A stretch of DNA of 64,000 nucleotides. Origin: an uncultured Bacteroidales bacterium (lineage in GTDB: Bacteria; Bacteroidota; Bacteroidia; Bacteroidales; F082). Positions 1 through 64,000 of the stretch are shown piece after piece. The notes below the pieces were generated by a model, which saw only the letters and a program-made list of their open reading frames with translations, did not search any database and was not told where the DNA came from. The first letter of the stretch is position 1, and every line of letters begins with the position of its first letter. The translations under genes were made by a program, and so were the position numbers. The stretch covers positions 1 to 64,000 of the forward strand of contig ONFO01000008.1 of assembly GCA_900317155.1 (NCBI GenBank), written 5' to 3'.

Positions 1-1104
1 CAAGCCGTCGCCGTTGTCCATCAGCCTTTCGGGGAAGAAACTGGTGAGATGGCCGATGCCGCACACGATGTCGCCGCTGAAGTAGTCGTCCGCGTCGCTA
101 ACGCGAAGCATCCTATAGGTTTTGCCTTCGTATTCAACGGTTTCCACCGCGTCAACGTGCATGATGAGGGTTTCCGTGCCGACCTTGGTGACCCAAGTGT
201 CGCCTTCTTCGGCACCAAAGTCATACAGCACGGTAAATTCTTCCAAGTTCTTGTTCCACCAATACACCTTGCCGTCGCGTACATAGACATACTCGCGCGT
301 CACCTCATCACGTAGCTCCTTATCGTAAAGCGTGTTGATTTTCACAAGGATATGTGTCGGCTCATCTTGAACGATGGTGTCGCCAGCTTGATACATGTAT
401 TGGTAAGTGATGCTGCCGTTCTCGTTCTCGATTTCGTAGTACCATTCGGATGGGAATGAAATCACATTGGGAATGTCGTCGGCATTGGGGATGCTTTTCC
501 AGTATTGGCTGTTGCCATAGAAATACAGATGATTGTCATAGCCTTTGGAGAGAAAACCGTCTTCGCCGCCGGGAATAGGCTCCTCAACGGGAAGGTTCTC
601 TATGGTGTTGTAGAAATGCTCGCCGTGGTCCAAAGAATAGGCCAAAACCGCGTTATTATACATGCTCATTGCGGTCTTGTAAACAATGCCGTTGTCGGCA
701 ATGGCCACACGATTGGCCCAAAGGGCATAAAACCCTGGAACATGCTCGAAACCCGAAAAATCGCCTCCGAAATTAACGCCGCAAACTATGTTGCCATCGG
801 GGTCAAACGCCATGTCTTTCACGCCAACATTCTCAAAGGCAGCAATTTCCCAGTTCTGCATATCGGAGAGGGTGGAATGATACACACCGATGTTAGGCCC
901 GATGTAGTACCAAACACTGACATACACATCTCCGTTTTCGCTGACGAGGAGATCGCTGATTTCTTGGTGTTCTTCCATGAATTCAAGGCCTGAAAAGCCC
1001 CAAGTCTCACCACCATCAAGCGTCCAAAAGATTTCCCTGTTTTGTGTCCACCCCACAACGATGTCATTGGTTGCAGCATACAGACCTGCTACACGGTAAA
1101 ACTT
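1..1104 (-). pseudogene. Downstream part of frameshifted secreted Asp-box protein (open at left edge)
   Basis: The minus strand from about 1104 to position 1 is one uninterrupted reading frame with no start of its own. It continues the protein encoded at 1089-2555 after a one-base shift in the A4 run at 1098-1101 (T4 on the coding strand; T5 would restore the frame). The translation directly after the shift carries a second Asp-box, TLDGGETW, and later a weaker SLDHGEHF, matching SQDEGETW just before the break, as expected for consecutive blades of a BNR/sialidase-like propeller. Nearer the left edge a module with VLYDFGAEEGDTW and CGIGHL repeats the N-terminal module of the upstream part. 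The true end, and any T9SS sorting domain, lie outside the window. Whether the shift is real or a sequencing error cannot be told from one sequence. Confidence 0.75.
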
Positions 1105-2555
1105 CCAACACTGCCGTCGAACACAGTTTCCCATGTCTCGCCTTCGTCTTGCGAACGAGCCAATGTGGAAGGATAGACATCTGTATTTCTACAGAACAGG
1201 TCTCCTTGTGCGTTTGCACCTAAAAGTATTCCAGGGAGATTGAGGGGCTTCCAAAGGCTATGCACCACATTGCCGCCGTTTGAAAGGCCTCCGGCAATGA
1301 AGAAGAAATAACCGCTTCCTTCGCCTTCGGAACTGCGACAATAGGCATGTGTCACGACTTGCTCTTCAGGGAAATTGACCAAAGTGACCGCAACCTCAAG
1401 AAAGCCACCCGCCGGGATTTCATAAGGCAGGCTGTGCGAAGGCACCATTTCAAGATAGTTGGTGCCGTATTCGCGAATCTCATAGACTGTGATGCTTTGC
1501 AGGGCATTGGTGTTTTGCAGGTAGAAGGATTGCGTCAAAGGGGTGTTTTCATCGAAAGTAATCCCTTGCATAGGTATCCACAATAATCCCTCGTCCCATG
1601 CTTCCTCGTTAACCTTGACGATGACATGCCTGTAGCCAATCGAGGTGGCTATGGTGACGTTGTAATTGTTATAGCCTTTGTATCCGATAGTGTTCACTTC
1701 CACTGTCACATTCATGGTTTCGTTGGGCTGCAAAGTGCGTGGCAAATCTTCAAAGGAGAGTAGCACCACATTGTCGTCAGGTTGCACGTTGATGGATGAA
1801 ATGGTGACGGCATTGTTGGTTTGGTTGCTAATCGTGAAAACTTGCGGCACGGCAGGCTCGTTAAAAGTCAGCACGGTAGGTGTAACCACCAAATCGTTCT
1901 GCTGTCCTGTATTCACGATATAGCACTCATTATACCCTGGGGTGGTATTCTGCCATATCAAATCGCCGTCTTCATAATAGCAAAGGAGGTCTGTCGAGCC
2001 TCCCATCAAGAAAAGCGAACCTGGATCAATGATTCCATAAAGGCTACCTATGCCTTCAATCCATACTTCCTCTACGCCACTACCAAAAGGATATTCCAAC
2101 ACGATTTGTTGTCGTGGCTCTCCATTAACGAGGATTTCTCCCTTTTCGATAACGACCATACAACATTCAGAATACCCAAAATCACACATACAAATGGTAT
2201 CCCCAACTTCCATTGAAAAATCATACAGGAGCTGTTCATCAGAAGTGGAGGGTCTACGAGAGAAGACTTGCCCGTCCTCGGTTTCTCTGAGAAAGCCCCA
2301 GAGATTCCATCCAGTAAGGTCTTCGTTCCTTGTGGTGTACATCACTTTGTACGACATGCCATCCACCAGCGTATCACCCTCGATTTTGTAGATGTCGGTG
2401 TACTTGTGCTGTGGCTCCGGCGGACTCCACGGATAGGAAAACAGCACATTCCATTGTTTCCCGTCCTCAACGATAGGATGATAGTCTTGTGCTTTCATTG
2501 TCATCCCGCCCATCATCATCAGGGCAATCAATGTGATAAATCCAAGGTTTTTCAT
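1089..2555 (-). CDS. Secreted Asp-box protein, N-terminal part (frameshifted after residue ~485)
   Basis: The 488-residue product starts with a signal peptide (MKNLGFITLIALMMMGGMTMKA, cut before QD). Residues about 25-190 form a module seen in Bacteroidales secreted proteins, with IYKIEGDTL, LLYDFSMEVGDTI and WIEGIGSLYGI. Residues about 215-330 look Ig-like (the 'TFTISNQTNNAVTI' type of HYDIN/choice-of-anchor fold). The last 60 residues begin a beta-propeller with the Asp-box SQDEGETW. The frame then meets TAG at 1089-1091, but the coding signal continues in another frame to the left edge, so this is the front part of a longer exported protein. It is probably surface or extracellular; no enzyme activity can be assigned. 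Confidence 0.75.
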   Translation of the reverse strand: MKNLGFITLIALMMMGGMTMKAQDYHPIVEDGKQWNVLFSYPWSPPEPQHKYTDIYKIEGDTLVDGMSYKVMYTTRNEDLTGWNLWGFLRETEDGQVFSRRPSTSDEQLLYDFSMEVGDTICMCDFGYSECCMVVIEKGEILVNGEPRQQIVLEYPFGSGVEEVWIEGIGSLYGIIDPGSLFLMGGSTDLLCYYEDGDLIWQNTTPGYNECYIVNTGQQNDLVVTPTVLTFNEPAVPQVFTISNQTNNAVTISSINVQPDDNVVLLSFEDLPRTLQPNETMNVTVEVNTIGYKGYNNYNVTIATSIGYRHVIVKVNEEAWDEGLLWIPMQGITFDENTPLTQSFYLQNTNALQSITVYEIREYGTNYLEMVPSHSLPYEIPAGGFLEVAVTLVNFPEEQVVTHAYCRSSEGEGSGYFFFIAGGLSNGGNVVHSLWKPLNLPGILLGANAQGDLFCRNTDVYPSTLARSQDEGETWETVFDGSVGSFTV

Positions 2556-2714
2556 AGGTCTAATTATTTGATTGTTATTACTTTGTATTTCTTTTTTTAT
2601 TGCTTCGCAAGAAATCTATCAAAATGATTTGAAAATCCATTAAAAATAATATTTGATTGATTTTGAATGATTTTATTTGATTTTTTCAAGATTTCTCGGC
2701 CTTGGCCGATTCCA

Positions 2715-4190
2715 TCACACAGCATTCACAATTTCTTCAAAGGTGCGGTTATCATCCCCGAGGTCCATCTTCATCTGTTTTATGCGGGTTTTGCGTTTGT
2801 AGTAAGAGTCGGTTTGAGTATCCAACAGGATGGAAATCACTTGGTTGGAGAAACCGTTCTTGGAGAGGCAGCAGATGCGCACGTCCCACTTGCTTAGTTT
2901 GGGGTAGAGTTGCAACAGCCGCTGCGAGAAGCCGTCGAAGACCAAGTCGGTGAGGCTGATGAAGTCGTTCCAATCGTTGTCGGTCAGCTCGAAGTTGAGC
3001 GAGTCGTTGTTCACTTCTTCCGTGAGGGCTTGCGCGGTGGTCATAATCTTGTTTCGCGTCAAGATTTTCTGGATCGACATCAAATCCTTCGGCGGGAGCG
3101 ACTGCTGGCTGCGGCGTAGCTCGTCGTTGGTGCGGATAAGGTTCTCCATGTCGCTCACCAACTCATGGATGCGGTTCTGGTCGCGCTCCACCTGCCGCCC
3201 AAAGTGCTCCATCTCCAACTTGTGGTCGCTGATTTTCTTCCTCACAATCAGGAGGATGACGAGCAAGGCAATGACAACTAAGGCGATAATCAGATAGAGT
3301 TTCAGGTCGCGGGTGCGGTGCAGGCTCTCCAACTCGCTCTGCTGCGCTTTCAACTCATATTCCGACTTGATTCTTTGCATGGTCTCGCTGGAGTGCTCCG
3401 CATCGGCTTGCATCAAGTTGTCTGAAAAATGCGTGTGGTATTTCACCGCCTGCTGGTAGTCGCCCTCGCTGTAGGCGATGGCATAAAGCGTTTGATAGAC
3501 AGACATTTTCAGCCCGGCACGCTCGCTGCGGAGAGCTTGGTTTAGGTAGGACTTCGCCTTCTCGTTTTCGCGCGTGTAATAATAAAGGACGCCCAAGGTC
3601 ATGTGGGCGATGTCGGTGTCATTGTCATTGAGGCCGATTTCCAAGGCTTGGTTGACGCTCTCGATGCCTTTGGCGAAGTTGCCCGTCTCCATGTAATAGT
3701 CGCGGCCCATCTCTAGATAGAGGTCAGCGAGCATGGCTTGGTCGTTGATGAAGGTGGCGACGCGGAAGGCCGAGTCGTAGTATTGCTTGGCTTGGGTGTA
3801 TTGCTCTTGCGCCCGCACCGCCCGACCACTGTTGCGATAGGCGTTCATCATGCCCGTGGAGTCGGCGGTCTGCCTAAAACAATTCAGCGCCTGTTGATGT
3901 TGCTTGAAGGCATCCTCGAAAAGGCCGTGTTTGAGGTACATCGCGCCGAGGTTGTCGCAGAGCTGGCCTTCCAATTGGACTGTTTCCGCAGTCTTGTCGG
4001 AACGCTGCACGAGTGCCAGTCCTTGCAGGAACTTCTCGGCGGCCTCTTCGGAGCGGCGTTGCTCACGCAGTTGCACACCTTCATTATATAATGCTTGGGC
4101 CTGTTCCAGACGCTTCGTTGGACTGTCGCAGGCTGTCAGCCCAAGGCAAGCGATGACAATTAAGATCAATGAGTGTAAATATGTCTTCAT
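2715..4190 (-). CDS. TPR lipoprotein-like membrane regulator with C-terminal HTH-like domain
   Basis: A 491-aa protein. The N-terminus has a signal sequence with a lipobox-like LTAC (Cys21). Residues about 25-285 are TPR helices. A single strongly hydrophobic segment at about 297-320 is followed by basic residues (RKK) and a coiled-coil to about 375. The last 90 residues contain LSKWDVRICCLSKNGFSNQVISILL and a basic YKRKTRIKQ segment, the pattern of the LuxR-like helix-turn-helix that ends many Bacteroidetes TPR-membrane regulators. The layout suggests a periplasmic TPR sensor with a cytoplasmic DNA-binding or partner-binding tail. It is transcribed divergently from the 4518 surface protein, which makes that gene a plausible target (inference). 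A TATTTTTG promoter element lies at 4212-4219. Confidence 0.75.
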   Translation of the reverse strand: MKTYLHSLILIVIACLGLTACDSPTKRLEQAQALYNEGVQLREQRRSEEAAEKFLQGLALVQRSDKTAETVQLEGQLCDNLGAMYLKHGLFEDAFKQHQQALNCFRQTADSTGMMNAYRNSGRAVRAQEQYTQAKQYYDSAFRVATFINDQAMLADLYLEMGRDYYMETGNFAKGIESVNQALEIGLNDNDTDIAHMTLGVLYYYTRENEKAKSYLNQALRSERAGLKMSVYQTLYAIAYSEGDYQQAVKYHTHFSDNLMQADAEHSSETMQRIKSEYELKAQQSELESLHRTRDLKLYLIIALVVIALLVILLIVRKKISDHKLEMEHFGRQVERDQNRIHELVSDMENLIRTNDELRRSQQSLPPKDLMSIQKILTRNKIMTTAQALTEEVNNDSLNFELTDNDWNDFISLTDLVFDGFSQRLLQLYPKLSKWDVRICCLSKNGFSNQVISILLDTQTDSYYKRKTRIKQMKMDLGDDNRTFEEIVNAV

Positions 4191-4211
4191 GACTGTTATG
4201 TTTTGTCATCG

Positions 4212-4248
4212 CAAAAATATACAGAAAAAACGCTTGTCAAGAGGCAAA
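4212..4248 (-). promoter_or_regulatory. Bacteroidetes-type promoter for the 2715-4190 gene
   Basis: On the minus strand TATTTTTG (4212-4219) fits the -7 consensus TAnnTTTG. TTGACA (4235-4240) and TTTG (4245-4248) upstream are candidates for the -33 element. Confidence 0.5.
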
Positions 4249-4266
4249 GGGGGCGCGACGAGGCGA

Positions 4267-4357
4267 TGTCCCTACTTTTTTGGAATGTCCTTATTGGTTT
4301 TTGTTGAAAATCAACAATGTAGCAAGTAGTGGCAAAAGGGCTTGTCCCTACTTTTTT
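4267..4357 (+). repeat. 15-bp direct repeat in divergent spacer
   Basis: TGTCCCTACTTTTTT occurs at 4267-4281 and again at 4343-4357, 76 bp apart, in the spacer between the TPR regulator and the glycine-rich surface protein. No gene is visible in the rest of 4191-4511. Confidence 0.6.
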
Positions 4358-4435
4358 ATAATGATTGTGGGTGAAAAAGCTTCATATAATCACTATTTTC
4401 CCTTAGATTCAAATGGCATTAATCGCAGATTTCAT

Positions 4436-4443
4436 TACTTTTG
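4436..4443 (+). promoter_or_regulatory. -7 element (TACTTTTG) for the 4518 gene
   Basis: TACTTTTG matches TAnnTTTG. It sits downstream of the in-frame ATG at 4413, which argues that translation starts at 4512 or 4518 and not at 4413. Confidence 0.5.
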
Positions 4444-4517
4444 CGCCTCGGTTTCAGGGATTCAAATGCCTGGAAGATGAGAAGATGATCATTTTGGTTT
4501 GTTACGTGTATATGCAA

Positions 4518-7500
4518 ATGAAAACAAAGTACATTTTTACGCTTGCTTTTTTGCTCGTTATGGGGTTGACGGTCAATGCGCAATCCAACCATTCCATTTC
4601 CTTGACCATAGAGAAAGGGCAGTCTTCCACTTTTTCGGTCAACGAATTCGTTGAGACTATCCACGTGACATCTGGTGGAATGGAGTTTTGGGGTTCGCTG
4701 TCTTTGCAGGCCCCCGAAGGATGCCTAATGGAAGTGAGTGGCTATTTGAATGGTCATTCTGGCAATTTGACTTTGAATTGCGGCTGTAGTGGAGTATCAT
4801 ACGAACATGAGTTCCAAGTCGATGACGGGAATGTGTATTTTGGGGGAGAACAGCCTTTGATTACGCATGGGAATTGTTTGACGTTCACCGTTTCTGGCCC
4901 AGCTGTTTCTTTGGATGCTGTTGTGCATGTTTACCATCCCGACGAGGTTTCGTCAGAGGAGAATTTACGCATGTTTTTGGAGTATAGCGAAGAACCACAT
5001 CTCAAGCTTATTGATAATATTGCACTTTCCGAGATGTTCGGTGTCGACGATGGGAAGAGCATTGAAATCGATTTGAACGGCCATACGGTTAGCCGAAATC
5101 TTGAGCAGATCGTCGAGAATGGCCATGTGTTCACTGTGGCAGCAGGTGCAACGCTTACCATCAAAGACAGCAGTATGGACCAGTTGGGAGCCGTCACTGG
5201 AGGCAAGGCCACACAAGGCGGTGCTATTTATAACGCGGGTACTTTCATTATCGAAAGCGGTCGACTCAGTGGCAACAAAGCTGTCAAAGGTGGTGGCATT
5301 TATAATGGGGCAGGGGCGAGGTGCGTCATCCGTGGCCATGGTGTTGTCAGAAGCAACGAAGCCACAGACCATGGCGGTGGCGTATGGAATCAAGGTGTGC
5401 TTGAAATGGAAGACTACATTCAAGTCAAGAACAATTTAGGCGATAATGTTTATTTGACTGATGGTCACACCATAAACGTAACGGGAGCCATCACCTCTGG
5501 CGAAAACAGCATCGGTATCGAAATGGAAAAGCGAGGTCAGGTGACTTCGGGTTACAGCGCCTCTGGAACTGTGGTCAATCCATTCTTTGCTTGCGCCTCC
5601 TCGGTCAACAAGGTCGTAGTGGCCAACGGTGAATGTTGGTGGCGCTATGGCTACATCGAATGTACTTGGGACAGTTTACTCAATGTGGTGACCTATACGG
5701 AGCGTACTATACCCGTCGACAAGGAGGTGGATAACATTTGCTCGTCGAAATATGCCAATGGCGGCGGTTTATGGGGTGACTCCTATTGGTTTATAGCTGA
5801 GGGCACAGGATCCACTGCGAACGGACTTACTTGTCATGGTGATGTCCACCTCATCCTTTGCGACAGCGCATCTATCACCATCGCCAAAGGCCTTTATTTG
5901 AATGCGGGTTCAACACTGCATATCTATAGCCAGTCTTTCGACGGGAAGATGGGCAAACTTATCTCCGAGAACAGTGAGTCGGATCAGCCGGGCATCGGGC
6001 CCAAACATGACGATAGTTACATGGGTGTCTTACACATTCATGGTGGTGACATTAAGGTCAAAGGTGGGAAAAAGGCAGCAGGCATAGGTGGTTGCAAAGA
6101 CAGAAGCTCCGGAGAAATACGCATTTGGGGAGGAAAAATCCAGGCTACGGGAGGTGAAAGCGGTGCTGGCATTGGCGGAGGATACGGCGGCGGCGGTACG
6201 CTCACTAACATTTACGGCGGCAATATTACTGCCCAAGGAGGTGGGTACGCTGCAGGCATTGGCGGAGGCGAAAAATATGGTGGTGGTGGTGATAGTGGAA
6301 CGATAAACATTTACGGTGGTGTTGTGAATGCCACTGGTGGTAAGTCACAATCCATTCTCTCACATAGTTGCGGAGCAGGCATTGGGGGCGGAGGTGATGG
6401 CTCTCAGACAGGCCCTATTTGTATCTATGGTGGCAAAGTGAAGGCAACGGGATGCAATCACTCAGCTGGCATCGGTGGAGGCAACGGATCCAGTGGCGGA
6501 ACCATAAAAATCTATGGAGGCGAAATCGAAGCATACGGCGGACAAGTAGGAGCGGGTGTAGGTGGAGGAGTGAATGGCTCAGGTGGCCACATCGAAATAC
6601 ATGGCGGTAGGTTAATTGCTGTTGGACAGCATAATAGCGAGGAATTTGGTGGGTCTTGTTCTGGAGGCGCAGGTATTGGTGGTGGAGGTCTTGGAGCAGG
6701 AGGAGACATCCACATCTTTGGTGGTGAGGTCTATGCCCTGGGCGAAGACGGGGCAGGCATCGGTGGGGGAAGGAAGAAGAGCAGTGGATCCATCACGATT
6801 GATGGAGGCAATGTGGTTGCCATAGCTTTTGTTGGAGGAGCTGGTATTGGAAGTGGTTCTGGTTATGGTCATGATTCCGATATAGGACAATGCGATAATG
6901 TTGTTATCAATGGAGGTAAGGTGCTGGCCTTTGGAGGAAACCTTGATTGTATGGAAGTTAACCCTGCGTCAGGATCGAAATATAATGCTTGGACAACCTT
7001 TTTAAAGATCCTTTCCCAAATGTGTAAGAAGGCTCCTTATTTTCAGTTCGCCAAAGATATGATTATAGATGCAGTGGTGCAATTGATAGAAGCCTTAAGG
7101 CCTGAGGACGAAACATTTGGAGGTGCAGGCATCGGCGGAGGCCTCAAATGCAATTGCAGTTCCGTACAAATCAATGGAGGGATTGTGGTTGCCTTTGGCG
7201 GAGACGATGATGTTCCAGCCATCGGACATGGACTTGACGGCAATTCGAGTGGAACATTGTCGCTTTTCGAAAAGGCCATGGTGATTGCAGGAGCAACAGA
7301 GGATGACGCAACAATGCAATTGTGTGCCAATAGAGGAGCTGCGTGCCAGAACAATGCGTACGTTAGAATCGATGCCTGTGGACATAGGGATTCGGAGGGC
7401 TATGTAGATAATGGCAATGGCACTTACACGACAGGAGGTAACTGTCTTTACTGCGGTTGGACGGGTCCCGATACCTTGAATCACACGTTCTTTGAGGAAG

Positions 7501-8858
7501 GTGCGTGGAGTAACCGTTTTTGTTGGAAGAGTGGTCATGTGCCAAATGCCGGCAATAGCGTTGTCATTAATGAGAATTGCGACATCAATGACAATTATGA
7601 GGCAGTTTCAGATTTCATTACCTGCACATACGGAGATACTATCTTCCTTTATGGCGGTGGTGAACTCATCCACCATAACCAAGGCGTTTTGGCTGTGGTG
7701 GAGAAAAAGATCATAGGCTACAACGACAACGGTGGAGGCTGGAATTTTATCGCTTCACCCGTCACCGAAACCTTTACGGCTACCGTAGCTAATGGCTTGC
7801 TTTCAGGCAATTACGATCTCTATTATTACGATGAGCCAGAGCATTATTGGAGGAACCACAAGCAGGGAAATTTTAATGTAGACCCTGGTTTTAAGCTTAA
7901 CAATGGTCAAGGCTACCTTTATGCCAACGCTGCCACTGATACATTGGAATTCACGGGAACACTGAGGCCTGGTGAAGATGTGCTTACTGTCTCCAACTTG
8001 AGTCACCAAGCCACAACACTCAACGGTTTTAATCTGATAGGAAATCCCTTTGCTTTCTCAGTTTTTGCTAACCAACCTTATTACACGGTTGGGGGCTCTT
8101 CCCTGAGACTGGTTGAAGACTACTGGGAAAATGAGATCCCCCCATGCGAAGGCATCATGGTTAAGGCAACGGCGGAAAACAATTATTCCGTCACGTTCAG
8201 CAGAACAGAGCCGGAACACACCAACAACGGCCGTTTGCAAATCATCGTGACACAGCAAGCCACCGATCGTAAAGCCGTCACCATCTCCGATAAGGCCATT
8301 GTCAGTTTCAACCCGGGTAACCAATTGGAGAAGTTCAGCTTTGGCGACAACGCACAACTTTACATTCCTGAAGGTGTGAGCAAATATGCTATCGCAGTTA
8401 GCGAATGCTTTGGCGAGATGCCTGTGAATTTCAAACCTTCAGAAAACGGCAGTTACACGCTAACGGTGAATCCAAAAGACGTAGAGATGGATTACCTGCA
8501 CTTGATTGACAACATGACGGGTGCGGATGTCGACCTGCTTCAAACGCCAAGTTATTCTTTCGCTGCATCAACGAGTGATTATGAAAGTCGTTTCCGCTTG
8601 GTGTTTGATGCCAAAAAGGAAAACGGCACGACAGACACTGGATCTTTCGCATATTATGCTGACGGCGAAATCCGCCTTGTTGAGCCCCAATACATCAACT
8701 CTCATTCCCAATTACAGATCATTGATATGATGGGACGCATCGTAAAGCAAGGAGATGCGGTGTATCGTGTCCCTACCGATGGCCTGGCTGCTGGATTGTA
8801 TGTGTTGCGCCTTGTCAACGCAAAAGAGACCAGGTCGCAAAAAATCCGAATCAATTGA
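4518..8858 (+). CDS. Glycine-rich repeat surface protein with T9SS type A sorting domain
   Basis: 1446 aa from ATG 4518, chosen because a typical signal peptide (MKTKYIFTLAFLLVMGLTVNAQ) starts there and the promoter lies at 4436; ATG 4512 is possible. Around residues 190-300 are parallel-beta-helix-like repeats (GGAIYNAGTFIIESG, GGGIYNGAG). From about residue 495 to 910 there are roughly eleven units of about 33 aa with the pattern AGIGGG...G.I.IYGG.V.A.GG. The C-terminal third has a module shared in layout with the giant protein at 24277 (GWNFIASPV, NLIGNPF, LHLIDNMTGADVDLL). The last 75 residues form a T9SS type A sorting domain (LQIIDMMGRIVKQG ... GLYVLRLVNAKE ... QKIRIN). It is therefore predicted to be exported across the outer membrane and anchored to the surface. 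Its role, perhaps adhesion or matrix, is unknown. Confidence 0.85.
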   Translation: MKTKYIFTLAFLLVMGLTVNAQSNHSISLTIEKGQSSTFSVNEFVETIHVTSGGMEFWGSLSLQAPEGCLMEVSGYLNGHSGNLTLNCGCSGVSYEHEFQVDDGNVYFGGEQPLITHGNCLTFTVSGPAVSLDAVVHVYHPDEVSSEENLRMFLEYSEEPHLKLIDNIALSEMFGVDDGKSIEIDLNGHTVSRNLEQIVENGHVFTVAAGATLTIKDSSMDQLGAVTGGKATQGGAIYNAGTFIIESGRLSGNKAVKGGGIYNGAGARCVIRGHGVVRSNEATDHGGGVWNQGVLEMEDYIQVKNNLGDNVYLTDGHTINVTGAITSGENSIGIEMEKRGQVTSGYSASGTVVNPFFACASSVNKVVVANGECWWRYGYIECTWDSLLNVVTYTERTIPVDKEVDNICSSKYANGGGLWGDSYWFIAEGTGSTANGLTCHGDVHLILCDSASITIAKGLYLNAGSTLHIYSQSFDGKMGKLISENSESDQPGIGPKHDDSYMGVLHIHGGDIKVKGGKKAAGIGGCKDRSSGEIRIWGGKIQATGGESGAGIGGGYGGGGTLTNIYGGNITAQGGGYAAGIGGGEKYGGGGDSGTINIYGGVVNATGGKSQSILSHSCGAGIGGGGDGSQTGPICIYGGKVKATGCNHSAGIGGGNGSSGGTIKIYGGEIEAYGGQVGAGVGGGVNGSGGHIEIHGGRLIAVGQHNSEEFGGSCSGGAGIGGGGLGAGGDIHIFGGEVYALGEDGAGIGGGRKKSSGSITIDGGNVVAIAFVGGAGIGSGSGYGHDSDIGQCDNVVINGGKVLAFGGNLDCMEVNPASGSKYNAWTTFLKILSQMCKKAPYFQFAKDMIIDAVVQLIEALRPEDETFGGAGIGGGLKCNCSSVQINGGIVVAFGGDDDVPAIGHGLDGNSSGTLSLFEKAMVIAGATEDDATMQLCANRGAACQNNAYVRIDACGHRDSEGYVDNGNGTYTTGGNCLYCGWTGPDTLNHTFFEEGAWSNRFCWKSGHVPNAGNSVVINENCDINDNYEAVSDFITCTYGDTIFLYGGGELIHHNQGVLAVVEKKIIGYNDNGGGWNFIASPVTETFTATVANGLLSGNYDLYYYDEPEHYWRNHKQGNFNVDPGFKLNNGQGYLYANAATDTLEFTGTLRPGEDVLTVSNLSHQATTLNGFNLIGNPFAFSVFANQPYYTVGGSSLRLVEDYWENEIPPCEGIMVKATAENNYSVTFSRTEPEHTNNGRLQIIVTQQATDRKAVTISDKAIVSFNPGNQLEKFSFGDNAQLYIPEGVSKYAIAVSECFGEMPVNFKPSENGSYTLTVNPKDVEMDYLHLIDNMTGADVDLLQTPSYSFAASTSDYESRFRLVFDAKKENGTTDTGSFAYYADGEIRLVEPQYINSHSQLQIIDMMGRIVKQGDAVYRVPTDGLAAGLYVLRLVNAKETRSQKIRIN

Positions 8859-8931
8859 AGATTGCCATGACGGATGCCTTTTTTGGTACAGTTTTTGAGA
8901 AATGAGAAAAATTGTTTGAAAATTTGGAAGT

Positions 8932-8965
8932 TTTGAACAACGAACAACAATAATTACTAATTTTG
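8932..8965 (+). promoter_or_regulatory. Promoter of the DUF1573 gene
   Basis: TTTG at 8932-8935 and TAATTTTG at 8958-8965 are separated by 22 nt, a good match to the Bacteroidetes -33/-7 pair. The start codon is 23 nt downstream. Confidence 0.65.
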
Positions 8966-8988
8966 CAACAATTTTAAATCAATAAGCA

Positions 8989-9444
8989 ATGAAGAAAGTG
9001 ATTTATCTGCTTGGTATCATGCTCCTTATGGCTGGAGCTGCCAAGGCTCAAGACAACAAGGCTGTCCCGATGGGACCTGAGATTGAGTTTGAAAAAGTCG
9101 TCCACGATTATGGTGATGTGCCCTACAATGGCAATGGCGAATGTGAGTTCCGTTTCACCAATACGGGTACTGAGCCCCTCTTGGTACAGAAACCCAAGTC
9201 GAGCTGCGGCTGCACCATTCCTTCCTGGCCCAAGGAACCTATTCTCCCTGGAGAGTCAGATGTCATCAAGGTGACCTATCGAACCAACCGTGCCGGCAAC
9301 ATCAACAAGACTGTGACCGTCACCTCAAACGCTGTGAAGAATTCGACTGTGGTTTTGCGCATCAAGGGCCGTGTTCTCGACCAGCCCACAGAGGCACTGC
9401 CAGAGAAGAAGAGCGACATGGGAAGCCCCGTCAACAACAATTAA
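8989..9444 (+). CDS. DUF1573 exported protein
   Basis: 151 aa with a signal peptide (ends GAAKA, then QD). Residues about 30-135 are a DUF1573 domain, a HYDIN/ASPM-like immunoglobulin fold: FEKVVHDYGDVPYNG, FRFTNTGTEPLLV, the conserved SSCGCTIP, LPGESDVIKVTY and GNINKTVTVTSN. The domain is widespread in Bacteroidetes periplasmic proteins of unknown function. The tail is short and polar. It has its own promoter and a strong terminator directly downstream, so it is probably a single-gene transcript. Confidence 0.9.
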   Translation: MKKVIYLLGIMLLMAGAAKAQDNKAVPMGPEIEFEKVVHDYGDVPYNGNGECEFRFTNTGTEPLLVQKPKSSCGCTIPSWPKEPILPGESDVIKVTYRTNRAGNINKTVTVTSNAVKNSTVVLRIKGRVLDQPTEALPEKKSDMGSPVNNN

Positions 9445-9471
9445 TTTGAATCCAATAAAAGAAATTATTAT

Positions 9472-9508
9472 AAAAGCCGTCTAATCTTTGCGTTAGATGG
9501 CTTTTTGT
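9472..9508 (+). terminator. Rho-independent terminator after the DUF1573 gene
   Basis: AAAAGCCGTCTAA (9472-9484) pairs with TTAGATGGCTTTT (9493-9505) around an 8-nt loop, followed by a T-rich stretch. It covers the in-frame ATG at 9497, which supports starting the next gene at 9524. Confidence 0.8.
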
Positions 9509-9523
9509 TCAAAACAAATCTTT

Positions 9524-10741
9524 ATGCCACAAATATCCAAAAAAGGTATGGAATTGCCACAGTCGGCAATCCGTAAACTTGTTCCCTTCGCCGATGCCGC
9601 CAAAGAACGCGGTGTCCATGTGTATCACCTCAACATCGGTCAGCCCGACATCGAGACGCCTAAAGGTGCCCTCGCTGCTTTGGCTGATACCGCCCGTGAA
9701 CTCCCGGCAACCAAAGGCGTGTTGGAGTACAGCCATTCCGCTGGTATCCCATCATATCGTCGTGCGCTCTGCAACTATTATCACCGCCACGGCATTGATG
9801 TTACCCCTAACCAGATTCTCGTCACCACTGGCGGTAGTGAAGCCTTGCAGATGGCCTTCACCGTGTGCCTCAATCCTGGTGACGAAATCATCATCCCGGA
9901 GCCATACTATACCAATTATAACACCTTTGCCAAGCTGTGCGACGCCAAGATTGTCACGATTCCTAGCGACATCAAGACGGGCTTCGCTTTGCCGCCCATT
10001 GAAGACTTTGAAAAAGCCATCACGCCTCGCACCAGGGCTATCATGATCTGTAACCCCAACAATCCCACGGGTTATCTTTACACCCATGAGGAGCTGCTGA
10101 AGGTGGCTGGTCTGGTCAAGAAGTATGACTTGTATCTCTTTGCCGACGAGGTGTATCGTGAGTTCTGCTACGATGGCCATAAGCACTTCAGCGTGATGCA
10201 GCTTGAAGGACTGGAGCGCAACACCATCCTGTTCGATTCTGTCTCGAAGCGCTACAGCGCTTGTGGTGCCCGTGTGGGTTGCATGGTGACCCGCAACAGC
10301 GAGGTCTACGCCACCGCTATGCGTCTGGCTCAGGCCCGTCTTTCACCACCGAGCTTTGGTCAGATTTTTGCCGAGGCTGCTGTTGACACCCCGCAGGAGT
10401 ATTTCGATAAGGTGCAAGCCGAATATGTGGCCCGCCGCAATGTCATTGTCGAAGGTGTCAACAAGATTCCGGGCTGCTTCTGCCCGATGCCTAAGGGTGC
10501 TTTCTACACCGTGATTGACCTTCCCATCGACGACAGCGACAAGTTCTGCCAGTGGTTGCTGACGGATTTCAGCTACAACAAAGCTACTGTGATGCTGGCT
10601 CCTGCTACAGGCTTCTATGCCGATCCTGAGAAGGGTCGTCATCAGGCCCGTATCACCTATTGCCTCTGCATCGACGACCTGAGGGCCGCCATGAAATGCT
10701 TGGACGAAGCTTTGAAGGTGTATCCTGGTAGGACAAGATAA
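9524..10741 (+). CDS. PLP-dependent class I/II aminotransferase (aspartate aminotransferase-like)
   Basis: 405 aa from ATG 9524. Fold-type I aminotransferase motifs are in order: NIGQPDIETP (about 37-46), the cofactor loop TTGGSEALQ (101-109), the CNPNNPTG segment (177-184), FADEVY (207-212) and the Schiff-base lysine in DSVSKRYSACGARVG (Lys242). It most resembles aspartate/aromatic aminotransferases of the AspC/AlaA type, transferring amino groups between an amino acid and 2-oxoglutarate in the cytoplasm. The exact substrate cannot be read from sequence. ATG 9497 lies inside the terminator stem, so the shorter start is preferred. Eight nt after its stop the frameshifted gene at 10749 begins. 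Confidence 0.9.
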   Translation: MPQISKKGMELPQSAIRKLVPFADAAKERGVHVYHLNIGQPDIETPKGALAALADTARELPATKGVLEYSHSAGIPSYRRALCNYYHRHGIDVTPNQILVTTGGSEALQMAFTVCLNPGDEIIIPEPYYTNYNTFAKLCDAKIVTIPSDIKTGFALPPIEDFEKAITPRTRAIMICNPNNPTGYLYTHEELLKVAGLVKKYDLYLFADEVYREFCYDGHKHFSVMQLEGLERNTILFDSVSKRYSACGARVGCMVTRNSEVYATAMRLAQARLSPPSFGQIFAEAAVDTPQEYFDKVQAEYVARRNVIVEGVNKIPGCFCPMPKGAFYTVIDLPIDDSDKFCQWLLTDFSYNKATVMLAPATGFYADPEKGRHQARITYCLCIDDLRAAMKCLDEALKVYPGRTR

Positions 10742-10748
10742 AAGTCCT

Positions 10749-11203
10749 ATGAAGAAACAAACAACAATTAGGGTGCTTGCAGGGGTGTTATTCCTTTGCA
10801 GCACCCTTTTTTTGCGCAATGCAAGACCTCTCGTTACCAAGTAAAGGGAATTTCCGAAAAGGTTTGGGCGTTCAGTCAGACGCACCCCGATGGTTTCACA
10901 CTTGACCTTCGCACAATGACCGAACCTACAGAAGGAATCTGTGTTGCGTATGCGGAAACGCAAAATAGCCACTCGCGCGACCAATTGCCCAAAGTCGTTT
11001 CTCACGCACTCAGTCATAATGGTTATGTGGGCGGTTGGTTGAATACCTCCGACAGCCTCTATTATTTTGATAGTGACAGAATCTTCCCTGAAGACTCGCT
11101 TGCAGCAGCTTTGCGTTTCGCCAAAGAGAATGGTCAAATTTCCGTGTTTGTCCTTTCCACTTATACTGAAATCGTTGTTGACTCAACGGCGAAACGTCGA
11201 TAA
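10749..11203 (+). pseudogene. Small exported protein, frameshifted in its signal peptide
   Basis: ATG 10749 opens a typical signal peptide (MKKQTTIRVLAGVLFLCSTL) that in this sequence runs to an early TAA. Adding one base to the T7 run at 10807-10813 joins it to the frame that is then open to 11203 (FFAQCKTSRYQVKGISEKVW...). The mature part is about 130 aa with no recognised domain. Without the correction the only start is an internal ATG at 10796 that lacks a signal sequence. The gene ends 3 bp before the convergent kinase gene. It could be a slippage-controlled gene or a base-calling error. Confidence 0.7.
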
Positions 11204-11206
11204 AGG

Positions 11207-12040
11207 TCATTTGATAATTTCCTCCAATGCCACTCGGAATTGAGGCATCGGACAACCGGTATCGCGCTCGATGATGAGTGTTTTCAGTCCCGCAAAGGGC
11301 CTGATTTCTTCCTCTATATCTTTGAGTGAGCGTTCTCTGCCATAATAAGCAGGCGCAAAGGCTTCCCAAAACTTGATGGCAGTGGCTTTCTCCATGTGGA
11401 AGGTCTCTTTGATGAATGACGCATCGCTGAGGTTGCAGCTCAGGTAGACCATACCCAAGTCGAAAAGGGGGTTGCCGTAGCAGAAATCGCCAAGGTCGAT
11501 AAAGTATCGTTTGGTGTCATTGAAAACAGCATTGGAGTATTGAAGGTCGCCATGGATGGCAGTGTCGGTATCGGGAACCTCGTTGATGAATCGACTAAGC
11601 TTTTCTTTTTCGTCTGCTGTAAAGAATGGATTTTCAGTCAATAGCTTGTGATAGCGGTCCTTCACACACTCAAATTGTGTGGTGTCGACATGTGTGTTGT
11701 GTAGCTGAAGACACATCTTGGCAAACTCCTCGGCATAGTGTTGAACATGTTCGGGATGGTTGGCGGTGGCGCGTGAGTACGAGACCTTGCTTGGGATGCG
11801 TCGGAAGAGGATGCCATAACGACCGTCCTCCGTCACCACGTACTTGCCAGGTTCGGGGCAGGGGATGCCTATGTCGTAAACCTTTTTGGCTAGTTGCATC
11901 TCATCCAAAGGCTGATTGATTTTGCCCGGGAAATAGAGTTTGAGCATCACCGTTGGGTCGGTTTTATGGTCGTAGCTCTCTCCATTGGCACCGCCTCCGG
12001 TAAGGATATAGTCGTCTAAGGAAATCTTAATTGCTTCCAT
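11207..12040 (-). CDS. Aminoglycoside-phosphotransferase-like kinase (TIGR02172-type)
   Basis: 277 aa with the APH/choline-kinase fold. Seen are a lysine strand VMLKLYF (Lys34), the catalytic loop HGDLQYSN (163-170; Asp165, Asn170) and the metal site IDLGDFCYGNPLFDLG (181-196). The N-terminus (LTGGGANGESY) and the overall length match the family I recall as TIGR02172, putative kinases of unknown substrate found in Bacteroidetes, Fibrobacter and Firmicutes. It is probably a small-molecule kinase, not evidence of antibiotic resistance. It is divergent from the partner-switch operon, with its -7 element at 12065-12072. Confidence 0.85.
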   Translation of the reverse strand: MEAIKISLDDYILTGGGANGESYDHKTDPTVMLKLYFPGKINQPLDEMQLAKKVYDIGIPCPEPGKYVVTEDGRYGILFRRIPSKVSYSRATANHPEHVQHYAEEFAKMCLQLHNTHVDTTQFECVKDRYHKLLTENPFFTADEKEKLSRFINEVPDTDTAIHGDLQYSNAVFNDTKRYFIDLGDFCYGNPLFDLGMVYLSCNLSDASFIKETFHMEKATAIKFWEAFAPAYYGRERSLKDIEEEIRPFAGLKTLIIERDTGCPMPQFRVALEEIIK

Positions 12041-12064
12041 CGGTTGTAGTTAGGATTTCTTGGG

Positions 12065-12072
12065 CAAAAATA
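12065..12072 (-). promoter_or_regulatory. -7 element (TATTTTTG) for the APH-like kinase
   Basis: Minus-strand TATTTTTG, 25 nt upstream of the start codon at 12040. Confidence 0.5.
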
Positions 12073-12112
12073 GAAAAAAGAATAGAAAAGCGTTTTATTA
12101 TTCAAGTTTTTG

Positions 12113-12120
12113 TAATTTTG
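12113..12120 (+). promoter_or_regulatory. -7 element (TAATTTTG) for the partner-switch operon
   Basis: TAATTTTG fits the Bacteroidetes consensus and lies 21 nt before ATG 12142. No clear TTTG is seen at the usual -33 distance. It would drive all five genes to 15751. Confidence 0.5.
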
Positions 12121-12141
12121 CTGCAATTAATCTGAGACGTG

Positions 12142-13260
12142 ATGAGAGGCAAATCGTTTTCAAACAGGCTGAGTTGGAGGATCATTGGCATCGTTTCGGC
12201 CATTACTGTTCTGGCACAATTTGCGGTGTATTTTGCGTACAAGTCATGGCAAGATACTCCTTTCCTGCATGTGGTCATGGTGGTTGTTGGCTTGGCAAGT
12301 CTTGCAGCTATTTTCTTTGCATGCAGGGCGGTCATCAATTACATGACGCGACCTGTCACAGAACTCTCCAAGGCTGTGCTTGAGATGGCCAAGGGTGATT
12401 TGAAAGCGCAGTTGCCCGAAATAAAGAGCGAGGATGAGATGCGGCGTTTGCACGACAGCTTCCAAACCATGCAAAACTCACTCATTGATTATATTGAGGA
12501 GCTAAAGACCTCAACCGCCATCAATGAGCGCAACAAGTCGGACCTTGACTTGGCTCGCAAAATCCAAAAAGGAATGTTGGTCAAGGAGTTTCCGCCTTTT
12601 ATGTATGCAATGCTTCACCCTGCCAGGATAGTGGGTGGCGATTTGTACGACTTTACCTTGAAGGGCGACCAACTCTATTTCGCTATCGGTGACGTGTCGG
12701 GAAAGGGTATAGCGGCCTCCTTGGTGATGGCCATCACAAGGGTGATGCTTCGCTTCGTGGTGGGCATGGGGCTGCCTTTGGACGAAACCTTGCGTCGTAT
12801 CAACGATGAGTTTAGCGCAACCAACGAAACGGGCATGTTCGTGACGCTCTTCGTTGCCCGCCTCGACCTTAAGACGGGACACATGGACTATTGCAATGCA
12901 GGACATAACCCTATCCTGGTTATCCCTCCTGATGCCGAACCGTATTATCTCCATAGCAAAGCCAATATTGCGATGGGCTTGTTTGGGGATTTTGCCTATG
13001 AGGCGGAGCAAATCGACCTGAAACAGGGTACCCGTATCATCGCCTATACCGACGGCGTGACTGAAGCCGAGAAAGCGGATTTGAGTCAATATGGAGAGGA
13101 ACGCCTGTTAGAATGGGCGAAAAACATTGTAGAGACGTCCCCTGAAATGTCACAAAAGTACATTGTGGAAAACCTATACGATTCGGTAAAGGATTTTGCC
13201 GAAGGCAACACACAGAATGACGATATATCCATTGTCAGTTTACAATTGAAAGTTAAATAG
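12142..13260 (+). CDS. RsbU-like membrane PP2C/SpoIIE phosphatase with HAMP domain
   Basis: 372 aa from ATG 12142; a GTG directly before it is in frame. Two transmembrane helices (about 12-34 and 40-62) are followed by a HAMP linker (MTRPVTELSKAVLEMAKGDL), a helical signalling segment and a SpoIIE/PPM phosphatase domain (about 150-371) with metal-site motifs VGGDLYDF, GDVSGKG, NAGHNP and YTDGVTEAE. Proteins of this kind dephosphorylate a STAS antagonist in partner-switching cascades. The short periplasmic loop gives little room for a ligand-binding sensor, so input may come through the membrane or HAMP. It leads an operon with matching RsbW- and RsbV-like proteins. Confidence 0.9.
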   Translation: MRGKSFSNRLSWRIIGIVSAITVLAQFAVYFAYKSWQDTPFLHVVMVVVGLASLAAIFFACRAVINYMTRPVTELSKAVLEMAKGDLKAQLPEIKSEDEMRRLHDSFQTMQNSLIDYIEELKTSTAINERNKSDLDLARKIQKGMLVKEFPPFMYAMLHPARIVGGDLYDFTLKGDQLYFAIGDVSGKGIAASLVMAITRVMLRFVVGMGLPLDETLRRINDEFSATNETGMFVTLFVARLDLKTGHMDYCNAGHNPILVIPPDAEPYYLHSKANIAMGLFGDFAYEAEQIDLKQGTRIIAYTDGVTEAEKADLSQYGEERLLEWAKNIVETSPEMSQKYIVENLYDSVKDFAEGNTQNDDISIVSLQLKVK

Positions 13261-13275
13261 TTAAGCGTTGTAGGG

Positions 13276-13292
13276 CTGTCACATCGTGACAG
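13276..13292 (+). promoter_or_regulatory. Small perfect hairpin between the rsbU- and rsbW-like genes
   Basis: CTGTCAC-ATC-GTGACAG forms a 7-bp stem with a 3-nt loop in the 60-nt spacer. There is no T-run, so it is not an obvious terminator. It could be an RNA processing site or an operator. Confidence 0.4.
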
Positions 13293-13320
13293 TCGAAACC
13301 AGTTTATTGAACAAGAAAAA

Positions 13321-13740
13321 ATGATGAAAAAACGATTCAACCCGATAAAGGACCGAAGCAGCGAAATTGTCGCTTTCCTGATGGCTTCGCCCGATATGCC
13401 CAAGGATGAAGACGTGCGATTCAAAATAGAATTGTCTATTGAAGAGGCCGTCGAAAACGTGGTGCGTTATGCTTACGAAGGCGGCATCGGCTGGCTTGAG
13501 GCAGGCACCAGCTTGGACGATAAGTCCTTGCTACTCACCATCGAGTTGCGCGATGCAGGCATGCCTTTCAACCCATTGGAAATGGATGATCCTGACGTCA
13601 CCTTGGGAGCCAATGAACGACCTGTTGGAGGGCTCGGCATCTACCTCTGCAAACAAATGATGGACAACATCGAGTATCACTATAAAGACGGAAATAACAT
13701 CCTTACAATGAAGAAATTAGTTAATCCCGAAAAGGTTTAA
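13321..13740 (+). CDS. RsbW-like anti-sigma-type serine kinase (HATPase_c_2)
   Basis: 139 aa, the GHKL ATPase fold typical of RsbW/SpoIIAB. The N box is EEAVENVVRYAYEG (about 41-54), the G1 box DAGMPFNP (about 79-86) and the G2 box GGLGIYLCKQM (about 101-111). Its expected job is to bind and phosphorylate the STAS protein encoded next and to hold an output partner when that protein is phosphorylated. No sigma-B-like gene is nearby, so the regulated partner is not a neighbouring sigma factor. Start MM at 13321; the second ATG is equally possible. Confidence 0.9.
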   Translation: MMKKRFNPIKDRSSEIVAFLMASPDMPKDEDVRFKIELSIEEAVENVVRYAYEGGIGWLEAGTSLDDKSLLLTIELRDAGMPFNPLEMDDPDVTLGANERPVGGLGIYLCKQMMDNIEYHYKDGNNILTMKKLVNPEKV

Positions 13741-13747
13741 CAATAGG

Positions 13748-13768
13748 CTCCGACATATAACGTCGGGG
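13748..13768 (+). promoter_or_regulatory. Small hairpin between the rsbW- and rsbV-like genes
   Basis: CCGAC (13750-13754) pairs with GTCGG (13762-13766) around a 7-nt loop in the 48-nt spacer. Like the hairpin at 13276 it lacks a T-run. Confidence 0.35.
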
Positions 13769-13788
13769 CAAACAGCAAAACGAAGAAT

Positions 13789-14091
13789 ATGGATATTACA
13801 ATAAACAAACTAGAACAAAAAACCTATGTTGTGCTTGACGGGCGTGTCGACAGCACCAATGCCGACCAATTCCAGAAAGATGTAGCCCCATTGATGGAAG
13901 GTGAAAACCTTGACATCGACATCGATTGCACCAACATGACCTATACCTCGTCGCAAGGACTGCGTGTGTTTCTCTTGTTGCAGAAAAGCCTTATGTCGCG
14001 CAATGGCAAAATGGTGCTGCGTAATATGAACCCCCGCGTGAAGGAGGTTTTCGACATCACTGGATTCTCAAATATCATCACCATCGTATAA
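13789..14091 (+). CDS. STAS-domain anti-sigma factor antagonist (RsbV-like)
   Basis: 100 aa, a single STAS domain: VVLDGRVDSTNADQF, DIDCTNMTYTSSQGLRVFLLL (the SSQG serines are the expected phosphorylation site) and KMVLRNMNPRVKEVFDITGF. In the partner-switch model the RsbW-like kinase phosphorylates it and the RsbU-like phosphatase reverses this, releasing or capturing the kinase's other partner. It lies 11 nt upstream of the (p)ppGpp synthetase gene, in the same transcription unit. Confidence 0.92.
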   Translation: MDITINKLEQKTYVVLDGRVDSTNADQFQKDVAPLMEGENLDIDIDCTNMTYTSSQGLRVFLLLQKSLMSRNGKMVLRNMNPRVKEVFDITGFSNIITIV

Positions 14092-14102
14092 AACAGCCTA
14101 CT

Positions 14103-15182
14103 ATGAAGCTTGACATGCACAGTGAGATGATTCTCGACGAATATCACGAGAAGCTGCCTGTTTATGAGAAGATGAAAACTGTCATTCTTCGTTTGTTGCA
14201 ATCCTGCCTTGAAGAGAATCATATCCTCGTTTCGGGTTTGGAAGCTCGTGTCAAGACCGAGCAAAGCCTCGCTGGAAAGCTCGAGCTGAAAGGCTTTAAA
14301 TACCGCTCTTTGGATGATATCACCGATGTCGTTGGTGCCCGCATCATCACCTTCTACAGCGATGAGGTCGACATCATCTCTGCTTTGGCCGAGAAACTGT
14401 TTGAAATCGATTGGGACAACTCCGTCGACAAACGTAAGATGCTCGAAATCGACCGTTTCGGTTATTTGTCACTCCATTACGTCTGTCGTATTCCGGAGGC
14501 TTTGTATAAAGACCCTGAGGTGCCTCAACTCAATAAGATACGTTTTGAGTTGCAGATGCGGAGCACGCTACAGCATGTGTGGGCCAACATGTACCATGAC
14601 ATTGGGTACAAGAGCGATGTGGAAATCCCCATTGAATACCAGCGCAATATGACTCGCCTTGCTGGGATGTTGGAGCTGGCCGACGAGCAGTTCAGCCACA
14701 TCCGGAAAGAGATTAATGGCTACCGTCGAACGGTTCAGTCGATGGTGGCCAACGGCAACTTCAATGAAGTGCCACTCAATGGCGACACCTTCCGTAGCTT
14801 TCTCAAGCTGAGACCCTTCAAGAAACTTGCCGACAAAATCGCAGCCATCAACCAAGGCGAGGTTTATGAGGACAACCTCATGCCTTATTACAAAATACTA
14901 CTGCACATGAACATGAAGACCATAGGCGACATTGTCAGGATGTGCAACGAATATAGCGAGAGTGCCTATCAGTTGGCGCTGCTGCAATTGGCAGGCACGG
15001 GTTTGGACATCGTGACTTATTCTGTGGCTGTCCTGAACCTCTGTATTGTTCTCATCCTCAAGAAAGGCTATGGCGAGGCTGGTTTGGTGCGCCTCTTTGA
15101 CGCACTCTATGGCGAAAATGACTATCATAAGCAACGTGCACATCGCATTTATGAACAAGCCAAAAAAATCAATATGATATAA
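14103..15182 (+). CDS. Stand-alone RelA/SpoT-domain (p)ppGpp synthetase
   Basis: 359 aa. Residues about 40-205 are a RelA_SpoT nucleotidyltransferase domain: ARVKTEQSLAGKL, DDITDVVGARIITFY (71-85), GYLSLHYV (120-127) and the FELQMRSTLQHVW block (148-160) followed by HDIGYK. It lacks the N-terminal HD hydrolase and the TGS/ACT regulatory domains of full-length Rel, so it is a small-alarmone-synthetase type with an added helical C-terminus of about 150 residues. The predicted reaction is pyrophosphate transfer from ATP to GDP or GTP. The separate hydrolase is encoded 5 nt downstream, and the partner-switch genes are directly upstream. Confidence 0.88.
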   Translation: MKLDMHSEMILDEYHEKLPVYEKMKTVILRLLQSCLEENHILVSGLEARVKTEQSLAGKLELKGFKYRSLDDITDVVGARIITFYSDEVDIISALAEKLFEIDWDNSVDKRKMLEIDRFGYLSLHYVCRIPEALYKDPEVPQLNKIRFELQMRSTLQHVWANMYHDIGYKSDVEIPIEYQRNMTRLAGMLELADEQFSHIRKEINGYRRTVQSMVANGNFNEVPLNGDTFRSFLKLRPFKKLADKIAAINQGEVYEDNLMPYYKILLHMNMKTIGDIVRMCNEYSESAYQLALLQLAGTGLDIVTYSVAVLNLCIVLILKKGYGEAGLVRLFDALYGENDYHKQRAHRIYEQAKKINMI

Positions 15183-15187
15183 GAACC

Positions 15188-15751
15188 ATGAACAACCCAT
15201 TGGAAACCACATTCTTCGACAAGGCCGTGAAATTTGCCGTCGAAGCCCATCAAGGTACCGAGCGTCGTGGCAAAGGTTACCCTTACATTATTCATCCCAT
15301 GGAAGCAGCTGCTATCGTGGCCACCATCTCCAACGATCAGGAATTGTTGGCTGCAGCCGTCTTGCACGACACTGTTGAGGACACCGATGTGACCATCGAA
15401 CAAATCCGGGAACAATTTGGCGATAGGGTGGCGGAACTTGTCCAGAACGAAACCGCGCCTTTGGACGAGAATATGGCATGGCGTGAAAAAAAGACGGTTC
15501 AAGTCAATCAATTAACTAATGCACCATACGATAGCAAGGTGGTAGCGCTTGGCGACAAACTCTCCAACATGTATGGTATAGCTATAGATTATCGCAGGGT
15601 CGGCGACGAGGTTTGGAAACTGTTTCACGCCCCGAATGGGAAAGCGGATGTGGAATGGTATTATCAATCGTTAGGCGAAGCCTTGTCGGACTTGTCGGAC
15701 ACGCTTGCTTATCAAAAGTTTGTTGCTTTGCTTGAAGAGGTTTTCGGCTGA
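15188..15751 (+). CDS. Stand-alone HD-domain (p)ppGpp hydrolase (MESH1/SAH-like)
   Basis: 187 aa, close to the length of small alarmone hydrolases. HD-fold metal ligands are in order: AVEAHQG (His21), YIIHPMEA (His36), VLHDTVEDT (His60-Asp61, with Glu64-Asp65) and ALGDKLSNM (Asp). This matches the hydrolase domain of SpoT/Rel and MESH1, which removes the 3' pyrophosphate from (p)ppGpp. It begins 5 nt after the synthetase stop codon, so synthesis and breakdown are encoded as a separated pair at one locus. Confidence 0.88.
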   Translation: MNNPLETTFFDKAVKFAVEAHQGTERRGKGYPYIIHPMEAAAIVATISNDQELLAAAVLHDTVEDTDVTIEQIREQFGDRVAELVQNETAPLDENMAWREKKTVQVNQLTNAPYDSKVVALGDKLSNMYGIAIDYRRVGDEVWKLFHAPNGKADVEWYYQSLGEALSDLSDTLAYQKFVALLEEVFG

Positions 15752-15806
15752 TTTTGTTGTTCTTAGGTTTCAGAAATCATGTCATTCTGTACGGAGGATT
15801 GTTCCA

Positions 15807-15877
15807 GGTCTCAGCAGGCATGTCATCCCAGCGCAGGGCAAGTGGGTAAAGGCATGGGATCTATGCGTGCTGAGACC
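15807..15877 (+). repeat. REP-like intergenic element, copy B, with 10-bp terminal inverted repeats
   Basis: GGTCTCAGCA (15807-15816) and TGCTGAGACC (15868-15877) flank a segment beginning ATGTCATCCCAGCGCAGGGC and containing GGGATCTATG. The inner part resembles, in inverted orientation, the element at 15909-15959, and directly the one at 38823-38894. Confidence 0.6.
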
Positions 15878-15908
15878 GTCCGGATAAGGTTTTTCCTTCT
15901 TTGGTCCG

Positions 15909-15959
15909 CCTCCCATAGATTCCCGCTCACGCACATGCCCCCGCTGGAATGACATAGGA
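15909..15959 (-). repeat. REP-like intergenic element, copy A
   Basis: Read on the minus strand it begins ATGTCATTCCAGCGGGGGCA, then GTGCGTGAGCGGGAATCTATGGGAGG. With copy B it forms an inverted pair filling the spacer between the convergent hydrolase and NamZ genes. Nothing else is seen in 15752-15968. Confidence 0.6.
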
Positions 15960-15968
15960 GGCTGGATT

Positions 15969-17171
15969 TCAATACAATAAGTATTTGGCTCTAATAGCCT
16001 TGAAATTTTCAAGTTCGTCCTCCCATGAAGCACGGATTTCGTCCGCAGTTTTTCCGTTTTCAATGTCGCGTTGTAACTGATTGTCGCCCGAAAGCAGACG
16101 AAAGTAATCCTTAAAGAAGCCTTTGTCTTTCAGTTGCTGGTAGGCTTCGATAATCCACTCTAGATGGAGTTGGTTTTCGTTGGAGGAGTAATAGTGTGCA
16201 TAATCCACGAGGTTCTCGCCTCGGCAACGTTGGCCTTCCAACAAAGGCTTGGAGGCACCACTGGTGCTTTTGGGTGTGAAGGTATAGCCGCCTCGCATGT
16301 CGGGATGGCCGAAGATTTGGAAGGGCGTTTTGGTACCTCGTCCCACGCTTACGATGGTGCCCTCGAAGAAGCAAAGGGTAGGATAGAGGTACACCGATTC
16401 CCAATTGGGCAGGTTGGGCGAGGGCTTCACGGGCAGTTCATAGATGGCGTTGCGGTTGTAGTCCTTAATGGAAATCACAGTGAGGTCGCACTTGACACCA
16501 TTTTTCAACCAGCCTTCATCGTTTACCATCCAAGCATATTCGCCGATGGTCATGCCATAAACTGCTGGCACTTGGTGCATGCCTACAAAGGATTGGTTTT
16601 CGGGCTTCAGAACAGGGCCGTCCACATAAAATCCATTCGGGTTGGGACGGTCGAGGACGACGACTGGAATGTCGTTCTCGGCAGCGGCTTCCATCACGTA
16701 GGTCATCGTGGAGATATAGGTATAGAAACGCACGCCAACGTCTTGCAAATCAAATAAGATGACATCGATGCCTTGGAGCATCTCGGGCGTTGGCTTTTTG
16801 TTTTTGCCGTAGAGCGAGACAATGGGCAAGCCAGTTTTCTCGTCCTTACCGCTGTTCACTTTGGCACCAGCGTCGGCAGTACCACGGAACCCATGCTCAG
16901 GCGTATAGATTTTTCGAATGTCAATTCCTAATGAAAGCAAGGTGTCCACCAAATGTGTTTCGCCGATGATACTCGTTTGGTTGCCGACGATGCCCACGCG
17001 TTTGCCTTCGATAAAAGGCAGATAGTTTTCGGGGTACATGGCGGCACTGACATAATGCGCCTTGTCGATGAAGGTCAAATTCGGTTCGTCGTTTGTCTTG
17101 AATACTTGGGCTTGAGTAGGTGCCATGATAAAGAGGCAGAAGAATGCTATGGCAAAGATTTGTTGTTTCAT
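15969..17171 (-). CDS. namZ: DUF1343 exo-beta-N-acetylmuramidase (NamZ-like)
   Basis: 400 aa from ATG 17171, where a signal peptide (MKQQIFAIAFFCLFIMAPTQA) starts; longer in-frame extensions are unlikely because the promoter element is at 17193. The family is DUF1343: GKRVGIVGNQTSI, IYTPEHGFRG, VILFDLQDVGVRFYTYI, VLDRPNPNG, PVYGMTIGEYA-type and PSPNLPNWE...YPTLCFFEGT. Members such as NamZ release N-acetylmuramic acid from the non-reducing ends of peptidoglycan fragments, consistent with periplasmic cell-wall recycling. No other recycling genes are adjacent. Confidence 0.9.
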   Translation of the reverse strand: MKQQIFAIAFFCLFIMAPTQAQVFKTNDEPNLTFIDKAHYVSAAMYPENYLPFIEGKRVGIVGNQTSIIGETHLVDTLLSLGIDIRKIYTPEHGFRGTADAGAKVNSGKDEKTGLPIVSLYGKNKKPTPEMLQGIDVILFDLQDVGVRFYTYISTMTYVMEAAAENDIPVVVLDRPNPNGFYVDGPVLKPENQSFVGMHQVPAVYGMTIGEYAWMVNDEGWLKNGVKCDLTVISIKDYNRNAIYELPVKPSPNLPNWESVYLYPTLCFFEGTIVSVGRGTKTPFQIFGHPDMRGGYTFTPKSTSGASKPLLEGQRCRGENLVDYAHYYSSNENQLHLEWIIEAYQQLKDKGFFKDYFRLLSGDNQLQRDIENGKTADEIRASWEDELENFKAIRAKYLLY

Positions 17172-17192
17172 TTCAGATAGGTTTTGTTTTTG

Positions 17193-17200
17193 CAAAAGTA
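17193..17200 (-). promoter_or_regulatory. -7 element (TACTTTTG) for the NamZ gene
   Basis: Minus-strand TACTTTTG, 22 nt upstream of the chosen start. Confidence 0.55.
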
Positions 17201-17429
17201 TAGAAAAATCTGCAAAATTCGCGCCTAATGATTTCGCCAAACTTGTTTTTCCTTTTTTTTGTGTGTTCAAAATGGTTTGCTAATTCGTGATATTTTGATA
17301 ATGGTAAGCGTTATACTTCTTTAGTTGATTAGCATAACTATCTTCATGTTCCTTAGTAAAACCTTGGAGCGAAAGGGCTGGGTTTTGTGCTCATATTTCG
17401 AAAAATGTGGCGGTGTTGGTGTTTTTGAT

Positions 17430-17437
17430 TATTTTTG
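17430..17437 (+). promoter_or_regulatory. -7 element (TATTTTTG) for the toxin-antitoxin pair
   Basis: TATTTTTG lies 23 nt upstream of the antitoxin start. No clear -33 partner is seen. The rest of the 17172-17459 spacer shows no gene. Confidence 0.45.
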
Positions 17438-17459
17438 CAGGCTGAAAACAAAATAGTAA

Positions 17460-17768
17460 ATGGTTATGACAGCAGTTCAGATAGATTTGGAACTTGAGCG
17501 CGAGATTGGTAAAATTCGCGGTAATGAAGAGGCTATGAAAAGAATGCTTGAGGCCGCAAAGTTGATACGTTTGATGTATATGAATCCTATGGCATGGGCC
17601 AACTTTGAAATCCAGCAGGAACGCTTGGCAGAAGCCGAGGCTGAACGACAGTTTCGCAGTTTGCGTGGCTGTTGGGCCGAGGACCCTGAGGATGCTTCTC
17701 TTATGGAAGCAGCCATACTTGAGGCTAGGGCATCAGATATGCCACGTGAAATCAACCTTGACGACTGA
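17460..17768 (+). CDS. Putative antitoxin partner of VapC
   Basis: 102 aa, mostly helical and charged, with no clear AbrB, MazE or RHH motif, so its class is open. It is called an antitoxin because of context: it directly precedes a PIN-domain gene and its TGA overlaps the toxin ATG by one base (TGATG at 17766-17770). ATG 17466 is an alternative start. The C-terminal acidic segment (ASDMPREINLDD) could be the toxin-binding part, as in other VapB proteins (inference). Confidence 0.65.
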   Translation: MVMTAVQIDLELEREIGKIRGNEEAMKRMLEAAKLIRLMYMNPMAWANFEIQQERLAEAEAERQFRSLRGCWAEDPEDASLMEAAILEARASDMPREINLDD

Positions 17769-18175
17769 TGACTATGGATAAATATTTACTTGACACGGTC
17801 TCTTGGATTGAGTATTTCAAGAACCGCATCGGAATGGCTGATCGTGTGGATGCCATGCCTAGAAGCCAACTTTGTGCATCGGAAATTACAGTGGCCGAAT
17901 TGATATATGGTGCCTTTAACAGTAAAAATTTCGAAAAACACTATCGGGAAGCCATGTGGCTTAAAAATAATGTTGAAATCTTCCCTATATCAGAGGTTTT
18001 TGATGACTATGGCGAAATCCGTTTTGCTACAAAGCACAAAGGTAATCCTGTCGGTCAATTTGATTTGCTCATTGGAGCAACCGCTCGTCATTATGGTTTA
18101 ACTCTTGTGACTGACAACTTGAAAGATTTCGAACCAATGCCTGGCGTAAAGGTTGAAAATTGGGTAGTGCGTTAA
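17768..18175 (+). CDS. vapC: VapC-like PIN-domain ribonuclease toxin
   Basis: 135 aa, a complete PIN domain. Acidic active-site positions are visible in LLDTVSWIEYF (Asp9), ITVAELIYG (Glu44), GQFDLLIGATA and LVTDNLKDF. VapC toxins cut structured RNA such as initiator tRNA or rRNA when not held by the antitoxin. ATG 17774 is a possible second start. The pair is flanked by housekeeping genes and is probably a stable or recently acquired type II module. Confidence 0.88.
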   Translation: MTMDKYLLDTVSWIEYFKNRIGMADRVDAMPRSQLCASEITVAELIYGAFNSKNFEKHYREAMWLKNNVEIFPISEVFDDYGEIRFATKHKGNPVGQFDLLIGATARHYGLTLVTDNLKDFEPMPGVKVENWVVR

Positions 18176-18184
18176 GTTTGACCA

Positions 18185-19408
18185 ATGTCCGCCCCAAAAT
18201 TCATAGCAGACCGAATTTTTTCGCTTTCGAAGGAAAATCTTTCTTCGACGGTGATGCGACTGGCCGTCACGAGTGTGGCTTTGGCTATCATCGTGATGCT
18301 CATCGCTTGGGCGGTCGTGGTGGGCTTCAAGAACCAGATTCGGGACAAGGTGATTGGCTTCGTGGCGCCGATTCACGTGCAGGCTTTAGACATGAACGAG
18401 TCGGTCGAAGAAACACCATTTGTGTTGGATTCGTTGTTAATCAGTCGGTTGAATTCTATTGAAGGCATTTCGCATTATCAGATGGTGGCCAATAAGGCGG
18501 GCATGATCAAGACCGACGATGAGATTCAGGGCGTGGTGCTGAAAGGCGTGGACGAAAACTACGACTGGAGCTATTTCAGCAATTGCTTGTTGGAAGGGGT
18601 GTCTCCGCAATACCATGCGGGTGAACGTTCTACGGAAGTGTTGGTTTCTAAGGTCATAGCTGACAAGATGCTCCTCCATGTGGGCGACGACGTGCGGGTG
18701 TGGTTCATCGACAAAGATCAACAGGCGCGTGGAAGAAAGTTCACGGTGTCGGGCATCTTTGAGACTGGACTTTATGAATTTGACGAACGTTTCGTCTTCG
18801 CCGACCTCAACCAAATCCGCAAGCTGAACGGTTGGGAAGATAACGAAGCCGGATTGTTGGAAATAGCCTTGGACGGCAATGCAGATGTGAATCGAGTTAA
18901 TGAAAAGCTGTACTACGCATTGCCTTCCGAATTGGCTTCCTACACCGCGCGCCAAACTAACTCGCAGATTTTTGACTGGCTTGACCTTTTGGACACCAAT
19001 GTCTGGCTTATCATGGCCTTGATGCTTCTTGTGGCAGGCATCACAGTCATAAGTATGTTGCTGATTATCATTATTGAACGTACTTCTACCATAGGGTTGC
19101 TGAAAGCCATGGGTGCCAGCAACAAGTTTGTTCGTGAAGTGTTTTTGCGTCGTTCGTTGCGTATCTTGTTTATCGGCATGGTGATTGGCAACGTCATCGG
19201 ATTGGGATTCTGTCTCTTGCAGAAATATACAGGACTTATCAAACTGGATGCTGCTACGTATTACTTGTCAGCCGTGCCCATTGAGTTGCATATCAATACA
19301 GTGGTACTCATCAATTTGGGTACTTTCCTGCTTTGGGTCCTGATGCTGCTCATCCCAACCTCGGTCATCAACCGCATCAGTCCCACCAAGTCGATTCGGT
19401 TTGAATGA
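18185..19408 (+). CDS. LolE/LolC-like lipoprotein-release ABC permease
   Basis: 407 aa, MacB/FtsX architecture: an N-terminal helix (about 24-47), a large periplasmic MacB-like core domain (about 50-265) and three C-terminal helices (about 272-298, 327-347, 370-394). Motifs are SKENLSSTVMRLAVTSVAL near the N-terminus and IIERTSTIGLLKAMGASN before the FtsX core. It resembles the single LolCE-type permease of Bacteroidetes, which passes outer-membrane lipoproteins from the inner membrane to a carrier. The candidate ATPase (LolD) is encoded separately at 23333, on the other strand. It starts 9 nt after vapC but is not expected to be functionally linked to it. Confidence 0.85.
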   Translation: MSAPKFIADRIFSLSKENLSSTVMRLAVTSVALAIIVMLIAWAVVVGFKNQIRDKVIGFVAPIHVQALDMNESVEETPFVLDSLLISRLNSIEGISHYQMVANKAGMIKTDDEIQGVVLKGVDENYDWSYFSNCLLEGVSPQYHAGERSTEVLVSKVIADKMLLHVGDDVRVWFIDKDQQARGRKFTVSGIFETGLYEFDERFVFADLNQIRKLNGWEDNEAGLLEIALDGNADVNRVNEKLYYALPSELASYTARQTNSQIFDWLDLLDTNVWLIMALMLLVAGITVISMLLIIIIERTSTIGLLKAMGASNKFVREVFLRRSLRILFIGMVIGNVIGLGFCLLQKYTGLIKLDAATYYLSAVPIELHINTVVLINLGTFLLWVLMLLIPTSVINRISPTKSIRFE

Positions 19409-19477
19409 GGAAAATTTCTTGTTTTTTTCCTTTAGTTCCAATAAAATCCCTATCTTAGCGGCCCAATCAACATAATT

Positions 19478-19930
19478 ATGATGAAAGACTTTACAATCGA
19501 ACCGTTGAAAGGCTACGGGGAAATACCTTTCGGAATGACACTTGATGAGGCCACCAAGATTTTGGGTATGCCTGACTTCTACGAGGAGTTGAGCGACATG
19601 GAAGAGACAGGCAACCGCTCTATCTACTATGAATATGAAGAACTTGAGACCAACATCTATTTTGAAGGTGTAACAAAGTCGGTGGTGGCTTGCTTTGAGA
19701 CGGAGAACATGGAGGCAACGCTTTATGGCGAACCTGTTTTCGACCTTACGAAAGAGGAAATCATTGACTTGATGAAGCAGCACGGCTTCAAGGAGCTGGA
19801 AGAGGAAAAAGAAGATGACGAACAGCGTGTATCGTTCGAAGACGCCATGATTGACTTTTTCTTTGATGAGGATGGCCTGGCGGCTGTCAGTTGGGGCGTG
19901 CTTGTTGATGAACAAGGAGATATTATTTGA
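19478..19930 (+). CDS. Acidic conserved hypothetical protein
   Basis: 150 aa, no signal peptide or membrane segment and strongly acidic (EELEEEKEDDE). The opening IPFGMTLDEATKILGMPD resembles the helix-turn of SmpA/OmlA/BLIP-type folds, but that is only a short similarity. TATCTTAG at 19451-19458 is a weak promoter match. I do not recognise the family and assign no function. Confidence 0.7.
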   Translation: MMKDFTIEPLKGYGEIPFGMTLDEATKILGMPDFYEELSDMEETGNRSIYYEYEELETNIYFEGVTKSVVACFETENMEATLYGEPVFDLTKEEIIDLMKQHGFKELEEEKEDDEQRVSFEDAMIDFFFDEDGLAAVSWGVLVDEQGDII

Positions 19931-19936
19931 GTTGTC

Positions 19937-20025
19937 TCACGCAGAATGCGCAGAATTATATGAAGCGCAAAGCGACCCTAAATATTCAGCCGGTAGGTTC
20001 TGCGTATTCTGCGAATTCTGCGTGA
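19937..20025 (+). repeat. Long inverted repeat (20-bp arms, 19 matching)
   Basis: TCACGCAGAATGCGCAGAAT (19937-19956) is complementary to ATTCTGCGAATTCTGCGTGA (20006-20025) at 19 of 20 positions, with a 49-nt loop. It fills the spacer before nth. The core is the CGCAGAAT unit repeated twice per arm. Confidence 0.8.
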
Positions 20026-20036
20026 AAAAGTACAAT

Positions 20037-20687
20037 ATGAGAATCCAACAGAAATACGACGCCTTTGTAGCCTATTTTGAGGATCACATGCCCATTGCCG
20101 AGTCGGAGTTGCATTACAAAGACCCGTATCAGCTTTTGGTGGCGGTGATTCTCTCGGCACAATGCACTGACAAGCGCGTGAATATGACCACTCCAGCCTT
20201 GTTCCAACGATTTCCGACGGTGCAAGACATGGCAGCTTCATCGGCAGATGAGATTTATTCCTATATCAAAAGCATCTCTTATCCCAACAACAAAGCCAAG
20301 AATCTGTTGGGTATGGCGCAGACTTTGGTGCGTGATTTCGATGGCGTGGTTCCCAGTAACTTGGACGACTTGCAAAAACTCCCTGGGGTAGGTCGAAAGA
20401 CCGCCAACGTGATGATGGCTGTTGCCTTCAACCAACCCGCCATGCCGGTCGACACGCATGTATTTCGCGTCTCGAATCGTATCGGCCTGACCAAAAACTC
20501 CAAGAATGTGTTGGAGACCGAAAAGACCTTGGTGGCGCATCTGCCTCAAGAGGTGATTTCGAAGGCGCATCATTGGCTTATCCTGCATGGACGCTACGTC
20601 TGCCTTGCACGCAAACCTAAATGCGAGGAATGTGGCATCACGACAATTTGCGATTTTTATCAAAAGAAACAGAAACAACAACAATAA
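20037..20687 (+). CDS. nth: Endonuclease III
   Basis: 216 aa from ATG 20037. The helix-hairpin-helix is LPGVGRKTANV with catalytic Lys121; the catalytic aspartate is Asp139 in PVDTHVFRVSNR. Both lie one position from their E. coli Nth counterparts. The C-terminal [4Fe-4S] ligands are spaced C-x6-C-x2-C-x5-C (CLARKPKCEECGITTIC). It removes oxidised pyrimidines and nicks abasic sites in base excision repair. The in-frame region upstream of 20037 is the inverted repeat and not conserved coding sequence. Confidence 0.96.
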   Translation: MRIQQKYDAFVAYFEDHMPIAESELHYKDPYQLLVAVILSAQCTDKRVNMTTPALFQRFPTVQDMAASSADEIYSYIKSISYPNNKAKNLLGMAQTLVRDFDGVVPSNLDDLQKLPGVGRKTANVMMAVAFNQPAMPVDTHVFRVSNRIGLTKNSKNVLETEKTLVAHLPQEVISKAHHWLILHGRYVCLARKPKCEECGITTICDFYQKKQKQQQ

Positions 20688-20689
20688 CC

Positions 20690-21148
20690 ATGGAAGACTA
20701 TTCAGAAAAATCCACAAAAAGAGGAACTGGTAAGAAGATCCTCACCACGTTAAGCATCATTATCGTATTGGCTGCGGCCGTCTTTGTTTTCTTCAAGTTT
20801 TTCTACGTCTTTGGCTCTGGCGTAAAGGCAGGTGAACTTAACTTGTTCGTCTACAAAGGCTATGTCTTCAAGACCTATGAAGGCAGGCTCATCCAAGCGG
20901 GCTACAATTCCAGGAACAGCAACAACACCATTCAGTCGAACGAGTTCAACTTCTCAGTGAAAAAAGAGTCGGTGGCCAAGCAGCTGGAGCGTTGCACTGG
21001 TAAGATGGTGGAGTTGCATTATAAGGAATACCTGGGCACTTTGCCGTGGCGTGGCATGACCAAATATGTGGTCGACAGCGTCTATTCGGTGACTACGCCG
21101 AATGAACCTGAGGAGTTGCCGGTGACGGTGCCGACAGAGGTGCTGTAG
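20690..21148 (+). CDS. Single-pass membrane protein of unknown function
   Basis: 152 aa from ATG 20690, three bases after the nth stop. A short basic cytoplasmic N-terminus (STKRGTGKK) is followed by one transmembrane helix (about 17-41) and a globular extracytoplasmic domain with GELNLFVYKGYVFKTYEG, SNEFNFSVK and GMTKYVVDSVYSV. Similar Bacteroidales proteins follow this layout, but no function is established. It is co-directional with nth and probably cotranscribed. It ends 4 nt before the convergent TPR gene. Confidence 0.8.
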   Translation: MEDYSEKSTKRGTGKKILTTLSIIIVLAAAVFVFFKFFYVFGSGVKAGELNLFVYKGYVFKTYEGRLIQAGYNSRNSNNTIQSNEFNFSVKKESVAKQLERCTGKMVELHYKEYLGTLPWRGMTKYVVDSVYSVTTPNEPEELPVTVPTEVL

Positions 21149-21152
21149 AGCA

Positions 21153-23213
21153 TTAATTACCTCTCGAAACTTCCAGCTTTCCAATTTCCACCTCGTTGTT
21201 CTCGGAGACAATCTCAATCCAAGTGTTGTCTTCGCTGAACCATTTGTACTGAGAACCGATGCGGAAGATGAAGGTCTTTTCCTCCGCCGTGGCTGCGATG
21301 GGCAACACGAAGCCGCCGTTCTTTCCGCCTTCACCGCCGAAGGAGACGATCATCGGGAAGGTCTTCTCGGGATGCGGGTTGCGCACCTTGATGATGATGT
21401 AGTTGGAGCGGCGCACTGACACGTCAATCTTGTTGAAATCGAAGCGCTTGGCCTCGCCAGCGGCAAGCAACAGAGGCTCGCTGTTCAGTTCATACAACTT
21501 GTTCTGTTCGATGATTTCGCTGATGCGGGCAATCATTTCTGAGGGGTAGGACTCTAAGCCAAGTTCATCGGCTTTGGTGTAGGCCTCGATGGCTTTGTCG
21601 TAGGTATTGGTCTTGAAGTTGGCATCACCCTCCTTGACGAATTTATCGTATTGGCTACGCAAGGCAGCGATGCGGTCGTTCTCCGACTTCGTGGCGGCGG
21701 CCAGCTGCGTCGTGGCAGCAGGATCCTCGGGTTTGAAAACCAATGCGCTCTGATATTGCGTGATGGCTTCAGCGAACTTCTCTTCACTCATGGCTTGGTT
21801 GCCGGCAGTCATGGCCTTGTTGTAGTTGGCTTCCAACTCAGCCGCCATTTGCGCCAGGATGCCGTCGATTTCATTGATTTTGGCAGTGGCGGTGGCGTTG
21901 CCTTCGTCGAAGGCCAATACCTCTTGGTATTTCACTTTGGCTTTGGGATAATCTTTTTCGTTAAACAAAGCATCGGCTGCATCAAGCATGCCTTTGATGG
22001 TAGCTTGGCGCTCGGCCTCGGCGGCAGCGAGGGCAGCCTGACGTGCGGCCTCTTCCTCCGCTGCGATACGAGCGGCCTCTTCGGACGCCAATCGAGCGGC
22101 TTCCTGCTCAGCGGCAATCCTTGCAGCCTCTTGCTCTGCAGCGATTCTTGCGGCTTCGGCTTCAGCTGCCAAACGTGCTGCCTCTTGTTCGGCAGCGATA
22201 CGGGCTGCTTCGGCTTCTGCAGCCAGCCTTGCAGCCTCGGCTTCAGCAGCCAAACGCGCAGCTTCCTGCTCTGCAGCTATGCGGGCAGCTTCTTCAGCAT
22301 CTTGTTGGGCAATGAGCGGGTCGAGGCGGGCAATCATGTCGGTGGCGTAGGCGTCACCTGCCACGACAGCCAAGGCGCCTTGGTATTGGGCTTTAGCTTC
22401 CTTGTAGGCCTTGTTTTCATAGAGTTGGTCGGCCACGGCAATGATTCCGTTGTATTGGTCGGCGACGCCTTTAGCAGTTTGGTATTCGTTGCGTTTCGCG
22501 TTGGCTTCTAGGTCGTTAGGGAAGAGTTCCAAGGCTTGGTCGAGCTTGCCAATGGCGGCCTCATAGTTTTTGCGCAGTCCAAATTGTCGAGCTTCTTCCA
22601 TGAGGTTGTCGAAACGGGTGACTTTTTCGGTATAAAGCTGTTTTTTCTGCTTGGCTTCGGCCAGTTTTTCCTTGGGTAGTTTGTCGTTGGGGAAGATCTC
22701 ACTTGCTGTTTCAAACTGCATGATGGCTGCATCATAGTTGTCCTCTGCGAGCAAGGTTTCACCTTGACTCATAGCCGTGTCGAAGGCATCTTGCTTGTCT
22801 TGGCGTTCTTTGAGGATGGCACGCACGGTATTGGCTTGACCGCCAACATATTTGTCCTCGGGGAAGACCTTCAAAGCGGCTTCGTATTCTGTCAAAGCCT
22901 CTTCATATTTCTGCTGCCCGTAATATTGGTCTCCAGCATCCAAATGGGCGTAAAACACTTCCTGCCGGGCGCCGTCCTCCTGGATCTTCTTCACCGATTC
23001 GTCCAATTTCTTTTTGGCCGTCGGGTCGTTGGCCTTTTGCTTCAATGCCATCTCGAAATAGGTCTTGGCACTGATATAGTCCTTGGCAGTGAATTTTTCA
23101 TTGCCTTTTTTCATCAACGACTCGTAAGTCTCGGCATCTTGGGCTTGAACAAAATTGGCACTCAACACAAGCGAAGCGCCCAACAATAAGGAAAGTATGA
23201 GTTTTTTCATCAT
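21153..23213 (-). CDS. Exported TPR protein with Ala/Glu-rich nonapeptide stalk
   Basis: About 686 aa from ATG 23213 (23210 also possible), chosen for the signal peptide MMKKLILSLLLGASLVLSANFVQA. Residues about 20-305 and 400-560 are TPR-like repeats (YEEALTEYEAALKVFP, YPKAKVKYQEVLAFD). Between them, around 306-390, is a nine-residue repeat EAARLAAEA/EAARIAAEQ, about ten copies, predicted as a long charged helix like the TolA stalk. The last 100 residues are beta-rich (FNKIDVSVRRSNYIIIKVRNPHPEKTF). It is probably a periplasmic scaffold. It lies downstream of lolD on the same strand, with a 119-nt spacer. Confidence 0.85.
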   Translation of the reverse strand: MMKKLILSLLLGASLVLSANFVQAQDAETYESLMKKGNEKFTAKDYISAKTYFEMALKQKANDPTAKKKLDESVKKIQEDGARQEVFYAHLDAGDQYYGQQKYEEALTEYEAALKVFPEDKYVGGQANTVRAILKERQDKQDAFDTAMSQGETLLAEDNYDAAIMQFETASEIFPNDKLPKEKLAEAKQKKQLYTEKVTRFDNLMEEARQFGLRKNYEAAIGKLDQALELFPNDLEANAKRNEYQTAKGVADQYNGIIAVADQLYENKAYKEAKAQYQGALAVVAGDAYATDMIARLDPLIAQQDAEEAARIAAEQEAARLAAEAEAARLAAEAEAARIAAEQEAARLAAEAEAARIAAEQEAARIAAEQEAARLASEEAARIAAEEEAARQAALAAAEAERQATIKGMLDAADALFNEKDYPKAKVKYQEVLAFDEGNATATAKINEIDGILAQMAAELEANYNKAMTAGNQAMSEEKFAEAITQYQSALVFKPEDPAATTQLAAATKSENDRIAALRSQYDKFVKEGDANFKTNTYDKAIEAYTKADELGLESYPSEMIARISEIIEQNKLYELNSEPLLLAAGEAKRFDFNKIDVSVRRSNYIIIKVRNPHPEKTFPMIVSFGGEGGKNGGFVLPIAATAEEKTFIFRIGSQYKWFSEDNTWIEIVSENNEVEIGKLEVSRGN
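22045..22300 (-). repeat. 27-bp minisatellite inside the TPR gene
   Basis: The nonapeptide stalk is encoded by imperfect 27-bp tandem units with mixed codons (GCN for Ala, CGN for Arg). Codon variation shows the units are not all recent copies, but length changes by whole units would keep the frame. Confidence 0.7.
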
Positions 23214-23270
23214 TCTATAATTATTCATCTACAAACGGACAAATCCATTTATTATTGTCCCACAACCTCT

Positions 23271-23340
23271 AAATCTTAAATTTTGAATTTTGAATCTTGA
23301 ATTTTAAATCTTGAATTTTAAATCCTTAAATCTTAAATCC
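23271..23340 (+). repeat. TTGAATTT-type AT-rich repeat tract
   Basis: About 70 bp of degenerate TTGAATTTTAAATC units between lolD and the TPR gene. It overlaps the end of lolD, whose TAA stop (TTA at 23333-23335 on the plus strand) lies inside the tract. A related tract is at 48927-49002. Confidence 0.75.
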
Positions 23341-23980
23341 TCCCATCTTTGATCGTAATCGTCCTATCCGACATGGCTGCAAGAGTGGGGTTGTGGGTGA
23401 CGATGACGAAGGTTTGGTTCATCTCGTCGCGGAGGCGGAAGAAGAGCTTGTGCAGTTCTTCGGCCGATTTGGAGTCGAGGTTGCCCGAAGGCTCGTCGGC
23501 CAGCACTACGGCGGGTTGGTTGATTAATGCCCTGGCCACAGCCACACGTTGTTGCTCGCCGCCCGAAAGTTGGGAGGGCTTATGGTCTTTTCTTCCGGAG
23601 AGATTGAGATAGTCGAGCAGCTTTTCAGCTTTTTCCATCGCTTCTTTCTTTGCCATTCCTCCGATATAAGCAGGGATGCAGATGTTTTCGATTGCGGTGA
23701 ACTCGGGGAGGAGGTGATGGAATTGGAAGACAAAACCGATTTTCTGGTTACGGAATGCGGCCAATTCGGTGTCGTTGAGTTTGTTGACCTCAGTGCCATC
23801 GATGAGCAGTTGTCCACGGTCGGCCTTGTCCAAGGTGCCGATGATGTGGAGTAGGGTGGACTTGCCTGCCCCCGAGGCACCGACGATGCTCACAATCTCG
23901 CGCTTGGCGATGTGAAGGTCGATGCCTTTGAGCACTTCAAGGCTGCCGTAGGATTTGTGTATGCCTGTCGCTTGGATCAT
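23333..23980 (-). CDS. lolD: LolD-like lipoprotein-release ABC ATPase
   Basis: 215 aa, complete ABC ATPase of the LolD/MacB group: Walker [11 protein letters not shown]-loop [15 protein letters not shown] (FQFHHLLP is typical of LolD), signature [15 protein letters not shown], Walker [13 protein letters not shown], and the H-loop IVTHN. It would power release of outer-membrane lipoproteins together with a LolC/E permease such as the one at 18185. The stop codon is supplied by a TTGAATTT repeat tract. Confidence 0.92.
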
Positions 23981-23997
23981 AGTGGATGATTTGGCTG

Positions 23998-24005
23998 CAA
24001 AAATA
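23998..24005 (-). promoter_or_regulatory. -7 element (TATTTTTG) for lolD
   Basis: Minus-strand TATTTTTG, 18 nt upstream of the lolD start codon. Confidence 0.5.
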
Positions 24006-24045
24006 AGGATTTATGTTGAAGTGTTGATTCTTTAATTGTTTTTTT

Positions 24046-24091
24046 GACTGCGGGACGACGGGACTGCGGGACGATGGGACGATGGGACTAC
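24046..24091 (+). repeat. GGGACNNN octamer tandem array
   Basis: At least five consecutive 8-bp units of the form GGGAC plus TGC, GAC, GAT or TAC, in the spacer upstream of the giant surface protein. A related array (GAGACTAC/GAGACTGC) is at 62448-62524. Confidence 0.8.
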
Positions 24092-24208
24092 AAGGTTTTG
24101 TGCGTTTTTTTTTGAGCATTTCTTCCAAATAATACTTTCATTTATAACAATTTAAATTTTTTGTGGAAAAATAGTACAAATATATACCTTCATCTAGTTT
24201 TTTTTTCC

Positions 24209-24216
24209 TAATTTTG
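24209..24216 (+). promoter_or_regulatory. -7 element (TAATTTTG) for the giant surface protein
   Basis: TAATTTTG 60 nt upstream of ATG 24277, which implies an AT-rich 5' leader of about 50 nt. No convincing -33 element is visible. The remainder of 23981-24276 holds only the octamer array and AT-rich sequence. Confidence 0.45.
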
Positions 24217-24276
24217 CCCCGTTTTTTTATCCACTTTGTATATAGTATATAAATAATAATAAATAAGTAATAAAAA

Positions 24277-27200
24277 ATGAGTTGTATGAATCGAAGAAAT
24301 TTTCCCAAATTGAGGGCATTGTTTGCCTTACTGATTTTTTCGCTTCTCTCCGTTGGTACGGTTTGGGCACAAAATGCCCCCACCGTAACGACGAATGATG
24401 CGACGGGTATCACGGCCATTACCGCAAAAGGCAATGGCAATGTTACTGCTGACGGCGGGGCGACCGTAACAGAACGTGGTATCTGTTGGGGCACCTCGCA
24501 GAACCCAACCATTAGTGGCAATCACCTCTCCAGTTCGGCAGGGACGGGCTATTTTGCCGCTGAATTGACGGGACTTGCCGAAAACACTACGTACTATGTG
24601 CGTGCTTACGCAACCAATAGTGCAGGTACGGCTTACGGTGACAACAAGACTTTCACGACAAAAACCATCGTGGATCCTGTGGTGACTACGCTTGATGTGA
24701 TCCACATCAGACAGAATTCTGCTGTGGGTGTGGCTAGGTTGACTGACCAAGGCAACGACCCTACCACTGAGAGGGGCGTGTGTTGGAGTAGCTCCGTCAC
24801 CCTGCCAACCCTTAATAATCCGAATTGCCGTCATGCCAAAAACGGAGTGGGCGAAGGTGACTATTCCGTGAGCATGTCCTACATTGAGCCCAATACCCTT
24901 TATTATATGAGGGCTTATGCGAAAAACAGTAAAGGAACCGTTGTTTACGGCGCTGTGAAGACCTTCCATACCCATGTCCACATGCAAAACGGAACCATCG
25001 AAGTGGACGAAGATGGCTTCATCTTTACCGATAGTAATGCTGACACCGATGAACCTGGACAATGGTACACCCATTACGAAGAGTATTCGGTCGTCTTCAT
25101 TCCCGAAAACTCTGCTTACGGCGTGAAGATTGTTTTCGACTCACTGCTCATCAACAACGATTTTCTGTATTTCTACGATGGCGACATCGCCCCCAGCAAC
25201 CTTATCGGAGTTTACACTTGCAACGAATATCATGCATATAAGCATAGCAATAGTGAACAAGTCTCCGTTTTTGGCTTGGGTGGCAACATCTTCACGGTGA
25301 CTTCGCACAACTACATGACTGTGCGTTTCGTCTCCGACTATCACTGGAGAGATTTCGGTTGGCGTGCCCATGTCACACAGGCTGCTTTCACGCCCCAGCC
25401 TCCCGCAGTAGCCAAGATGGCTTGTTCTGACAACTCTTTCGTTTTGTTAGGCACCAGCAAAGGACAGCACTCCACCACGCTGAAGTATTCCGTAGGTTAT
25501 GGTGGCGCTGAACCAGGCGCTCCCAGCGAGACTTATGAAGAAGGCACACCTATTAATATTAATGGGGACTATCCCGTTAAGATTAAGGTGATGACGGAAG
25601 TGAAGGAAACGGCCGACGGAGATGTTATCTCTTCTGCAATTAAGATGTACACCTTTGGCGATGAGTCAAAAGTGATTCATCCCGATGCGCCTACCATCAC
25701 TGGACCTGCCGCTAACTCTTCCACGGTGACCCTAAGTGTCGTGCGTCCTGCTGCCCTCAACGATACCTGGACTATCCTCTATACTCTTAATGAATTAGAA
25801 GACCCAGCCACTTCGCCAACGGCTCAGGCCATCACTTCCACCACTGAAGACCCGATTACCCATGAGGTGACTACTTCAGGCACTGTTGCACTTCCCGAAT
25901 TCTGTATGGTGAGAGCTGTTGTAATAGGCACTACTTGTCCGGAGGCATTTTCGGAGGAAAGTCAGTATCTTTACGACGATACCCATACCCTTTATCTGTT
26001 GCCTCCAGCCATCACTTTCGATGGTACTGGAAGTTCAGCTAACACTATCATTACCCCGTCCACCTCTGGCTGTACCATTCATTATACGATAAATGGTGGT
26101 GAGGAGTATACCTACACAGACTATAGTCATACCTTCGTGGTGAATGCCAACGATCGCGTGGAAGCTTGGGTGACCAAGGATGGCCCTTATGTTGTCTCTC
26201 CCCATGCCGTTGCGACCTATCTTCCTAGTGGCAGCACTCCAGGCAGTTCAAGTGGCTTGTATGGCGATGTGGTTTATCTCGACGACCGCGAGTCACACAG
26301 CTTAAGCTACTACAGCGATGGTAGCCAGCCTGTGTTTAGTCTCCATCCCGTCGATGTGAAGATTACCTACTTCGGCAACGGCATTGGCAACATGACCGAT
26401 TCTACCGAAGATGGCGATAACCCCACTTCTTTCAGTGCAAATGCCACTGGCGTCATGGTGGGTGTGGCCCAAGGAGAGACGCAAAACACCTTTGTGTATA
26501 ACGAGACACTCGAAAGCAGCCACTATGAAGTTGATGATTATGGTTATACTGTTATGGTCCCTGATTATGAAGGGGCAAATAACGAATATACCTATACAAC
26601 AATTCCTAACCCCTTCTCGGTGAGACCGATGTATACAACCGTTACATCAACGAGAAACATTTATGTTAGAGGTACCATACAATCCAATGCTTTTGGGTAT
26701 ATAAATGTAACATATACCGATGTCAATAATACTCTGCAGACATGGAGCGGATACATTAACTGGAGCCAACAACAAGGATCTATTTTTCCTGAGGCTACTC
26801 TTCAAGTGTTAGCAGGAACAACGGTTTCTTTCTCATTATACACTTCAAACGGAGGTTGGGCTGATAATGGTCATATCGGTTGTGAAGTAAGATACGACAA
26901 TGCAGATGGTGATGTGATTTGGACTGGAATTGCTTATTATTCTACTAACGGCCAAAATAATCCAGTGACAGGATCGGTCACGGTGCAAGAAGGTGGCCCT
27001 GGTGGAGGTCAAACTATTACTTTTACTGACTATCGTGGCTTCTACGCCTGGCGTGTGAAGCGCTTGCAGGGCGTAACCATCAAGGATGCCTACGGAAACA
27101 CCTATGATGAGAATTCCACTATCTTTGCTGAGACCAGATTGATTTTCCAAATTGACAATGAATACGGCAATGAGGTGGACTTTGAGGCCTTGTGGGCGAA

Positions 27201-30200
27201 AGCCTATGTGGGCACCGTGACTTCTAATCCTTGGGGACAAGTCGTTGTAAGCGGACTGAATACCAACGTCTCTTACGAGCGCAACTTCGTGGTTGGCGTG
27301 ACCCGAATCAATGCCTTGAATGTGCCTGCCACATACAGTAGTTATTATCCTGATGGAACACCGTCACAATCCGTCTCAAACACTGTGACACTTATTACTA
27401 ATGACAATAACGGTAATTATACTGACACTGACAGATTCTTTTTGTATGCTGATATGAAATTCGAGAACATGAATTTCTCTTATACCCAACGTATCGTTGG
27501 CAACAACCATTACCTGTGCTTTGGCCGGGGTATCAACACGGTTAATGTTCCTTATAGCTTTGAAGGTGTTTATACGGATAATGATCACCCTATGGGACCA
27601 TTAGACTATACTATTCGTGTTGAAAGTGGAAGATTCAACATGTTTTCTTTCATAAGTGATACCTACACTTATGGTAATGTTCAGCGTCCTATAAATGGTC
27701 GTTATTTGGTGAAAGGTATAATGGGTAGCGATTACGACAGAGCCCAAAATGATAACAGCAAGTTGCGTGTTTGCTGCGACTATAGTAACGACTCCCTTAA
27801 TATGAATAGGTTATTCCTTTGTTACGGAATTCAGGGTAATGGTATTGAAAACAAAGATATAGAGACCTTTAGTCTTGTGGTGAAGGGTGGAACTTATCAG
27901 GAGTCTTATTGGGAATATGGCGGCAATGGACGTTATGATCAATCGTTTTATGTTGGCCAGAACTTTTCTTCAGGTTATCCCGGTGTTCGTTACATCACTG
28001 TTAAAGGTGGAGATTTTGGTAGTATGAATGGTGGGCGTGGCACAAGTAACTACGACCATGGCCATGTAGATCCAAATGTTGTGGCATCAAGTATCAGAAT
28101 CAAGGGAGGAAAGTTCCATGGAAGTGTGTTTGGTGGCGCAGCTGATAATATGACTCCTGGCAGCCGAAGAATTGTGATTACTGGACGCCAAGATGAGAAC
28201 CAACAACCTACCACCTTAGTTCAAGGTTGGGTGGCTGGTGGCTGCAACGGTACGGGTGAAAATGGCGAAATGGGATGCATTGATGGCAACTCATACATCT
28301 ATGTGGGTGGAAAAACCGTTGTGGGTTCAGAACCTTCCATTATGGTGAACGGCACTGAGGGTGGCAATGTGTTTGGAGCTGGACGTGGCGTTATCGATTA
28401 TTGGTATACTCCCCCTACATGGCAACAAGGAGAACCTCACTGGGTTAACCAAATCGCTTATGTACATATATCCAATGTGGTTGTTGCCGACGATGCTTTC
28501 ATCTTTAAGGATGTCTATGGTGGTGGTTTCCATGGATATGTTACCGACACTTCCAATGTGTTTATCGTTGGTGGTACTGTTGGAAACAATGTCTATGGTG
28601 GTGCCTTCCAACATGGTCATACTGACCCGATTCCGGCCACAAGAGTCCACATTAGAGACGGAAATGTGTTGGGTAGTGTGTTTGGCGGAAGTAATACTTT
28701 GGGTAATGTCGGTTTAACTGGTGCCAACCCTGAAGATGACGATGACAACAATGCCGTCGTTTGGATGACCGGCGGAACCGTTGGCACGACTGGTAGTTTT
28801 GAGAGCGGTTGTGTGTTTGGCGGTAGCGATGGTATAAATACCAAGGTATTGAGCAATACTAGAGTCCACATCAATGGTGGCTTGGTAGTGAACAACGTGT
28901 ATGGTGGTGGCAATTTAGGTCAAGTTGAAGGTAAGGCCACGGTGAAAATCGAAGGAGGTGAAGTTGGTGACGAACACGACGATGTGAATCCCACCAAAGG
29001 CAATGTATATGGAGGCGGAAAAGGTGTTGCTGCTGCTGGTGGAGATACCTACGTCAATGAGGCTGAGGTCGACATTCTTGATTCCTATATTATGGGTTCG
29101 GTGTTTGGCGGCGGCGAGAATGGACATGTGCTGACAAACACAGTGGTCAATGTTAATGGCGGCCAAGTGGGTGGCTATCCAGGCGACATCTTTGGCGAAG
29201 GCGAACATGCAGACTGTGCTAATCCTTACCACGGCAGTGTGTACGGCGGTGGTAGTGGTTTGAACTTGGACAGCAATGGTAATATGGTTGGTGTCGACCC
29301 CGAAGATGGTTGGGTGAAGGGCAACTCCACGGTCAACATCGTGTCGGGCGCCCATATCTTGCGCAACGTGTATGGCGGCAGTAACGTCGCTTCGGTGGGT
29401 TTGACAGCTGGTACGGAAACCATTGACGGAAAGACCTATCTTATTCCTGTGCCTTATACGGGTCTTGCCACTGTCAACATCTCTGGTGGTATCATCGGAA
29501 CAGATGGCGAGGATGATATATATAATGGTATAGTGGCTTCCAATGGTATGGTGTTCGGCTCAAGCCATGGTAAGGCTGTCATTGGCGATTTGAATTACGC
29601 CCATGTCAACAGCACCCATGTCACTATTTCAGCTGGTGCCGACATTCGCGGTTCGGTGTTTGGCGGCGGCGACGATGGTTTCGTGCTCGACTCTACCTTC
29701 GTTGAAATCATGGATGGTACTATCGGCACGCCTTTGACGGCTGAAGAATGTGTGACCGACGACTTTGGCTCGGGTGCGATTATCTATAGAGGTAATGTGT
29801 ATGGTGGTGGTCGAGGCATCGATCCTGAAAACGGCCAAATCAGTACAATCGCTGGTTTCGTGAAGAAAAACACGAGAGTGATGATGACGGGCGGCTTGGT
29901 GCGCCACAACGTGTATGGTGGCGGCAGCTTGGCTTGCGTCGGCTTCAAGGACAGACCGGAAACGGGTATAGCTACCGTCTACATCAATGGCGGTCAGGTG
30001 GGCTCTACGGGTCTCAACAATGGTCGCGTGTTCGGTTCAGGTCGTGGTATGCCAGCCACACCAGGTGATGACGAACTCATGAAATATGCCAGTTTGGCTT
30101 TCACTAACAACACTTATGTCACCGTAGAAGGTACGGCAAAGGTAATGGGTTCGGTCTATGGCGGCGGCGAGAATGGCCACGTGGCAAAAAAGACCACGGT

Positions 30201-33200
30201 GACTGTTGACGGTGTTGCCACTATCGGAAGTGAAAAAATGTATCCTTTCACTGGCAACGTGTTTGGTGGCGGACGTGGTGTTGACCGTTATGGCACGTCG
30301 CTTACCGATTTCAGCCGCACTGCCGGTAAGGTGTATGAACAAACAGAGGTGAACATTAACGGTGGTCAGGTGTACCATGCTGTGTATGGTGGTGGTACTA
30401 TGGCTTCCGTGGGTCAGATTATTACTGATGACGGTAACGGTGGCTACGGCACACCTTCCGACACACCTATTTATTATGGTCCTGATGACGAAACCGTGGC
30501 AGATGCTGAAACAGGTTTCTTGAAGCTCAGACCTGATATTGATAACAACGGTTTGGCTGTGGTTAACATTAATCATGGTGCCATCGTCGGTGACGACGGT
30601 GATGGCGATGGCATGGTGTTTGGTTCTGCACGAGGCATGGCCGGTGCTGACTACAAGCACTTTGCTTACACTGGTAATACGGATGTCAACATCAATGGCG
30701 GTCAAATCATGGGTTCGGTCTATGGCGGTGGCGAAAATGGTCACGTCTTGGGTAGCACCGATGTTGATGTCGTCGATGGAACCATTGGTTTTGTGGGGTC
30801 ACACAACATCTTGATGGGTAATGTCTTTGGCGGTGGCTGCGGTACCGACCTGGATCTCAGCGGCAATTACAGCCGCACTGCCGGTTGGGTGAAGTTCAAC
30901 ACCAATGTCACCATCGAAGGTGCTCAGACCTACCGTAACGTGTATGGCGGTGGTAACTTGGCTTCCGTGGGTATTGCTGAAAACCACGATGCTGAATTCT
31001 CTGGAAGAGCCAACGTCATCGTCAAGGACGGTGTTGTTGGTTCCGATGGCAATGAAAATGGCCATGTGTTCGGTTCGGGATACGGTCGTCCTGCCGGAGA
31101 AGGCAATCAACAGATTTTCTCCGAATTGGCCTTTGTGAAGAACTCTTTCGTCACGATTCAAGACAACGCTGATGTAAAGGGTAGTGTGTTTGGCAGTGGC
31201 GAAAACGGCCATGTGCGTCAAAATACCCATGTCTTTGTGACAGGAGGTACCATTGGTATCGATGGCACCACGGGTTACGAAGGCAACGTGTATGGTGGAG
31301 GTCGTGGTAAGGACCAGATTGGCGGTGAGTTCAGCATCACTTCTGGTAGAACCTACGGCAACACTTTCGTTGACCTCAGTGGCGGTAAGGTGAACGGCTC
31401 TGTCTATGGCGGTGGCCGTATGGCTAGTGTGGGTACTTATCCTGAACGTGGCGACATCCCTGCTGACCCCGATTACAACAACGGTGCCGAAAGCGGTCGC
31501 TCCACTGTGTATATCCATGGCGACGTGATAATAGGCAATGAAAACACCGCCATTCGTGGTGGCAATGTCTATGGCGGCGCGAAAGGCTTGGTGGGTTCCG
31601 ATTATGCCCAGTTGGCCTATCTGAAGAATACGGAAGTTATCATCGATGGTGCTACAATCACTGGTTCGGTGTTTGGTGGCGGTGAAAACGGTCACGTTTC
31701 CGAGAACACCAAGGTGGTTGTTAACGACGGCACGATTGGTTTCGATGGTGGCAACGAGTATAAAGGTAACGTGTTTGGCGGTGGCCGTGGTATCGACAGA
31801 GATGCCAGCGGTAACCAGACCGAAACCGCTGGTATCGTACAAGGCAGCACCCGTGTCTTCTTCGAGGGCGGTACTGCTTATGGAAGTGTGTTTGGCGGTG
31901 GTAATGCAAGCCTTGTCTCTTTGGAAAAGGTGGTCAATATCAATAGCGGCACCGTGAAGCAAGATGTGTTTGGCGGCTGTAAACAAGTCTCTGTTGAAAT
32001 GGCTGACAAGCACCCTGGCACCAAGACCGTCAATATGCGTGGTGGCCAAGTCAACGGTTCTGTGTATGGCTGCAGCAACAAGTCTATCGATGGTAACTTT
32101 GAACCAGGTCACGAAAAGGACTGGACCGCTTTCGTCAACATCAGCGGCGGTACCATCCTTGGTAGTGTACATGGCTTAGGCTATGCAGGTGAGGTGAACG
32201 GCTCGTCGCTTGTTAACATCGGTGTTAACGCCATTGCCGAAAAGGTCGATGGAGAATGGTCTGATTTGAGCAAGCGTAATGTCTACAATATCTATTTCGA
32301 CGACCGTGCTTATCTTCCTACGGTTCTTACCTCAGGTGTTTTTGACGTGACAGGTACTACTGCCGAAGTGGACAGCTATGTCACTTCCATCGGCGAGAGC
32401 GATGTCACTGAACGCGGTATTTGCTTGGGCACGGAAACCAACCCCACTCAAGAGACAGAAGTCGATGGTATTACTGGAGATGGTCGTGGCTATTATTCCT
32501 ACAACCTGAGTGGACTGACAGCAGGTACCAAATACTATGTGCGTGCCTACGCTAAGAACGACAAGGGAACGGCCTACGGTGCCGAGATCTCCTTTACTAC
32601 CAATGCAGCAGAACCTGAATTTGCTTCAGGTGACATCGACCGCGATGAGCACGAAGGCAAGATTGCCATTGAAAACGCGGTGAGCATCGGCAACTCGGTG
32701 TATGCCGGTTCCAACTATTTCGGTACGCAAGGCAGCAACGTGAACGATTGGACCCACCACGATGCCACGGGTTACACCAATATCTATATTGATGGTACTG
32801 AGTACAACACCGCTTCGAATTCAGGCAATTCCATGAATATCGGAGGTGGCGTGTTCGGTAGCGGTACCCACTGCGAGGCTGGTCTGTCGGGACACAATGT
32901 CTTGATGAGAGAGTATGGTCATCGTAACACGGAAAATAATGGTCATGGTGATGAGTTCACTGAAGCCACCCGTTCGCTGACCACTATCCAGCGTTGCCAG
33001 AACCTGTTGCTCGACAATGTCAACATCAATCTGACAGGTCTTAACGACATTAACACGACGTACAGCACCTCTAAGATTTATTCTGTGGTTAAGGTGGACG
33101 AGGTCATGTATCTCACCAATGCCAGTGCACTTTCCGTTGGTGGTGAAGCTGGACCTGCCTATATGGATTCCATCCATTGCCTGCGCAGCATGCATCTGAA

Positions 33201-36200
33201 TATTCCTGCAGGTACAACGATCTACGACGAGCTTTATGCTTTGGAGGATGGTGATCTCACTCCTGCTGAAAATGATGAAACCAAGCAACACTACGACAAC
33301 ATTCAAAACTTGGAGTGGATTGCTGTTAATCCTCTCACCGGTGGTGAAAATACGGCTGAAAATGCTAGACTGTATTACGTTACTTCTGCTCCAACCACCC
33401 CGTTGGATTACGAGCAGGAAAATGTCATCTTGTTCAACAACTTCTCGCAACTTTGGGTGCGCTACCATAAGGACGAGCCAAACACCAAGTATGGTGAGCT
33501 GCAAGGCTTCATCAGAATGGACAGTGACTATGAGCCTTACGGAACGGAGAGCTTCGCCTTTGCCCGCCCGAAGATTACCGGTGCTAAGAACAACAACATC
33601 TTGACAGGCAATCCTGCTCATCCTTATCTATACGAAAACGACAACGTTGTTGACGGTGGCTTCCTGAGCTACAAGGTTGACAATTTGGGTGTTGATTACG
33701 AGCATGGATACAACTTCTTCACTTTACAAGATAACCTCGGTGGTTGGGATTATCCTGCAGATGGTGACGACGGTGGTGATGACTACACCAAGACGAAGCA
33801 GTATCCTTATATCAATGTGTATCCGCTCACGAGAGAGGACCGCGACTTCTACCGCATGTGGGTTATCCCCAGACCAAACGGCGCGCTTTGGTATGTGGAT
33901 GGTCGTGGCGTTGGTGAAGAAACTGGCGGTTGGGGTAAGGATTTGAACCACCAAGACGGTTGGGGCCATTTCCCGGATAAGCCGAAACTGACGGTGAGCT
34001 TTAATGCTGGTGAAGATGATGCTCATAATGGTATCATCTATGACAGAACAAGAACTATCCCAGATCCTAGTGGACAAGGACAGTTGACCGGACCGTATAA
34101 GGTGTTTGATCCTTCGAAGGATATCATTTATGTGGTAGGACCTGTTTCTGCCTTGAAGGAAGAAGCTGGTGGTGAAATTAACATCAACAGGAATTGGGAA
34201 GGTGAGTATACGCTTTATCCCAATGAGGTGTATCAGTTAGACAACTACAAGTTGAAGCTCTTCCGTTATCCTGGTGGACATATGATGAGTAACGGGAAGA
34301 TCGATGGTTCTGAAACGACCACACCGCTGACCCAAGACATCCTTGGTGATATTACATTTGAGGCTTACAATGGATTGCCAGCAGGCGTTACCACTGGTCC
34401 TGGTGCCAACTACAATGCCATGATCGATGTGGATTCTATTTCGGATTCGCAACAAGGCAATATCACGCTGAACAATGTCTTGGTCGATGGTTTGTATGGC
34501 CACACTCAAATCGATGATAGTTACCATCAGATTCCGACCAGCTTTGATCAGGATGCAGTGCACAAGCCGCTTGTTGTTATGGGTGCTGGAACTACGTTGA
34601 CGCTCAAGAGCGTTGCTGAACCAGACGACCTGACGCAGGAAGGTACCGAACTGCAACGTTGCTACAACAACACCAAGGCTGATTACTACTACGATCCTGA
34701 TTATGATGCTGACGCTGACGATGATCCTGACATTGTCTTTGCTACGCGTCATGGCGGTGCTGTCTATGTACACCGTTATGCCACAATGAATGCAGAAGGC
34801 AAGGTGACCGTGAAAGACAATCTGCAGAATCTTGATCAAATTGTTTACAATGAGGATGGAGAAGAGGCTGGAACTACACCTGTCAAGATTGAGAGCAACG
34901 TCTATCTGCCTACCTTTAAAAAGCACACTTACATCACTGGTGAGTTGGATCAAAGTTCACGAATCGGTATCACCAGCCCGATTAGAAATGCGGAGCCTCA
35001 TTTCACACAGAACACCATGTCACCTATCGCAGAAGCTACTGATGCCACCATTGCATACAATGCGTGGAATAACGAGAACTACTACGATGACTTGGCCCGC
35101 TTCTTCTATAGAGGCTATGAGGACGACTTCAAGACCACCTATTATGAACAAAGTGCAGCTAACTATTCGCCGTTATTGGCTGATGCAGGAGACGATGAAA
35201 CCATCGAAAAGACTCTCTACTTCGGCTGGACTTGGAACAATGTGGTGACGAGGAAGCCAGCTGAATTTAGCTACGACAACATTGACTCGCCCGAAGACCT
35301 TGCCTGGCTGATTAGCTTGGTGAACGGTTTGAACGGCAGGGTAGCCAATGACCTTTCCGCCATTGATGTTATCGAAGAAAAGACCGACATTGACCTGGTG
35401 CAGTATGTGTGGCTCCCGGTTGGTGATCGTCTGGTTGGAACGAAGCCCTTCGGCGGCAAGTTCGACGGTCGTGGTCATATCATCGAAAACTTGAGCATTG
35501 CTTACTTGGGTAATGGTGATGGCCGTTACAACAGAAACAACTACGGTATGTTCGGTGTGGTTGACGGCGGTGTTGTTGACCGTACCTTTGTGTTGAGCGG
35601 CTATATCGAGCCCGTCAGTGACCTGAACTATAAGGGTATGGCCAATATGGGTACCTTGGTTGGTATGCTGGGTACGGATGGTGCATCGAAGCCCGCAAGC
35701 ATGGTTTCCAACAGCGAAGGTGGAGCCGACATCGTCTGCGCACAACGCGACAATGATTTCAACGTGGGTAGTGTCATCGGTTACATGGTGGAAGGCGAAC
35801 TCCATTCCTCAATGGGTATGTCCGACATCACAGCCATGAAGGCCTATCCTAACGGTGGTTATGTTGGAGGTCTGGTCGGTCGTGCCGAACCTGATGTTGA
35901 AGGTAAGGTGGCGAAGATCAACAACTCCTTCTCCAACTCCAAGATGACATTTGGCCAAACAAGTATGGTCAGTGCAGGTGGCTTGGTCGGATATAACGTG
36001 TCAACCATGCAGAACTGCTACAGCCGTCTGCAAGAAGGCAGCGCTGTTTACGACAAGTTCAAGCTCCTTGCTTTTGAGACCATGATGCCAATTACCTTGG
36101 GCCACAGCTTCCAGATGCCTGTCTATGAACAAGCCGGCTTCGACCAAGGTTGGGGCACTGCCGAGAGCATGCTGATCGATTGCTACCACTACACCAATCC

Positions 36201-38418
36201 GAAGTCCGCTGACTTCTTCCGTTATATCTATAACGACAACAAGTTGCAGAAGAAGGAAGACGGCAGTTGGAAGGATATTGAAGAAGACGAAAGCTGCCTG
36301 CTCTTCAACAACCTGAACCAGTGGGTTGAGGATAACAATGGCGAAGGACACAAGTATTCCTTGTGGGTCCGTCCGACCATCACGGGTATCAACGACGACT
36401 TCCCGATCTTGCACCTCTGTGATTGGAACAGCGAAGGCAAGCAAGGCCTTGGCGACTTCCGCAACATGGCTACCTGGCATGGTGGTCCTAAGTTGCAGTA
36501 TGCAGGTCCTGTGCGTGACTTTAATGAACTGAACTCGATGATTGAGAGAATGGGAACCAATGACTATATGTATGTCTATGGTGATATAGCAGAAGAGGTG
36601 ACGGCTGACATTATGTCGGAAGGTGTCTATAAACCCGCTCAACTCAGCGTTTATGAGCATGCTGCCATCTTGCATCCCGGCACTTTGGCTGAACATCCTC
36701 AGACCTACGTTGGCGTGACATTCGACAATTCATGTGGCCATGCCTATTCCACCCCAGAAATCAACCATATGGATAACTTCATTTTGCCACGCGACTGGCA
36801 CATGTTCTCATCTTCAATCAACAACGCGCCTTTGGGCTTCAACTATGAGGTGAATGGAGTGAACACCAACCTGTCACAATATTATCCTGAGAATCCTACA
36901 GGTGCTGCTGTCGACAATGGTGACTACTACAACAACCCGTGGCCTTATCTGCACCAGCAGGGTCCTTATGGTGAGTTCACATGGCTTAATAATGCCCAAT
37001 CGAACGATAAGATCCGTTATTGGATGAAGGGTTGGGAGAACAGCCAGAGCTTGAATGTTGAGAATCCTGAAATTGATGAGGAAAAATGGGTTGATGGTTA
37101 CTTCCCGAGTAGGGTAGATGGCGCAAGTGAATTCAGCAATAGCTGTATTGAAACAGAAGATGAATATGGTCGCTTCCCATACGGTATGGATATGTTCTGC
37201 TGGTATGAGCCCGAACCACACTGGATCAACTTCAAACGTAACGGCCCGAACCACTGGCACAGTGATGAGTATGAAGATGAACATCATCTCCACGCCCACC
37301 TGCCTTATACTGAGAATGGCATCGCCAACCAGAATGAGGATGAGCTTGTGTTCGGAAAGGGCTATATGTTTGCCATAGCTGAGAAGACCTACCTGCAAAG
37401 CCATGGATATCTGAATGCCAATAGTAATACACGAGATAGAGTTGTTACCAATACGAATAGTGCATTCGCGGGTAGTATATTCTCGGGATGGAACCTTGTT
37501 GGTAATCCGTATCACGCTTACCTTGACTTTGAGGAGTTTGCATCCGACAACAACATTGGCTCATACTATGTGATTTACGATGCTGATGGCTATCAAGACG
37601 GCCCGTCAAGTGCCTATCTCTATTATCCGCAGACAGGTTCGAATGGTGGTGCGTATGCAGATCAATTCCTGCATCCTCACCAAGGCTTCTTCGTCAAGTC
37701 GACCGATGGTAGTGCCTTGTCATTCAATGAAGGAATGACAGTAACCAGAGACGAAGCCTCTAACAGCGCGTTCCGTAGCTGGAAGCCGAACTATCCTCTG
37801 GTCAATCTCTATCTGAACAGCGAAAAAGGTTGTTCTGATGTGACGGTCATTGAGTTCCACAGACCTGAATGGGGTGGCGCAAGGAAACAGAGGGAGCTTC
37901 GTCAAGGCAATGGTTTGCTCTATGCCTACAATGATGAAGAACCTTATGCAGCCTTGTTCGTCAAGGAAGGTGCCGAAAGGGTTCCGCTGTGGTTTGAAGC
38001 TAAGGATACCGATGTGTATACCATGACTTGGAACACAGCTAACGGTGATTTCAGCAGTCTGTATCTGATTGACAACTTGACAGGCACACGCTACGATATG
38101 CTTAATAATGACAGCTATGTCTTTGAAGGTAAAGCATCAGACTATCATTCCCGTTTCTATATCACGTTCAATTGTGTTGACGTGGAAGAGAATGATGAAG
38201 ACACTGAGACCAACATAGCGTTCTTCGACGGTTCACAATGGGTGGTAACCGGTGAAGGTAATATTGAGTTGATAGACTTGCAAGGCCGCGTCCTTTGGAA
38301 TTCACGATTGAGTGGAGGCCAGAGTAGGGTAAGTGTTCCCAACGTGGCAGCAGGTCTGTATCTCTTCCGCTTGACAAATGCCAACGAAACGAAAGTCCAG
38401 AAAATAATCATTAAATAA
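24277..38418 (+). CDS. Giant (4713-aa) T9SS-exported repeat surface protein
   Basis: Signal peptide about 1-32; ATG 24286 (MNRRNF) is an alternative start. Two Fn3-like domains of the TERGICWGTSQNPT type cover about 33-232, and a third (TERGICLGTETNPT) lies near 2680-2780. A CUB-like domain (FLYFYDGDIAPSNLIG, MTVRFVSD) is around 240-370, and a chitobiase-C-like segment (GCTIHYTINGGEEYTY) near 590-650. From about 1200 to 2670 are dozens of VYGGG/VFGGG beta repeats, with a higher-order period of about 155-190 aa marked by GGGENGHV. GLUG-like repeats (GGYVGGLVGRA, AGGLVGYN) occur around 3700-3910. The last 75 residues are a T9SS type A sorting domain (IELIDLQGRVLWN ... GLYLFRLTNANE ... QKIIIK). 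Probably a cell-surface adhesin or matrix fibre; the ligand is unknown. A 92-aa membrane-tail protein follows directly. Confidence 0.9.
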   Translation: MSCMNRRNFPKLRALFALLIFSLLSVGTVWAQNAPTVTTNDATGITAITAKGNGNVTADGGATVTERGICWGTSQNPTISGNHLSSSAGTGYFAAELTGLAENTTYYVRAYATNSAGTAYGDNKTFTTKTIVDPVVTTLDVIHIRQNSAVGVARLTDQGNDPTTERGVCWSSSVTLPTLNNPNCRHAKNGVGEGDYSVSMSYIEPNTLYYMRAYAKNSKGTVVYGAVKTFHTHVHMQNGTIEVDEDGFIFTDSNADTDEPGQWYTHYEEYSVVFIPENSAYGVKIVFDSLLINNDFLYFYDGDIAPSNLIGVYTCNEYHAYKHSNSEQVSVFGLGGNIFTVTSHNYMTVRFVSDYHWRDFGWRAHVTQAAFTPQPPAVAKMACSDNSFVLLGTSKGQHSTTLKYSVGYGGAEPGAPSETYEEGTPININGDYPVKIKVMTEVKETADGDVISSAIKMYTFGDESKVIHPDAPTITGPAANSSTVTLSVVRPAALNDTWTILYTLNELEDPATSPTAQAITSTTEDPITHEVTTSGTVALPEFCMVRAVVIGTTCPEAFSEESQYLYDDTHTLYLLPPAITFDGTGSSANTIITPSTSGCTIHYTINGGEEYTYTDYSHTFVVNANDRVEAWVTKDGPYVVSPHAVATYLPSGSTPGSSSGLYGDVVYLDDRESHSLSYYSDGSQPVFSLHPVDVKITYFGNGIGNMTDSTEDGDNPTSFSANATGVMVGVAQGETQNTFVYNETLESSHYEVDDYGYTVMVPDYEGANNEYTYTTIPNPFSVRPMYTTVTSTRNIYVRGTIQSNAFGYINVTYTDVNNTLQTWSGYINWSQQQGSIFPEATLQVLAGTTVSFSLYTSNGGWADNGHIGCEVRYDNADGDVIWTGIAYYSTNGQNNPVTGSVTVQEGGPGGGQTITFTDYRGFYAWRVKRLQGVTIKDAYGNTYDENSTIFAETRLIFQIDNEYGNEVDFEALWAKAYVGTVTSNPWGQVVVSGLNTNVSYERNFVVGVTRINALNVPATYSSYYPDGTPSQSVSNTVTLITNDNNGNYTDTDRFFLYADMKFENMNFSYTQRIVGNNHYLCFGRGINTVNVPYSFEGVYTDNDHPMGPLDYTIRVESGRFNMFSFISDTYTYGNVQRPINGRYLVKGIMGSDYDRAQNDNSKLRVCCDYSNDSLNMNRLFLCYGIQGNGIENKDIETFSLVVKGGTYQESYWEYGGNGRYDQSFYVGQNFSSGYPGVRYITVKGGDFGSMNGGRGTSNYDHGHVDPNVVASSIRIKGGKFHGSVFGGAADNMTPGSRRIVITGRQDENQQPTTLVQGWVAGGCNGTGENGEMGCIDGNSYIYVGGKTVVGSEPSIMVNGTEGGNVFGAGRGVIDYWYTPPTWQQGEPHWVNQIAYVHISNVVVADDAFIFKDVYGGGFHGYVTDTSNVFIVGGTVGNNVYGGAFQHGHTDPIPATRVHIRDGNVLGSVFGGSNTLGNVGLTGANPEDDDDNNAVVWMTGGTVGTTGSFESGCVFGGSDGINTKVLSNTRVHINGGLVVNNVYGGGNLGQVEGKATVKIEGGEVGDEHDDVNPTKGNVYGGGKGVAAAGGDTYVNEAEVDILDSYIMGSVFGGGENGHVLTNTVVNVNGGQVGGYPGDIFGEGEHADCANPYHGSVYGGGSGLNLDSNGNMVGVDPEDGWVKGNSTVNIVSGAHILRNVYGGSNVASVGLTAGTETIDGKTYLIPVPYTGLATVNISGGIIGTDGEDDIYNGIVASNGMVFGSSHGKAVIGDLNYAHVNSTHVTISAGADIRGSVFGGGDDGFVLDSTFVEIMDGTIGTPLTAEECVTDDFGSGAIIYRGNVYGGGRGIDPENGQISTIAGFVKKNTRVMMTGGLVRHNVYGGGSLACVGFKDRPETGIATVYINGGQVGSTGLNNGRVFGSGRGMPATPGDDELMKYASLAFTNNTYVTVEGTAKVMGSVYGGGENGHVAKKTTVTVDGVATIGSEKMYPFTGNVFGGGRGVDRYGTSLTDFSRTAGKVYEQTEVNINGGQVYHAVYGGGTMASVGQIITDDGNGGYGTPSDTPIYYGPDDETVADAETGFLKLRPDIDNNGLAVVNINHGAIVGDDGDGDGMVFGSARGMAGADYKHFAYTGNTDVNINGGQIMGSVYGGGENGHVLGSTDVDVVDGTIGFVGSHNILMGNVFGGGCGTDLDLSGNYSRTAGWVKFNTNVTIEGAQTYRNVYGGGNLASVGIAENHDAEFSGRANVIVKDGVVGSDGNENGHVFGSGYGRPAGEGNQQIFSELAFVKNSFVTIQDNADVKGSVFGSGENGHVRQNTHVFVTGGTIGIDGTTGYEGNVYGGGRGKDQIGGEFSITSGRTYGNTFVDLSGGKVNGSVYGGGRMASVGTYPERGDIPADPDYNNGAESGRSTVYIHGDVIIGNENTAIRGGNVYGGAKGLVGSDYAQLAYLKNTEVIIDGATITGSVFGGGENGHVSENTKVVVNDGTIGFDGGNEYKGNVFGGGRGIDRDASGNQTETAGIVQGSTRVFFEGGTAYGSVFGGGNASLVSLEKVVNINSGTVKQDVFGGCKQVSVEMADKHPGTKTVNMRGGQVNGSVYGCSNKSIDGNFEPGHEKDWTAFVNISGGTILGSVHGLGYAGEVNGSSLVNIGVNAIAEKVDGEWSDLSKRNVYNIYFDDRAYLPTVLTSGVFDVTGTTAEVDSYVTSIGESDVTERGICLGTETNPTQETEVDGITGDGRGYYSYNLSGLTAGTKYYVRAYAKNDKGTAYGAEISFTTNAAEPEFASGDIDRDEHEGKIAIENAVSIGNSVYAGSNYFGTQGSNVNDWTHHDATGYTNIYIDGTEYNTASNSGNSMNIGGGVFGSGTHCEAGLSGHNVLMREYGHRNTENNGHGDEFTEATRSLTTIQRCQNLLLDNVNINLTGLNDINTTYSTSKIYSVVKVDEVMYLTNASALSVGGEAGPAYMDSIHCLRSMHLNIPAGTTIYDELYALEDGDLTPAENDETKQHYDNIQNLEWIAVNPLTGGENTAENARLYYVTSAPTTPLDYEQENVILFNNFSQLWVRYHKDEPNTKYGELQGFIRMDSDYEPYGTESFAFARPKITGAKNNNILTGNPAHPYLYENDNVVDGGFLSYKVDNLGVDYEHGYNFFTLQDNLGGWDYPADGDDGGDDYTKTKQYPYINVYPLTREDRDFYRMWVIPRPNGALWYVDGRGVGEETGGWGKDLNHQDGWGHFPDKPKLTVSFNAGEDDAHNGIIYDRTRTIPDPSGQGQLTGPYKVFDPSKDIIYVVGPVSALKEEAGGEININRNWEGEYTLYPNEVYQLDNYKLKLFRYPGGHMMSNGKIDGSETTTPLTQDILGDITFEAYNGLPAGVTTGPGANYNAMIDVDSISDSQQGNITLNNVLVDGLYGHTQIDDSYHQIPTSFDQDAVHKPLVVMGAGTTLTLKSVAEPDDLTQEGTELQRCYNNTKADYYYDPDYDADADDDPDIVFATRHGGAVYVHRYATMNAEGKVTVKDNLQNLDQIVYNEDGEEAGTTPVKIESNVYLPTFKKHTYITGELDQSSRIGITSPIRNAEPHFTQNTMSPIAEATDATIAYNAWNNENYYDDLARFFYRGYEDDFKTTYYEQSAANYSPLLADAGDDETIEKTLYFGWTWNNVVTRKPAEFSYDNIDSPEDLAWLISLVNGLNGRVANDLSAIDVIEEKTDIDLVQYVWLPVGDRLVGTKPFGGKFDGRGHIIENLSIAYLGNGDGRYNRNNYGMFGVVDGGVVDRTFVLSGYIEPVSDLNYKGMANMGTLVGMLGTDGASKPASMVSNSEGGADIVCAQRDNDFNVGSVIGYMVEGELHSSMGMSDITAMKAYPNGGYVGGLVGRAEPDVEGKVAKINNSFSNSKMTFGQTSMVSAGGLVGYNVSTMQNCYSRLQEGSAVYDKFKLLAFETMMPITLGHSFQMPVYEQAGFDQGWGTAESMLIDCYHYTNPKSADFFRYIYNDNKLQKKEDGSWKDIEEDESCLLFNNLNQWVEDNNGEGHKYSLWVRPTITGINDDFPILHLCDWNSEGKQGLGDFRNMATWHGGPKLQYAGPVRDFNELNSMIERMGTNDYMYVYGDIAEEVTADIMSEGVYKPAQLSVYEHAAILHPGTLAEHPQTYVGVTFDNSCGHAYSTPEINHMDNFILPRDWHMFSSSINNAPLGFNYEVNGVNTNLSQYYPENPTGAAVDNGDYYNNPWPYLHQQGPYGEFTWLNNAQSNDKIRYWMKGWENSQSLNVENPEIDEEKWVDGYFPSRVDGASEFSNSCIETEDEYGRFPYGMDMFCWYEPEPHWINFKRNGPNHWHSDEYEDEHHLHAHLPYTENGIANQNEDELVFGKGYMFAIAEKTYLQSHGYLNANSNTRDRVVTNTNSAFAGSIFSGWNLVGNPYHAYLDFEEFASDNNIGSYYVIYDADGYQDGPSSAYLYYPQTGSNGGAYADQFLHPHQGFFVKSTDGSALSFNEGMTVTRDEASNSAFRSWKPNYPLVNLYLNSEKGCSDVTVIEFHRPEWGGARKQRELRQGNGLLYAYNDEEPYAALFVKEGAERVPLWFEAKDTDVYTMTWNTANGDFSSLYLIDNLTGTRYDMLNNDSYVFEGKASDYHSRFYITFNCVDVEENDEDTETNIAFFDGSQWVVTGEGNIELIDLQGRVLWNSRLSGGQSRVSVPNVAAGLYLFRLTNANETKVQKIIIK

Positions 38419-38439
38419 TAAACCTTGGAGGATTTGAAA

Positions 38440-38715
38440 ATGGAAAATAAGATGAAAAACTTTAGAAATAGATTCTTCGCAGTGATAATCATGTTGTTAT
38501 TCATTGCGGTTCCAATGCAAGCTCAAGTGTTCATGACAGAAGCAGACCATAATGGAAACATAAGGGTAAATGATCCTGAGTTTTCAGTGCCGGTCCCTTA
38601 CCAAGGTACTTCTCTTGATGAGATATTTTATGCTCCTTTGGGAAGTGGATGGCTTTTGTTGGCTGGCTTTGGAGGGTATTATCTTCTGAAGAAGCGTAAG
38701 GAAGATAAAGAATAA
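38440..38715 (+). CDS. Small exported protein with C-terminal anchor-like tail
   Basis: 92 aa from ATG 38440; ATG 38452 (MKNFRNRFF) is as likely. A signal peptide ends VPMQAQ. A short linker of about 45 residues (EFSVPVPYQGTSLDE) leads to YAPLGSGWLLLAGFGGYYLL followed by KKRKEDKE. This order (small motif, hydrophobic helix, basic tail) resembles sorting-signal layouts such as LPXTG or PEP-CTERM, though the motif matches none I can name. It is 21 nt downstream of the giant surface gene and ends at a strong terminator, so the two are very probably cotranscribed and may act together. Confidence 0.8.
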   Translation: MENKMKNFRNRFFAVIIMLLFIAVPMQAQVFMTEADHNGNIRVNDPEFSVPVPYQGTSLDEIFYAPLGSGWLLLAGFGGYYLLKKRKEDKE

Positions 38716-38734
38716 TCCAAATACCCTTTCCTAT

Positions 38735-38774
38735 TGGCCGCTACAAGGATGTCTTTGTAGCGGCCATTTTTTTT
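38735..38774 (+). terminator. Strong rho-independent terminator of the giant-protein operon
   Basis: TGGCCGCTACAA (38735 onward) pairs with TTGTAGCGGCCA (to 38766), followed by eight T residues. It ends the 24277-38715 transcript. Confidence 0.92.
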
Positions 38775-38822
38775 GTTTTGGGCACAAAAGTCAGGGCTTG
38801 GCAGATAGGAAAATCAGCCACC

Positions 38823-38894
38823 CATGTCATTCCTGCGTGGGCAGGTGTGTTGGCGGGGAAATGCTCTGCATTCGACGTAGTCAATCTATGGGAG
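38823..38894 (+). repeat. REP-like intergenic element, copy C
   Basis: Begins ATGTCATTCCTGCGTGGGCA, then GTGTGTTGGCGGGGAA, and ends CAATCTATGGGAGG. It shares both ends with the element at 15909-15959 (same sequence on its minus strand), with an insertion of about 20 bp between. Confidence 0.65.
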
Positions 38895-38909
38895 GCTGCA
38901 TTAAAAAGT

Positions 38910-38946
38910 GAAATCCCTAATCGATCGATGACCAATTAGGGATTCT
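38910..38946 (-). terminator. Terminator downstream of tRNA-Arg
   Basis: AATCCCTAAT and ATTAGGGATT form a 10-bp stem. On the minus strand it is followed by TCACTTTTTAAT, so it would end the tRNA-Arg transcript. Confidence 0.65.
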
Positions 38947-38956
38947 GATGTTGTCG

Positions 38957-39030
38957 TGATCCGGTTGGGATTCGAACCCAAGACCCACAGCTTAGAAGGC
39001 TGTTGCTCTATCCAGCTGAGCTACCAGACC
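38957..39030 (-). tRNA. tRNA-Arg (anticodon TCT)
   Basis: The minus strand gives a full cloverleaf: acceptor GGTCTGG/CCGGATC (with wobble pairs), D-arm AGCTCAGCTGGATAGAGC, anticodon loop CTTCTAA with TCT, and T-arm GGGTTCGAATCCC, then discriminator A. CCA is not encoded. Confidence 0.96.
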
Positions 39031-39107
39031 ATCTTATTTCGACTGCAAAGGTACGACTTTTTTTGAAGAACGGGTCGTTTTTTAGAAAAAAAATGCATGA
39101 AAGCCTA

Positions 39108-39428
39108 TCATCCTTCTGTCTTTGGCACATATGGATGATGTTGACGTTTTGGCTTAGCAGGTTTTTCAAGTTTTGGAGCTGGGGCGACTTGAGGGCGCGA
39201 TTTCTTGACTTGCAACTCGTTACCCATAAATACGGTCTCGTCAGTCTCTACAATGGCCTTGTAAGCCTCGGCATCATTGGGCATTTCCACAAAACCGTAG
39301 CATTTTGAGCGGCCTGTTTCACGATCCATGATAACCTTGCAGGAGTCAACCGTGCCGAATTGTTCAAATAATGCTCTCAGGTCTTCTGTTGTGGTTTTAA
39401 AAGCTAATTTGGCGACAAAAATCTTCAT
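39108..39428 (-). CDS. RRM-domain RNA-binding protein
   Basis: 106 aa from ATG 39428; longer in-frame starts would run through the promoter. One RRM fills residues 1-80: RNP2 IFVAKL at 3-8 and RNP1-type KCYGFVEM in the middle, with the LRALFEQFGTVDSCKVIMD helix-strand between. The tail is rich in Pro and Lys (PAPKLEKPAKPKRQHHP), like the small glycine- or basic-tailed RRM proteins of Bacteroidetes. It probably binds mRNA; its role is not established. Confidence 0.92.
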   Translation of the reverse strand: MKIFVAKLAFKTTTEDLRALFEQFGTVDSCKVIMDRETGRSKCYGFVEMPNDAEAYKAIVETDETVFMGNELQVKKSRPQVAPAPKLEKPAKPKRQHHPYVPKTEG

Positions 39429-39454
39429 AATAATGATAATGTGAATTGATAGTG

Positions 39455-39489
39455 CAAAGATATATAATAAATTCAATACGATAACCAAA
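39455..39489 (-). promoter_or_regulatory. Promoter of the RRM gene
   Basis: On the minus strand TATCTTTG at 39455-39462, with TTTG at 39486-39489 23 nt upstream. Confidence 0.6.
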
Positions 39490-39531
39490 AATGTGGAAAT
39501 TTTAAAAGTGAGCCTAGTAGAGCTCTTAGGC

Positions 39532-39560
39532 ATAAAAAAAGCGAAGCCTGAAACTTCGCC
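39532..39560 (-). terminator. Terminator downstream of tRNA-Tyr
   Basis: GCGAAG and CTTCGC form a stem around a 7-nt loop, followed on the minus strand by TTTTTTT. It ends the tRNA-Tyr transcript before the RRM gene's own promoter. Confidence 0.85.
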
Positions 39561-39566
39561 TTGCAG

Positions 39567-39648
39567 TGGGGGAAGGTGGACTCGAACCACCGAACGGATT
39601 CCCGGACAGATTTACAGTCTGTTGCAATTGCCACTATGCGACTCCCCC
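39567..39648 (-). tRNA. tRNA-Tyr (anticodon GTA)
   Basis: The minus strand gives GGGGGAG/TTCCCCC acceptor arms, anticodon stem CAGACTGTAAATCTG with GTA, a long variable arm (CCGGGAATCCGTTCGG region) and T-arm GGTTCGAGTCC. A class II tRNA of 82 nt. CCA beyond the discriminator is not encoded. Confidence 0.96.
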
Positions 39649-39765
39649 AAGAAAAAATAGAACCGATGTCTCTTTTTGACGCGGCAAAAGTACATCTTTT
39701 TTCCTTATCCCCTGCAAAAACCGCAAAAAATTTCGCATTTTTGCATTTTCAAAAACCACATCGCA

Positions 39766-40929
39766 ATGAAATACAATTTCGATAAAATCATTAATCGCGC
39801 TGATACTAACTGCGTTAAATATGACTTGAGAAAAGAAGTTTTTGGCAATCCCGACGTGATTCCCATGTGGGTGGCCGACATGGATTTCGAGACCCCTGAT
39901 TTTGTCCGTGAGGCTGTCATCAAGCGGGCAGAGCATCCAGTTTATGGCTATCATTTCAAGGATGAACCTTATTTCCAATCCATTGCAGGATGGCTGAAAC
40001 GCCGTCACCAGTGGGATGTGGAGCTGGAATGGATGTCGTTCACACCCGGCGTGGTGTGTGGTTTCAATATGGCCGTTTTGGCTTTTACACAGCCCAGCGA
40101 TGAAATCATCATCCAACCGCCTGTCTATCCGCCATTCCATCATGCCGTTTCGGGGCATGGGCGCAAGTTGGTTTACAATACCTTGATTGATAAAGGAACT
40201 GGATATGAGATAGACTTTCCCAAATTAGCGGAACAAGCCAAGACTGCCAAGATGCTGATTCTTTGCAATCCCCATAATCCCGTTGGACGTTGTTGGACCC
40301 GAGAGGAACTGCTACAGTTGGGCGAAATATGCATGAAAAACGACATGTTGGTCATTTCTGACGAAATCCATTGCGACCTGGTTTTGCCTGGTTACCATCA
40401 CACGCCTTTCGCCACTTTGAACGAGTCATTTGCACAAAACAGCATTACCTTCCACGCGGCTTCCAAGACCTTCAACCTTGCCGGCTTGGCCACTTCGACG
40501 GCAATCATTCCCAATGAGACGTTGCGCAAGACCTACATCGACTATGTTGAGACGTTGGAGGCTCATCTGGGTAACATTTTCGGCAAGGTTGCCACCGAAA
40601 CCGCCATGAGATGTGGCGACGACTGGCTTGGACAATTGCTTGACTATGTGCAAGGCAATATCGACTATGTGTCTGACTTCTTGGCCCGGAACCTCCCCAA
40701 AGTAAAATTCCATAAGCCACAAGCCACCTACATGATGTGGCTCGACTTCAACGGCTATGACTTTTCGGAAGAGGAACTTTGGCGCAAGATGACCCAGGAG
40801 GCCCAACTCGGATTCAATCGGGGCAAGGACTTTGGAGAGGCGGGCAGTGGCTTTTTCCGCATCAATTTGGCTTGCCCGAGAAGTACGGTGGAGGAAGCGA
40901 TGAGGCGACTGAAAAAGGTGTTTGGATAA
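39766..40929 (+). CDS. MalY/PatB family PLP enzyme (cystathionine beta-lyase-like)
   Basis: 387 aa from ATG 39766. Fold-type I PLP enzyme with the MalY/PatB signature: IPMWVADMDFETP near the N-terminus, GVVCGFNMAV, CNPHNPVGR, VISDEIHCDL and the cofactor lysine in HAASKTFNLAGL (Lys234). Members cleave C-S bonds of cystathionine or cysteine conjugates to give pyruvate, ammonia and a thiol; some also have regulatory roles. The physiological substrate here is open. The gene is preceded by GCATTTTTGC, a weak promoter match, and converges with the 40935 cassette. Confidence 0.92.
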   Translation: MKYNFDKIINRADTNCVKYDLRKEVFGNPDVIPMWVADMDFETPDFVREAVIKRAEHPVYGYHFKDEPYFQSIAGWLKRRHQWDVELEWMSFTPGVVCGFNMAVLAFTQPSDEIIIQPPVYPPFHHAVSGHGRKLVYNTLIDKGTGYEIDFPKLAEQAKTAKMLILCNPHNPVGRCWTREELLQLGEICMKNDMLVISDEIHCDLVLPGYHHTPFATLNESFAQNSITFHAASKTFNLAGLATSTAIIPNETLRKTYIDYVETLEAHLGNIFGKVATETAMRCGDDWLGQLLDYVQGNIDYVSDFLARNLPKVKFHKPQATYMMWLDFNGYDFSEEELWRKMTQEAQLGFNRGKDFGEAGSGFFRINLACPRSTVEEAMRRLKKVFG

Positions 40930-40934
40930 AGTTC

Positions 40935-41165
40935 TTATCCCATTTTCCCGGTTTTCAATTCATTTTCCAAGATGGAATATACGTATTTGGGACTTTGGAA
41001 ATACAAACCACTTTCAGGACGATTCAAGGCTGCGTAAGTGTCTGAGTTATAGAATATATCGAAGGCGGATTTCATGTCCATGTTGTGACGTTCCATCAAC
41101 AAGGAAATGAGGTCGCGGGTCATAATATCGACCATAAACTCAAAGTCTTTTTCCTCTATATTCAT
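40935..41165 (-). CDS. Small third gene of the DUF3990 cassette
   Basis: 76 aa, helical, no signal peptide; seen are FMVDIMTRDLISLLM, SAFDIFYNSDTYAAL and SPKYVYSILENEL. It starts within the stop of the DUF3990 gene (ATGA overlap at 41162-41165), so it is translationally coupled to it. Small proteins of this shape accompany DUF3990/DUF3791 pairs in Firmicutes and Bacteroidetes. It may be a second antitoxin or accessory subunit (inference). Confidence 0.75.
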   Translation of the reverse strand: MNIEEKDFEFMVDIMTRDLISLLMERHNMDMKSAFDIFYNSDTYAALNRPESGLYFQSPKYVYSILENELKTGKMG

Positions 41166-41638
41166 ATTTTCTTCAGTTTGCTAATAGCCAATTCAGTACA
41201 AAAAGCGTATTGGAAAGTGACGCCTTTCATATAGTGTAGTCTGCGCATAAACTCGTCGATGTCGATATATCCTTCACGAAGGTTGAACATTTGTCGGCCA
41301 ACTTTGTCGTTGGCAATGGGTCCATAAACAATATCGTAATTGTGTATGTTGACTGCAGAATCCGTGTCCCTGTTGGAAAAAATGAACTCAGCCCATTCAC
41401 GGGAATAGCCGTCAAAGGTTTTCACTTGAAGTTGTCTGCCATCCAACAAGTTCCTGTCAAATTCAAACGAGCTGATGATAGGTTTTCCACCAAATCGGTC
41501 TACCGTGAACGCGGCCATTTCTTTGGCTTGCTGTACTTCTTCGGAAAGATAAAAGGCTTTCCCGAAATCCTTGTTGGGCTTGGATTTGCTTAGGTCAATG
41601 GTCTCGATTTCAATATTTGAGCCGTGATAGAGAATCAT
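41162..41638 (-). CDS. DUF3990 ADP-ribosyltransferase-like protein
   Basis: 158 aa matching DUF3990: LYHGSN (3-8), DFGKAFYLSEEVQQAKEMA (24-42), the WAEFIFSNR segment and IVYGPIANDKVG. DUF3990 belongs to the ADP-ribosyltransferase superfamily; the YHG and DFG..FYL strands correspond to the NAD pocket. A role as a toxin that modifies a host target with NAD is the natural guess. Overlaps of 4 nt with both neighbours (41635-41638, 41162-41165) make a tight three-gene unit with a DUF3791 protein in front, the arrangement of a toxin-antitoxin module. No experimental function is known to me. Confidence 0.85.
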   Translation of the reverse strand: MILYHGSNIEIETIDLSKSKPNKDFGKAFYLSEEVQQAKEMAAFTVDRFGGKPIISSFEFDRNLLDGRQLQVKTFDGYSREWAEFIFSNRDTDSAVNIHNYDIVYGPIANDKVGRQMFNLREGYIDIDEFMRRLHYMKGVTFQYAFCTELAISKLKKI

Positions 41639-41859
41639 GACAGTTGACCTCCTTGTCTTTTACAATAGTCTGAAATGCCTTGAACCATCTCTTGAAACGA
41701 AAGCGTGTGCATAATGCCATAATTTCGCTCAATGAAGCCAACGCCATCGTAACGACTGATATAACGATAGGCCTGAACGGGAGTGAGTTGATACTTGGCT
41801 GCAAACAATTTGACAACCATAATCAGATACTCGATTTTGTCTATGGTCAGTTGCGGCAT
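41635..41859 (-). CDS. DUF3791 protein, putative antitoxin
   Basis: 74 aa matching DUF3791: KIEYLIMVVKLFAAKYQLTPVQAYRYI, then IERNYGIMHTLSFQEMVQGI. These small helical proteins are regularly encoded next to DUF3990 proteins. First gene of the cassette; its TGA overlaps the DUF3990 ATG. It has a promoter element at 41882-41889. Confidence 0.82.
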   Translation of the reverse strand: MPQLTIDKIEYLIMVVKLFAAKYQLTPVQAYRYISRYDGVGFIERNYGIMHTLSFQEMVQGISDYCKRQGGQLS

Positions 41860-41881
41860 TTTCTAAATGCTTTTGATAGTG

Positions 41882-41889
41882 CAAAAATA
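41882..41889 (-). promoter_or_regulatory. -7 element (TATTTTTG) for the DUF3791/DUF3990 cassette
   Basis: Minus-strand TATTTTTG, 23 nt upstream of the DUF3791 start, in the 49-nt gap after ligA. Confidence 0.55.
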
Positions 41890-41908
41890 GAAATTTTCTT
41901 GAAAATGT

Positions 41909-44688
<2,780 letters not shown>

Positions 44689-44709
44689 GATATTTTCTGT
44701 TGAAAAGGC

Positions 44710-44717
44710 AAAAGTAC
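44710..44717 (-). promoter_or_regulatory. -7 element (TACTTTTG) for the membrane protein-ligA unit
   Basis: Minus-strand TACTTTTG, 22 nt upstream of the start at 44688; back to back with the plus-strand element at 44730. Confidence 0.5.
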
Positions 44718-44729
44718 GAAAGTTTTTGT

Positions 44730-44737
44730 AATTTTGC
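44730..44737 (+). promoter_or_regulatory. -7 element (TAATTTTG) for the outer-membrane barrel gene
   Basis: TAATTTTG 46 nt upstream of ATG 44784; TTG at 44701-44703 is a possible -33 element. Confidence 0.5.
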
Positions 44738-44783
44738 CGCGTTTTAATTCAAACGGAAAAAATAACCTATAATTGTCAGTAAA

Positions 44784-45521
44784 ATGAAGAAACTAGTAAG
44801 ATTGTTTGCTTTGGCTGCCTTGGTGATCATGGGCGGACATGCAATGGCACAGACACATGGCTATATGAGCCTTGGTGCCACATTCCCGATGGGAAACTAT
44901 GGTAATGGTACGGCCGAGGAATGGGCGCTTACCAATGAAACGAGTACGAATGGTGGCGCAAGCATTGGTTTCAATGCCGGCCTCAAGTGGGACTTTGGTG
45001 TTGGTGTGCCTGGTCTCAATGTCATGCTCTCTATTGACGGCTTTTATAATGGCCTGAACGATAATCTGAAGGAGTATTTCGATAAAAAAATCGTTGATAT
45101 TAAGAATGATCCTTTGGTTAAAGATTATTCGGTGACACGTCCAAGATACATTAATCTCCCTGTCATGGCTGGTCTGAACTATATCATTTATCCCACCAAC
45201 TCTTTCGGTATTTTTATTGAAGGTGGCGTAGGTGGCAACTGCCGTTGGATCACCAATTATGAGGAGACTATAAAGTATGTGGGTGATGTCGTGTCAGCCA
45301 CAACACTCATGAAGTACAAGACCGCCTTCAGCTTTGCCTACCAAGTGGGCGCTGGCTTTGAGGTGGCCAAGAATTTCATTATTGGTGTAAGTTACTATGA
45401 TCTTGGCGGTAGTAAGATTATTGCCGAAAGGACGCGTCCTGTTGTTGGAAACGATGTTTACAATAACGTGAATGGTGTGAGACCTCGCATGCTTTTGGCT
45501 CGTATCGGATTCAGATTCTAA
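44784..45521 (+). CDS. Outer-membrane beta-barrel protein
   Basis: 245 aa with a signal peptide (MKKLVRLFALAALVIMGGHAMA, then QTHG). The mature chain has alternating amphipathic strands rich in Gly and aromatic residues (YMSLGATFPMGNYG, ASIGFNAGLKWDFGVG, FAYQVGAGFEVAKNFIIGVSYYDLGG) and ends ARIGFRF, with the C-terminal Phe typical of outer-membrane barrels. It fits the OMP_b-brl/PorT-like family of Bacteroidetes. Its ligand or pore function is unknown. Single-gene unit with promoter and terminator. Confidence 0.88.
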   Translation: MKKLVRLFALAALVIMGGHAMAQTHGYMSLGATFPMGNYGNGTAEEWALTNETSTNGGASIGFNAGLKWDFGVGVPGLNVMLSIDGFYNGLNDNLKEYFDKKIVDIKNDPLVKDYSVTRPRYINLPVMAGLNYIIYPTNSFGIFIEGGVGGNCRWITNYEETIKYVGDVVSATTLMKYKTAFSFAYQVGAGFEVAKNFIIGVSYYDLGGSKIIAERTRPVVGNDVYNNVNGVRPRMLLARIGFRF

Positions 45522-45543
45522 GATAAAACCAATATCATTATTC

Positions 45544-45584
45544 AAAAGCGAAGTGTCGGACATGCCGATGCTTCGCTTTTTTTT
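45544..45584 (+). terminator. Rho-independent terminator after the barrel gene
   Basis: AAAAGCGAAG and CTTCGCTTTT form a long stem that includes an inner TCGG/CCGA pair, followed by a T-run. Confidence 0.9.
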
Positions 45585-45605
45585 CTTGACTATGGAAAAA
45601 ATGTC

Positions 45606-45613
45606 TACCTTTG
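45606..45613 (+). promoter_or_regulatory. -7 element (TACCTTTG) for ltaE
   Basis: TACCTTTG 17 nt before ATG 45631; TTG at 45586-45588 lies upstream at a plausible distance. Confidence 0.5.
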
Positions 45614-45630
45614 CTGAAAATTATTGAAAG

Positions 45631-46662
45631 ATGAAAAGAGGATTTGGAAGTGACAACCATTCAGGCATTTGCCCTGAGGTTTTGGAAGCCATCGCCCGTG
45701 TGAACCAAGACCACGCTTTGGCATACGGCGATGATGAATATTGTGCTGCAACGGAGGAACTGTTCCGTCAGCAGTTTGGAGAACAAGCACGTGTGTTTTT
45801 CGCCTTCAATGGAACAGGATGTAACACCTTGTGCATCGATGCCATGACACATTCGCATGAAGCTGTGGTGTGTGCCGAGACCGCCCACATCAATGTGGAT
45901 GAATGTGGTGCGCCACAACGTATCGTGGGTTGCCGATTGTTGACCGTTGCCACTCCTGATGGCAAGCTGACCCCAGAGTTGGTGAAGACGCGTCTGCACG
46001 GCTTCGGTTTCGAGCACCATTCCCAACCTAAGGCCATATCCATCACCCAACCTACTGAACTGGGTACTTTGTACACCTTGGAAGAAATCAAGGCTTTGGT
46101 GGATTTGGCGCGTGAATACAACATGTATGTCCACATCGACGGTGCTCGTTTGGGCAATGCCGCAGTGGCTTTGGGATGCTCCTTCAAGGAAATGACTACC
46201 GACTTGGGTGTGGATGCCATTTCATTTGGCGGCACCAAGAACGGACTGATGATGGGGGAGGCCGTCGTCCTTTTGAATCCTGAGCTATGCCCCGACTTCA
46301 AATACCGTCGTAAACAGGCCATGCAGCTCTGCTCGAAGATGCGTTTCATCGCTGCGCAGTTTGATGCCTATTTCGAGAATGATTTGTGGAGACGTAATGC
46401 CGAACACAGTAACCGTATGGCACAACTGCTCTATGAATCGGTGAAAGACATCCCTGGTGTGAAGGTGGTTTATCCTGTGCAAGCCAATGGTGTTTTCGCC
46501 CAATTGCCCCGAAAGGTGTGGAAAGCGTTGCAACAGCATTGCTTCTTCTATGATTGGGATGAGGATGCCGATGTGGTGCGCTGGATGTGTGCCTTCGATA
46601 CGACAGAAGAAGATATACGTAATTTTGCGGGATTGCTAAAATTGTTGATGGTCAACCAATAA
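45631..46662 (+). CDS. ltaE: Low-specificity threonine aldolase
   Basis: 343 aa, fold-type I PLP enzyme of the threonine aldolase/beta-eliminating lyase group: FGSDNHSG at the N-terminus, AYGDDEYCAATEE, FNGTGCNTL, VHIDGARLGNA and the cofactor lysine in SFGGTKNGLMMGEAVV (Lys203). It cleaves L-threonine or allo-threonine to glycine and acetaldehyde in the cytoplasm. Length and motifs are normal. Confidence 0.93.
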   Translation: MKRGFGSDNHSGICPEVLEAIARVNQDHALAYGDDEYCAATEELFRQQFGEQARVFFAFNGTGCNTLCIDAMTHSHEAVVCAETAHINVDECGAPQRIVGCRLLTVATPDGKLTPELVKTRLHGFGFEHHSQPKAISITQPTELGTLYTLEEIKALVDLAREYNMYVHIDGARLGNAAVALGCSFKEMTTDLGVDAISFGGTKNGLMMGEAVVLLNPELCPDFKYRRKQAMQLCSKMRFIAAQFDAYFENDLWRRNAEHSNRMAQLLYESVKDIPGVKVVYPVQANGVFAQLPRKVWKALQQHCFFYDWDEDADVVRWMCAFDTTEEDIRNFAGLLKLLMVNQ

Positions 46663-46700
46663 AATTATGTGTAAAAAATGCCTTTTGGTTTGAAAAATGT

Positions 46701-46708
46701 TATCTTTG
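46701..46708 (+). promoter_or_regulatory. -7 element (TATCTTTG) for the lipoprotein/rSAM cassette
   Basis: TATCTTTG 23 nt before ATG 46732. It would drive both lipoproteins and the radical SAM gene. Confidence 0.55.
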
Positions 46709-46731
46709 CAGCGTTATAACAATATTTTATC

Positions 46732-47187
46732 ATGAAAAAAGTAGTTCGAACAGTATGGATTGGCGCCTTGTCGGGACTGGCTTTCTTGACCGCCTGTTGC
46801 TCTGAAAAAGGTTTGTCAAGGGCTGAGAGAAAGCAACTCATGAAGGAACGCGATTCCATTCAAGAGATTTTGACTCGACGTGAAGGTGCGGCTGTCTATG
46901 GCTCGCCCGAAATCATTGCACGATATGGGGCTGAGACCTATCGTCTTAAGAGCCAGCTTGATTCCATCAATTACAAGTTGGGCGAAGATGTGGATTTGGA
47001 AAAGAGTGCCCGCCGTGTTGCCTTGCAGGATCGCATCGTTGAACTTCAGGCTGCTTTGCAACGCCGTGAGGGAGCCTGCGTTTACGGTTCGCCAGAAATT
47101 ATTGAAGAATACGGTCGCGAGACCCAGCGGATGAGGGATGAAATTCAGGCTATCCGTAAGGAACTGAAAGAATTGAACCAGGAATAA
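46732..47187 (+). CDS. Lipoprotein 1 of the rSAM/lipoprotein system
   Basis: 151 aa. Signal peptide with lipobox FLTAC (Cys22). The mature part is charged and helical and holds two copies of a 23-residue unit, REGAAVYGSPEIIARYGAET (50-69) and REGACVYGSPEIIEEYGRET (112-131). It is paralogous to the next gene and both precede a radical SAM/SPASM enzyme. This is the arrangement I recall as the Bacteroidetes rSAM/lipoprotein system (TIGR04134 lipoprotein with TIGR04133 enzyme). The (A/C)VYGSPE motifs are therefore the likely modification sites (inference); the chemistry is unknown. Confidence 0.82.
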   Translation: MKKVVRTVWIGALSGLAFLTACCSEKGLSRAERKQLMKERDSIQEILTRREGAAVYGSPEIIARYGAETYRLKSQLDSINYKLGEDVDLEKSARRVALQDRIVELQAALQRREGACVYGSPEIIEEYGRETQRMRDEIQAIRKELKELNQE

Positions 47188-47192
47188 GTGCC

Positions 47193-47765
47193 ATGAAAAA
47201 GGTAGTCCGTTCGGTATGGATTTGTGCCTTGTCTGGACTGGCTTTCTTGGGAGCTTGCTGCACGCAGAATGGCTTGACGCGTAAGGAACGCAAGCAACTC
47301 CGCAAAGAGCGTGAGCAGGTCGAAATGCAGCTGGCCAAAGTGAAAAGCGAAGAGTGGGAGAATCCCGAAGAGAACGACCCTACCTACTACCAATATTACA
47401 GGGAAGCTTTCATGGAACATTTTGATGAAAAGTATTCCCTTGAAAATAGGCTTGACTCCATCAACTATCGTTTAGGCGAAGATATCGACCTCGACCGTAA
47501 CGTTCGTCGCCGTCAAATCCTGAAACGTATCGATTCATTGGATTTACTTATTAAATCCTATATTCCGCCTTGTGTCTACGGTCCGCCTCCAGGGATGTAT
47601 CCAGATTACGATGAAGAACAAGCTAATATTGAAAGTGATATTTCCATTTGGGAGAGACAGTTGAAAGAAGCGAAAAAAGAGCTGGATGAGTTTGGTATTT
47701 CTCGTTTACCGGATGCCGAAGTTTTGTATGGTAGTCCATATGAGATACGGCAAATAAAAAAGTAG
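47193..47765 (+). CDS. Lipoprotein 2 of the rSAM/lipoprotein system
   Basis: 190 aa, paralogue of the previous gene: nearly the same signal peptide (MKKVVRSVWICALSGLAFL), lipobox GAC at Cys22, and the shared KERKQLRKER and LDSINYRLGEDIDLD segments. Only one tyrosine-glycine motif lies in the central position, CVYGPPPGMYP (127-137), and a second, VLYGSPYEI, is near the C-terminus. It starts 5 nt after lipoprotein 1 and ends 7 nt before the radical SAM gene. Confidence 0.82.
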   Translation: MKKVVRSVWICALSGLAFLGACCTQNGLTRKERKQLRKEREQVEMQLAKVKSEEWENPEENDPTYYQYYREAFMEHFDEKYSLENRLDSINYRLGEDIDLDRNVRRRQILKRIDSLDLLIKSYIPPCVYGPPPGMYPDYDEEQANIESDISIWERQLKEAKKELDEFGISRLPDAEVLYGSPYEIRQIKK

Positions 47766-47772
47766 AGCAAAA

Positions 47773-48849
47773 ATGAGCGATCGTCTCGGTTTTTATAAAA
47801 AGGTGATGCTCGAACTCAATCATCAGATGCTGCAACAGCGCATCGACGAGCACGAGCTTCACCAGCTGTTTTGGGAATGCACCCTGCGCTGCAATCTCAA
47901 TTGCCGCCATTGTGGCTCCGATTGCCGTATGCTTTCCGAGAAGGACGACATGCCTTTCGAGGATTTTGCCAAGGTGCTTGACGAGGTGCGAGCCCATCAA
48001 GACCCCGCCAAGGTGATGGTCATCACCACGGGTGGCGAGCCTACGATGCGTAATGACTTGGCACATTGCGGCGAGGAAATCACCAAGCGTGGTTTCGTGT
48101 GGGGGATGGTGTGCAATGGCATGTTGCTCTCGCCCGAAAAACTTAATGAGTTTATGGCTGCTGGACTGAAGTCTTTAGCTGTCAGCTTTGACGGCTTCGA
48201 GGAAGACCATAACTGGATGCGTGGCAACCCCATGAGCTATAAGAATGTGCTTCGTGCCGTGGAGGCCATGAAGCAGCATCCGAGTCTCACTTGGGATGTC
48301 ATCACTTGCGTCAACCAGCGGACCATCAAATATTTACCCCAGTTTCGTGATTTCTTGATTTCCTTGGGTATCCACCGTTGGAGGTTGTTCACGGTGTTCC
48401 CTTCGGGACGCGCCGCCAACGACCCCGAGTTACGACTCTCCAACAGCCAATTCGTTGAAATGATGGAGTTTATCAAGGATACACGATTGCAAGGGAAAAT
48501 CCGAGCGGATTATGGTTGCGACGGTTTCTTAGGTAAATACGAGGGCGAGGTGCGCAACCATTACTATTCGTGCAGTGCGGGCATCAACATCGCCTCGGTG
48601 CTGGCCGACGGCTCCATTTCGGGCTGCCTCAGCATCCGCAGCGACTATCATCAGGGCAACATCTACAAAGACAGTTTTTGGGACGTTTGGCAAAACAAGT
48701 TCCAAGTCTATCGCGACCGGAGATGGATGAAGACCGACCAGTGCGCCGACTGCAAGATGTGGCGGTATTGTCAGGGCAATGGCATGCATTTGCGCGACGG
48801 GGAGGGGAAACTTCAACTGTGTCAGTACAAGATGATAAATGGGGGATGA
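47773..48849 (+). CDS. Radical SAM/SPASM maturase of the rSAM/lipoprotein system
   Basis: 358 aa. The radical SAM cluster motif CX3CX2C is Cys40-Cys44-Cys47 (RCNLNCRHC), with an extra Cys36 in front. The SAM-binding TTGGEP follows, then a SPASM domain with clustered cysteines (YYSCSAG, GCLSIRS, DQCADCKMWRYCQG, LCQYK) that would hold auxiliary Fe-S clusters. Such enzymes modify peptide side chains, for example through C-C, C-S or C-O links. Direct downstream position after two lipoproteins with repeated VYG motifs points to these as substrates. It is followed by repeat tracts and aroK. Confidence 0.93.
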   Translation: MSDRLGFYKKVMLELNHQMLQQRIDEHELHQLFWECTLRCNLNCRHCGSDCRMLSEKDDMPFEDFAKVLDEVRAHQDPAKVMVITTGGEPTMRNDLAHCGEEITKRGFVWGMVCNGMLLSPEKLNEFMAAGLKSLAVSFDGFEEDHNWMRGNPMSYKNVLRAVEAMKQHPSLTWDVITCVNQRTIKYLPQFRDFLISLGIHRWRLFTVFPSGRAANDPELRLSNSQFVEMMEFIKDTRLQGKIRADYGCDGFLGKYEGEVRNHYYSCSAGINIASVLADGSISGCLSIRSDYHQGNIYKDSFWDVWQNKFQVYRDRRWMKTDQCADCKMWRYCQGNGMHLRDGEGKLQLCQYKMINGG

Positions 48850-48850
48850 G

Positions 48851-48912
48851 AAATGATGAATGAGGAATTATGAATGAGGAATTATGAATGATGAATGCAG
48901 AATGATGAATGT
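48851..48912 (+). repeat. ATGAATGAGGAATT tandem tract
   Basis: Degenerate tandem units of about 14 bp directly after the radical SAM stop codon. No open frame of note. Confidence 0.75.
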
Positions 48913-48926
48913 GGACTTATGTATAT

Positions 48927-49002
48927 TGAATCTTTGCATCTTGAATTTTGAATTTTGAATTTTGAATTTTGAATTTTGAATTTTAAATCTTTGAGTCTTG
49001 AA
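48927..49002 (+). repeat. TTGAATTT tandem tract overlapping the aroK start
   Basis: At least six near-perfect TTGAATTT/TTTGAATT units, then TTTAAATC TTTGAGTC TTGAATCG. The last TTG (48998-49000) is the aroK start codon. Confidence 0.85.
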
Positions 49003-49504
49003 TCGTATTTACATCGTCGGTTACATGGGTGCAGGGAAGACCACTGCGGCGAGGCGACTTGCTCAGCGCATGGGTTGGGAAGTGGTCGACACCGATGCAT
49101 TGTTTGAGGAGAAATACAAGATTTCGGTTTGCGATTTCTTCAACAAATACGACGAACCGCTCTATCGTAAACTGGAATCCGAGGTGCTGAAGGAAACGGA
49201 AAGCCTTGAAAACGTGGTGGTCTCGACGGGTGGTGGCACGGCTTGCTATTTCGACAATATGGATTGGATGAACCAACATGGATTGACAGTGTTTCTTCGT
49301 ATCAGTCCTAAGGCAGTGGTTGACAGGTTGCTCCATGCCAAACGCAAACGTCCTTTGGCGGAAGGGAAGAGTGAGACTGAGCTGACGGAATTTGTCAACC
49401 AACATTATACCTCAAGGCTGCCATTTTATGAGCAGGCGAAAATTACCATAAAATCTGAAGACCTTGATTTGGATAATCTATTAAAACTAATTGAAGATGA
49501 ATAA
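48998..49504 (+). CDS. aroK: Shikimate kinase, TTG start
   Basis: 168 aa. P-loop GYMGAGKTT (8-16), shikimate-binding DTDALFE, GGGTA in the middle, the lid KRKRPLAEG and RLPFYEQA near the end. It phosphorylates shikimate in aromatic amino acid synthesis; aroE is 2.5 kb away on the other strand. The start must be TTG 48998: an in-frame TGA lies at 48992-48994 and the next ATG (49024) would remove the first beta strand and part of the P-loop. The TTG belongs to a repeat tract, so weak initiation may limit expression. Confidence 0.93.
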   Translation: MNRIYIVGYMGAGKTTAARRLAQRMGWEVVDTDALFEEKYKISVCDFFNKYDEPLYRKLESEVLKETESLENVVVSTGGGTACYFDNMDWMNQHGLTVFLRISPKAVVDRLLHAKRKRPLAEGKSETELTEFVNQHYTSRLPFYEQAKITIKSEDLDLDNLLKLIEDE

Positions 49505-50483
49505 ATTGCTTTGTTCGTTGTGTGTGCTACTATTGTTGATGGCATGCGCTGAAAAGAAGACAACACCTGAAGTCGATGTTACCATCGATTATGCCGATAT
49601 GACCTATTGGTACGCCTTCGGCGAGAATGACAAGCGGGCAGACGTGTTTTATGTATATCCTTCAGTTTCGACCATATCTTTTGTCGACAACGACTCCTCT
49701 TGGTTTGCTGATATCACGCAAGCTGAGGTGAGGGAAGAGGCTAACGGCAACCAGCGTTTCAACAAGATGTTGTACGACGATTACAACTTCTATGCTCCGT
49801 ATTATCGTCAGATGATTTTTGAATCCTACACCCAGCCCGACAGCATTTTGCAAAGGAATGCTGAATTTGCTGCTCAGGATGTGAAAGATGCGTTCCAGTA
49901 TTACATGGTGCACGGCAACGGAGGTCGGCCTTTCTTTTTGGTCGGGCACAGCCAAGGTTCTCAGGTGCTCATTGAGCTGTTGAAGGACGGCATGACTGAG
50001 GAGCAACGTAATTTGATGGTGGCGGCTTATTGCATTGGTTATCATGTCACTGCTGAAGAGATGGCGCAATATCCCGAACAACTTTGTCCTGCACACGACA
50101 GTGCCGAGGTTGGGAAGCTCATCATCTTCAATTCGGTAACCGATACAACGGCTATTGGCATGGTTTCGCGAGGCGACGTGGCGGGTGTCATCCCAACGGT
50201 TTGGTCTGCCGTAACTGATACCATTCCTGCTGATTGTCAGTTAGGTATGGCTAAATACAACGATTCCCGTGACAGTGTTTTGATAGTTCCTTGTCCTACA
50301 AGAACCTATGTTTACAAACACAATACCGTCTGTCCAGACCTTGACCCCGATATGGTCTTCATTCCTGCTTACGAGGACATGTTTCCTCGTGGTAACCTCC
50401 ATTTCGCCGACTCGTGGCTTTTTGCAGGCAATGTGAAGCAAAATATGGCTTGTCGACTGAGAAACTGGAAGGCAAAGAATTAG
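49497..50483 (+). CDS. DUF3089 alpha/beta-hydrolase lipoprotein
   Basis: 328 aa from ATG 49497. Lipoprotein signal with LMAC (Cys17). DUF3089 family: ADVFYVYPSVS, YNFYAPYYRQM, and the nucleophile elbow VGHSQGSQ (serine of GHSQG) in the middle; a late HFADSWLF could supply the histidine. Probably an outer-membrane or periplasmic esterase or lipase-like enzyme of unknown substrate. It overlaps aroK by 8 nt, so the two are cotranscribed. Its stop overlaps the convergent methyltransferase stop by 4 nt. Confidence 0.88.
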   Translation: MNKLLCSLCVLLLLMACAEKKTTPEVDVTIDYADMTYWYAFGENDKRADVFYVYPSVSTISFVDNDSSWFADITQAEVREEANGNQRFNKMLYDDYNFYAPYYRQMIFESYTQPDSILQRNAEFAAQDVKDAFQYYMVHGNGGRPFFLVGHSQGSQVLIELLKDGMTEEQRNLMVAAYCIGYHVTAEEMAQYPEQLCPAHDSAEVGKLIIFNSVTDTTAIGMVSRGDVAGVIPTVWSAVTDTIPADCQLGMAKYNDSRDSVLIVPCPTRTYVYKHNTVCPDLDPDMVFIPAYEDMFPRGNLHFADSWLFAGNVKQNMACRLRNWKAKN

Positions 50484-51922
50484 GATTCTCTTAATTCCAA
50501 CAGACAGACGTTTTCCACATGTTGTGTGTGCGGGAACATGTCGACGGGCTGGACAGCCATTACTTTGTATGCAGAATCAAGTAGTTGTAAATCACGTGCC
50601 TGCGTAGCTGGATTACAGCTCACATAAACGATTTTCTGGGCTCGGATTTTCAGTAATTGTTCCACCACTTTTTCGGCCATTCCAGCACGTGGCGGGTCAG
50701 TAACGATGAGGTCGGGCGTGCCGTTGGTCGTGATGAAGTCGTCGGTGAAGACCTTGGCCATGTCGCCGGCATAGAAGGTACAGTTCTTGATACCGTTGAT
50801 TTCCGCATTTATCCTTGCATCTTGGATGGCGGCCTCCACATACTCGATGCCGACCACTTTTTTCACGAAACGTGAGAAATATTGGGCGATGGTGCCCGTT
50901 CCTGTGTAAAGGTCATACATCAACTCGTTGCCTTGCACATTGGCGAGATCAAAGGCCGTCCTGTAAAGCCTTTCCGCTTGATACACATTGGTTTGGAAGA
51001 AAGAAACGGGACCGATGCGGAACTTCAAGTCGTCGAAGCCCTGACGGGGAGAGGCCATGGTCTCGATGAGGTAAGGCTCACCCTTCAGACATTCAAAAGG
51101 CAGGTCGTTGATGATGTCGTTCAGCTTCGGGTTGATGACCAAAAGCAAGGAGACGATTTGCGGGAAAGCCATTTCCAAGGCAGGAATCAGTTCATGGCGC
51201 ACGATGGCCTTCTCCTCGCTGATGACGAGGATGACCATGAACTCGCCTTTCGAGTTGCAGCGGATGACGAGGTTGCGCATCAAGCCTTCATGGGCGCGGA
51301 AGTTGTAGTAGGGCAGATGTCGCTCCAAAGTGAATCGCCTGACAAACAGTCGGATGTCATTTGATGGGTCAGCTTGCAAATGGCATTTTTCGATATCAAC
51401 CACGCGGTCGAAGAGCTGGGGCAGGTGGAAACCGAGTCCTTTGCAGTATTCCTCGTCATGGGTGCCAATAGGTGCGCCATCAGTGAGCCATTTGCGGTTC
51501 GAGAAGGTGTATTCCAGCTTGTTGCGGTAGGCAAACTGTTTCTCGCAGCCCAAAATCGGACGAATCTCTGGATACTCGATTTTCCCGATGCGGTCGAAGT
51601 TATCCTTCACCTGCTTCTGCTTGTAGTAGGTCTGCCATTGGTAGTCCATGTGCTGCCACTTGCAGCCGCCGCAGAGACCGAAATGCTGGCAAACGGGTTC
51701 CACACGCTTCTCTGATTGCTTCTTGAAGCTCAAGATCTTGCCTTCAAAGAAGTTCTTCTTGCGCTTGTAGACCTCGATGTCGACCACATCACCAGGCACG
51801 CCAAAAGGAATGAAGATCACGCGCCCTTCGGGCTTGGCAACCGACATGCCTTCCGAGCCTGCGTCGATGATTTCCACGTCTTCGATGTATTCGGGTTCTC
51901 GTTTTACTTTGCTTCTCGTCAT
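50480..51922 (-). CDS. rlmD: RumA/RlmD-family RNA (uracil-5-)-methyltransferase
   Basis: 480 aa from ATG 51922 (MTRSKVKREP); a longer start at 51973 would run into the upstream palindrome. A TRAM domain (about 10-70) is followed by Fe-S ligands CQHFGLCGGCKWQH, and a SAM-binding Rossmann domain with MYDLYTGTGTIAQYF, TDPPRAG and the catalytic cysteine in VSCNPATQARDL. It methylates C5 of a uracil in rRNA or tRNA. Family assignment is firm; whether the target is U1939 (RlmD), U747 or tRNA U54 is not decided by sequence. Confidence 0.92.
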   Translation of the reverse strand: MTRSKVKREPEYIEDVEIIDAGSEGMSVAKPEGRVIFIPFGVPGDVVDIEVYKRKKNFFEGKILSFKKQSEKRVEPVCQHFGLCGGCKWQHMDYQWQTYYKQKQVKDNFDRIGKIEYPEIRPILGCEKQFAYRNKLEYTFSNRKWLTDGAPIGTHDEEYCKGLGFHLPQLFDRVVDIEKCHLQADPSNDIRLFVRRFTLERHLPYYNFRAHEGLMRNLVIRCNSKGEFMVILVISEEKAIVRHELIPALEMAFPQIVSLLLVINPKLNDIINDLPFECLKGEPYLIETMASPRQGFDDLKFRIGPVSFFQTNVYQAERLYRTAFDLANVQGNELMYDLYTGTGTIAQYFSRFVKKVVGIEYVEAAIQDARINAEINGIKNCTFYAGDMAKVFTDDFITTNGTPDLIVTDPPRAGMAEKVVEQLLKIRAQKIVYVSCNPATQARDLQLLDSAYKVMAVQPVDMFPHTQHVENVCLLELRES

Positions 51923-51959
51923 TTCTTCTTTTTTTACTATGGCCTTTAGCTTATGGCCA

Positions 51960-52013
51960 ATGGCTCGCTTCACCCAAGGTGTGAATTTTGTGCTATTTGT
52001 TGAAGCGAGCCAT
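51960..52013 (+). repeat. 13-bp perfect inverted repeat between aroE and the methyltransferase
   Basis: ATGGCTCGCTTCA (51960-51972) and TGAAGCGAGCCAT (52001-52013), 28-nt loop with a smaller inner hairpin (CACC...GGTG), flanked by further GGCC/ATGG complementarity. It lies between two same-strand genes with no T-run on either side. Confidence 0.75.
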
Positions 52014-52030
52014 CAGCCATAGGCCATGGG

Positions 52031-52765
52031 CTATTGTCTATTAAAAATCTCCCAAGTTTTCTTTGCTTGTTCCTCAAACATCTGTATTCCACCAAACACC
52101 TTCGCGCCCCAAGTCTTGCCCAATTCCATGAAAGCAGTCTCCTTCGGGTTATAAATCAAATCGATGAGGATGTGTTTATTGCTTAAACCTTGATAGTGCA
52201 GGTCGGGGAAGTTGTCGATTTGAGGGAACATGCCTACAGGCGTTGTGTTGATGATGAGGTGGTTTTGCCTCAAAACCTCATCGGTCAGTGTGTCGTAAGT
52301 GTAATCGCCTTTTTCGATGCTTCTACTGACAGTGGAGTAGGGTATGTTTTTCTTTTTCAGCACATACTGAACTGCTTTTGATGCGCCACCTGTGCCCAAA
52401 ACCAAGGCATGTTCGATTTGGCGGTCTTTGATGGCTCGGTTCAACAATTGTTCAAAGCCATAAACATCCGTGTTATAGCCTTTCAACTTGCTATCAGTGA
52501 TTTTCACCACATTGACTGCACCGACTTCCTTGGCCACGACATCAATCTCGTCCAACAACGGAATGATGGCTTCCTTGTAGGGTATGGTCACGTTGAAACC
52601 GCACAAATCAGGGTATTTCTCCAATACATCATGAAGTTCGTCCAACGACTTTAGGTCGAAATGCTGATAGAGGCAATCCAAGCCCTCGTATTCGAATTTC
52701 TCGTTGAAGAGGTGTCTCGACATGGAGTGCTTCAATGGATGTCCGATGAGTCCGTAGCGTTTCAT
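52031..52765 (-). CDS. aroE: Shikimate dehydrogenase
   Basis: 244 aa. The N-terminal substrate domain has YGLIGHPLKHSMS (Ser pair for shikimate) and FNVTIPYKE with catalytic lysine, AVNVV and GYNTDVYGF (Asp of the Lys-Asp pair). The NADP domain has LVLGTGGASKAV and NTTPVGMFP. It reduces 3-dehydroshikimate to shikimate. It is shorter than E. coli AroE (272 aa), normal for Bacteroidetes. The gene follows the small membrane exporter after 6 nt. Confidence 0.95.
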   Translation of the reverse strand: MKRYGLIGHPLKHSMSRHLFNEKFEYEGLDCLYQHFDLKSLDELHDVLEKYPDLCGFNVTIPYKEAIIPLLDEIDVVAKEVGAVNVVKITDSKLKGYNTDVYGFEQLLNRAIKDRQIEHALVLGTGGASKAVQYVLKKKNIPYSTVSRSIEKGDYTYDTLTDEVLRQNHLIINTTPVGMFPQIDNFPDLHYQGLSNKHILIDLIYNPKETAFMELGKTWGAKVFGGIQMFEEQAKKTWEIFNRQ

Positions 52766-52771
52766 TTTCAG

Positions 52772-53266
52772 TTATTTAATCCCAAACACTGCCCCAAAGC
52801 CCAAGGTGCACACCACGCCGACGATAATGCTGGCGAGCACCACACCTCCGATGACGGCTAAAACGCTCTTTTTGAAGTCCATGTCCAAGAAACTGGCGGC
52901 GAGGGTGCCTGTCCAAGCACCTGTGCCAGGCAACGGGATGCCTACAAAGAGCAGCAAAGCCCAATAGAGTCCACGGCCCGCTTTGGCTTGCAGCTTTTGC
53001 CCGCCCTTTTCTCCTTTTTCGAGGCACCAGATGCAGAACCTGCTGAACCAGCGCACTTTGACATCCTTGCCCCATTCCAACACCTTGCGGGCGAAGAAAT
53101 AGATGAAGGGCACAGGCAGCATGTTGCCGATGGCGATGATGATGTAGCTCCACAGGAGGCTGAAGTCGGGGTTGGCTGTGTGTATGCCGTATGCCACGGG
53201 TAGCGCACCGCGAAGCTCGATAAGGGGTACCATGGCAATAAGGAAGATGTAGATGTAATTCTTCAT
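52772..53266 (-). CDS. Small membrane exporter-like protein (COG2426/Sm_multidrug_ex)
   Basis: 164 aa with four hydrophobic segments, the start MVPLIELRGALPVAYGI, GNMLPVPFIYFF and the VGIPLPGTGAWTG motif that define PF06695-type proteins. The family name refers to small multidrug export, but function is poorly supported. It overlaps the upstream TPR gene by 4 nt (ATGA) and precedes aroE by 6 nt. Confidence 0.88.
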   Translation of the reverse strand: MKNYIYIFLIAMVPLIELRGALPVAYGIHTANPDFSLLWSYIIIAIGNMLPVPFIYFFARKVLEWGKDVKVRWFSRFCIWCLEKGEKGGQKLQAKAGRGLYWALLLFVGIPLPGTGAWTGTLAASFLDMDFKKSVLAVIGGVVLASIIVGVVCTLGFGAVFGIK

Positions 53267-54720
53267 GCAGGAGTATTGTTTGGATTAGGATTGGTTTCTT
53301 GGTTCTTTTTGTGTTGTTCTATGAGTTCAAGGATGTCGTTGTCGTTGGCCAACAGCTCTCGGTCGTATTCCAGGAAGTCGGGCCAGACCTCAAAGTCGGC
53401 ATCCAAGGCTTGGTCAAGCGCTTCAAGCCCTTGGTTATGACAACCTTTCACGAAATAGGCGTAAGCCAAAAGATAGAGTAGCGAAGCGTCGTTGTCGGTC
53501 TGCAACAACCCGAATTTGATGGTGTTGATGGCCTCGTCGATTTTATCCTGCTGGCCATAAAGGTCAGCAATGTAGTAGTAAGCGTCAGGGTCGGTTGGGG
53601 TCGTCTCTTGGATTTTGCGCAAGTATTCCAAGGCCTTGTCGTATTCCTTGAGTTTCATGTAGTCGGTTGCGATGGAGTAGAGGTGGTCGGTTTCCCAAGG
53701 CTCTATCGTCATGGCCTTTTCGAAGTATTTGATGGCCTTGCGGCTTTGGCCGCGATCGCTGAAGACATAACCGAGACCAGCATAACCTGAGCCTATCATC
53801 GGGTTGATTTCGAGGGCTTTTTTGAAGTGTTCCTCAGCGGTCTGCAAATCGTTGAGGCGGTAGTAGCAGTCGCCTATTGTTGTGTGTATCATTGAGGTTT
53901 CAACGCCGTTGCGCAAGGCTTCCTCAAGGGTGTCGATGGCTTCTTTGTATCGTCCCAAGTCGTAATAGATGTCGGCCAAGTGCATGTTGGTCCAGAGGTC
54001 TTCGGGGTCGATGCTGAGGGCGTATTCGTAGGGGTCGATGCTCTCTTCGTATTGCCCCATCATGCGGTAGACGTCGCCGATGTTGGTCCAGGCCTTGCTG
54101 TTGTACGGGTCTTTGTCGATTATCTGTTGGAAATAGGCGATGGCGTCTTCTTTGCGGCCTGCACTGAGGAAACAGCAACGGATCTCGTGATAGATGGTGT
54201 CATTGTCTTCCGCATAGGGCAAGGCTTTCCCGTAGAACTCAAGCGCGAGGTCAAATTGCTGCATGTGTTGGTATTCGTAGGCGATGGCGTTGTAGAGCTC
54301 AAACTTCTCGTCTTCATCGAAGTAGGGCAGAGCACTGAAATAGTTCTCCAGGGCTTCTTCCGATTTGCCCAACATGGCGAGGCATGAACCCAGGGTGAGG
54401 AAATAATCGGGGTCGTCGTCGTCTTCTCGCTCGATATGCTGCATAATCTCGAAGGCACGTTGGGCATCGTTTTCAAGCAAATACTGCCGTGCGTACTTGA
54501 TTCTCAGCTTGCTGCTTTCGGGATGTTGTGCCAAGGCCAACTCCACGGCTTGTCGTGAGCGTTTCAGCTCGTTGTGCTTGGTGTAGTGGTCGATGATGTA
54601 TTCAAACTCCTCACTGTCGAAATATGCGGAGTCATGCTCTTCCAGCATGGATTCGTACCTTTCGATGGCCTTTTCCATCTCCGCTTCGTGTTCGAAATAA
54701 TAATCTTCGTCCTCAAACAT
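53263..54720 (-). CDS. Cytoplasmic TPR-repeat protein
   Basis: 485 aa, no signal peptide. At least ten TPR units fill residues about 20-450 (AWTNIGDVYRMMGQYEESIDPY, MIHTTIGDCYYRLNDLQTAEEHFKKALEI, SGYAGLGYVFSDRGQSRKAIKYF). The N-terminus and C-terminus are acidic. It is a protein-interaction scaffold of unknown partner; first gene of a three-gene unit with the exporter-like protein and aroE. Confidence 0.88.
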   Translation of the reverse strand: MFEDEDYYFEHEAEMEKAIERYESMLEEHDSAYFDSEEFEYIIDHYTKHNELKRSRQAVELALAQHPESSKLRIKYARQYLLENDAQRAFEIMQHIEREDDDDPDYFLTLGSCLAMLGKSEEALENYFSALPYFDEDEKFELYNAIAYEYQHMQQFDLALEFYGKALPYAEDNDTIYHEIRCCFLSAGRKEDAIAYFQQIIDKDPYNSKAWTNIGDVYRMMGQYEESIDPYEYALSIDPEDLWTNMHLADIYYDLGRYKEAIDTLEEALRNGVETSMIHTTIGDCYYRLNDLQTAEEHFKKALEINPMIGSGYAGLGYVFSDRGQSRKAIKYFEKAMTIEPWETDHLYSIATDYMKLKEYDKALEYLRKIQETTPTDPDAYYYIADLYGQQDKIDEAINTIKFGLLQTDNDASLLYLLAYAYFVKGCHNQGLEALDQALDADFEVWPDFLEYDRELLANDNDILELIEQHKKNQETNPNPNNTPA

Positions 54721-54745
54721 ATTGTGACTTGACTGAAATTTTGTG

Positions 54746-54753
54746 CAAAAATA
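54746..54753 (-). promoter_or_regulatory. -7 element (TATTTTTG) for the TPR-aroE unit
   Basis: Minus-strand TATTTTTG, 26 nt upstream of the TPR start. The rest of the 54721-54988 divergent spacer has no gene I can support. Confidence 0.5.
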
Positions 54754-54923
54754 ATAAAATCTCGGGAAATTGGGCGCTCTTTTGTGTCTTTGTGAATTCT
54801 AATTTCGATTTCCATGGGAAGAAAAGCCCTCCTGCTGTTGTTGATATGCCTGAGTTTCAATATAGTTAGAAGTGGGTATTAGGTAGTTGATAGTTAGGAG
54901 CTGAAGATTTTGTGGCGATTGGT

Positions 54924-54954
54924 TTTGTTTTTTTTGCTTTTTCCTTTAATTTTG
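54924..54954 (+). promoter_or_regulatory. Promoter of the C10 protease gene
   Basis: TTTG at 54924-54927 and TAATTTTG at 54947-54954, 19 nt apart; ATG is 35 nt downstream. Confidence 0.65.
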
Positions 54955-54988
54955 CCGACTGAAATACCATAATTGAGTGTTACGTTAG

Positions 54989-57900
54989 ATGAAAAGAAGC
55001 TTTGTCCTGTTGGCCATGTTCCTTGTCCTGACGGTTTCGGTCTTCGCAAAAAAAGTTGAAGTTCAAACCGCCAGACATGCAGCCCAGTCTTTTCTGAACG
55101 CTAACATGGACACGCCTCCCGAAATCAGCTTGATTGATTTCACTGGCCAAGAGTCATTCCTGGGCTTTTATGTGTTTGGCAACAACCGCTGTTTCGTTAT
55201 CATTGCTGCCGATGATTGCGTGCACCCGATATTGGGGTATTCTACTGACTGTGCTTTTGTTACCAATGAGATGCCAGCAAACACTTTTGCCTGGCTGAAA
55301 GCCTACGATGAAGAAATCGCTTACGTGTCGGAAAGCAGATTGGAAGCTGATGATGCAATCCGTTCGGAATGGGATAGTCTCTTGGATGGCAGGGGATTGG
55401 AGCCGAAATCAAGGAGCAGCGTCAGTCCGCTCCTCAGAACAAGATGGAATCAAGGTATGCCTTTCAACAATCTTTGTCCTGCCGACCCTAACGCAACTGA
55501 TGGTCATGTTTTGGCAGGATGTGTTGCAACGGCCATGGCTCAGATTATGAACTATTGGGAACATCCTACCAGAGGTTCAGGTACGTATTCCTACACGCCT
55601 CAAAGCCATCCGGAATATGGGGTGCAGTTTGCGGATTTCAGGAACACGAACTATGATTGGGATCATATGAAGAATGTGTATTCAAGAGGCTATTCGGATG
55701 CTGAAGCTAACGCTGTCGCCACCTTGGTGTACCATTGCGGCGTGTCTGTCGATATGGATTATGGTCCAGAGGTTAGCACGGCTTCCACACAAAAAGTGCC
55801 TGTCGCGTTGAATACCTATTTCGATTATAGCGACAACATGAATTTGAAGCAAAAGTCATACATCACCAACAATGGCAGCGTTCATGTCATCTATACCGAT
55901 GCCCAATGGAGATCCATGCTGAAAACTGAGTTGAATGCCCATCGTCCCCTCTATTATTCAGGGGGGTATTACATAGCTAAGGAGAGCGGCTCACATGCTT
56001 TTGTGTGTGACGGCTATGATGCGAACAACTTCTTCCATTTCAACTGGGGCTGGGGTGGTGCGTATGACGGCTATTATGCTATCGGAGCCCTGAATCCAGG
56101 CGTAGGCCCGACGGGGCAGTTCAACCAGTGGAATTACGCTCTTTTCGGATGCAGCCCCAAGGCTCCGTCTATCAATCCTCCCTCAGGCGTGAATGCTACT
56201 GTCAACGGACGGAATGTCAGTGTAAGCTGGAACAGCGTGAGCAATGCCGTTTCCTATAAACTGTATCGTGACGGAGATTTGGTGGCCAACCTGACGAATA
56301 CCAATTACACAGAGGTTAATGTCAGTTACGGGATGCATTCCTATTATGTGAAGAGTGTGAAATCCAATGGGGTGATGTCAATGAAATCAAACGATGCCGT
56401 GGCCGATGTGCATTTTTCGGGGCCGGTTCCAACCAATTTGCAGGCATCGGTCAACAACAATGATGTCAGCCTTTCTTGGCAGTCTCAAATTCCCGTGAAT
56501 GCGGTACTGCAATATGGCTCAGGGAATTGCATCGGTGGCTTTGGGTATGATGAAGGTGGCGTTTATTGGGCGCAACGTTATCCTGTGTCGATATTGGATG
56601 ACTATGCGGGGATGGCAGTCCAGAAGGTGTCGTTTTATTCGAGGTGTAATGCCAATTACACGCTTTTCATATACAAGGGCGATGAAACGAATACGACCGA
56701 GCTGGTTTATCAGAAAAACCAGAATGCGGGCGCAAACAACTGGCAAGACATCATCCTTCCCAATCCCGTTACGATTGATTACACCCAAGACCTTTGGATT
56801 GTGCTATATTGCGACCAAAACAGTCCGGCTTCCTACTGTTCCTATTCTGGAGCAGAAGTCGAGGATGCCTCGTTGTATTCCCGATTGGGGAATGCCTGGA
56901 GTTTTTGTACCGACAAGTCATGGCTGATTAAGACCTACATCACCGATGGTACTTATACGTACAACCTATATCGCAACGGTACTGCTTTGGCTACACAGTT
57001 GACTGGAAACACGTATTCGGATGCAAATTTGCCTGAAGGCTCCTATAACTATCATGTCACGACCAACTATTTTGGTGGAGAATCCGACCCGTCAAATTCT
57101 GTCAATGTGCAGGTTGAGAGCTTGACTTTCACAATTGGTGCTTCTGCCAATCCCAGCACTGGCGGTTCGGTGACTGGTGCGGGCATTTATACTTATGGGG
57201 AGACTTGCACCTTGTCGGCATCGTCCAATCTGGGTTATACCTTTGTCAACTGGACAGAAAACGGCACTCCGGTCTCAACCAATCCAACCTATTCTTTCAC
57301 TGTGACGGAATCTGCCAATTATGTCGCGCATTTCGAGCTAGACAACTACCTTGTCACAGTTTCAGCCAGTCCTTCAAATGGAGGCTCGGTTTCTGGAGGC
57401 GGCACATTCCATTATGGTGATAATTGCACCGTCCATGCCACGGCTAATTCAGGTTTCAATTTCATTAACTGGACCATTAACGGAGCTCCTGTCTATAACA
57501 ACTCGACCTATTCTTTTACGGTCACCACGGATTGCCAACTGGTGGCCAACTTCACCATGCAGAGCTATGTCATCACTGCGATGGCCAACCCGACAGAAGG
57601 AGGCTCGGTTACGGGCAGTGGAGGCTATAATTACGGCGACAACTGCACCTTGACAGCTACGGCCAATATGGGATACACCTTCCAAAAATGGACAAAAAAC
57701 GGGGCGACGGTTTCCTATTCACCCACCTATTCCTTTACTGTGACCGAATCAGCGACATACTATGCGTACTTCACGGCACAGTCGTTTACCGTGTCTGTTT
57801 TGGCCGACCCAAGCGATGGCGGTTCGGTTGGTGGCGGCGGTACTTATAATTTTGGACAGAGTTGTACCGTCCATGCCACGGCCAATCCAGGATATTCGTT

Positions 57901-58468
57901 TGACCATTGGTTGGAGAATGGGAATATAGTATCCAACCAAGCCGACTATAGCTTTACCATCACAGGTAATAGGACCTTGGTAGCCCACTTCGCTTTGGTG
58001 ACTTATGAAATCTCGGCAGAGACCAATCCTGAAGGTGTAGGTGTCATTACTGGTACAGGTCTGTATCATTACGGGGAGACCGCAACGCTGACCGTTGAGC
58101 CTTATTCCCATTACAATTTCCGGAGTTGGTCGGAAAATGGCGAGTTCATCACGGAAGATTCGACTTTCCAGATTGTGGTCACAGGGCCTCATCATTTCAT
58201 CGCCAACTTTATTTATTTCGATGCCCTTGAAGAAAGTTCTTCGATTATTGAAATCTTCCCTAATCCGTCCAATGATATCCTATATGTGCAGGGTAAAGAC
58301 CTGAGAAGGTTAACCGTGTATAATGTGATTGGGCAGGTGATGGACGACTTGGAAGTAGTGGGGCAGAAGCCGCTGTATATTGATGTCCATGATTATGGAC
58401 AGGGTCTCTATATCCTCCATGTTCAAACGAGGAAGGGACCGATAGTTATGAAATTTGTTAAAGAGTAA
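54989..58468 (+). CDS. C10 (streptopain-like) cysteine protease with InlB-B-type repeats and T9SS tail
   Basis: 1159 aa. Signal peptide (ends SVFA, then KK), a Spi-type propeptide (about 25-130) and the C10 peptidase domain (about 140-390) with nucleophile Cys178 in LAGCVATAMAQIMNYW, catalytic His336 in GSHAFVCDGYD and FNWGWGGAYDGYY. Next come Fn3-like segments (about 395-480, with another near 650-710) around a beta-sandwich. Five tandem repeats of about 72 aa (about 710-1075; e.g. GGSVSGGGTFHYGDNCTVHA, HWLENGNIV) resemble divergent InlB B-repeats. It ends in a T9SS type A domain (IEIFPNPSNDILYV ... GLYILHVQTRKG). Expected to be secreted and self-processed; PrtT/SpeB-like proteases degrade host proteins. 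Followed after 14 nt by the MscS gene. Confidence 0.92.
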   Translation: MKRSFVLLAMFLVLTVSVFAKKVEVQTARHAAQSFLNANMDTPPEISLIDFTGQESFLGFYVFGNNRCFVIIAADDCVHPILGYSTDCAFVTNEMPANTFAWLKAYDEEIAYVSESRLEADDAIRSEWDSLLDGRGLEPKSRSSVSPLLRTRWNQGMPFNNLCPADPNATDGHVLAGCVATAMAQIMNYWEHPTRGSGTYSYTPQSHPEYGVQFADFRNTNYDWDHMKNVYSRGYSDAEANAVATLVYHCGVSVDMDYGPEVSTASTQKVPVALNTYFDYSDNMNLKQKSYITNNGSVHVIYTDAQWRSMLKTELNAHRPLYYSGGYYIAKESGSHAFVCDGYDANNFFHFNWGWGGAYDGYYAIGALNPGVGPTGQFNQWNYALFGCSPKAPSINPPSGVNATVNGRNVSVSWNSVSNAVSYKLYRDGDLVANLTNTNYTEVNVSYGMHSYYVKSVKSNGVMSMKSNDAVADVHFSGPVPTNLQASVNNNDVSLSWQSQIPVNAVLQYGSGNCIGGFGYDEGGVYWAQRYPVSILDDYAGMAVQKVSFYSRCNANYTLFIYKGDETNTTELVYQKNQNAGANNWQDIILPNPVTIDYTQDLWIVLYCDQNSPASYCSYSGAEVEDASLYSRLGNAWSFCTDKSWLIKTYITDGTYTYNLYRNGTALATQLTGNTYSDANLPEGSYNYHVTTNYFGGESDPSNSVNVQVESLTFTIGASANPSTGGSVTGAGIYTYGETCTLSASSNLGYTFVNWTENGTPVSTNPTYSFTVTESANYVAHFELDNYLVTVSASPSNGGSVSGGGTFHYGDNCTVHATANSGFNFINWTINGAPVYNNSTYSFTVTTDCQLVANFTMQSYVITAMANPTEGGSVTGSGGYNYGDNCTLTATANMGYTFQKWTKNGATVSYSPTYSFTVTESATYYAYFTAQSFTVSVLADPSDGGSVGGGGTYNFGQSCTVHATANPGYSFDHWLENGNIVSNQADYSFTITGNRTLVAHFALVTYEISAETNPEGVGVITGTGLYHYGETATLTVEPYSHYNFRSWSENGEFITEDSTFQIVVTGPHHFIANFIYFDALEESSSIIEIFPNPSNDILYVQGKDLRRLTVYNVIGQVMDDLEVVGQKPLYIDVHDYGQGLYILHVQTRKGPIVMKFVKE

Positions 58469-58482
58469 GTGATAGTTGACCT

Positions 58483-59616
58483 ATGAATAGATTGAGTAAA
58501 AAATGGCTTTCCTCCGACAGCGGGTTTACACAGGTGTTGGGGGCGATGATTTTAAAAGGACGTTGGGGCCTTACCTTGCTGTTGCTGGTGATGGTAGCGC
58601 TTTCTTTGTTGTCGCTTCACAATTGGCAAAACGCAGCTTTTTTGAGTGCCTCGAGTTGCTTGACTTCTATCTATGGTTTCATTTCAACCGCACTCAGGAG
58701 CTCTTGGTATTGGTTGGTGCTTCTGACCCTCCTTATGTTCCTGGTTATCGGTGTGTGTAATACCATGACGAACATCTATAGCCTGCGCAAGAATGAAACA
58801 GGCATTACATGGTGCCAGATCATGATTTTGATTTTTGTCGGGATATGGTTGATCGGATTATTATGCATCATCAAAATCCAGAAAGAATCTGGCTATTTCA
58901 TTATCTTTGGCGTTCTTGGCACACTGATGACCTGGATATTCCAAGACACGATAAAAGGCGTGGTGGCGTTTGTTCACTTACGACTTAACCACCTGCTCTA
59001 TATCGATGACTGGATTCAGGTGCCCAAGCTCAATGTCGATGGTGAAGTGAAGCGCATCACGCTGACGACGGTGACCATTTACAATTGGGACACGACCACT
59101 TCTTCCATACCCACCAGCGTGTTGCACAACGACCATTTCATCAACCTCCAGAGAATGACTTCTGGAAAGACCTATGGCCGACAGATGCTGAAGACCTTTA
59201 TCCTCGACACAGGAGGATTCCATCCGCTTACCGCTGAGGAAATTGAATCGCTGAAGCAAAAGAAGGAGGTCAAGGCCTATTTGTTGGATGAAGATTTCAA
59301 AGTAGGTGAGCTCAACGCCCACCTGTTCCGCTTATATGTGTTCCATTGGCTGATGAACCATCCTTACGTCTCTCAGGAGCCGCGTTTGGTGGTACGCTGG
59401 CTGGAACAGAAAGAAACAGGTCTGCCCTTGCAGATTTACGGTTTCATCATGGAAGGCGGTGTCTTGGCCTACGAATGGCAGCAGTCACAGATCATCGAAC
59501 ATATCGTCGAAGCCTTGGATTGGTTTGGCCTTCAGCTCTACCAGCGTCCTTCGAGCCATGATGTCAGCAATTTGACCGAGAAAGTGTTGATGAGTAGAAA
59601 GGAGGAAACGCTATGA
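58483..59616 (+). CDS. MscS-family mechanosensitive channel (YbdG-like)
   Basis: 377 aa. Four to five transmembrane helices within residues about 25-155 are followed by the MscS pore/beta domain: FQDTIKGVVAFVHLRLNHL, YIDDWIQVPKLNVDGEVKRI, VTIYNWDTTTSSIPTS and the mixed C-terminal domain. The NWDTTTSSIPT segment is the YbdG/MscM-type variant. It would release solutes under membrane tension. Its stop overlaps the ATG of the RyR-like protein by 4 nt, pointing to joint function. Confidence 0.9.
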   Translation: MNRLSKKWLSSDSGFTQVLGAMILKGRWGLTLLLLVMVALSLLSLHNWQNAAFLSASSCLTSIYGFISTALRSSWYWLVLLTLLMFLVIGVCNTMTNIYSLRKNETGITWCQIMILIFVGIWLIGLLCIIKIQKESGYFIIFGVLGTLMTWIFQDTIKGVVAFVHLRLNHLLYIDDWIQVPKLNVDGEVKRITLTTVTIYNWDTTTSSIPTSVLHNDHFINLQRMTSGKTYGRQMLKTFILDTGGFHPLTAEEIESLKQKKEVKAYLLDEDFKVGELNAHLFRLYVFHWLMNHPYVSQEPRLVVRWLEQKETGLPLQIYGFIMEGGVLAYEWQQSQIIEHIVEALDWFGLQLYQRPSSHDVSNLTEKVLMSRKEETL

Positions 59617-60731
59617 GTAAATCTATTGAAAAGGAAAAGCCACTCGAGTATTTGAGGCATAAGAATGGCGACAGCTACTCGGCTGAAACGATACGCAACT
59701 GGTATGTGGCTCGTGCCTACGTCCTCGACCGTTTGAAGGATGTTGTCATCAGCCCTACATCTAACGTGCATTTGCATGCGGTGGTCACGAGCGATAGCCC
59801 TTTGATGTTGTCAGTCGCCCGTGAAGTGGCTTTGTTGGCGCACTTTGCCAATTTTGACGAGGCAAGCGGTAGCAATCGTTCAGTCATTACCGTAGTGAGC
59901 AATAAAGACAATATCGTAGAAGAGCTGAAGAAAGAGGAATACCTCTGTAACTTGTTGGATTACTGCAAGTATTCGGTTTATGGCGCTGCACCAGTTAATG
60001 CCGACTCCTTCCTTGATGTTGAATTGGATATTGTGAGAACCTTATCGGCTGTTGACAAGAACGGTCTTGTCGTCGAATTGTCGGACAATGATGCCAATGA
60101 GTTTCTTAAGACTGCCAGTATGGATGACATCATGAGCATCGACACCCGCAAGGCGGTGTATGTGGGACGAATCTACGAACTGGGTGTGCTGATTGACAAC
60201 CTGCCTGCCGAAGACATACACTCTCCCAGACGCTACAAGATGGCTTTGGACACGTTTGAGCACAACTTCCTGCAAAAGCCGATGACGCAGCTTATCAAAC
60301 CTGAAAAATGGAAAGCCGATTTAATCCAAGCCAAGAACGGTTTTTCGAGCATTTGCTGCGCCGACTGTTTCGAGTTGCGGGAAAGAGGAATGAAACCGTA
60401 CAGTAACAAGAAAAAGGATTCAGATAAAGCATGGGAGGACCATATAGAAGCGTTATCGGTCAGTGAACATGCCCGTTGGGTGACTGAGCGATTGATTATG
60501 GGCGTGCGTTTCTATACCAAGGAAGAACGCATTCGCGACGAGCGGTCGTTTGGTGGCGCCAAAAAGCAATACCGTAACCGAATGAAAAAAAACACCTCTG
60601 ATCCCGTCAGCGTCGATATTTGTTCATTTGCGGAGTTGCGCAGAATCAATCCCGGCGACATGAAATACGACAGCTTCTTGATGTTGGCCATTCCCAAGAT
60701 TTTGGAGCGGATTAAGGAAGAAGATGAATGA
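59613..60731 (+). CDS. Protein with C-terminal RyR-like domain, coupled to MscS
   Basis: 372 aa, soluble. Residues about 280-370 fit the prokaryotic RyR-domain pattern: SVSEHARWVTERLIMGVRF, an insert, then DICSFAELRRINPGDMKYDSF and AIPKILERI. Residues about 48-105 (LHAVVTSDSPLMLSVAREVA, RSVITVVSN) look like a Rossmann-type alpha/beta unit. A CxxC pair (ICCADC) is in the middle. RyR domains in bacteria are thought to bind small ligands. Translational overlap with a mechanosensitive channel suggests a regulatory subunit (inference). The RyR call is by pattern only. Confidence 0.6.
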   Translation: MSKSIEKEKPLEYLRHKNGDSYSAETIRNWYVARAYVLDRLKDVVISPTSNVHLHAVVTSDSPLMLSVAREVALLAHFANFDEASGSNRSVITVVSNKDNIVEELKKEEYLCNLLDYCKYSVYGAAPVNADSFLDVELDIVRTLSAVDKNGLVVELSDNDANEFLKTASMDDIMSIDTRKAVYVGRIYELGVLIDNLPAEDIHSPRRYKMALDTFEHNFLQKPMTQLIKPEKWKADLIQAKNGFSSICCADCFELRERGMKPYSNKKKDSDKAWEDHIEALSVSEHARWVTERLIMGVRFYTKEERIRDERSFGGAKKQYRNRMKKNTSDPVSVDICSFAELRRINPGDMKYDSFLMLAIPKILERIKEEDE

Positions 60732-60751
60732 TGAATTAAACAGGATAAGCT

Positions 60752-62314
60752 ATGAAAAAAACATTACTATTGCTATTTGCCTTGCTGACCATGTTGTCGG
60801 CTTCTGCCCAAAAGATATGGACGGTGAGCACAGTTCCCAACACCCGCTTGCAAAGTGACGACATCCACGTCTCCGACCCCGATGGCTATCTCTCCGACAG
60901 CACCGAGATGACCATCAACACGGCACTTTGCGCCATCAGCGACAAGGCTGATGTCTTCTTGGTGACCTTGACTTCCATCGGTGATGCCGAAACCAAGTCT
61001 TTCGCTACGGAGTTGTTCAATTATTGGGGCATTGGCGATGCCGAAACCAACAATGGTGTGCTGCTTTTGTTCGTTGAAGATCAACATTCCTTGGAGTTTG
61101 AGACAGGCTATGGTGCTGAGTCAACCCTCACCGATGCCAAGTGTCAGCGGATATTTACCAATACCATCGTGCCTTTTTTCAAGGCTGGAGATTATGAGGG
61201 TGGGCTTTGTGCAGGTGTGGCTGACATCGTGGAAGTTTATGGTGGCGAAATTCCCATGGGGCTGAAATCGACTTTGCCGGCTGTCAATCACGATGATGAA
61301 GAACAAGGGCTTGGCGATGATGTTCCCATCTTTTTTGTGTTTTTTGCTATGGTCTTGTTTGTGATGCCAATTGTAGGTATTGCATTTTGGCGGCGTAAGC
61401 AAAGGTTGGGAAAGAAATCGGTTACCGACACCTACCATGCGGTGGAAGAGAAGGGAGCCACCTATATCGATGGCTTCAAGACCACCTGGTCGGGATCACC
61501 ATGGGAAGGCAAGGGCTGTCTCGGTGGCCTGTTGATTGGCTTTTCCATCTTCGTTATCTTATTCCTGGTCATAGGCTATATGGGCGTGCGCTATCCGGAT
61601 TTAGAGGAAAATACATTGTTCAATAGGGTCTCCATCATAACCTTATTATTGTATCTCACATGGGTTTGTTTCCGCCATAACCACCGTGTCTTGAAAACGG
61701 CCAAAACGCTGGCCAAGCAGTCCATCAATCCACGGTCGGTCTATCAGGCAGCCTACGAGAATAAGAGTACCAGGTTGGCCACCTGGATGGCACCATGGAT
61801 AGGTTGGATTTACCACCGTATTTACAAGAAACAGTTGAGTCATAGCGAAGAATGCACTTGTCCCAAATGTAGTGGCCCTATGAACAAATACGCTGGTTTT
61901 AGTCTGCCTGAGAATCATTTGGTCGAGGAAAAGGTAGGAGCATTGAAGTTCACGCCATACCGTTGTGGCAATGGCCATGTGGTTGTGGTTAAGGAGCATG
62001 GTATCAGGTATTCCCGCTTCAAAACCTGTTCAAAATGTGGCGCTTACACCATGATGACGACAGACACCAAGACGATCAAAAACGCTGACTATACGCATAG
62101 TGGAGAGCTATTGGAAACCTGCGTCTGCCAGCATTGCGGCGAGACACTCACCAAGACGGTGGTGATACCCAAGTTGGTGCATTACAGCGATAGCAGCGGC
62201 AGCTCTTCCAGCCACGGAAAGGGTTATTCAAGCCATTCCTCCAGCCATCACTCATCGGGTGGCTCCTTCGGCGGCGGCCATAGTGGCGGCGGCGGTTATT
62301 CGGGGAAATGGTAG
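60752..62314 (+). CDS. TPM-domain membrane protein with zinc-ribbon-like motifs
   Basis: 520 aa. Signal peptide (ends SASA, then QK), a periplasmic TPM domain (about 38-175; VSDPDGYLSDS, GIGDAETNNGVLLLFV, FETGYGAESTL), then hydrophobic helices at about 192-215, 252-274 and 290-305. Three CxxC pairs (CTCPKCSGP, CSKCGAY, CVCQHCGE) form possible zinc ribbons. The tail is Ser/Gly/His-rich (GGSFGGGHSGGGGYSGKW), as in other TPM-domain proteins. TPM proteins have been linked to photosystem repair or phosphatase activity elsewhere; here the function is unknown. Last gene of the 54989-62314 co-directional run. Confidence 0.88.
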   Translation: MKKTLLLLFALLTMLSASAQKIWTVSTVPNTRLQSDDIHVSDPDGYLSDSTEMTINTALCAISDKADVFLVTLTSIGDAETKSFATELFNYWGIGDAETNNGVLLLFVEDQHSLEFETGYGAESTLTDAKCQRIFTNTIVPFFKAGDYEGGLCAGVADIVEVYGGEIPMGLKSTLPAVNHDDEEQGLGDDVPIFFVFFAMVLFVMPIVGIAFWRRKQRLGKKSVTDTYHAVEEKGATYIDGFKTTWSGSPWEGKGCLGGLLIGFSIFVILFLVIGYMGVRYPDLEENTLFNRVSIITLLLYLTWVCFRHNHRVLKTAKTLAKQSINPRSVYQAAYENKSTRLATWMAPWIGWIYHRIYKKQLSHSEECTCPKCSGPMNKYAGFSLPENHLVEEKVGALKFTPYRCGNGHVVVVKEHGIRYSRFKTCSKCGAYTMMTTDTKTIKNADYTHSGELLETCVCQHCGETLTKTVVIPKLVHYSDSSGSSSSHGKGYSSHSSSHHSSGGSFGGGHSGGGGYSGKW

Positions 62315-62447
62315 GTTAGTTGTTTGTTAGTAGTTGGTAGTGCAAGTAAAACCGTTTTTAATATGTAATTATCATGGTAGATATGAGGGATAATTATCAT
62401 TTTGGAGAATAAAGCATAAGTAGATGAGGAAAATTAATTTACATATT

Positions 62448-62524
62448 GGACACGAGACTACGAGACTGCGAGACTACGGGACATTGGCTCGTCTCGAAGT
62501 CCCGAAGTCACGTGTCCCGAAGTC
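62448..62524 (+). repeat. GRGACNNN octamer tandem array, inverted
   Basis: GAGACTAC, GAGACTGC, GAGACTAC and GGGACATT in series, then the complementary orientation (CGTCTCGAAGTCCCGAAGTC, GTGTCCCGAAGTC). It fills much of the 62315-62567 spacer upstream of the Macro-TIR gene. No gene is seen in this spacer. Confidence 0.8.
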
Positions 62525-62567
62525 AAAGGATATTGCAGTTTAATTTTGAACAGTTACATAAAAGAAT

Positions 62568-63659
62568 ATGGAACAAGTGAAAGAGTATCACATTAACAAC
62601 TCAACCATCAAAATAATCTTCGGCAATATCGTGGATAGTCAAGCCGAAGTAATTGTCAGCAGTGACGACAGTGATATAACTATGGGAGGTGGAGTCTCGA
62701 TGGCTATCCGACGTAAAGAAGGAACCGAAGCCATCCAACTTGATGTAAAGAAAAAGACTCCCGCAGAAATTGGTGATGTTGTTGTTTCAACAGCGGGCAC
62801 ACTCCTGCAAAAATTCATTTTCCATGTTATAACCATTGACTATAATAGTATTAACCAGTCGAATATTCCTGTGGCGGTTAGCAAAGAGGACATACATCAG
62901 TATATTATTGGACATTCCATAGACAAATGCTTTTTGCTGTTACAGGCAATGGATTTAAAGTCCATCGCCTTTCCGTCCATAGGAGCGGGTGTAGCTGGAA
63001 TTCCTTTCGAGAAAGTGGCGAGTGCCATGTCTGAAGCAATCGTGAGGAATCTCAGAAAGACAAACAAATCCATTGGTGTTGAATTGTATCTTTATGATGG
63101 ATTCAGCATGATGGAGCGTTGGAATTGTCTGCCTATGTTTGAACAGTTTTCAGTACAGGAAGCCATCGCCAAAATGATAAACAAGCAAAGCAGCGAACGG
63201 TTGATTATGGATGAAGTCATAGCTCCCCAACCATTAGAGGCGACACCTGACATTGAAAATGATGTATTCATCAGCTATTCCAGGAAAGATTCTGATGTTG
63301 TCAAGCAAATCTACGAATGGTTGGAGAAGGCGGGCTATAAATGCTGGATGGATGTTGATGGAATGTTCAGTGGTATTTCATTCAAGAAGGTCATTGTTGA
63401 TGCGATAAAGCATTCAAAGATATTGCTATTCATGTCATCGGAGAATTCCAACAAGTCACGAAATGTCATAAGCGAGGTTTCTATTTCGGTAGAGTATGGG
63501 AAAAAGATAATTCCTGTTCGACTGGATATGTCGCCCTATTCAGAGAGTATAGAATACGACATCATCAATCATGACTATGTGGCTTATGACAAATCAAAGA
63601 TGGAGGAGTCAAACAGAGAGATGCTAAAGAAAATCGTATCAACGTTGAAAATGGTATGA
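62568..63659 (+). CDS. Macro-TIR fusion protein
   Basis: 363 aa, soluble. Residues about 10-185 are a Macro domain: IKIIFGNIVDSQAEVIVSSD, DITMGGGVSMAI (37-47), AEIGDVVVSTAG and the phosphate loop FPSIGAGVAGIPFEKVA (135-151). Residues about 231-345 are a TIR domain: DVFISYSRKDSDVV, CWMDVDGM, AIKHSKILLFMSSENSNKS and VISEVSISVEYGKKIIPV, with Glu303 in the position of the NADase glutamate. Macro domains bind ADP-ribose-type ligands and TIR domains make them from NAD+; this pairing occurs in Thoeris-type antiphage defence as separate proteins. Here both are in one chain. Immunity is inferred, not shown. Confidence 0.88.
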   Translation: MEQVKEYHINNSTIKIIFGNIVDSQAEVIVSSDDSDITMGGGVSMAIRRKEGTEAIQLDVKKKTPAEIGDVVVSTAGTLLQKFIFHVITIDYNSINQSNIPVAVSKEDIHQYIIGHSIDKCFLLLQAMDLKSIAFPSIGAGVAGIPFEKVASAMSEAIVRNLRKTNKSIGVELYLYDGFSMMERWNCLPMFEQFSVQEAIAKMINKQSSERLIMDEVIAPQPLEATPDIENDVFISYSRKDSDVVKQIYEWLEKAGYKCWMDVDGMFSGISFKKVIVDAIKHSKILLFMSSENSNKSRNVISEVSISVEYGKKIIPVRLDMSPYSESIEYDIINHDYVAYDKSKMEESNREMLKKIVSTLKMV

Positions 63660-63686
63660 TTATGAGAATAAAAAAGACTTATTTCG

Positions 63687-63694
63687 TATCTTTG
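63687..63694 (+). promoter_or_regulatory. Orphan -7-like element (TATCTTTG)
   Basis: TATCTTTG just after the Macro-TIR gene without an open frame directly downstream. It may be chance, or drive a short RNA in 63700-63835. Confidence 0.25.
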
Positions 63695-63835
63695 TCCCCT
63701 TAAGAAAAGCCAAGTCACTTCAACAAATAGAATTCCAACGCCATAATCAGTGATGACTTTTGCGTCCGACAAAGTCACGTGTCAAATAGTATAGTCGATT
63801 AATTTCAAACAGTCACTTGTTTTTTAAGAGTGTTT

Positions 63836-63867
63836 TTTGTGAGACAAAACAAATTTTTATAAATTTG
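63836..63867 (+). promoter_or_regulatory. Promoter of the gene at 63899
   Basis: TTTG at 63836-63839 and TAAATTTG at 63860-63867, 20 nt apart, with ATG 31 nt downstream. Confidence 0.6.
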
Positions 63868-63898
63868 CAGGCGGAATAAATCTTTTAAACTATTTGGA

Positions 63899-64000
63899 AT
63901 GGAGCTCGATAAACAAGAATTCAAGGCGCTTGTTATGCTTTATGCTGATACCATAGATGGAAACAACCAATCGGAAGAAGTGCAATTGAGCAGACAGTTG
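63899..64000 (+). CDS. Partial small protein, truncated by window edge
   Basis: ATG 63899 opens a frame that is open to the end of the window (34 residues: MELDKQEFKALVMLYADTI, then DGNNQSEEVQLSRQL). The start is supported by a well-placed promoter. The KALVMLYAxxxDGxxxxEE pattern recalls small TerB-like or EF-hand-like helical proteins. Too little is present to name it. Confidence 0.65.
   Translation, partial: MELDKQEFKALVMLYADTIDGNNQSEEVQLSRQL

Follow-up and report, generated by a model that had tools for sequence, protein, structure and literature searches.

Sensor-TIR fusions have been described in which a ligand-binding domain is joined to a TIR NADase whose active site forms on oligomerisation, and for Cat1 and SpbK passages of the same papers report that binding stacks the TIR domains into an active NADase (PMC12162218, PMC12847820). 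In type II Thoeris, according to a passage of PMC11204291, the macro domain of ThsA binds ADPR/IAD and oligomerises, and a passage of PMC9503650 predicts that, in TIR antiphage systems, macro domains exert regulation by targeting cADPR. Macro and TIR are also named among the partner domains of SIR2-like proteins in a figure legend of PMC12700824. A Macro-TIR protein is not mentioned in the passages of PMC9503650, PMC12700824 and PMC12847820, nor in those of PMC8195603, PMC9092222 and PMC7159879, and our literature searches found no published report of such a fusion, although an earlier mention in papers on nucleotide-centred conflict systems is possible. Literature searches for ThcA/ThcB, an NCBIfam name among the matches, returned nothing relevant, and none for ThcB together with Thoeris. 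In this study, we describe a rare protein from a member of Bacteroidia that joins Macro and TIR and may act as a compact immune switch, activated by a nucleotide signal.

The window, that is the whole stretch of 64,000 nucleotides analysed, comprises positions 1-64000 of contig C23 in a genome of 3.8 Mb and 65 contigs (G000). The Macro-TIR gene (62568..63659, forward strand, as are all features within it) is an intact open reading frame running from ATG to TGA, and encodes a single chain of 363 amino acids with an N-terminal Macro and a C-terminal TIR domain. The Macro domain (62667..63029, residues 34-154) matches Pfam PF01661 at E 3.1e-15, with 56.6 bits against a cut-off of 22 and positions 5-118 of the 118-position profile covered, and structural matches to this half reach over residues ~1-203. 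By alignment, the motif SSDD (62658..62669, residues 31-34) occupies the position of NAAN in hydrolytic macro domains, and is followed by GGGVS at residues 40-44. A linker helix (63117..63194, residues 184-209) and a low-confidence stretch up to residue 229, both taken from a low-confidence structure model, are predicted ahead of the TIR domain (63264..63545, residues 233-326), which matches TIR_2 (PF13676) at E 2.6e-21, with 76.8 bits against a cut-off of 28; the Pfam models ThsB_TIR (7.4e-7) and TIR (1.9e-6) also score above cut-off. The fusion had been claimed in an earlier note from the letters alone, and both Pfam matches together with the motifs quoted there bear it out, as does the hydropathy profile its statement that no transmembrane domain is present, the best 19-residue mean being 1.43 with no value above 1.6. 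With a mean pLDDT of 61.8 and a pTM of 0.47 the structure model is weak, and the Macro loops at residues 32-52 and 138-143 fall below 50 pLDDT. The gene has a GC content of 40.4% against 47.7% for the window. Its source genome holds eight TIR_2 matches, four of them on contig C23 at 63-99 kb, and two PF01661 matches.

The glutamate at 303 (codon 63474..63476), to which the same note had assigned an active-site position, is the predicted catalytic residue; it is invariant in the alignment of five intact copies and is kept in all seven copies that have a TIR domain (the five, G482 and G124). It aligns to a glutamate of the SPARTA TIR chain 8j7s, residue 77 by hand count, which we take to be catalytic. 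Structural matches of the TIR half, in the weak model, include SARM1 and SPARTA, and the top PADLOC match of the protein is a TIR of the short-Argonaute family (E 3.7e-13), with partial ThsB matches among the later ones. These features point to a TIR fold with its catalytic glutamate present, and suggest NADase activity. The closest TIR found in the source genome (G000:C48 17144-17533) is 48% identical over 133 residues, but belongs to a protein of different build, with an N-terminal TIR and, by inspection, a membrane segment and a formylglycine-enzyme-like part after it, and no Macro.

Eight copies of Macro-TIR were found. Besides our own, they comprise three from a scan of genome contigs, in Prevotella sp. 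HAN019 (L014, 75% identity), in RUG11609 (L015, also G124, a genus-mate of the source genome, 92% identity) and in Prevotellaceae HAN088 (L016, 75% identity, with a contig end cutting the gene before the TIR), and those of G101, G115, G479 and G482. Two copies are broken, by a frameshift inside Macro in G124 and by a stop in the linker in G482. The five intact full-length copies (own, L014, G101, G115 and G479) make up the alignment, and the four further ones have both domains in the same order at 75% or 42-43% identity to our own. Between G101 and G115, dN/dS was 0.052 for Macro, 0.383 for the linker (residues 186-230) and 0.044 for TIR; between our copy and L014 it was 0.055 for TIR, synonymous sites of Macro and linker being saturated. 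Both domains are thus under purifying selection and the linker is much less constrained. The recurrence of the same domain order in four further intact copies and a dN/dS of about 0.05 per domain, wherever it could be computed, show that the fusion is more than chance.

The distribution of Macro-TIR is patchy. In surveys whose samples overlap, a copy was found in 4 of 99 genomes of the genus (own included), 4 of 173 of the family with the Macro half as query, 3 of 393 of the order (own included; 27 genomes matched at E 1e-12, the remainder with single domains) and 1 of 395 of the class at E 1e-15, which is the source genome. At phylum level, the Macro half matched in 4 of 326 genomes at E 1e-16, namely the source genome and three more distant stand-alone macros, and among the 100 nearest relatives 47 gave some match, with both domains only in the source genome. 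Our copy is nearer to that of a Prevotella record (L014, 75%) than to those of the same-genus G101 and G115 (42-43%), and G479 and G482 belong to other families than the source genome; together with the patchy presence, this leads us to infer lateral transfer. A phage, plasmid or viral origin was considered and rejected: 3 of 50,697 phage records and 17 of 72,556 plasmid records matched, every one with a single domain and over no more than 48% of the query, no record of either kind held both domains, and two scans of viral contigs found no relative. Flanking direct repeats, considered as a possible cassette boundary, amounted to one common 11-mer, with three matches at one mismatch or fewer against 0.84 expected, a number reached in 6 of 100 shuffles. 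Seven Macro domains (all but that of G124) form one clade on a long stem with 100/100 support. In a TIR tree of 49 rows, the seven TIR domains fall into three groups at an unresolved fork, with three changes needed, and they are united in 0% of 200 bootstrap trees; once six long rows are removed, the AU test does not reject a single clade (p-AU 0.426). That the fusion arose more than once was rejected on the one Macro clade and on this last result.

MacroD-type hydrolases catalyse through the Asn of NAAN and the Asp of GGGVD, whereas Macro-TIR has SSDD and GGGVS at these places. A survey of the order with the Macro alignment matched 41 of 384 genomes, three of them by Macro-TIRs at E 1.3e-68 or better and the other 38 at E 1.3e-14 or weaker. 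Among the 27 of these 38 stand-alone relatives that were examined, NAAN is present in 26 and NAAK in one, and the second loop carries an aromatic residue, Tyr or Phe, in all 27. NAAN is absent from all eight Macro-TIR copies: five in the comparison table carry SSDD or SSDG followed by GGGVS or GGGIS, and lack the second-loop aromatic residue, G115 and G124 have SSDD, and L016 has SSSD. In the phylum survey, the three closer stand-alone macros have NAAN but also lack the aromatic residue, thus only the loss of NAAN is special to the Macro-TIR family. TTHA0132 (2dx6) likewise has a second loop without an aromatic residue, as do L128-L130 of that survey, which score E 1.5e-23 to 2.2e-19 with the Macro profile and adjoin histidine kinase-like genes (the kinase name and the grouping with TTHA0132 are by inspection); these TTHA0132-like macros differ from Macro-TIR in keeping NAAN and having no TIR. 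Some macro families hydrolyse through other residues, so the loss of NAAN is no proof of lost hydrolysis. Both glycine-rich loops of the fold are retained in the Macro-TIR copies, and the loss of NAAN in all eight combined with these loops suggests that the Macro half is probably a non-hydrolytic ADP-ribose reader in which MacroD chemistry has been lost.

We propose that Macro-TIR is a single-chain ligand-gated TIR NADase, and give this proposal an even chance of being right. The Macro half, as a non-hydrolytic reader, would bind an ADP-ribose-type ligand; binding would cause self-association through Macro and the linker helix, which would bring the TIR domains together and complete the NAD-cleaving site around Glu303. 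The protein would act either by depleting NAD or by making an ADP-ribose-type signal for neighbouring proteins to read, as part of an antiphage or stress defence. Ligand binding, oligomerisation, NADase activity and a defence role are thereby all attributed to the protein by inference. The earlier note had suggested that the fusion might make and read its own signal, or make and erase it; a TIR enzyme with an ADP-ribose-sensing Macro is indeed the best reading. Points that count against a gated NADase are that the best structural match of the weak model is a MacroD-type macrodomain, of a hydrolase family, that no conserved ligand-making partner lies beside Macro-TIR, that the G482 copy and, on its visible side, the G479 copy look solitary, that two of the eight copies are broken, and that the full TIR tree does not unite the TIR domains.

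It is possible, if on balance unlikely, that the Macro half instead binds a protein or nucleic acid bearing ADP-ribose and so directs the TIR NADase to it. The fusion would then sense a modification, introduced by an ADP-ribosyltransferase of phage or host or by a sirtuin, and not a free nucleotide. Among PDB sequences matched by the Macro profile, a PARP14 macro chain is the best (E 8.7e-19) and TTHA0132 the second (E 1.5e-17), and the top structural matches, again with the weak model, include macroH2A and PARP9. According to a passage of PMC11204291, MacroH2A-like macros are non-catalytic binders of ADPR metabolites and of ADP-ribosylated proteins, and SIR2-TIR genes lie near three Macro-TIR copies. 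However, no ADP-ribosyltransferase was found among the neighbours scanned, the G482 copy looks solitary, and readers of free and of attached ADP-ribose cannot be separated by sequence.

In the source genome, the Macro-TIR gene is preceded by a leader common to relatives, TTATCATTTTGGAGA (62394-62408), and, between this leader and the start codon, by an interspersed palindromic repeat of 136 bp (62425..62560, forward strand), which has 34 matches in this genome including itself, one other being full-length at 85%, and a hairpin z of -3.21; it is absent upstream of Macro-TIR in L014 and L015. Further upstream, and likewise on the forward strand, are an MscS-type channel gene (58483..59616, PF00924 at E 1.6e-9) with homologues ~41-42% identical near the G101 and G115 copies, a gene overlapping it by 4 nt (59613..60731), and a gene for a TPM-domain protein (60752..62314, PF04536 at E 1.4e-32). 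The product of the overlapping gene has no Pfam match up to E 1, is 35% identical to a G115 neighbour, and resembles RyR in its C-terminal part below threshold. A six-sequence profile of such domains matched true RyR domains with a probability of 52% (E 1.5e-4; controls 0.1 and 0.2%); since its sub-groups reach just 9% (the two-sequence group of the 59613..60731 protein) and 21%, we call the domains RyR-like only. Elsewhere in the window, an open reading frame of 4713 amino acids (24277-38418) has no Pfam match above cut-off (best E 6.4e-6), and 54989-58468 encodes a peptidase of the C10 family that has InlB-like repeats and a Por secretion tail.

Downstream, the open reading frame at 63899, which the earlier note had thought might supply an effector, has 40 codons and does not suit that role; the next long one begins at contig position 64072, beyond the window, and encodes a SIR2-TIR protein. 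The order in the source genome is MscS, RyR-like, TPM, Macro-TIR, SIR2-TIR, nSTAND1, a 687-aa RCK/RyR-like protein and further genes including TIRs. The 687-aa protein (L011:12645-14708) has a weak RCK match (E 0.0015, below cut-off) and a RyR-like C-terminus, RCK being above cut-off in its G101 relative; its N-terminus is hydrophobic by inspection, and a 519-aa relative is encoded at L011:14948-16507, also beyond the window. The region contains, in two places, a SIR2-TIR gene with an nSTAND1-type gene after it (L011:4073-8825, and L012:17822 to L013:3296, the L013 gene being named by likeness to that of L014). The same pair recurs in L014 and G115, and is, as far as sequence matches tell, a recurrent two-gene module. 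Also in this region, L012:3158-4939 encodes a 593-aa protein with a C-terminal DUF4062 (PF13271 at E 1.3e-17), described in the abstract of PMC13174449 as a TIR-like NADase family with an antiphage system.

In G115, the order is MscS, RyR-like, SIR2-TIR, nSTAND1-type, Macro-TIR (17 nt on), RhuM, TIR and TIR, with RhuM and the second TIR assigned by likeness to G101; MscS and RyR-like genes are adjacent as in the source genome, and the nSTAND1-type protein is 28% identical to the nSTAND1 of the latter and has WD40-like repeats by inspection. In G101, a TIR-WD40 protein (TIR part at E 6.7e-5) is encoded 17 nt before Macro-TIR, RhuM and TIRs follow, and a further TIR protein, RyR-like and MscS lie upstream; over the 33 kb compared, neither SIR2-TIR nor nSTAND1 was matched. 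In L014, Macro-TIR comes 85 nt after a RyR gene; there is a second RyR gene, and a SIR2-TIR with an nSTAND1-type gene lies ~6 kb past Macro-TIR. At L014:14153-15635, a sigma-factor-like gene (by inspection) precedes one whose 312-aa product carries a RyR domain at its C-terminus (E 2.8e-32). In G124/L015, a broken TPM relative adjoins the copy. RyR matches above cut-off were found in four of seven genomes searched, with one within ~6 kb of Macro-TIR in three of these four and both RyR matches of G482 on another contig; G000, G124 and G479 gave none. As predicted by sequence matches, four copies thus lie among TIR, MscS, RyR or RyR-like genes, three of them also with SIR2-TIR/nSTAND1. Two copies look solitary, G479 as seen from one side only: none of 12 reference neighbours was matched within ~19 kb on either side in G482, or on one side in G479, where the other side ends with the contig after 557 nt, and the neighbours seen are of housekeeping type (names by inspection). 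A defence setting of the homologues is supported in part, by the TIR-rich loci of G000, G101, G115 and L014, but not by G482 and the visible side of G479.

These neighbourhoods bear on another explanation, in which the TIR makes a specific ADPR-type signal for neighbouring proteins (RyR-like/MscS, SIR2-TIR/nSTAND1) and the Macro half provides product feedback only. The company of MscS, RyR-like, SIR2-TIR and nSTAND1 in G000 and G115, the 17 nt between Macro-TIR and nSTAND1 in G115 and the 85 nt from a true RyR gene in L014 would fit it; we nevertheless find it improbable, the gene order around the copies being variable, these neighbours being missing from the ~19 kb around G482 and the visible side of G479, and the RyR similarity in G000 staying below threshold. 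A more speculative reading, which we find quite improbable, has the bacterium signal through ADP-ribose in a circuit whose output is an ion channel: TIRs would make cyclic or conjugated ADPR, Macro-TIR would bind the product and make more, and RyR or RyR-like proteins would read or clear the signal. One RyR-like gene overlaps the MscS channel gene, and other RyR-like domains are fused to a membrane/RCK-type protein. Were this circuit true, Macro-TIR would be a one-protein positive-feedback switch, in parallel to cADPR and the animal ryanodine receptor.

The second suggestion of the earlier note, erasure, would require hydrolase activity of the Macro half, which would keep the TIR product in check or undo ADP-ribosylation, as a DarG-like self-antidote. 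The MacroD-type structural match, weak and partial DarG profile matches (E 2.1e-4 in PADLOC, E 0.0043 in the NCBIfam search) and the predicted targeting of cADPR by macro domains of TIR systems (in a passage of PMC9503650) speak for it. On the other hand, Asn30 and Asp40 of OiMacroD (numbering inferred from the titles of mutant structures), presumably the catalytic residues, align to Asp34 and Ser44 of Macro-TIR, and in the NCBIfam search models named 'ADP-ribose-binding protein' come first (E 3.6e-19) and deacetylase models behind (5.4e-12), all far under their cut-offs (69 against 252 bits for the top one). In DarTG, the DarG macro hydrolase stands beside the ADP-ribosyltransferase DarT, and no DarT model was among the matches of the neighbours scanned. 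Because NAAN and the Asp are gone across the family, we hold erasure to be very unlikely. A scaffold or accidental fusion without a defence role, for example in NAD or ADP-ribose metabolism, would suit the solitary-looking G482 and G479 copies and the lack of a phenotype in the literature examined, but is scarcely credible given selection on both domains, and the patchy presence, broken copies and TIR-rich surroundings expected of conflict genes.

Like type II Thoeris, which the earlier note had named, a gated Macro-TIR would pair NAD cleavage by a TIR with sensing of an ADPR-type signal by a Macro, and the link holds as a functional parallel only. Membership was rejected on architecture: ThsA and ThsB are two chains and ThsA has a transmembrane segment, whereas Macro-TIR is one chain in all five intact copies and has no membrane segment. 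No ThsA model is among its 15 PADLOC matches, with ThsB matches partial only, nor among those of 10 neighbours, and of the 56 PDB sequences that the Macro profile matched, none is a Thoeris-labelled chain; genome-wide there are only the two PF01661 matches, a model that may miss divergent ThsA macros, and a ThsA-type fold is not named among the best 50 structural matches listed, which with a weak model excludes nothing. Of working systems, the nearest parallels are the fusions with stacking TIR domains (Cat1, SpbK) and the oligomerising ThsA macros. CARF-TIR (Cat1), SAVED-TIR and TIR-STING likewise join TIR to a domain of ligand-binding type, a role that the Macro half is predicted to have. 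In these effectors a ligand is made by another enzyme, and no ligand synthase is conserved beside Macro-TIR. The sensors compared read cyclic di- or oligonucleotides from other enzyme families, whereas a Macro as sensor leads one to expect an ADP-ribose derivative, a kind of compound that TIRs themselves produce. If so, the TIR would be tied to its own product class, allowing self-amplification or activation from TIR to TIR. Macro-TIR is a small, single-gene candidate switch, and a natural Macro scaffold with its catalytic motif replaced family-wide, useful for asking which ADPR isomer is read. Among known systems, gating as in CARF-TIR or TIR-STING is, by analogy, the best model for how it may work.
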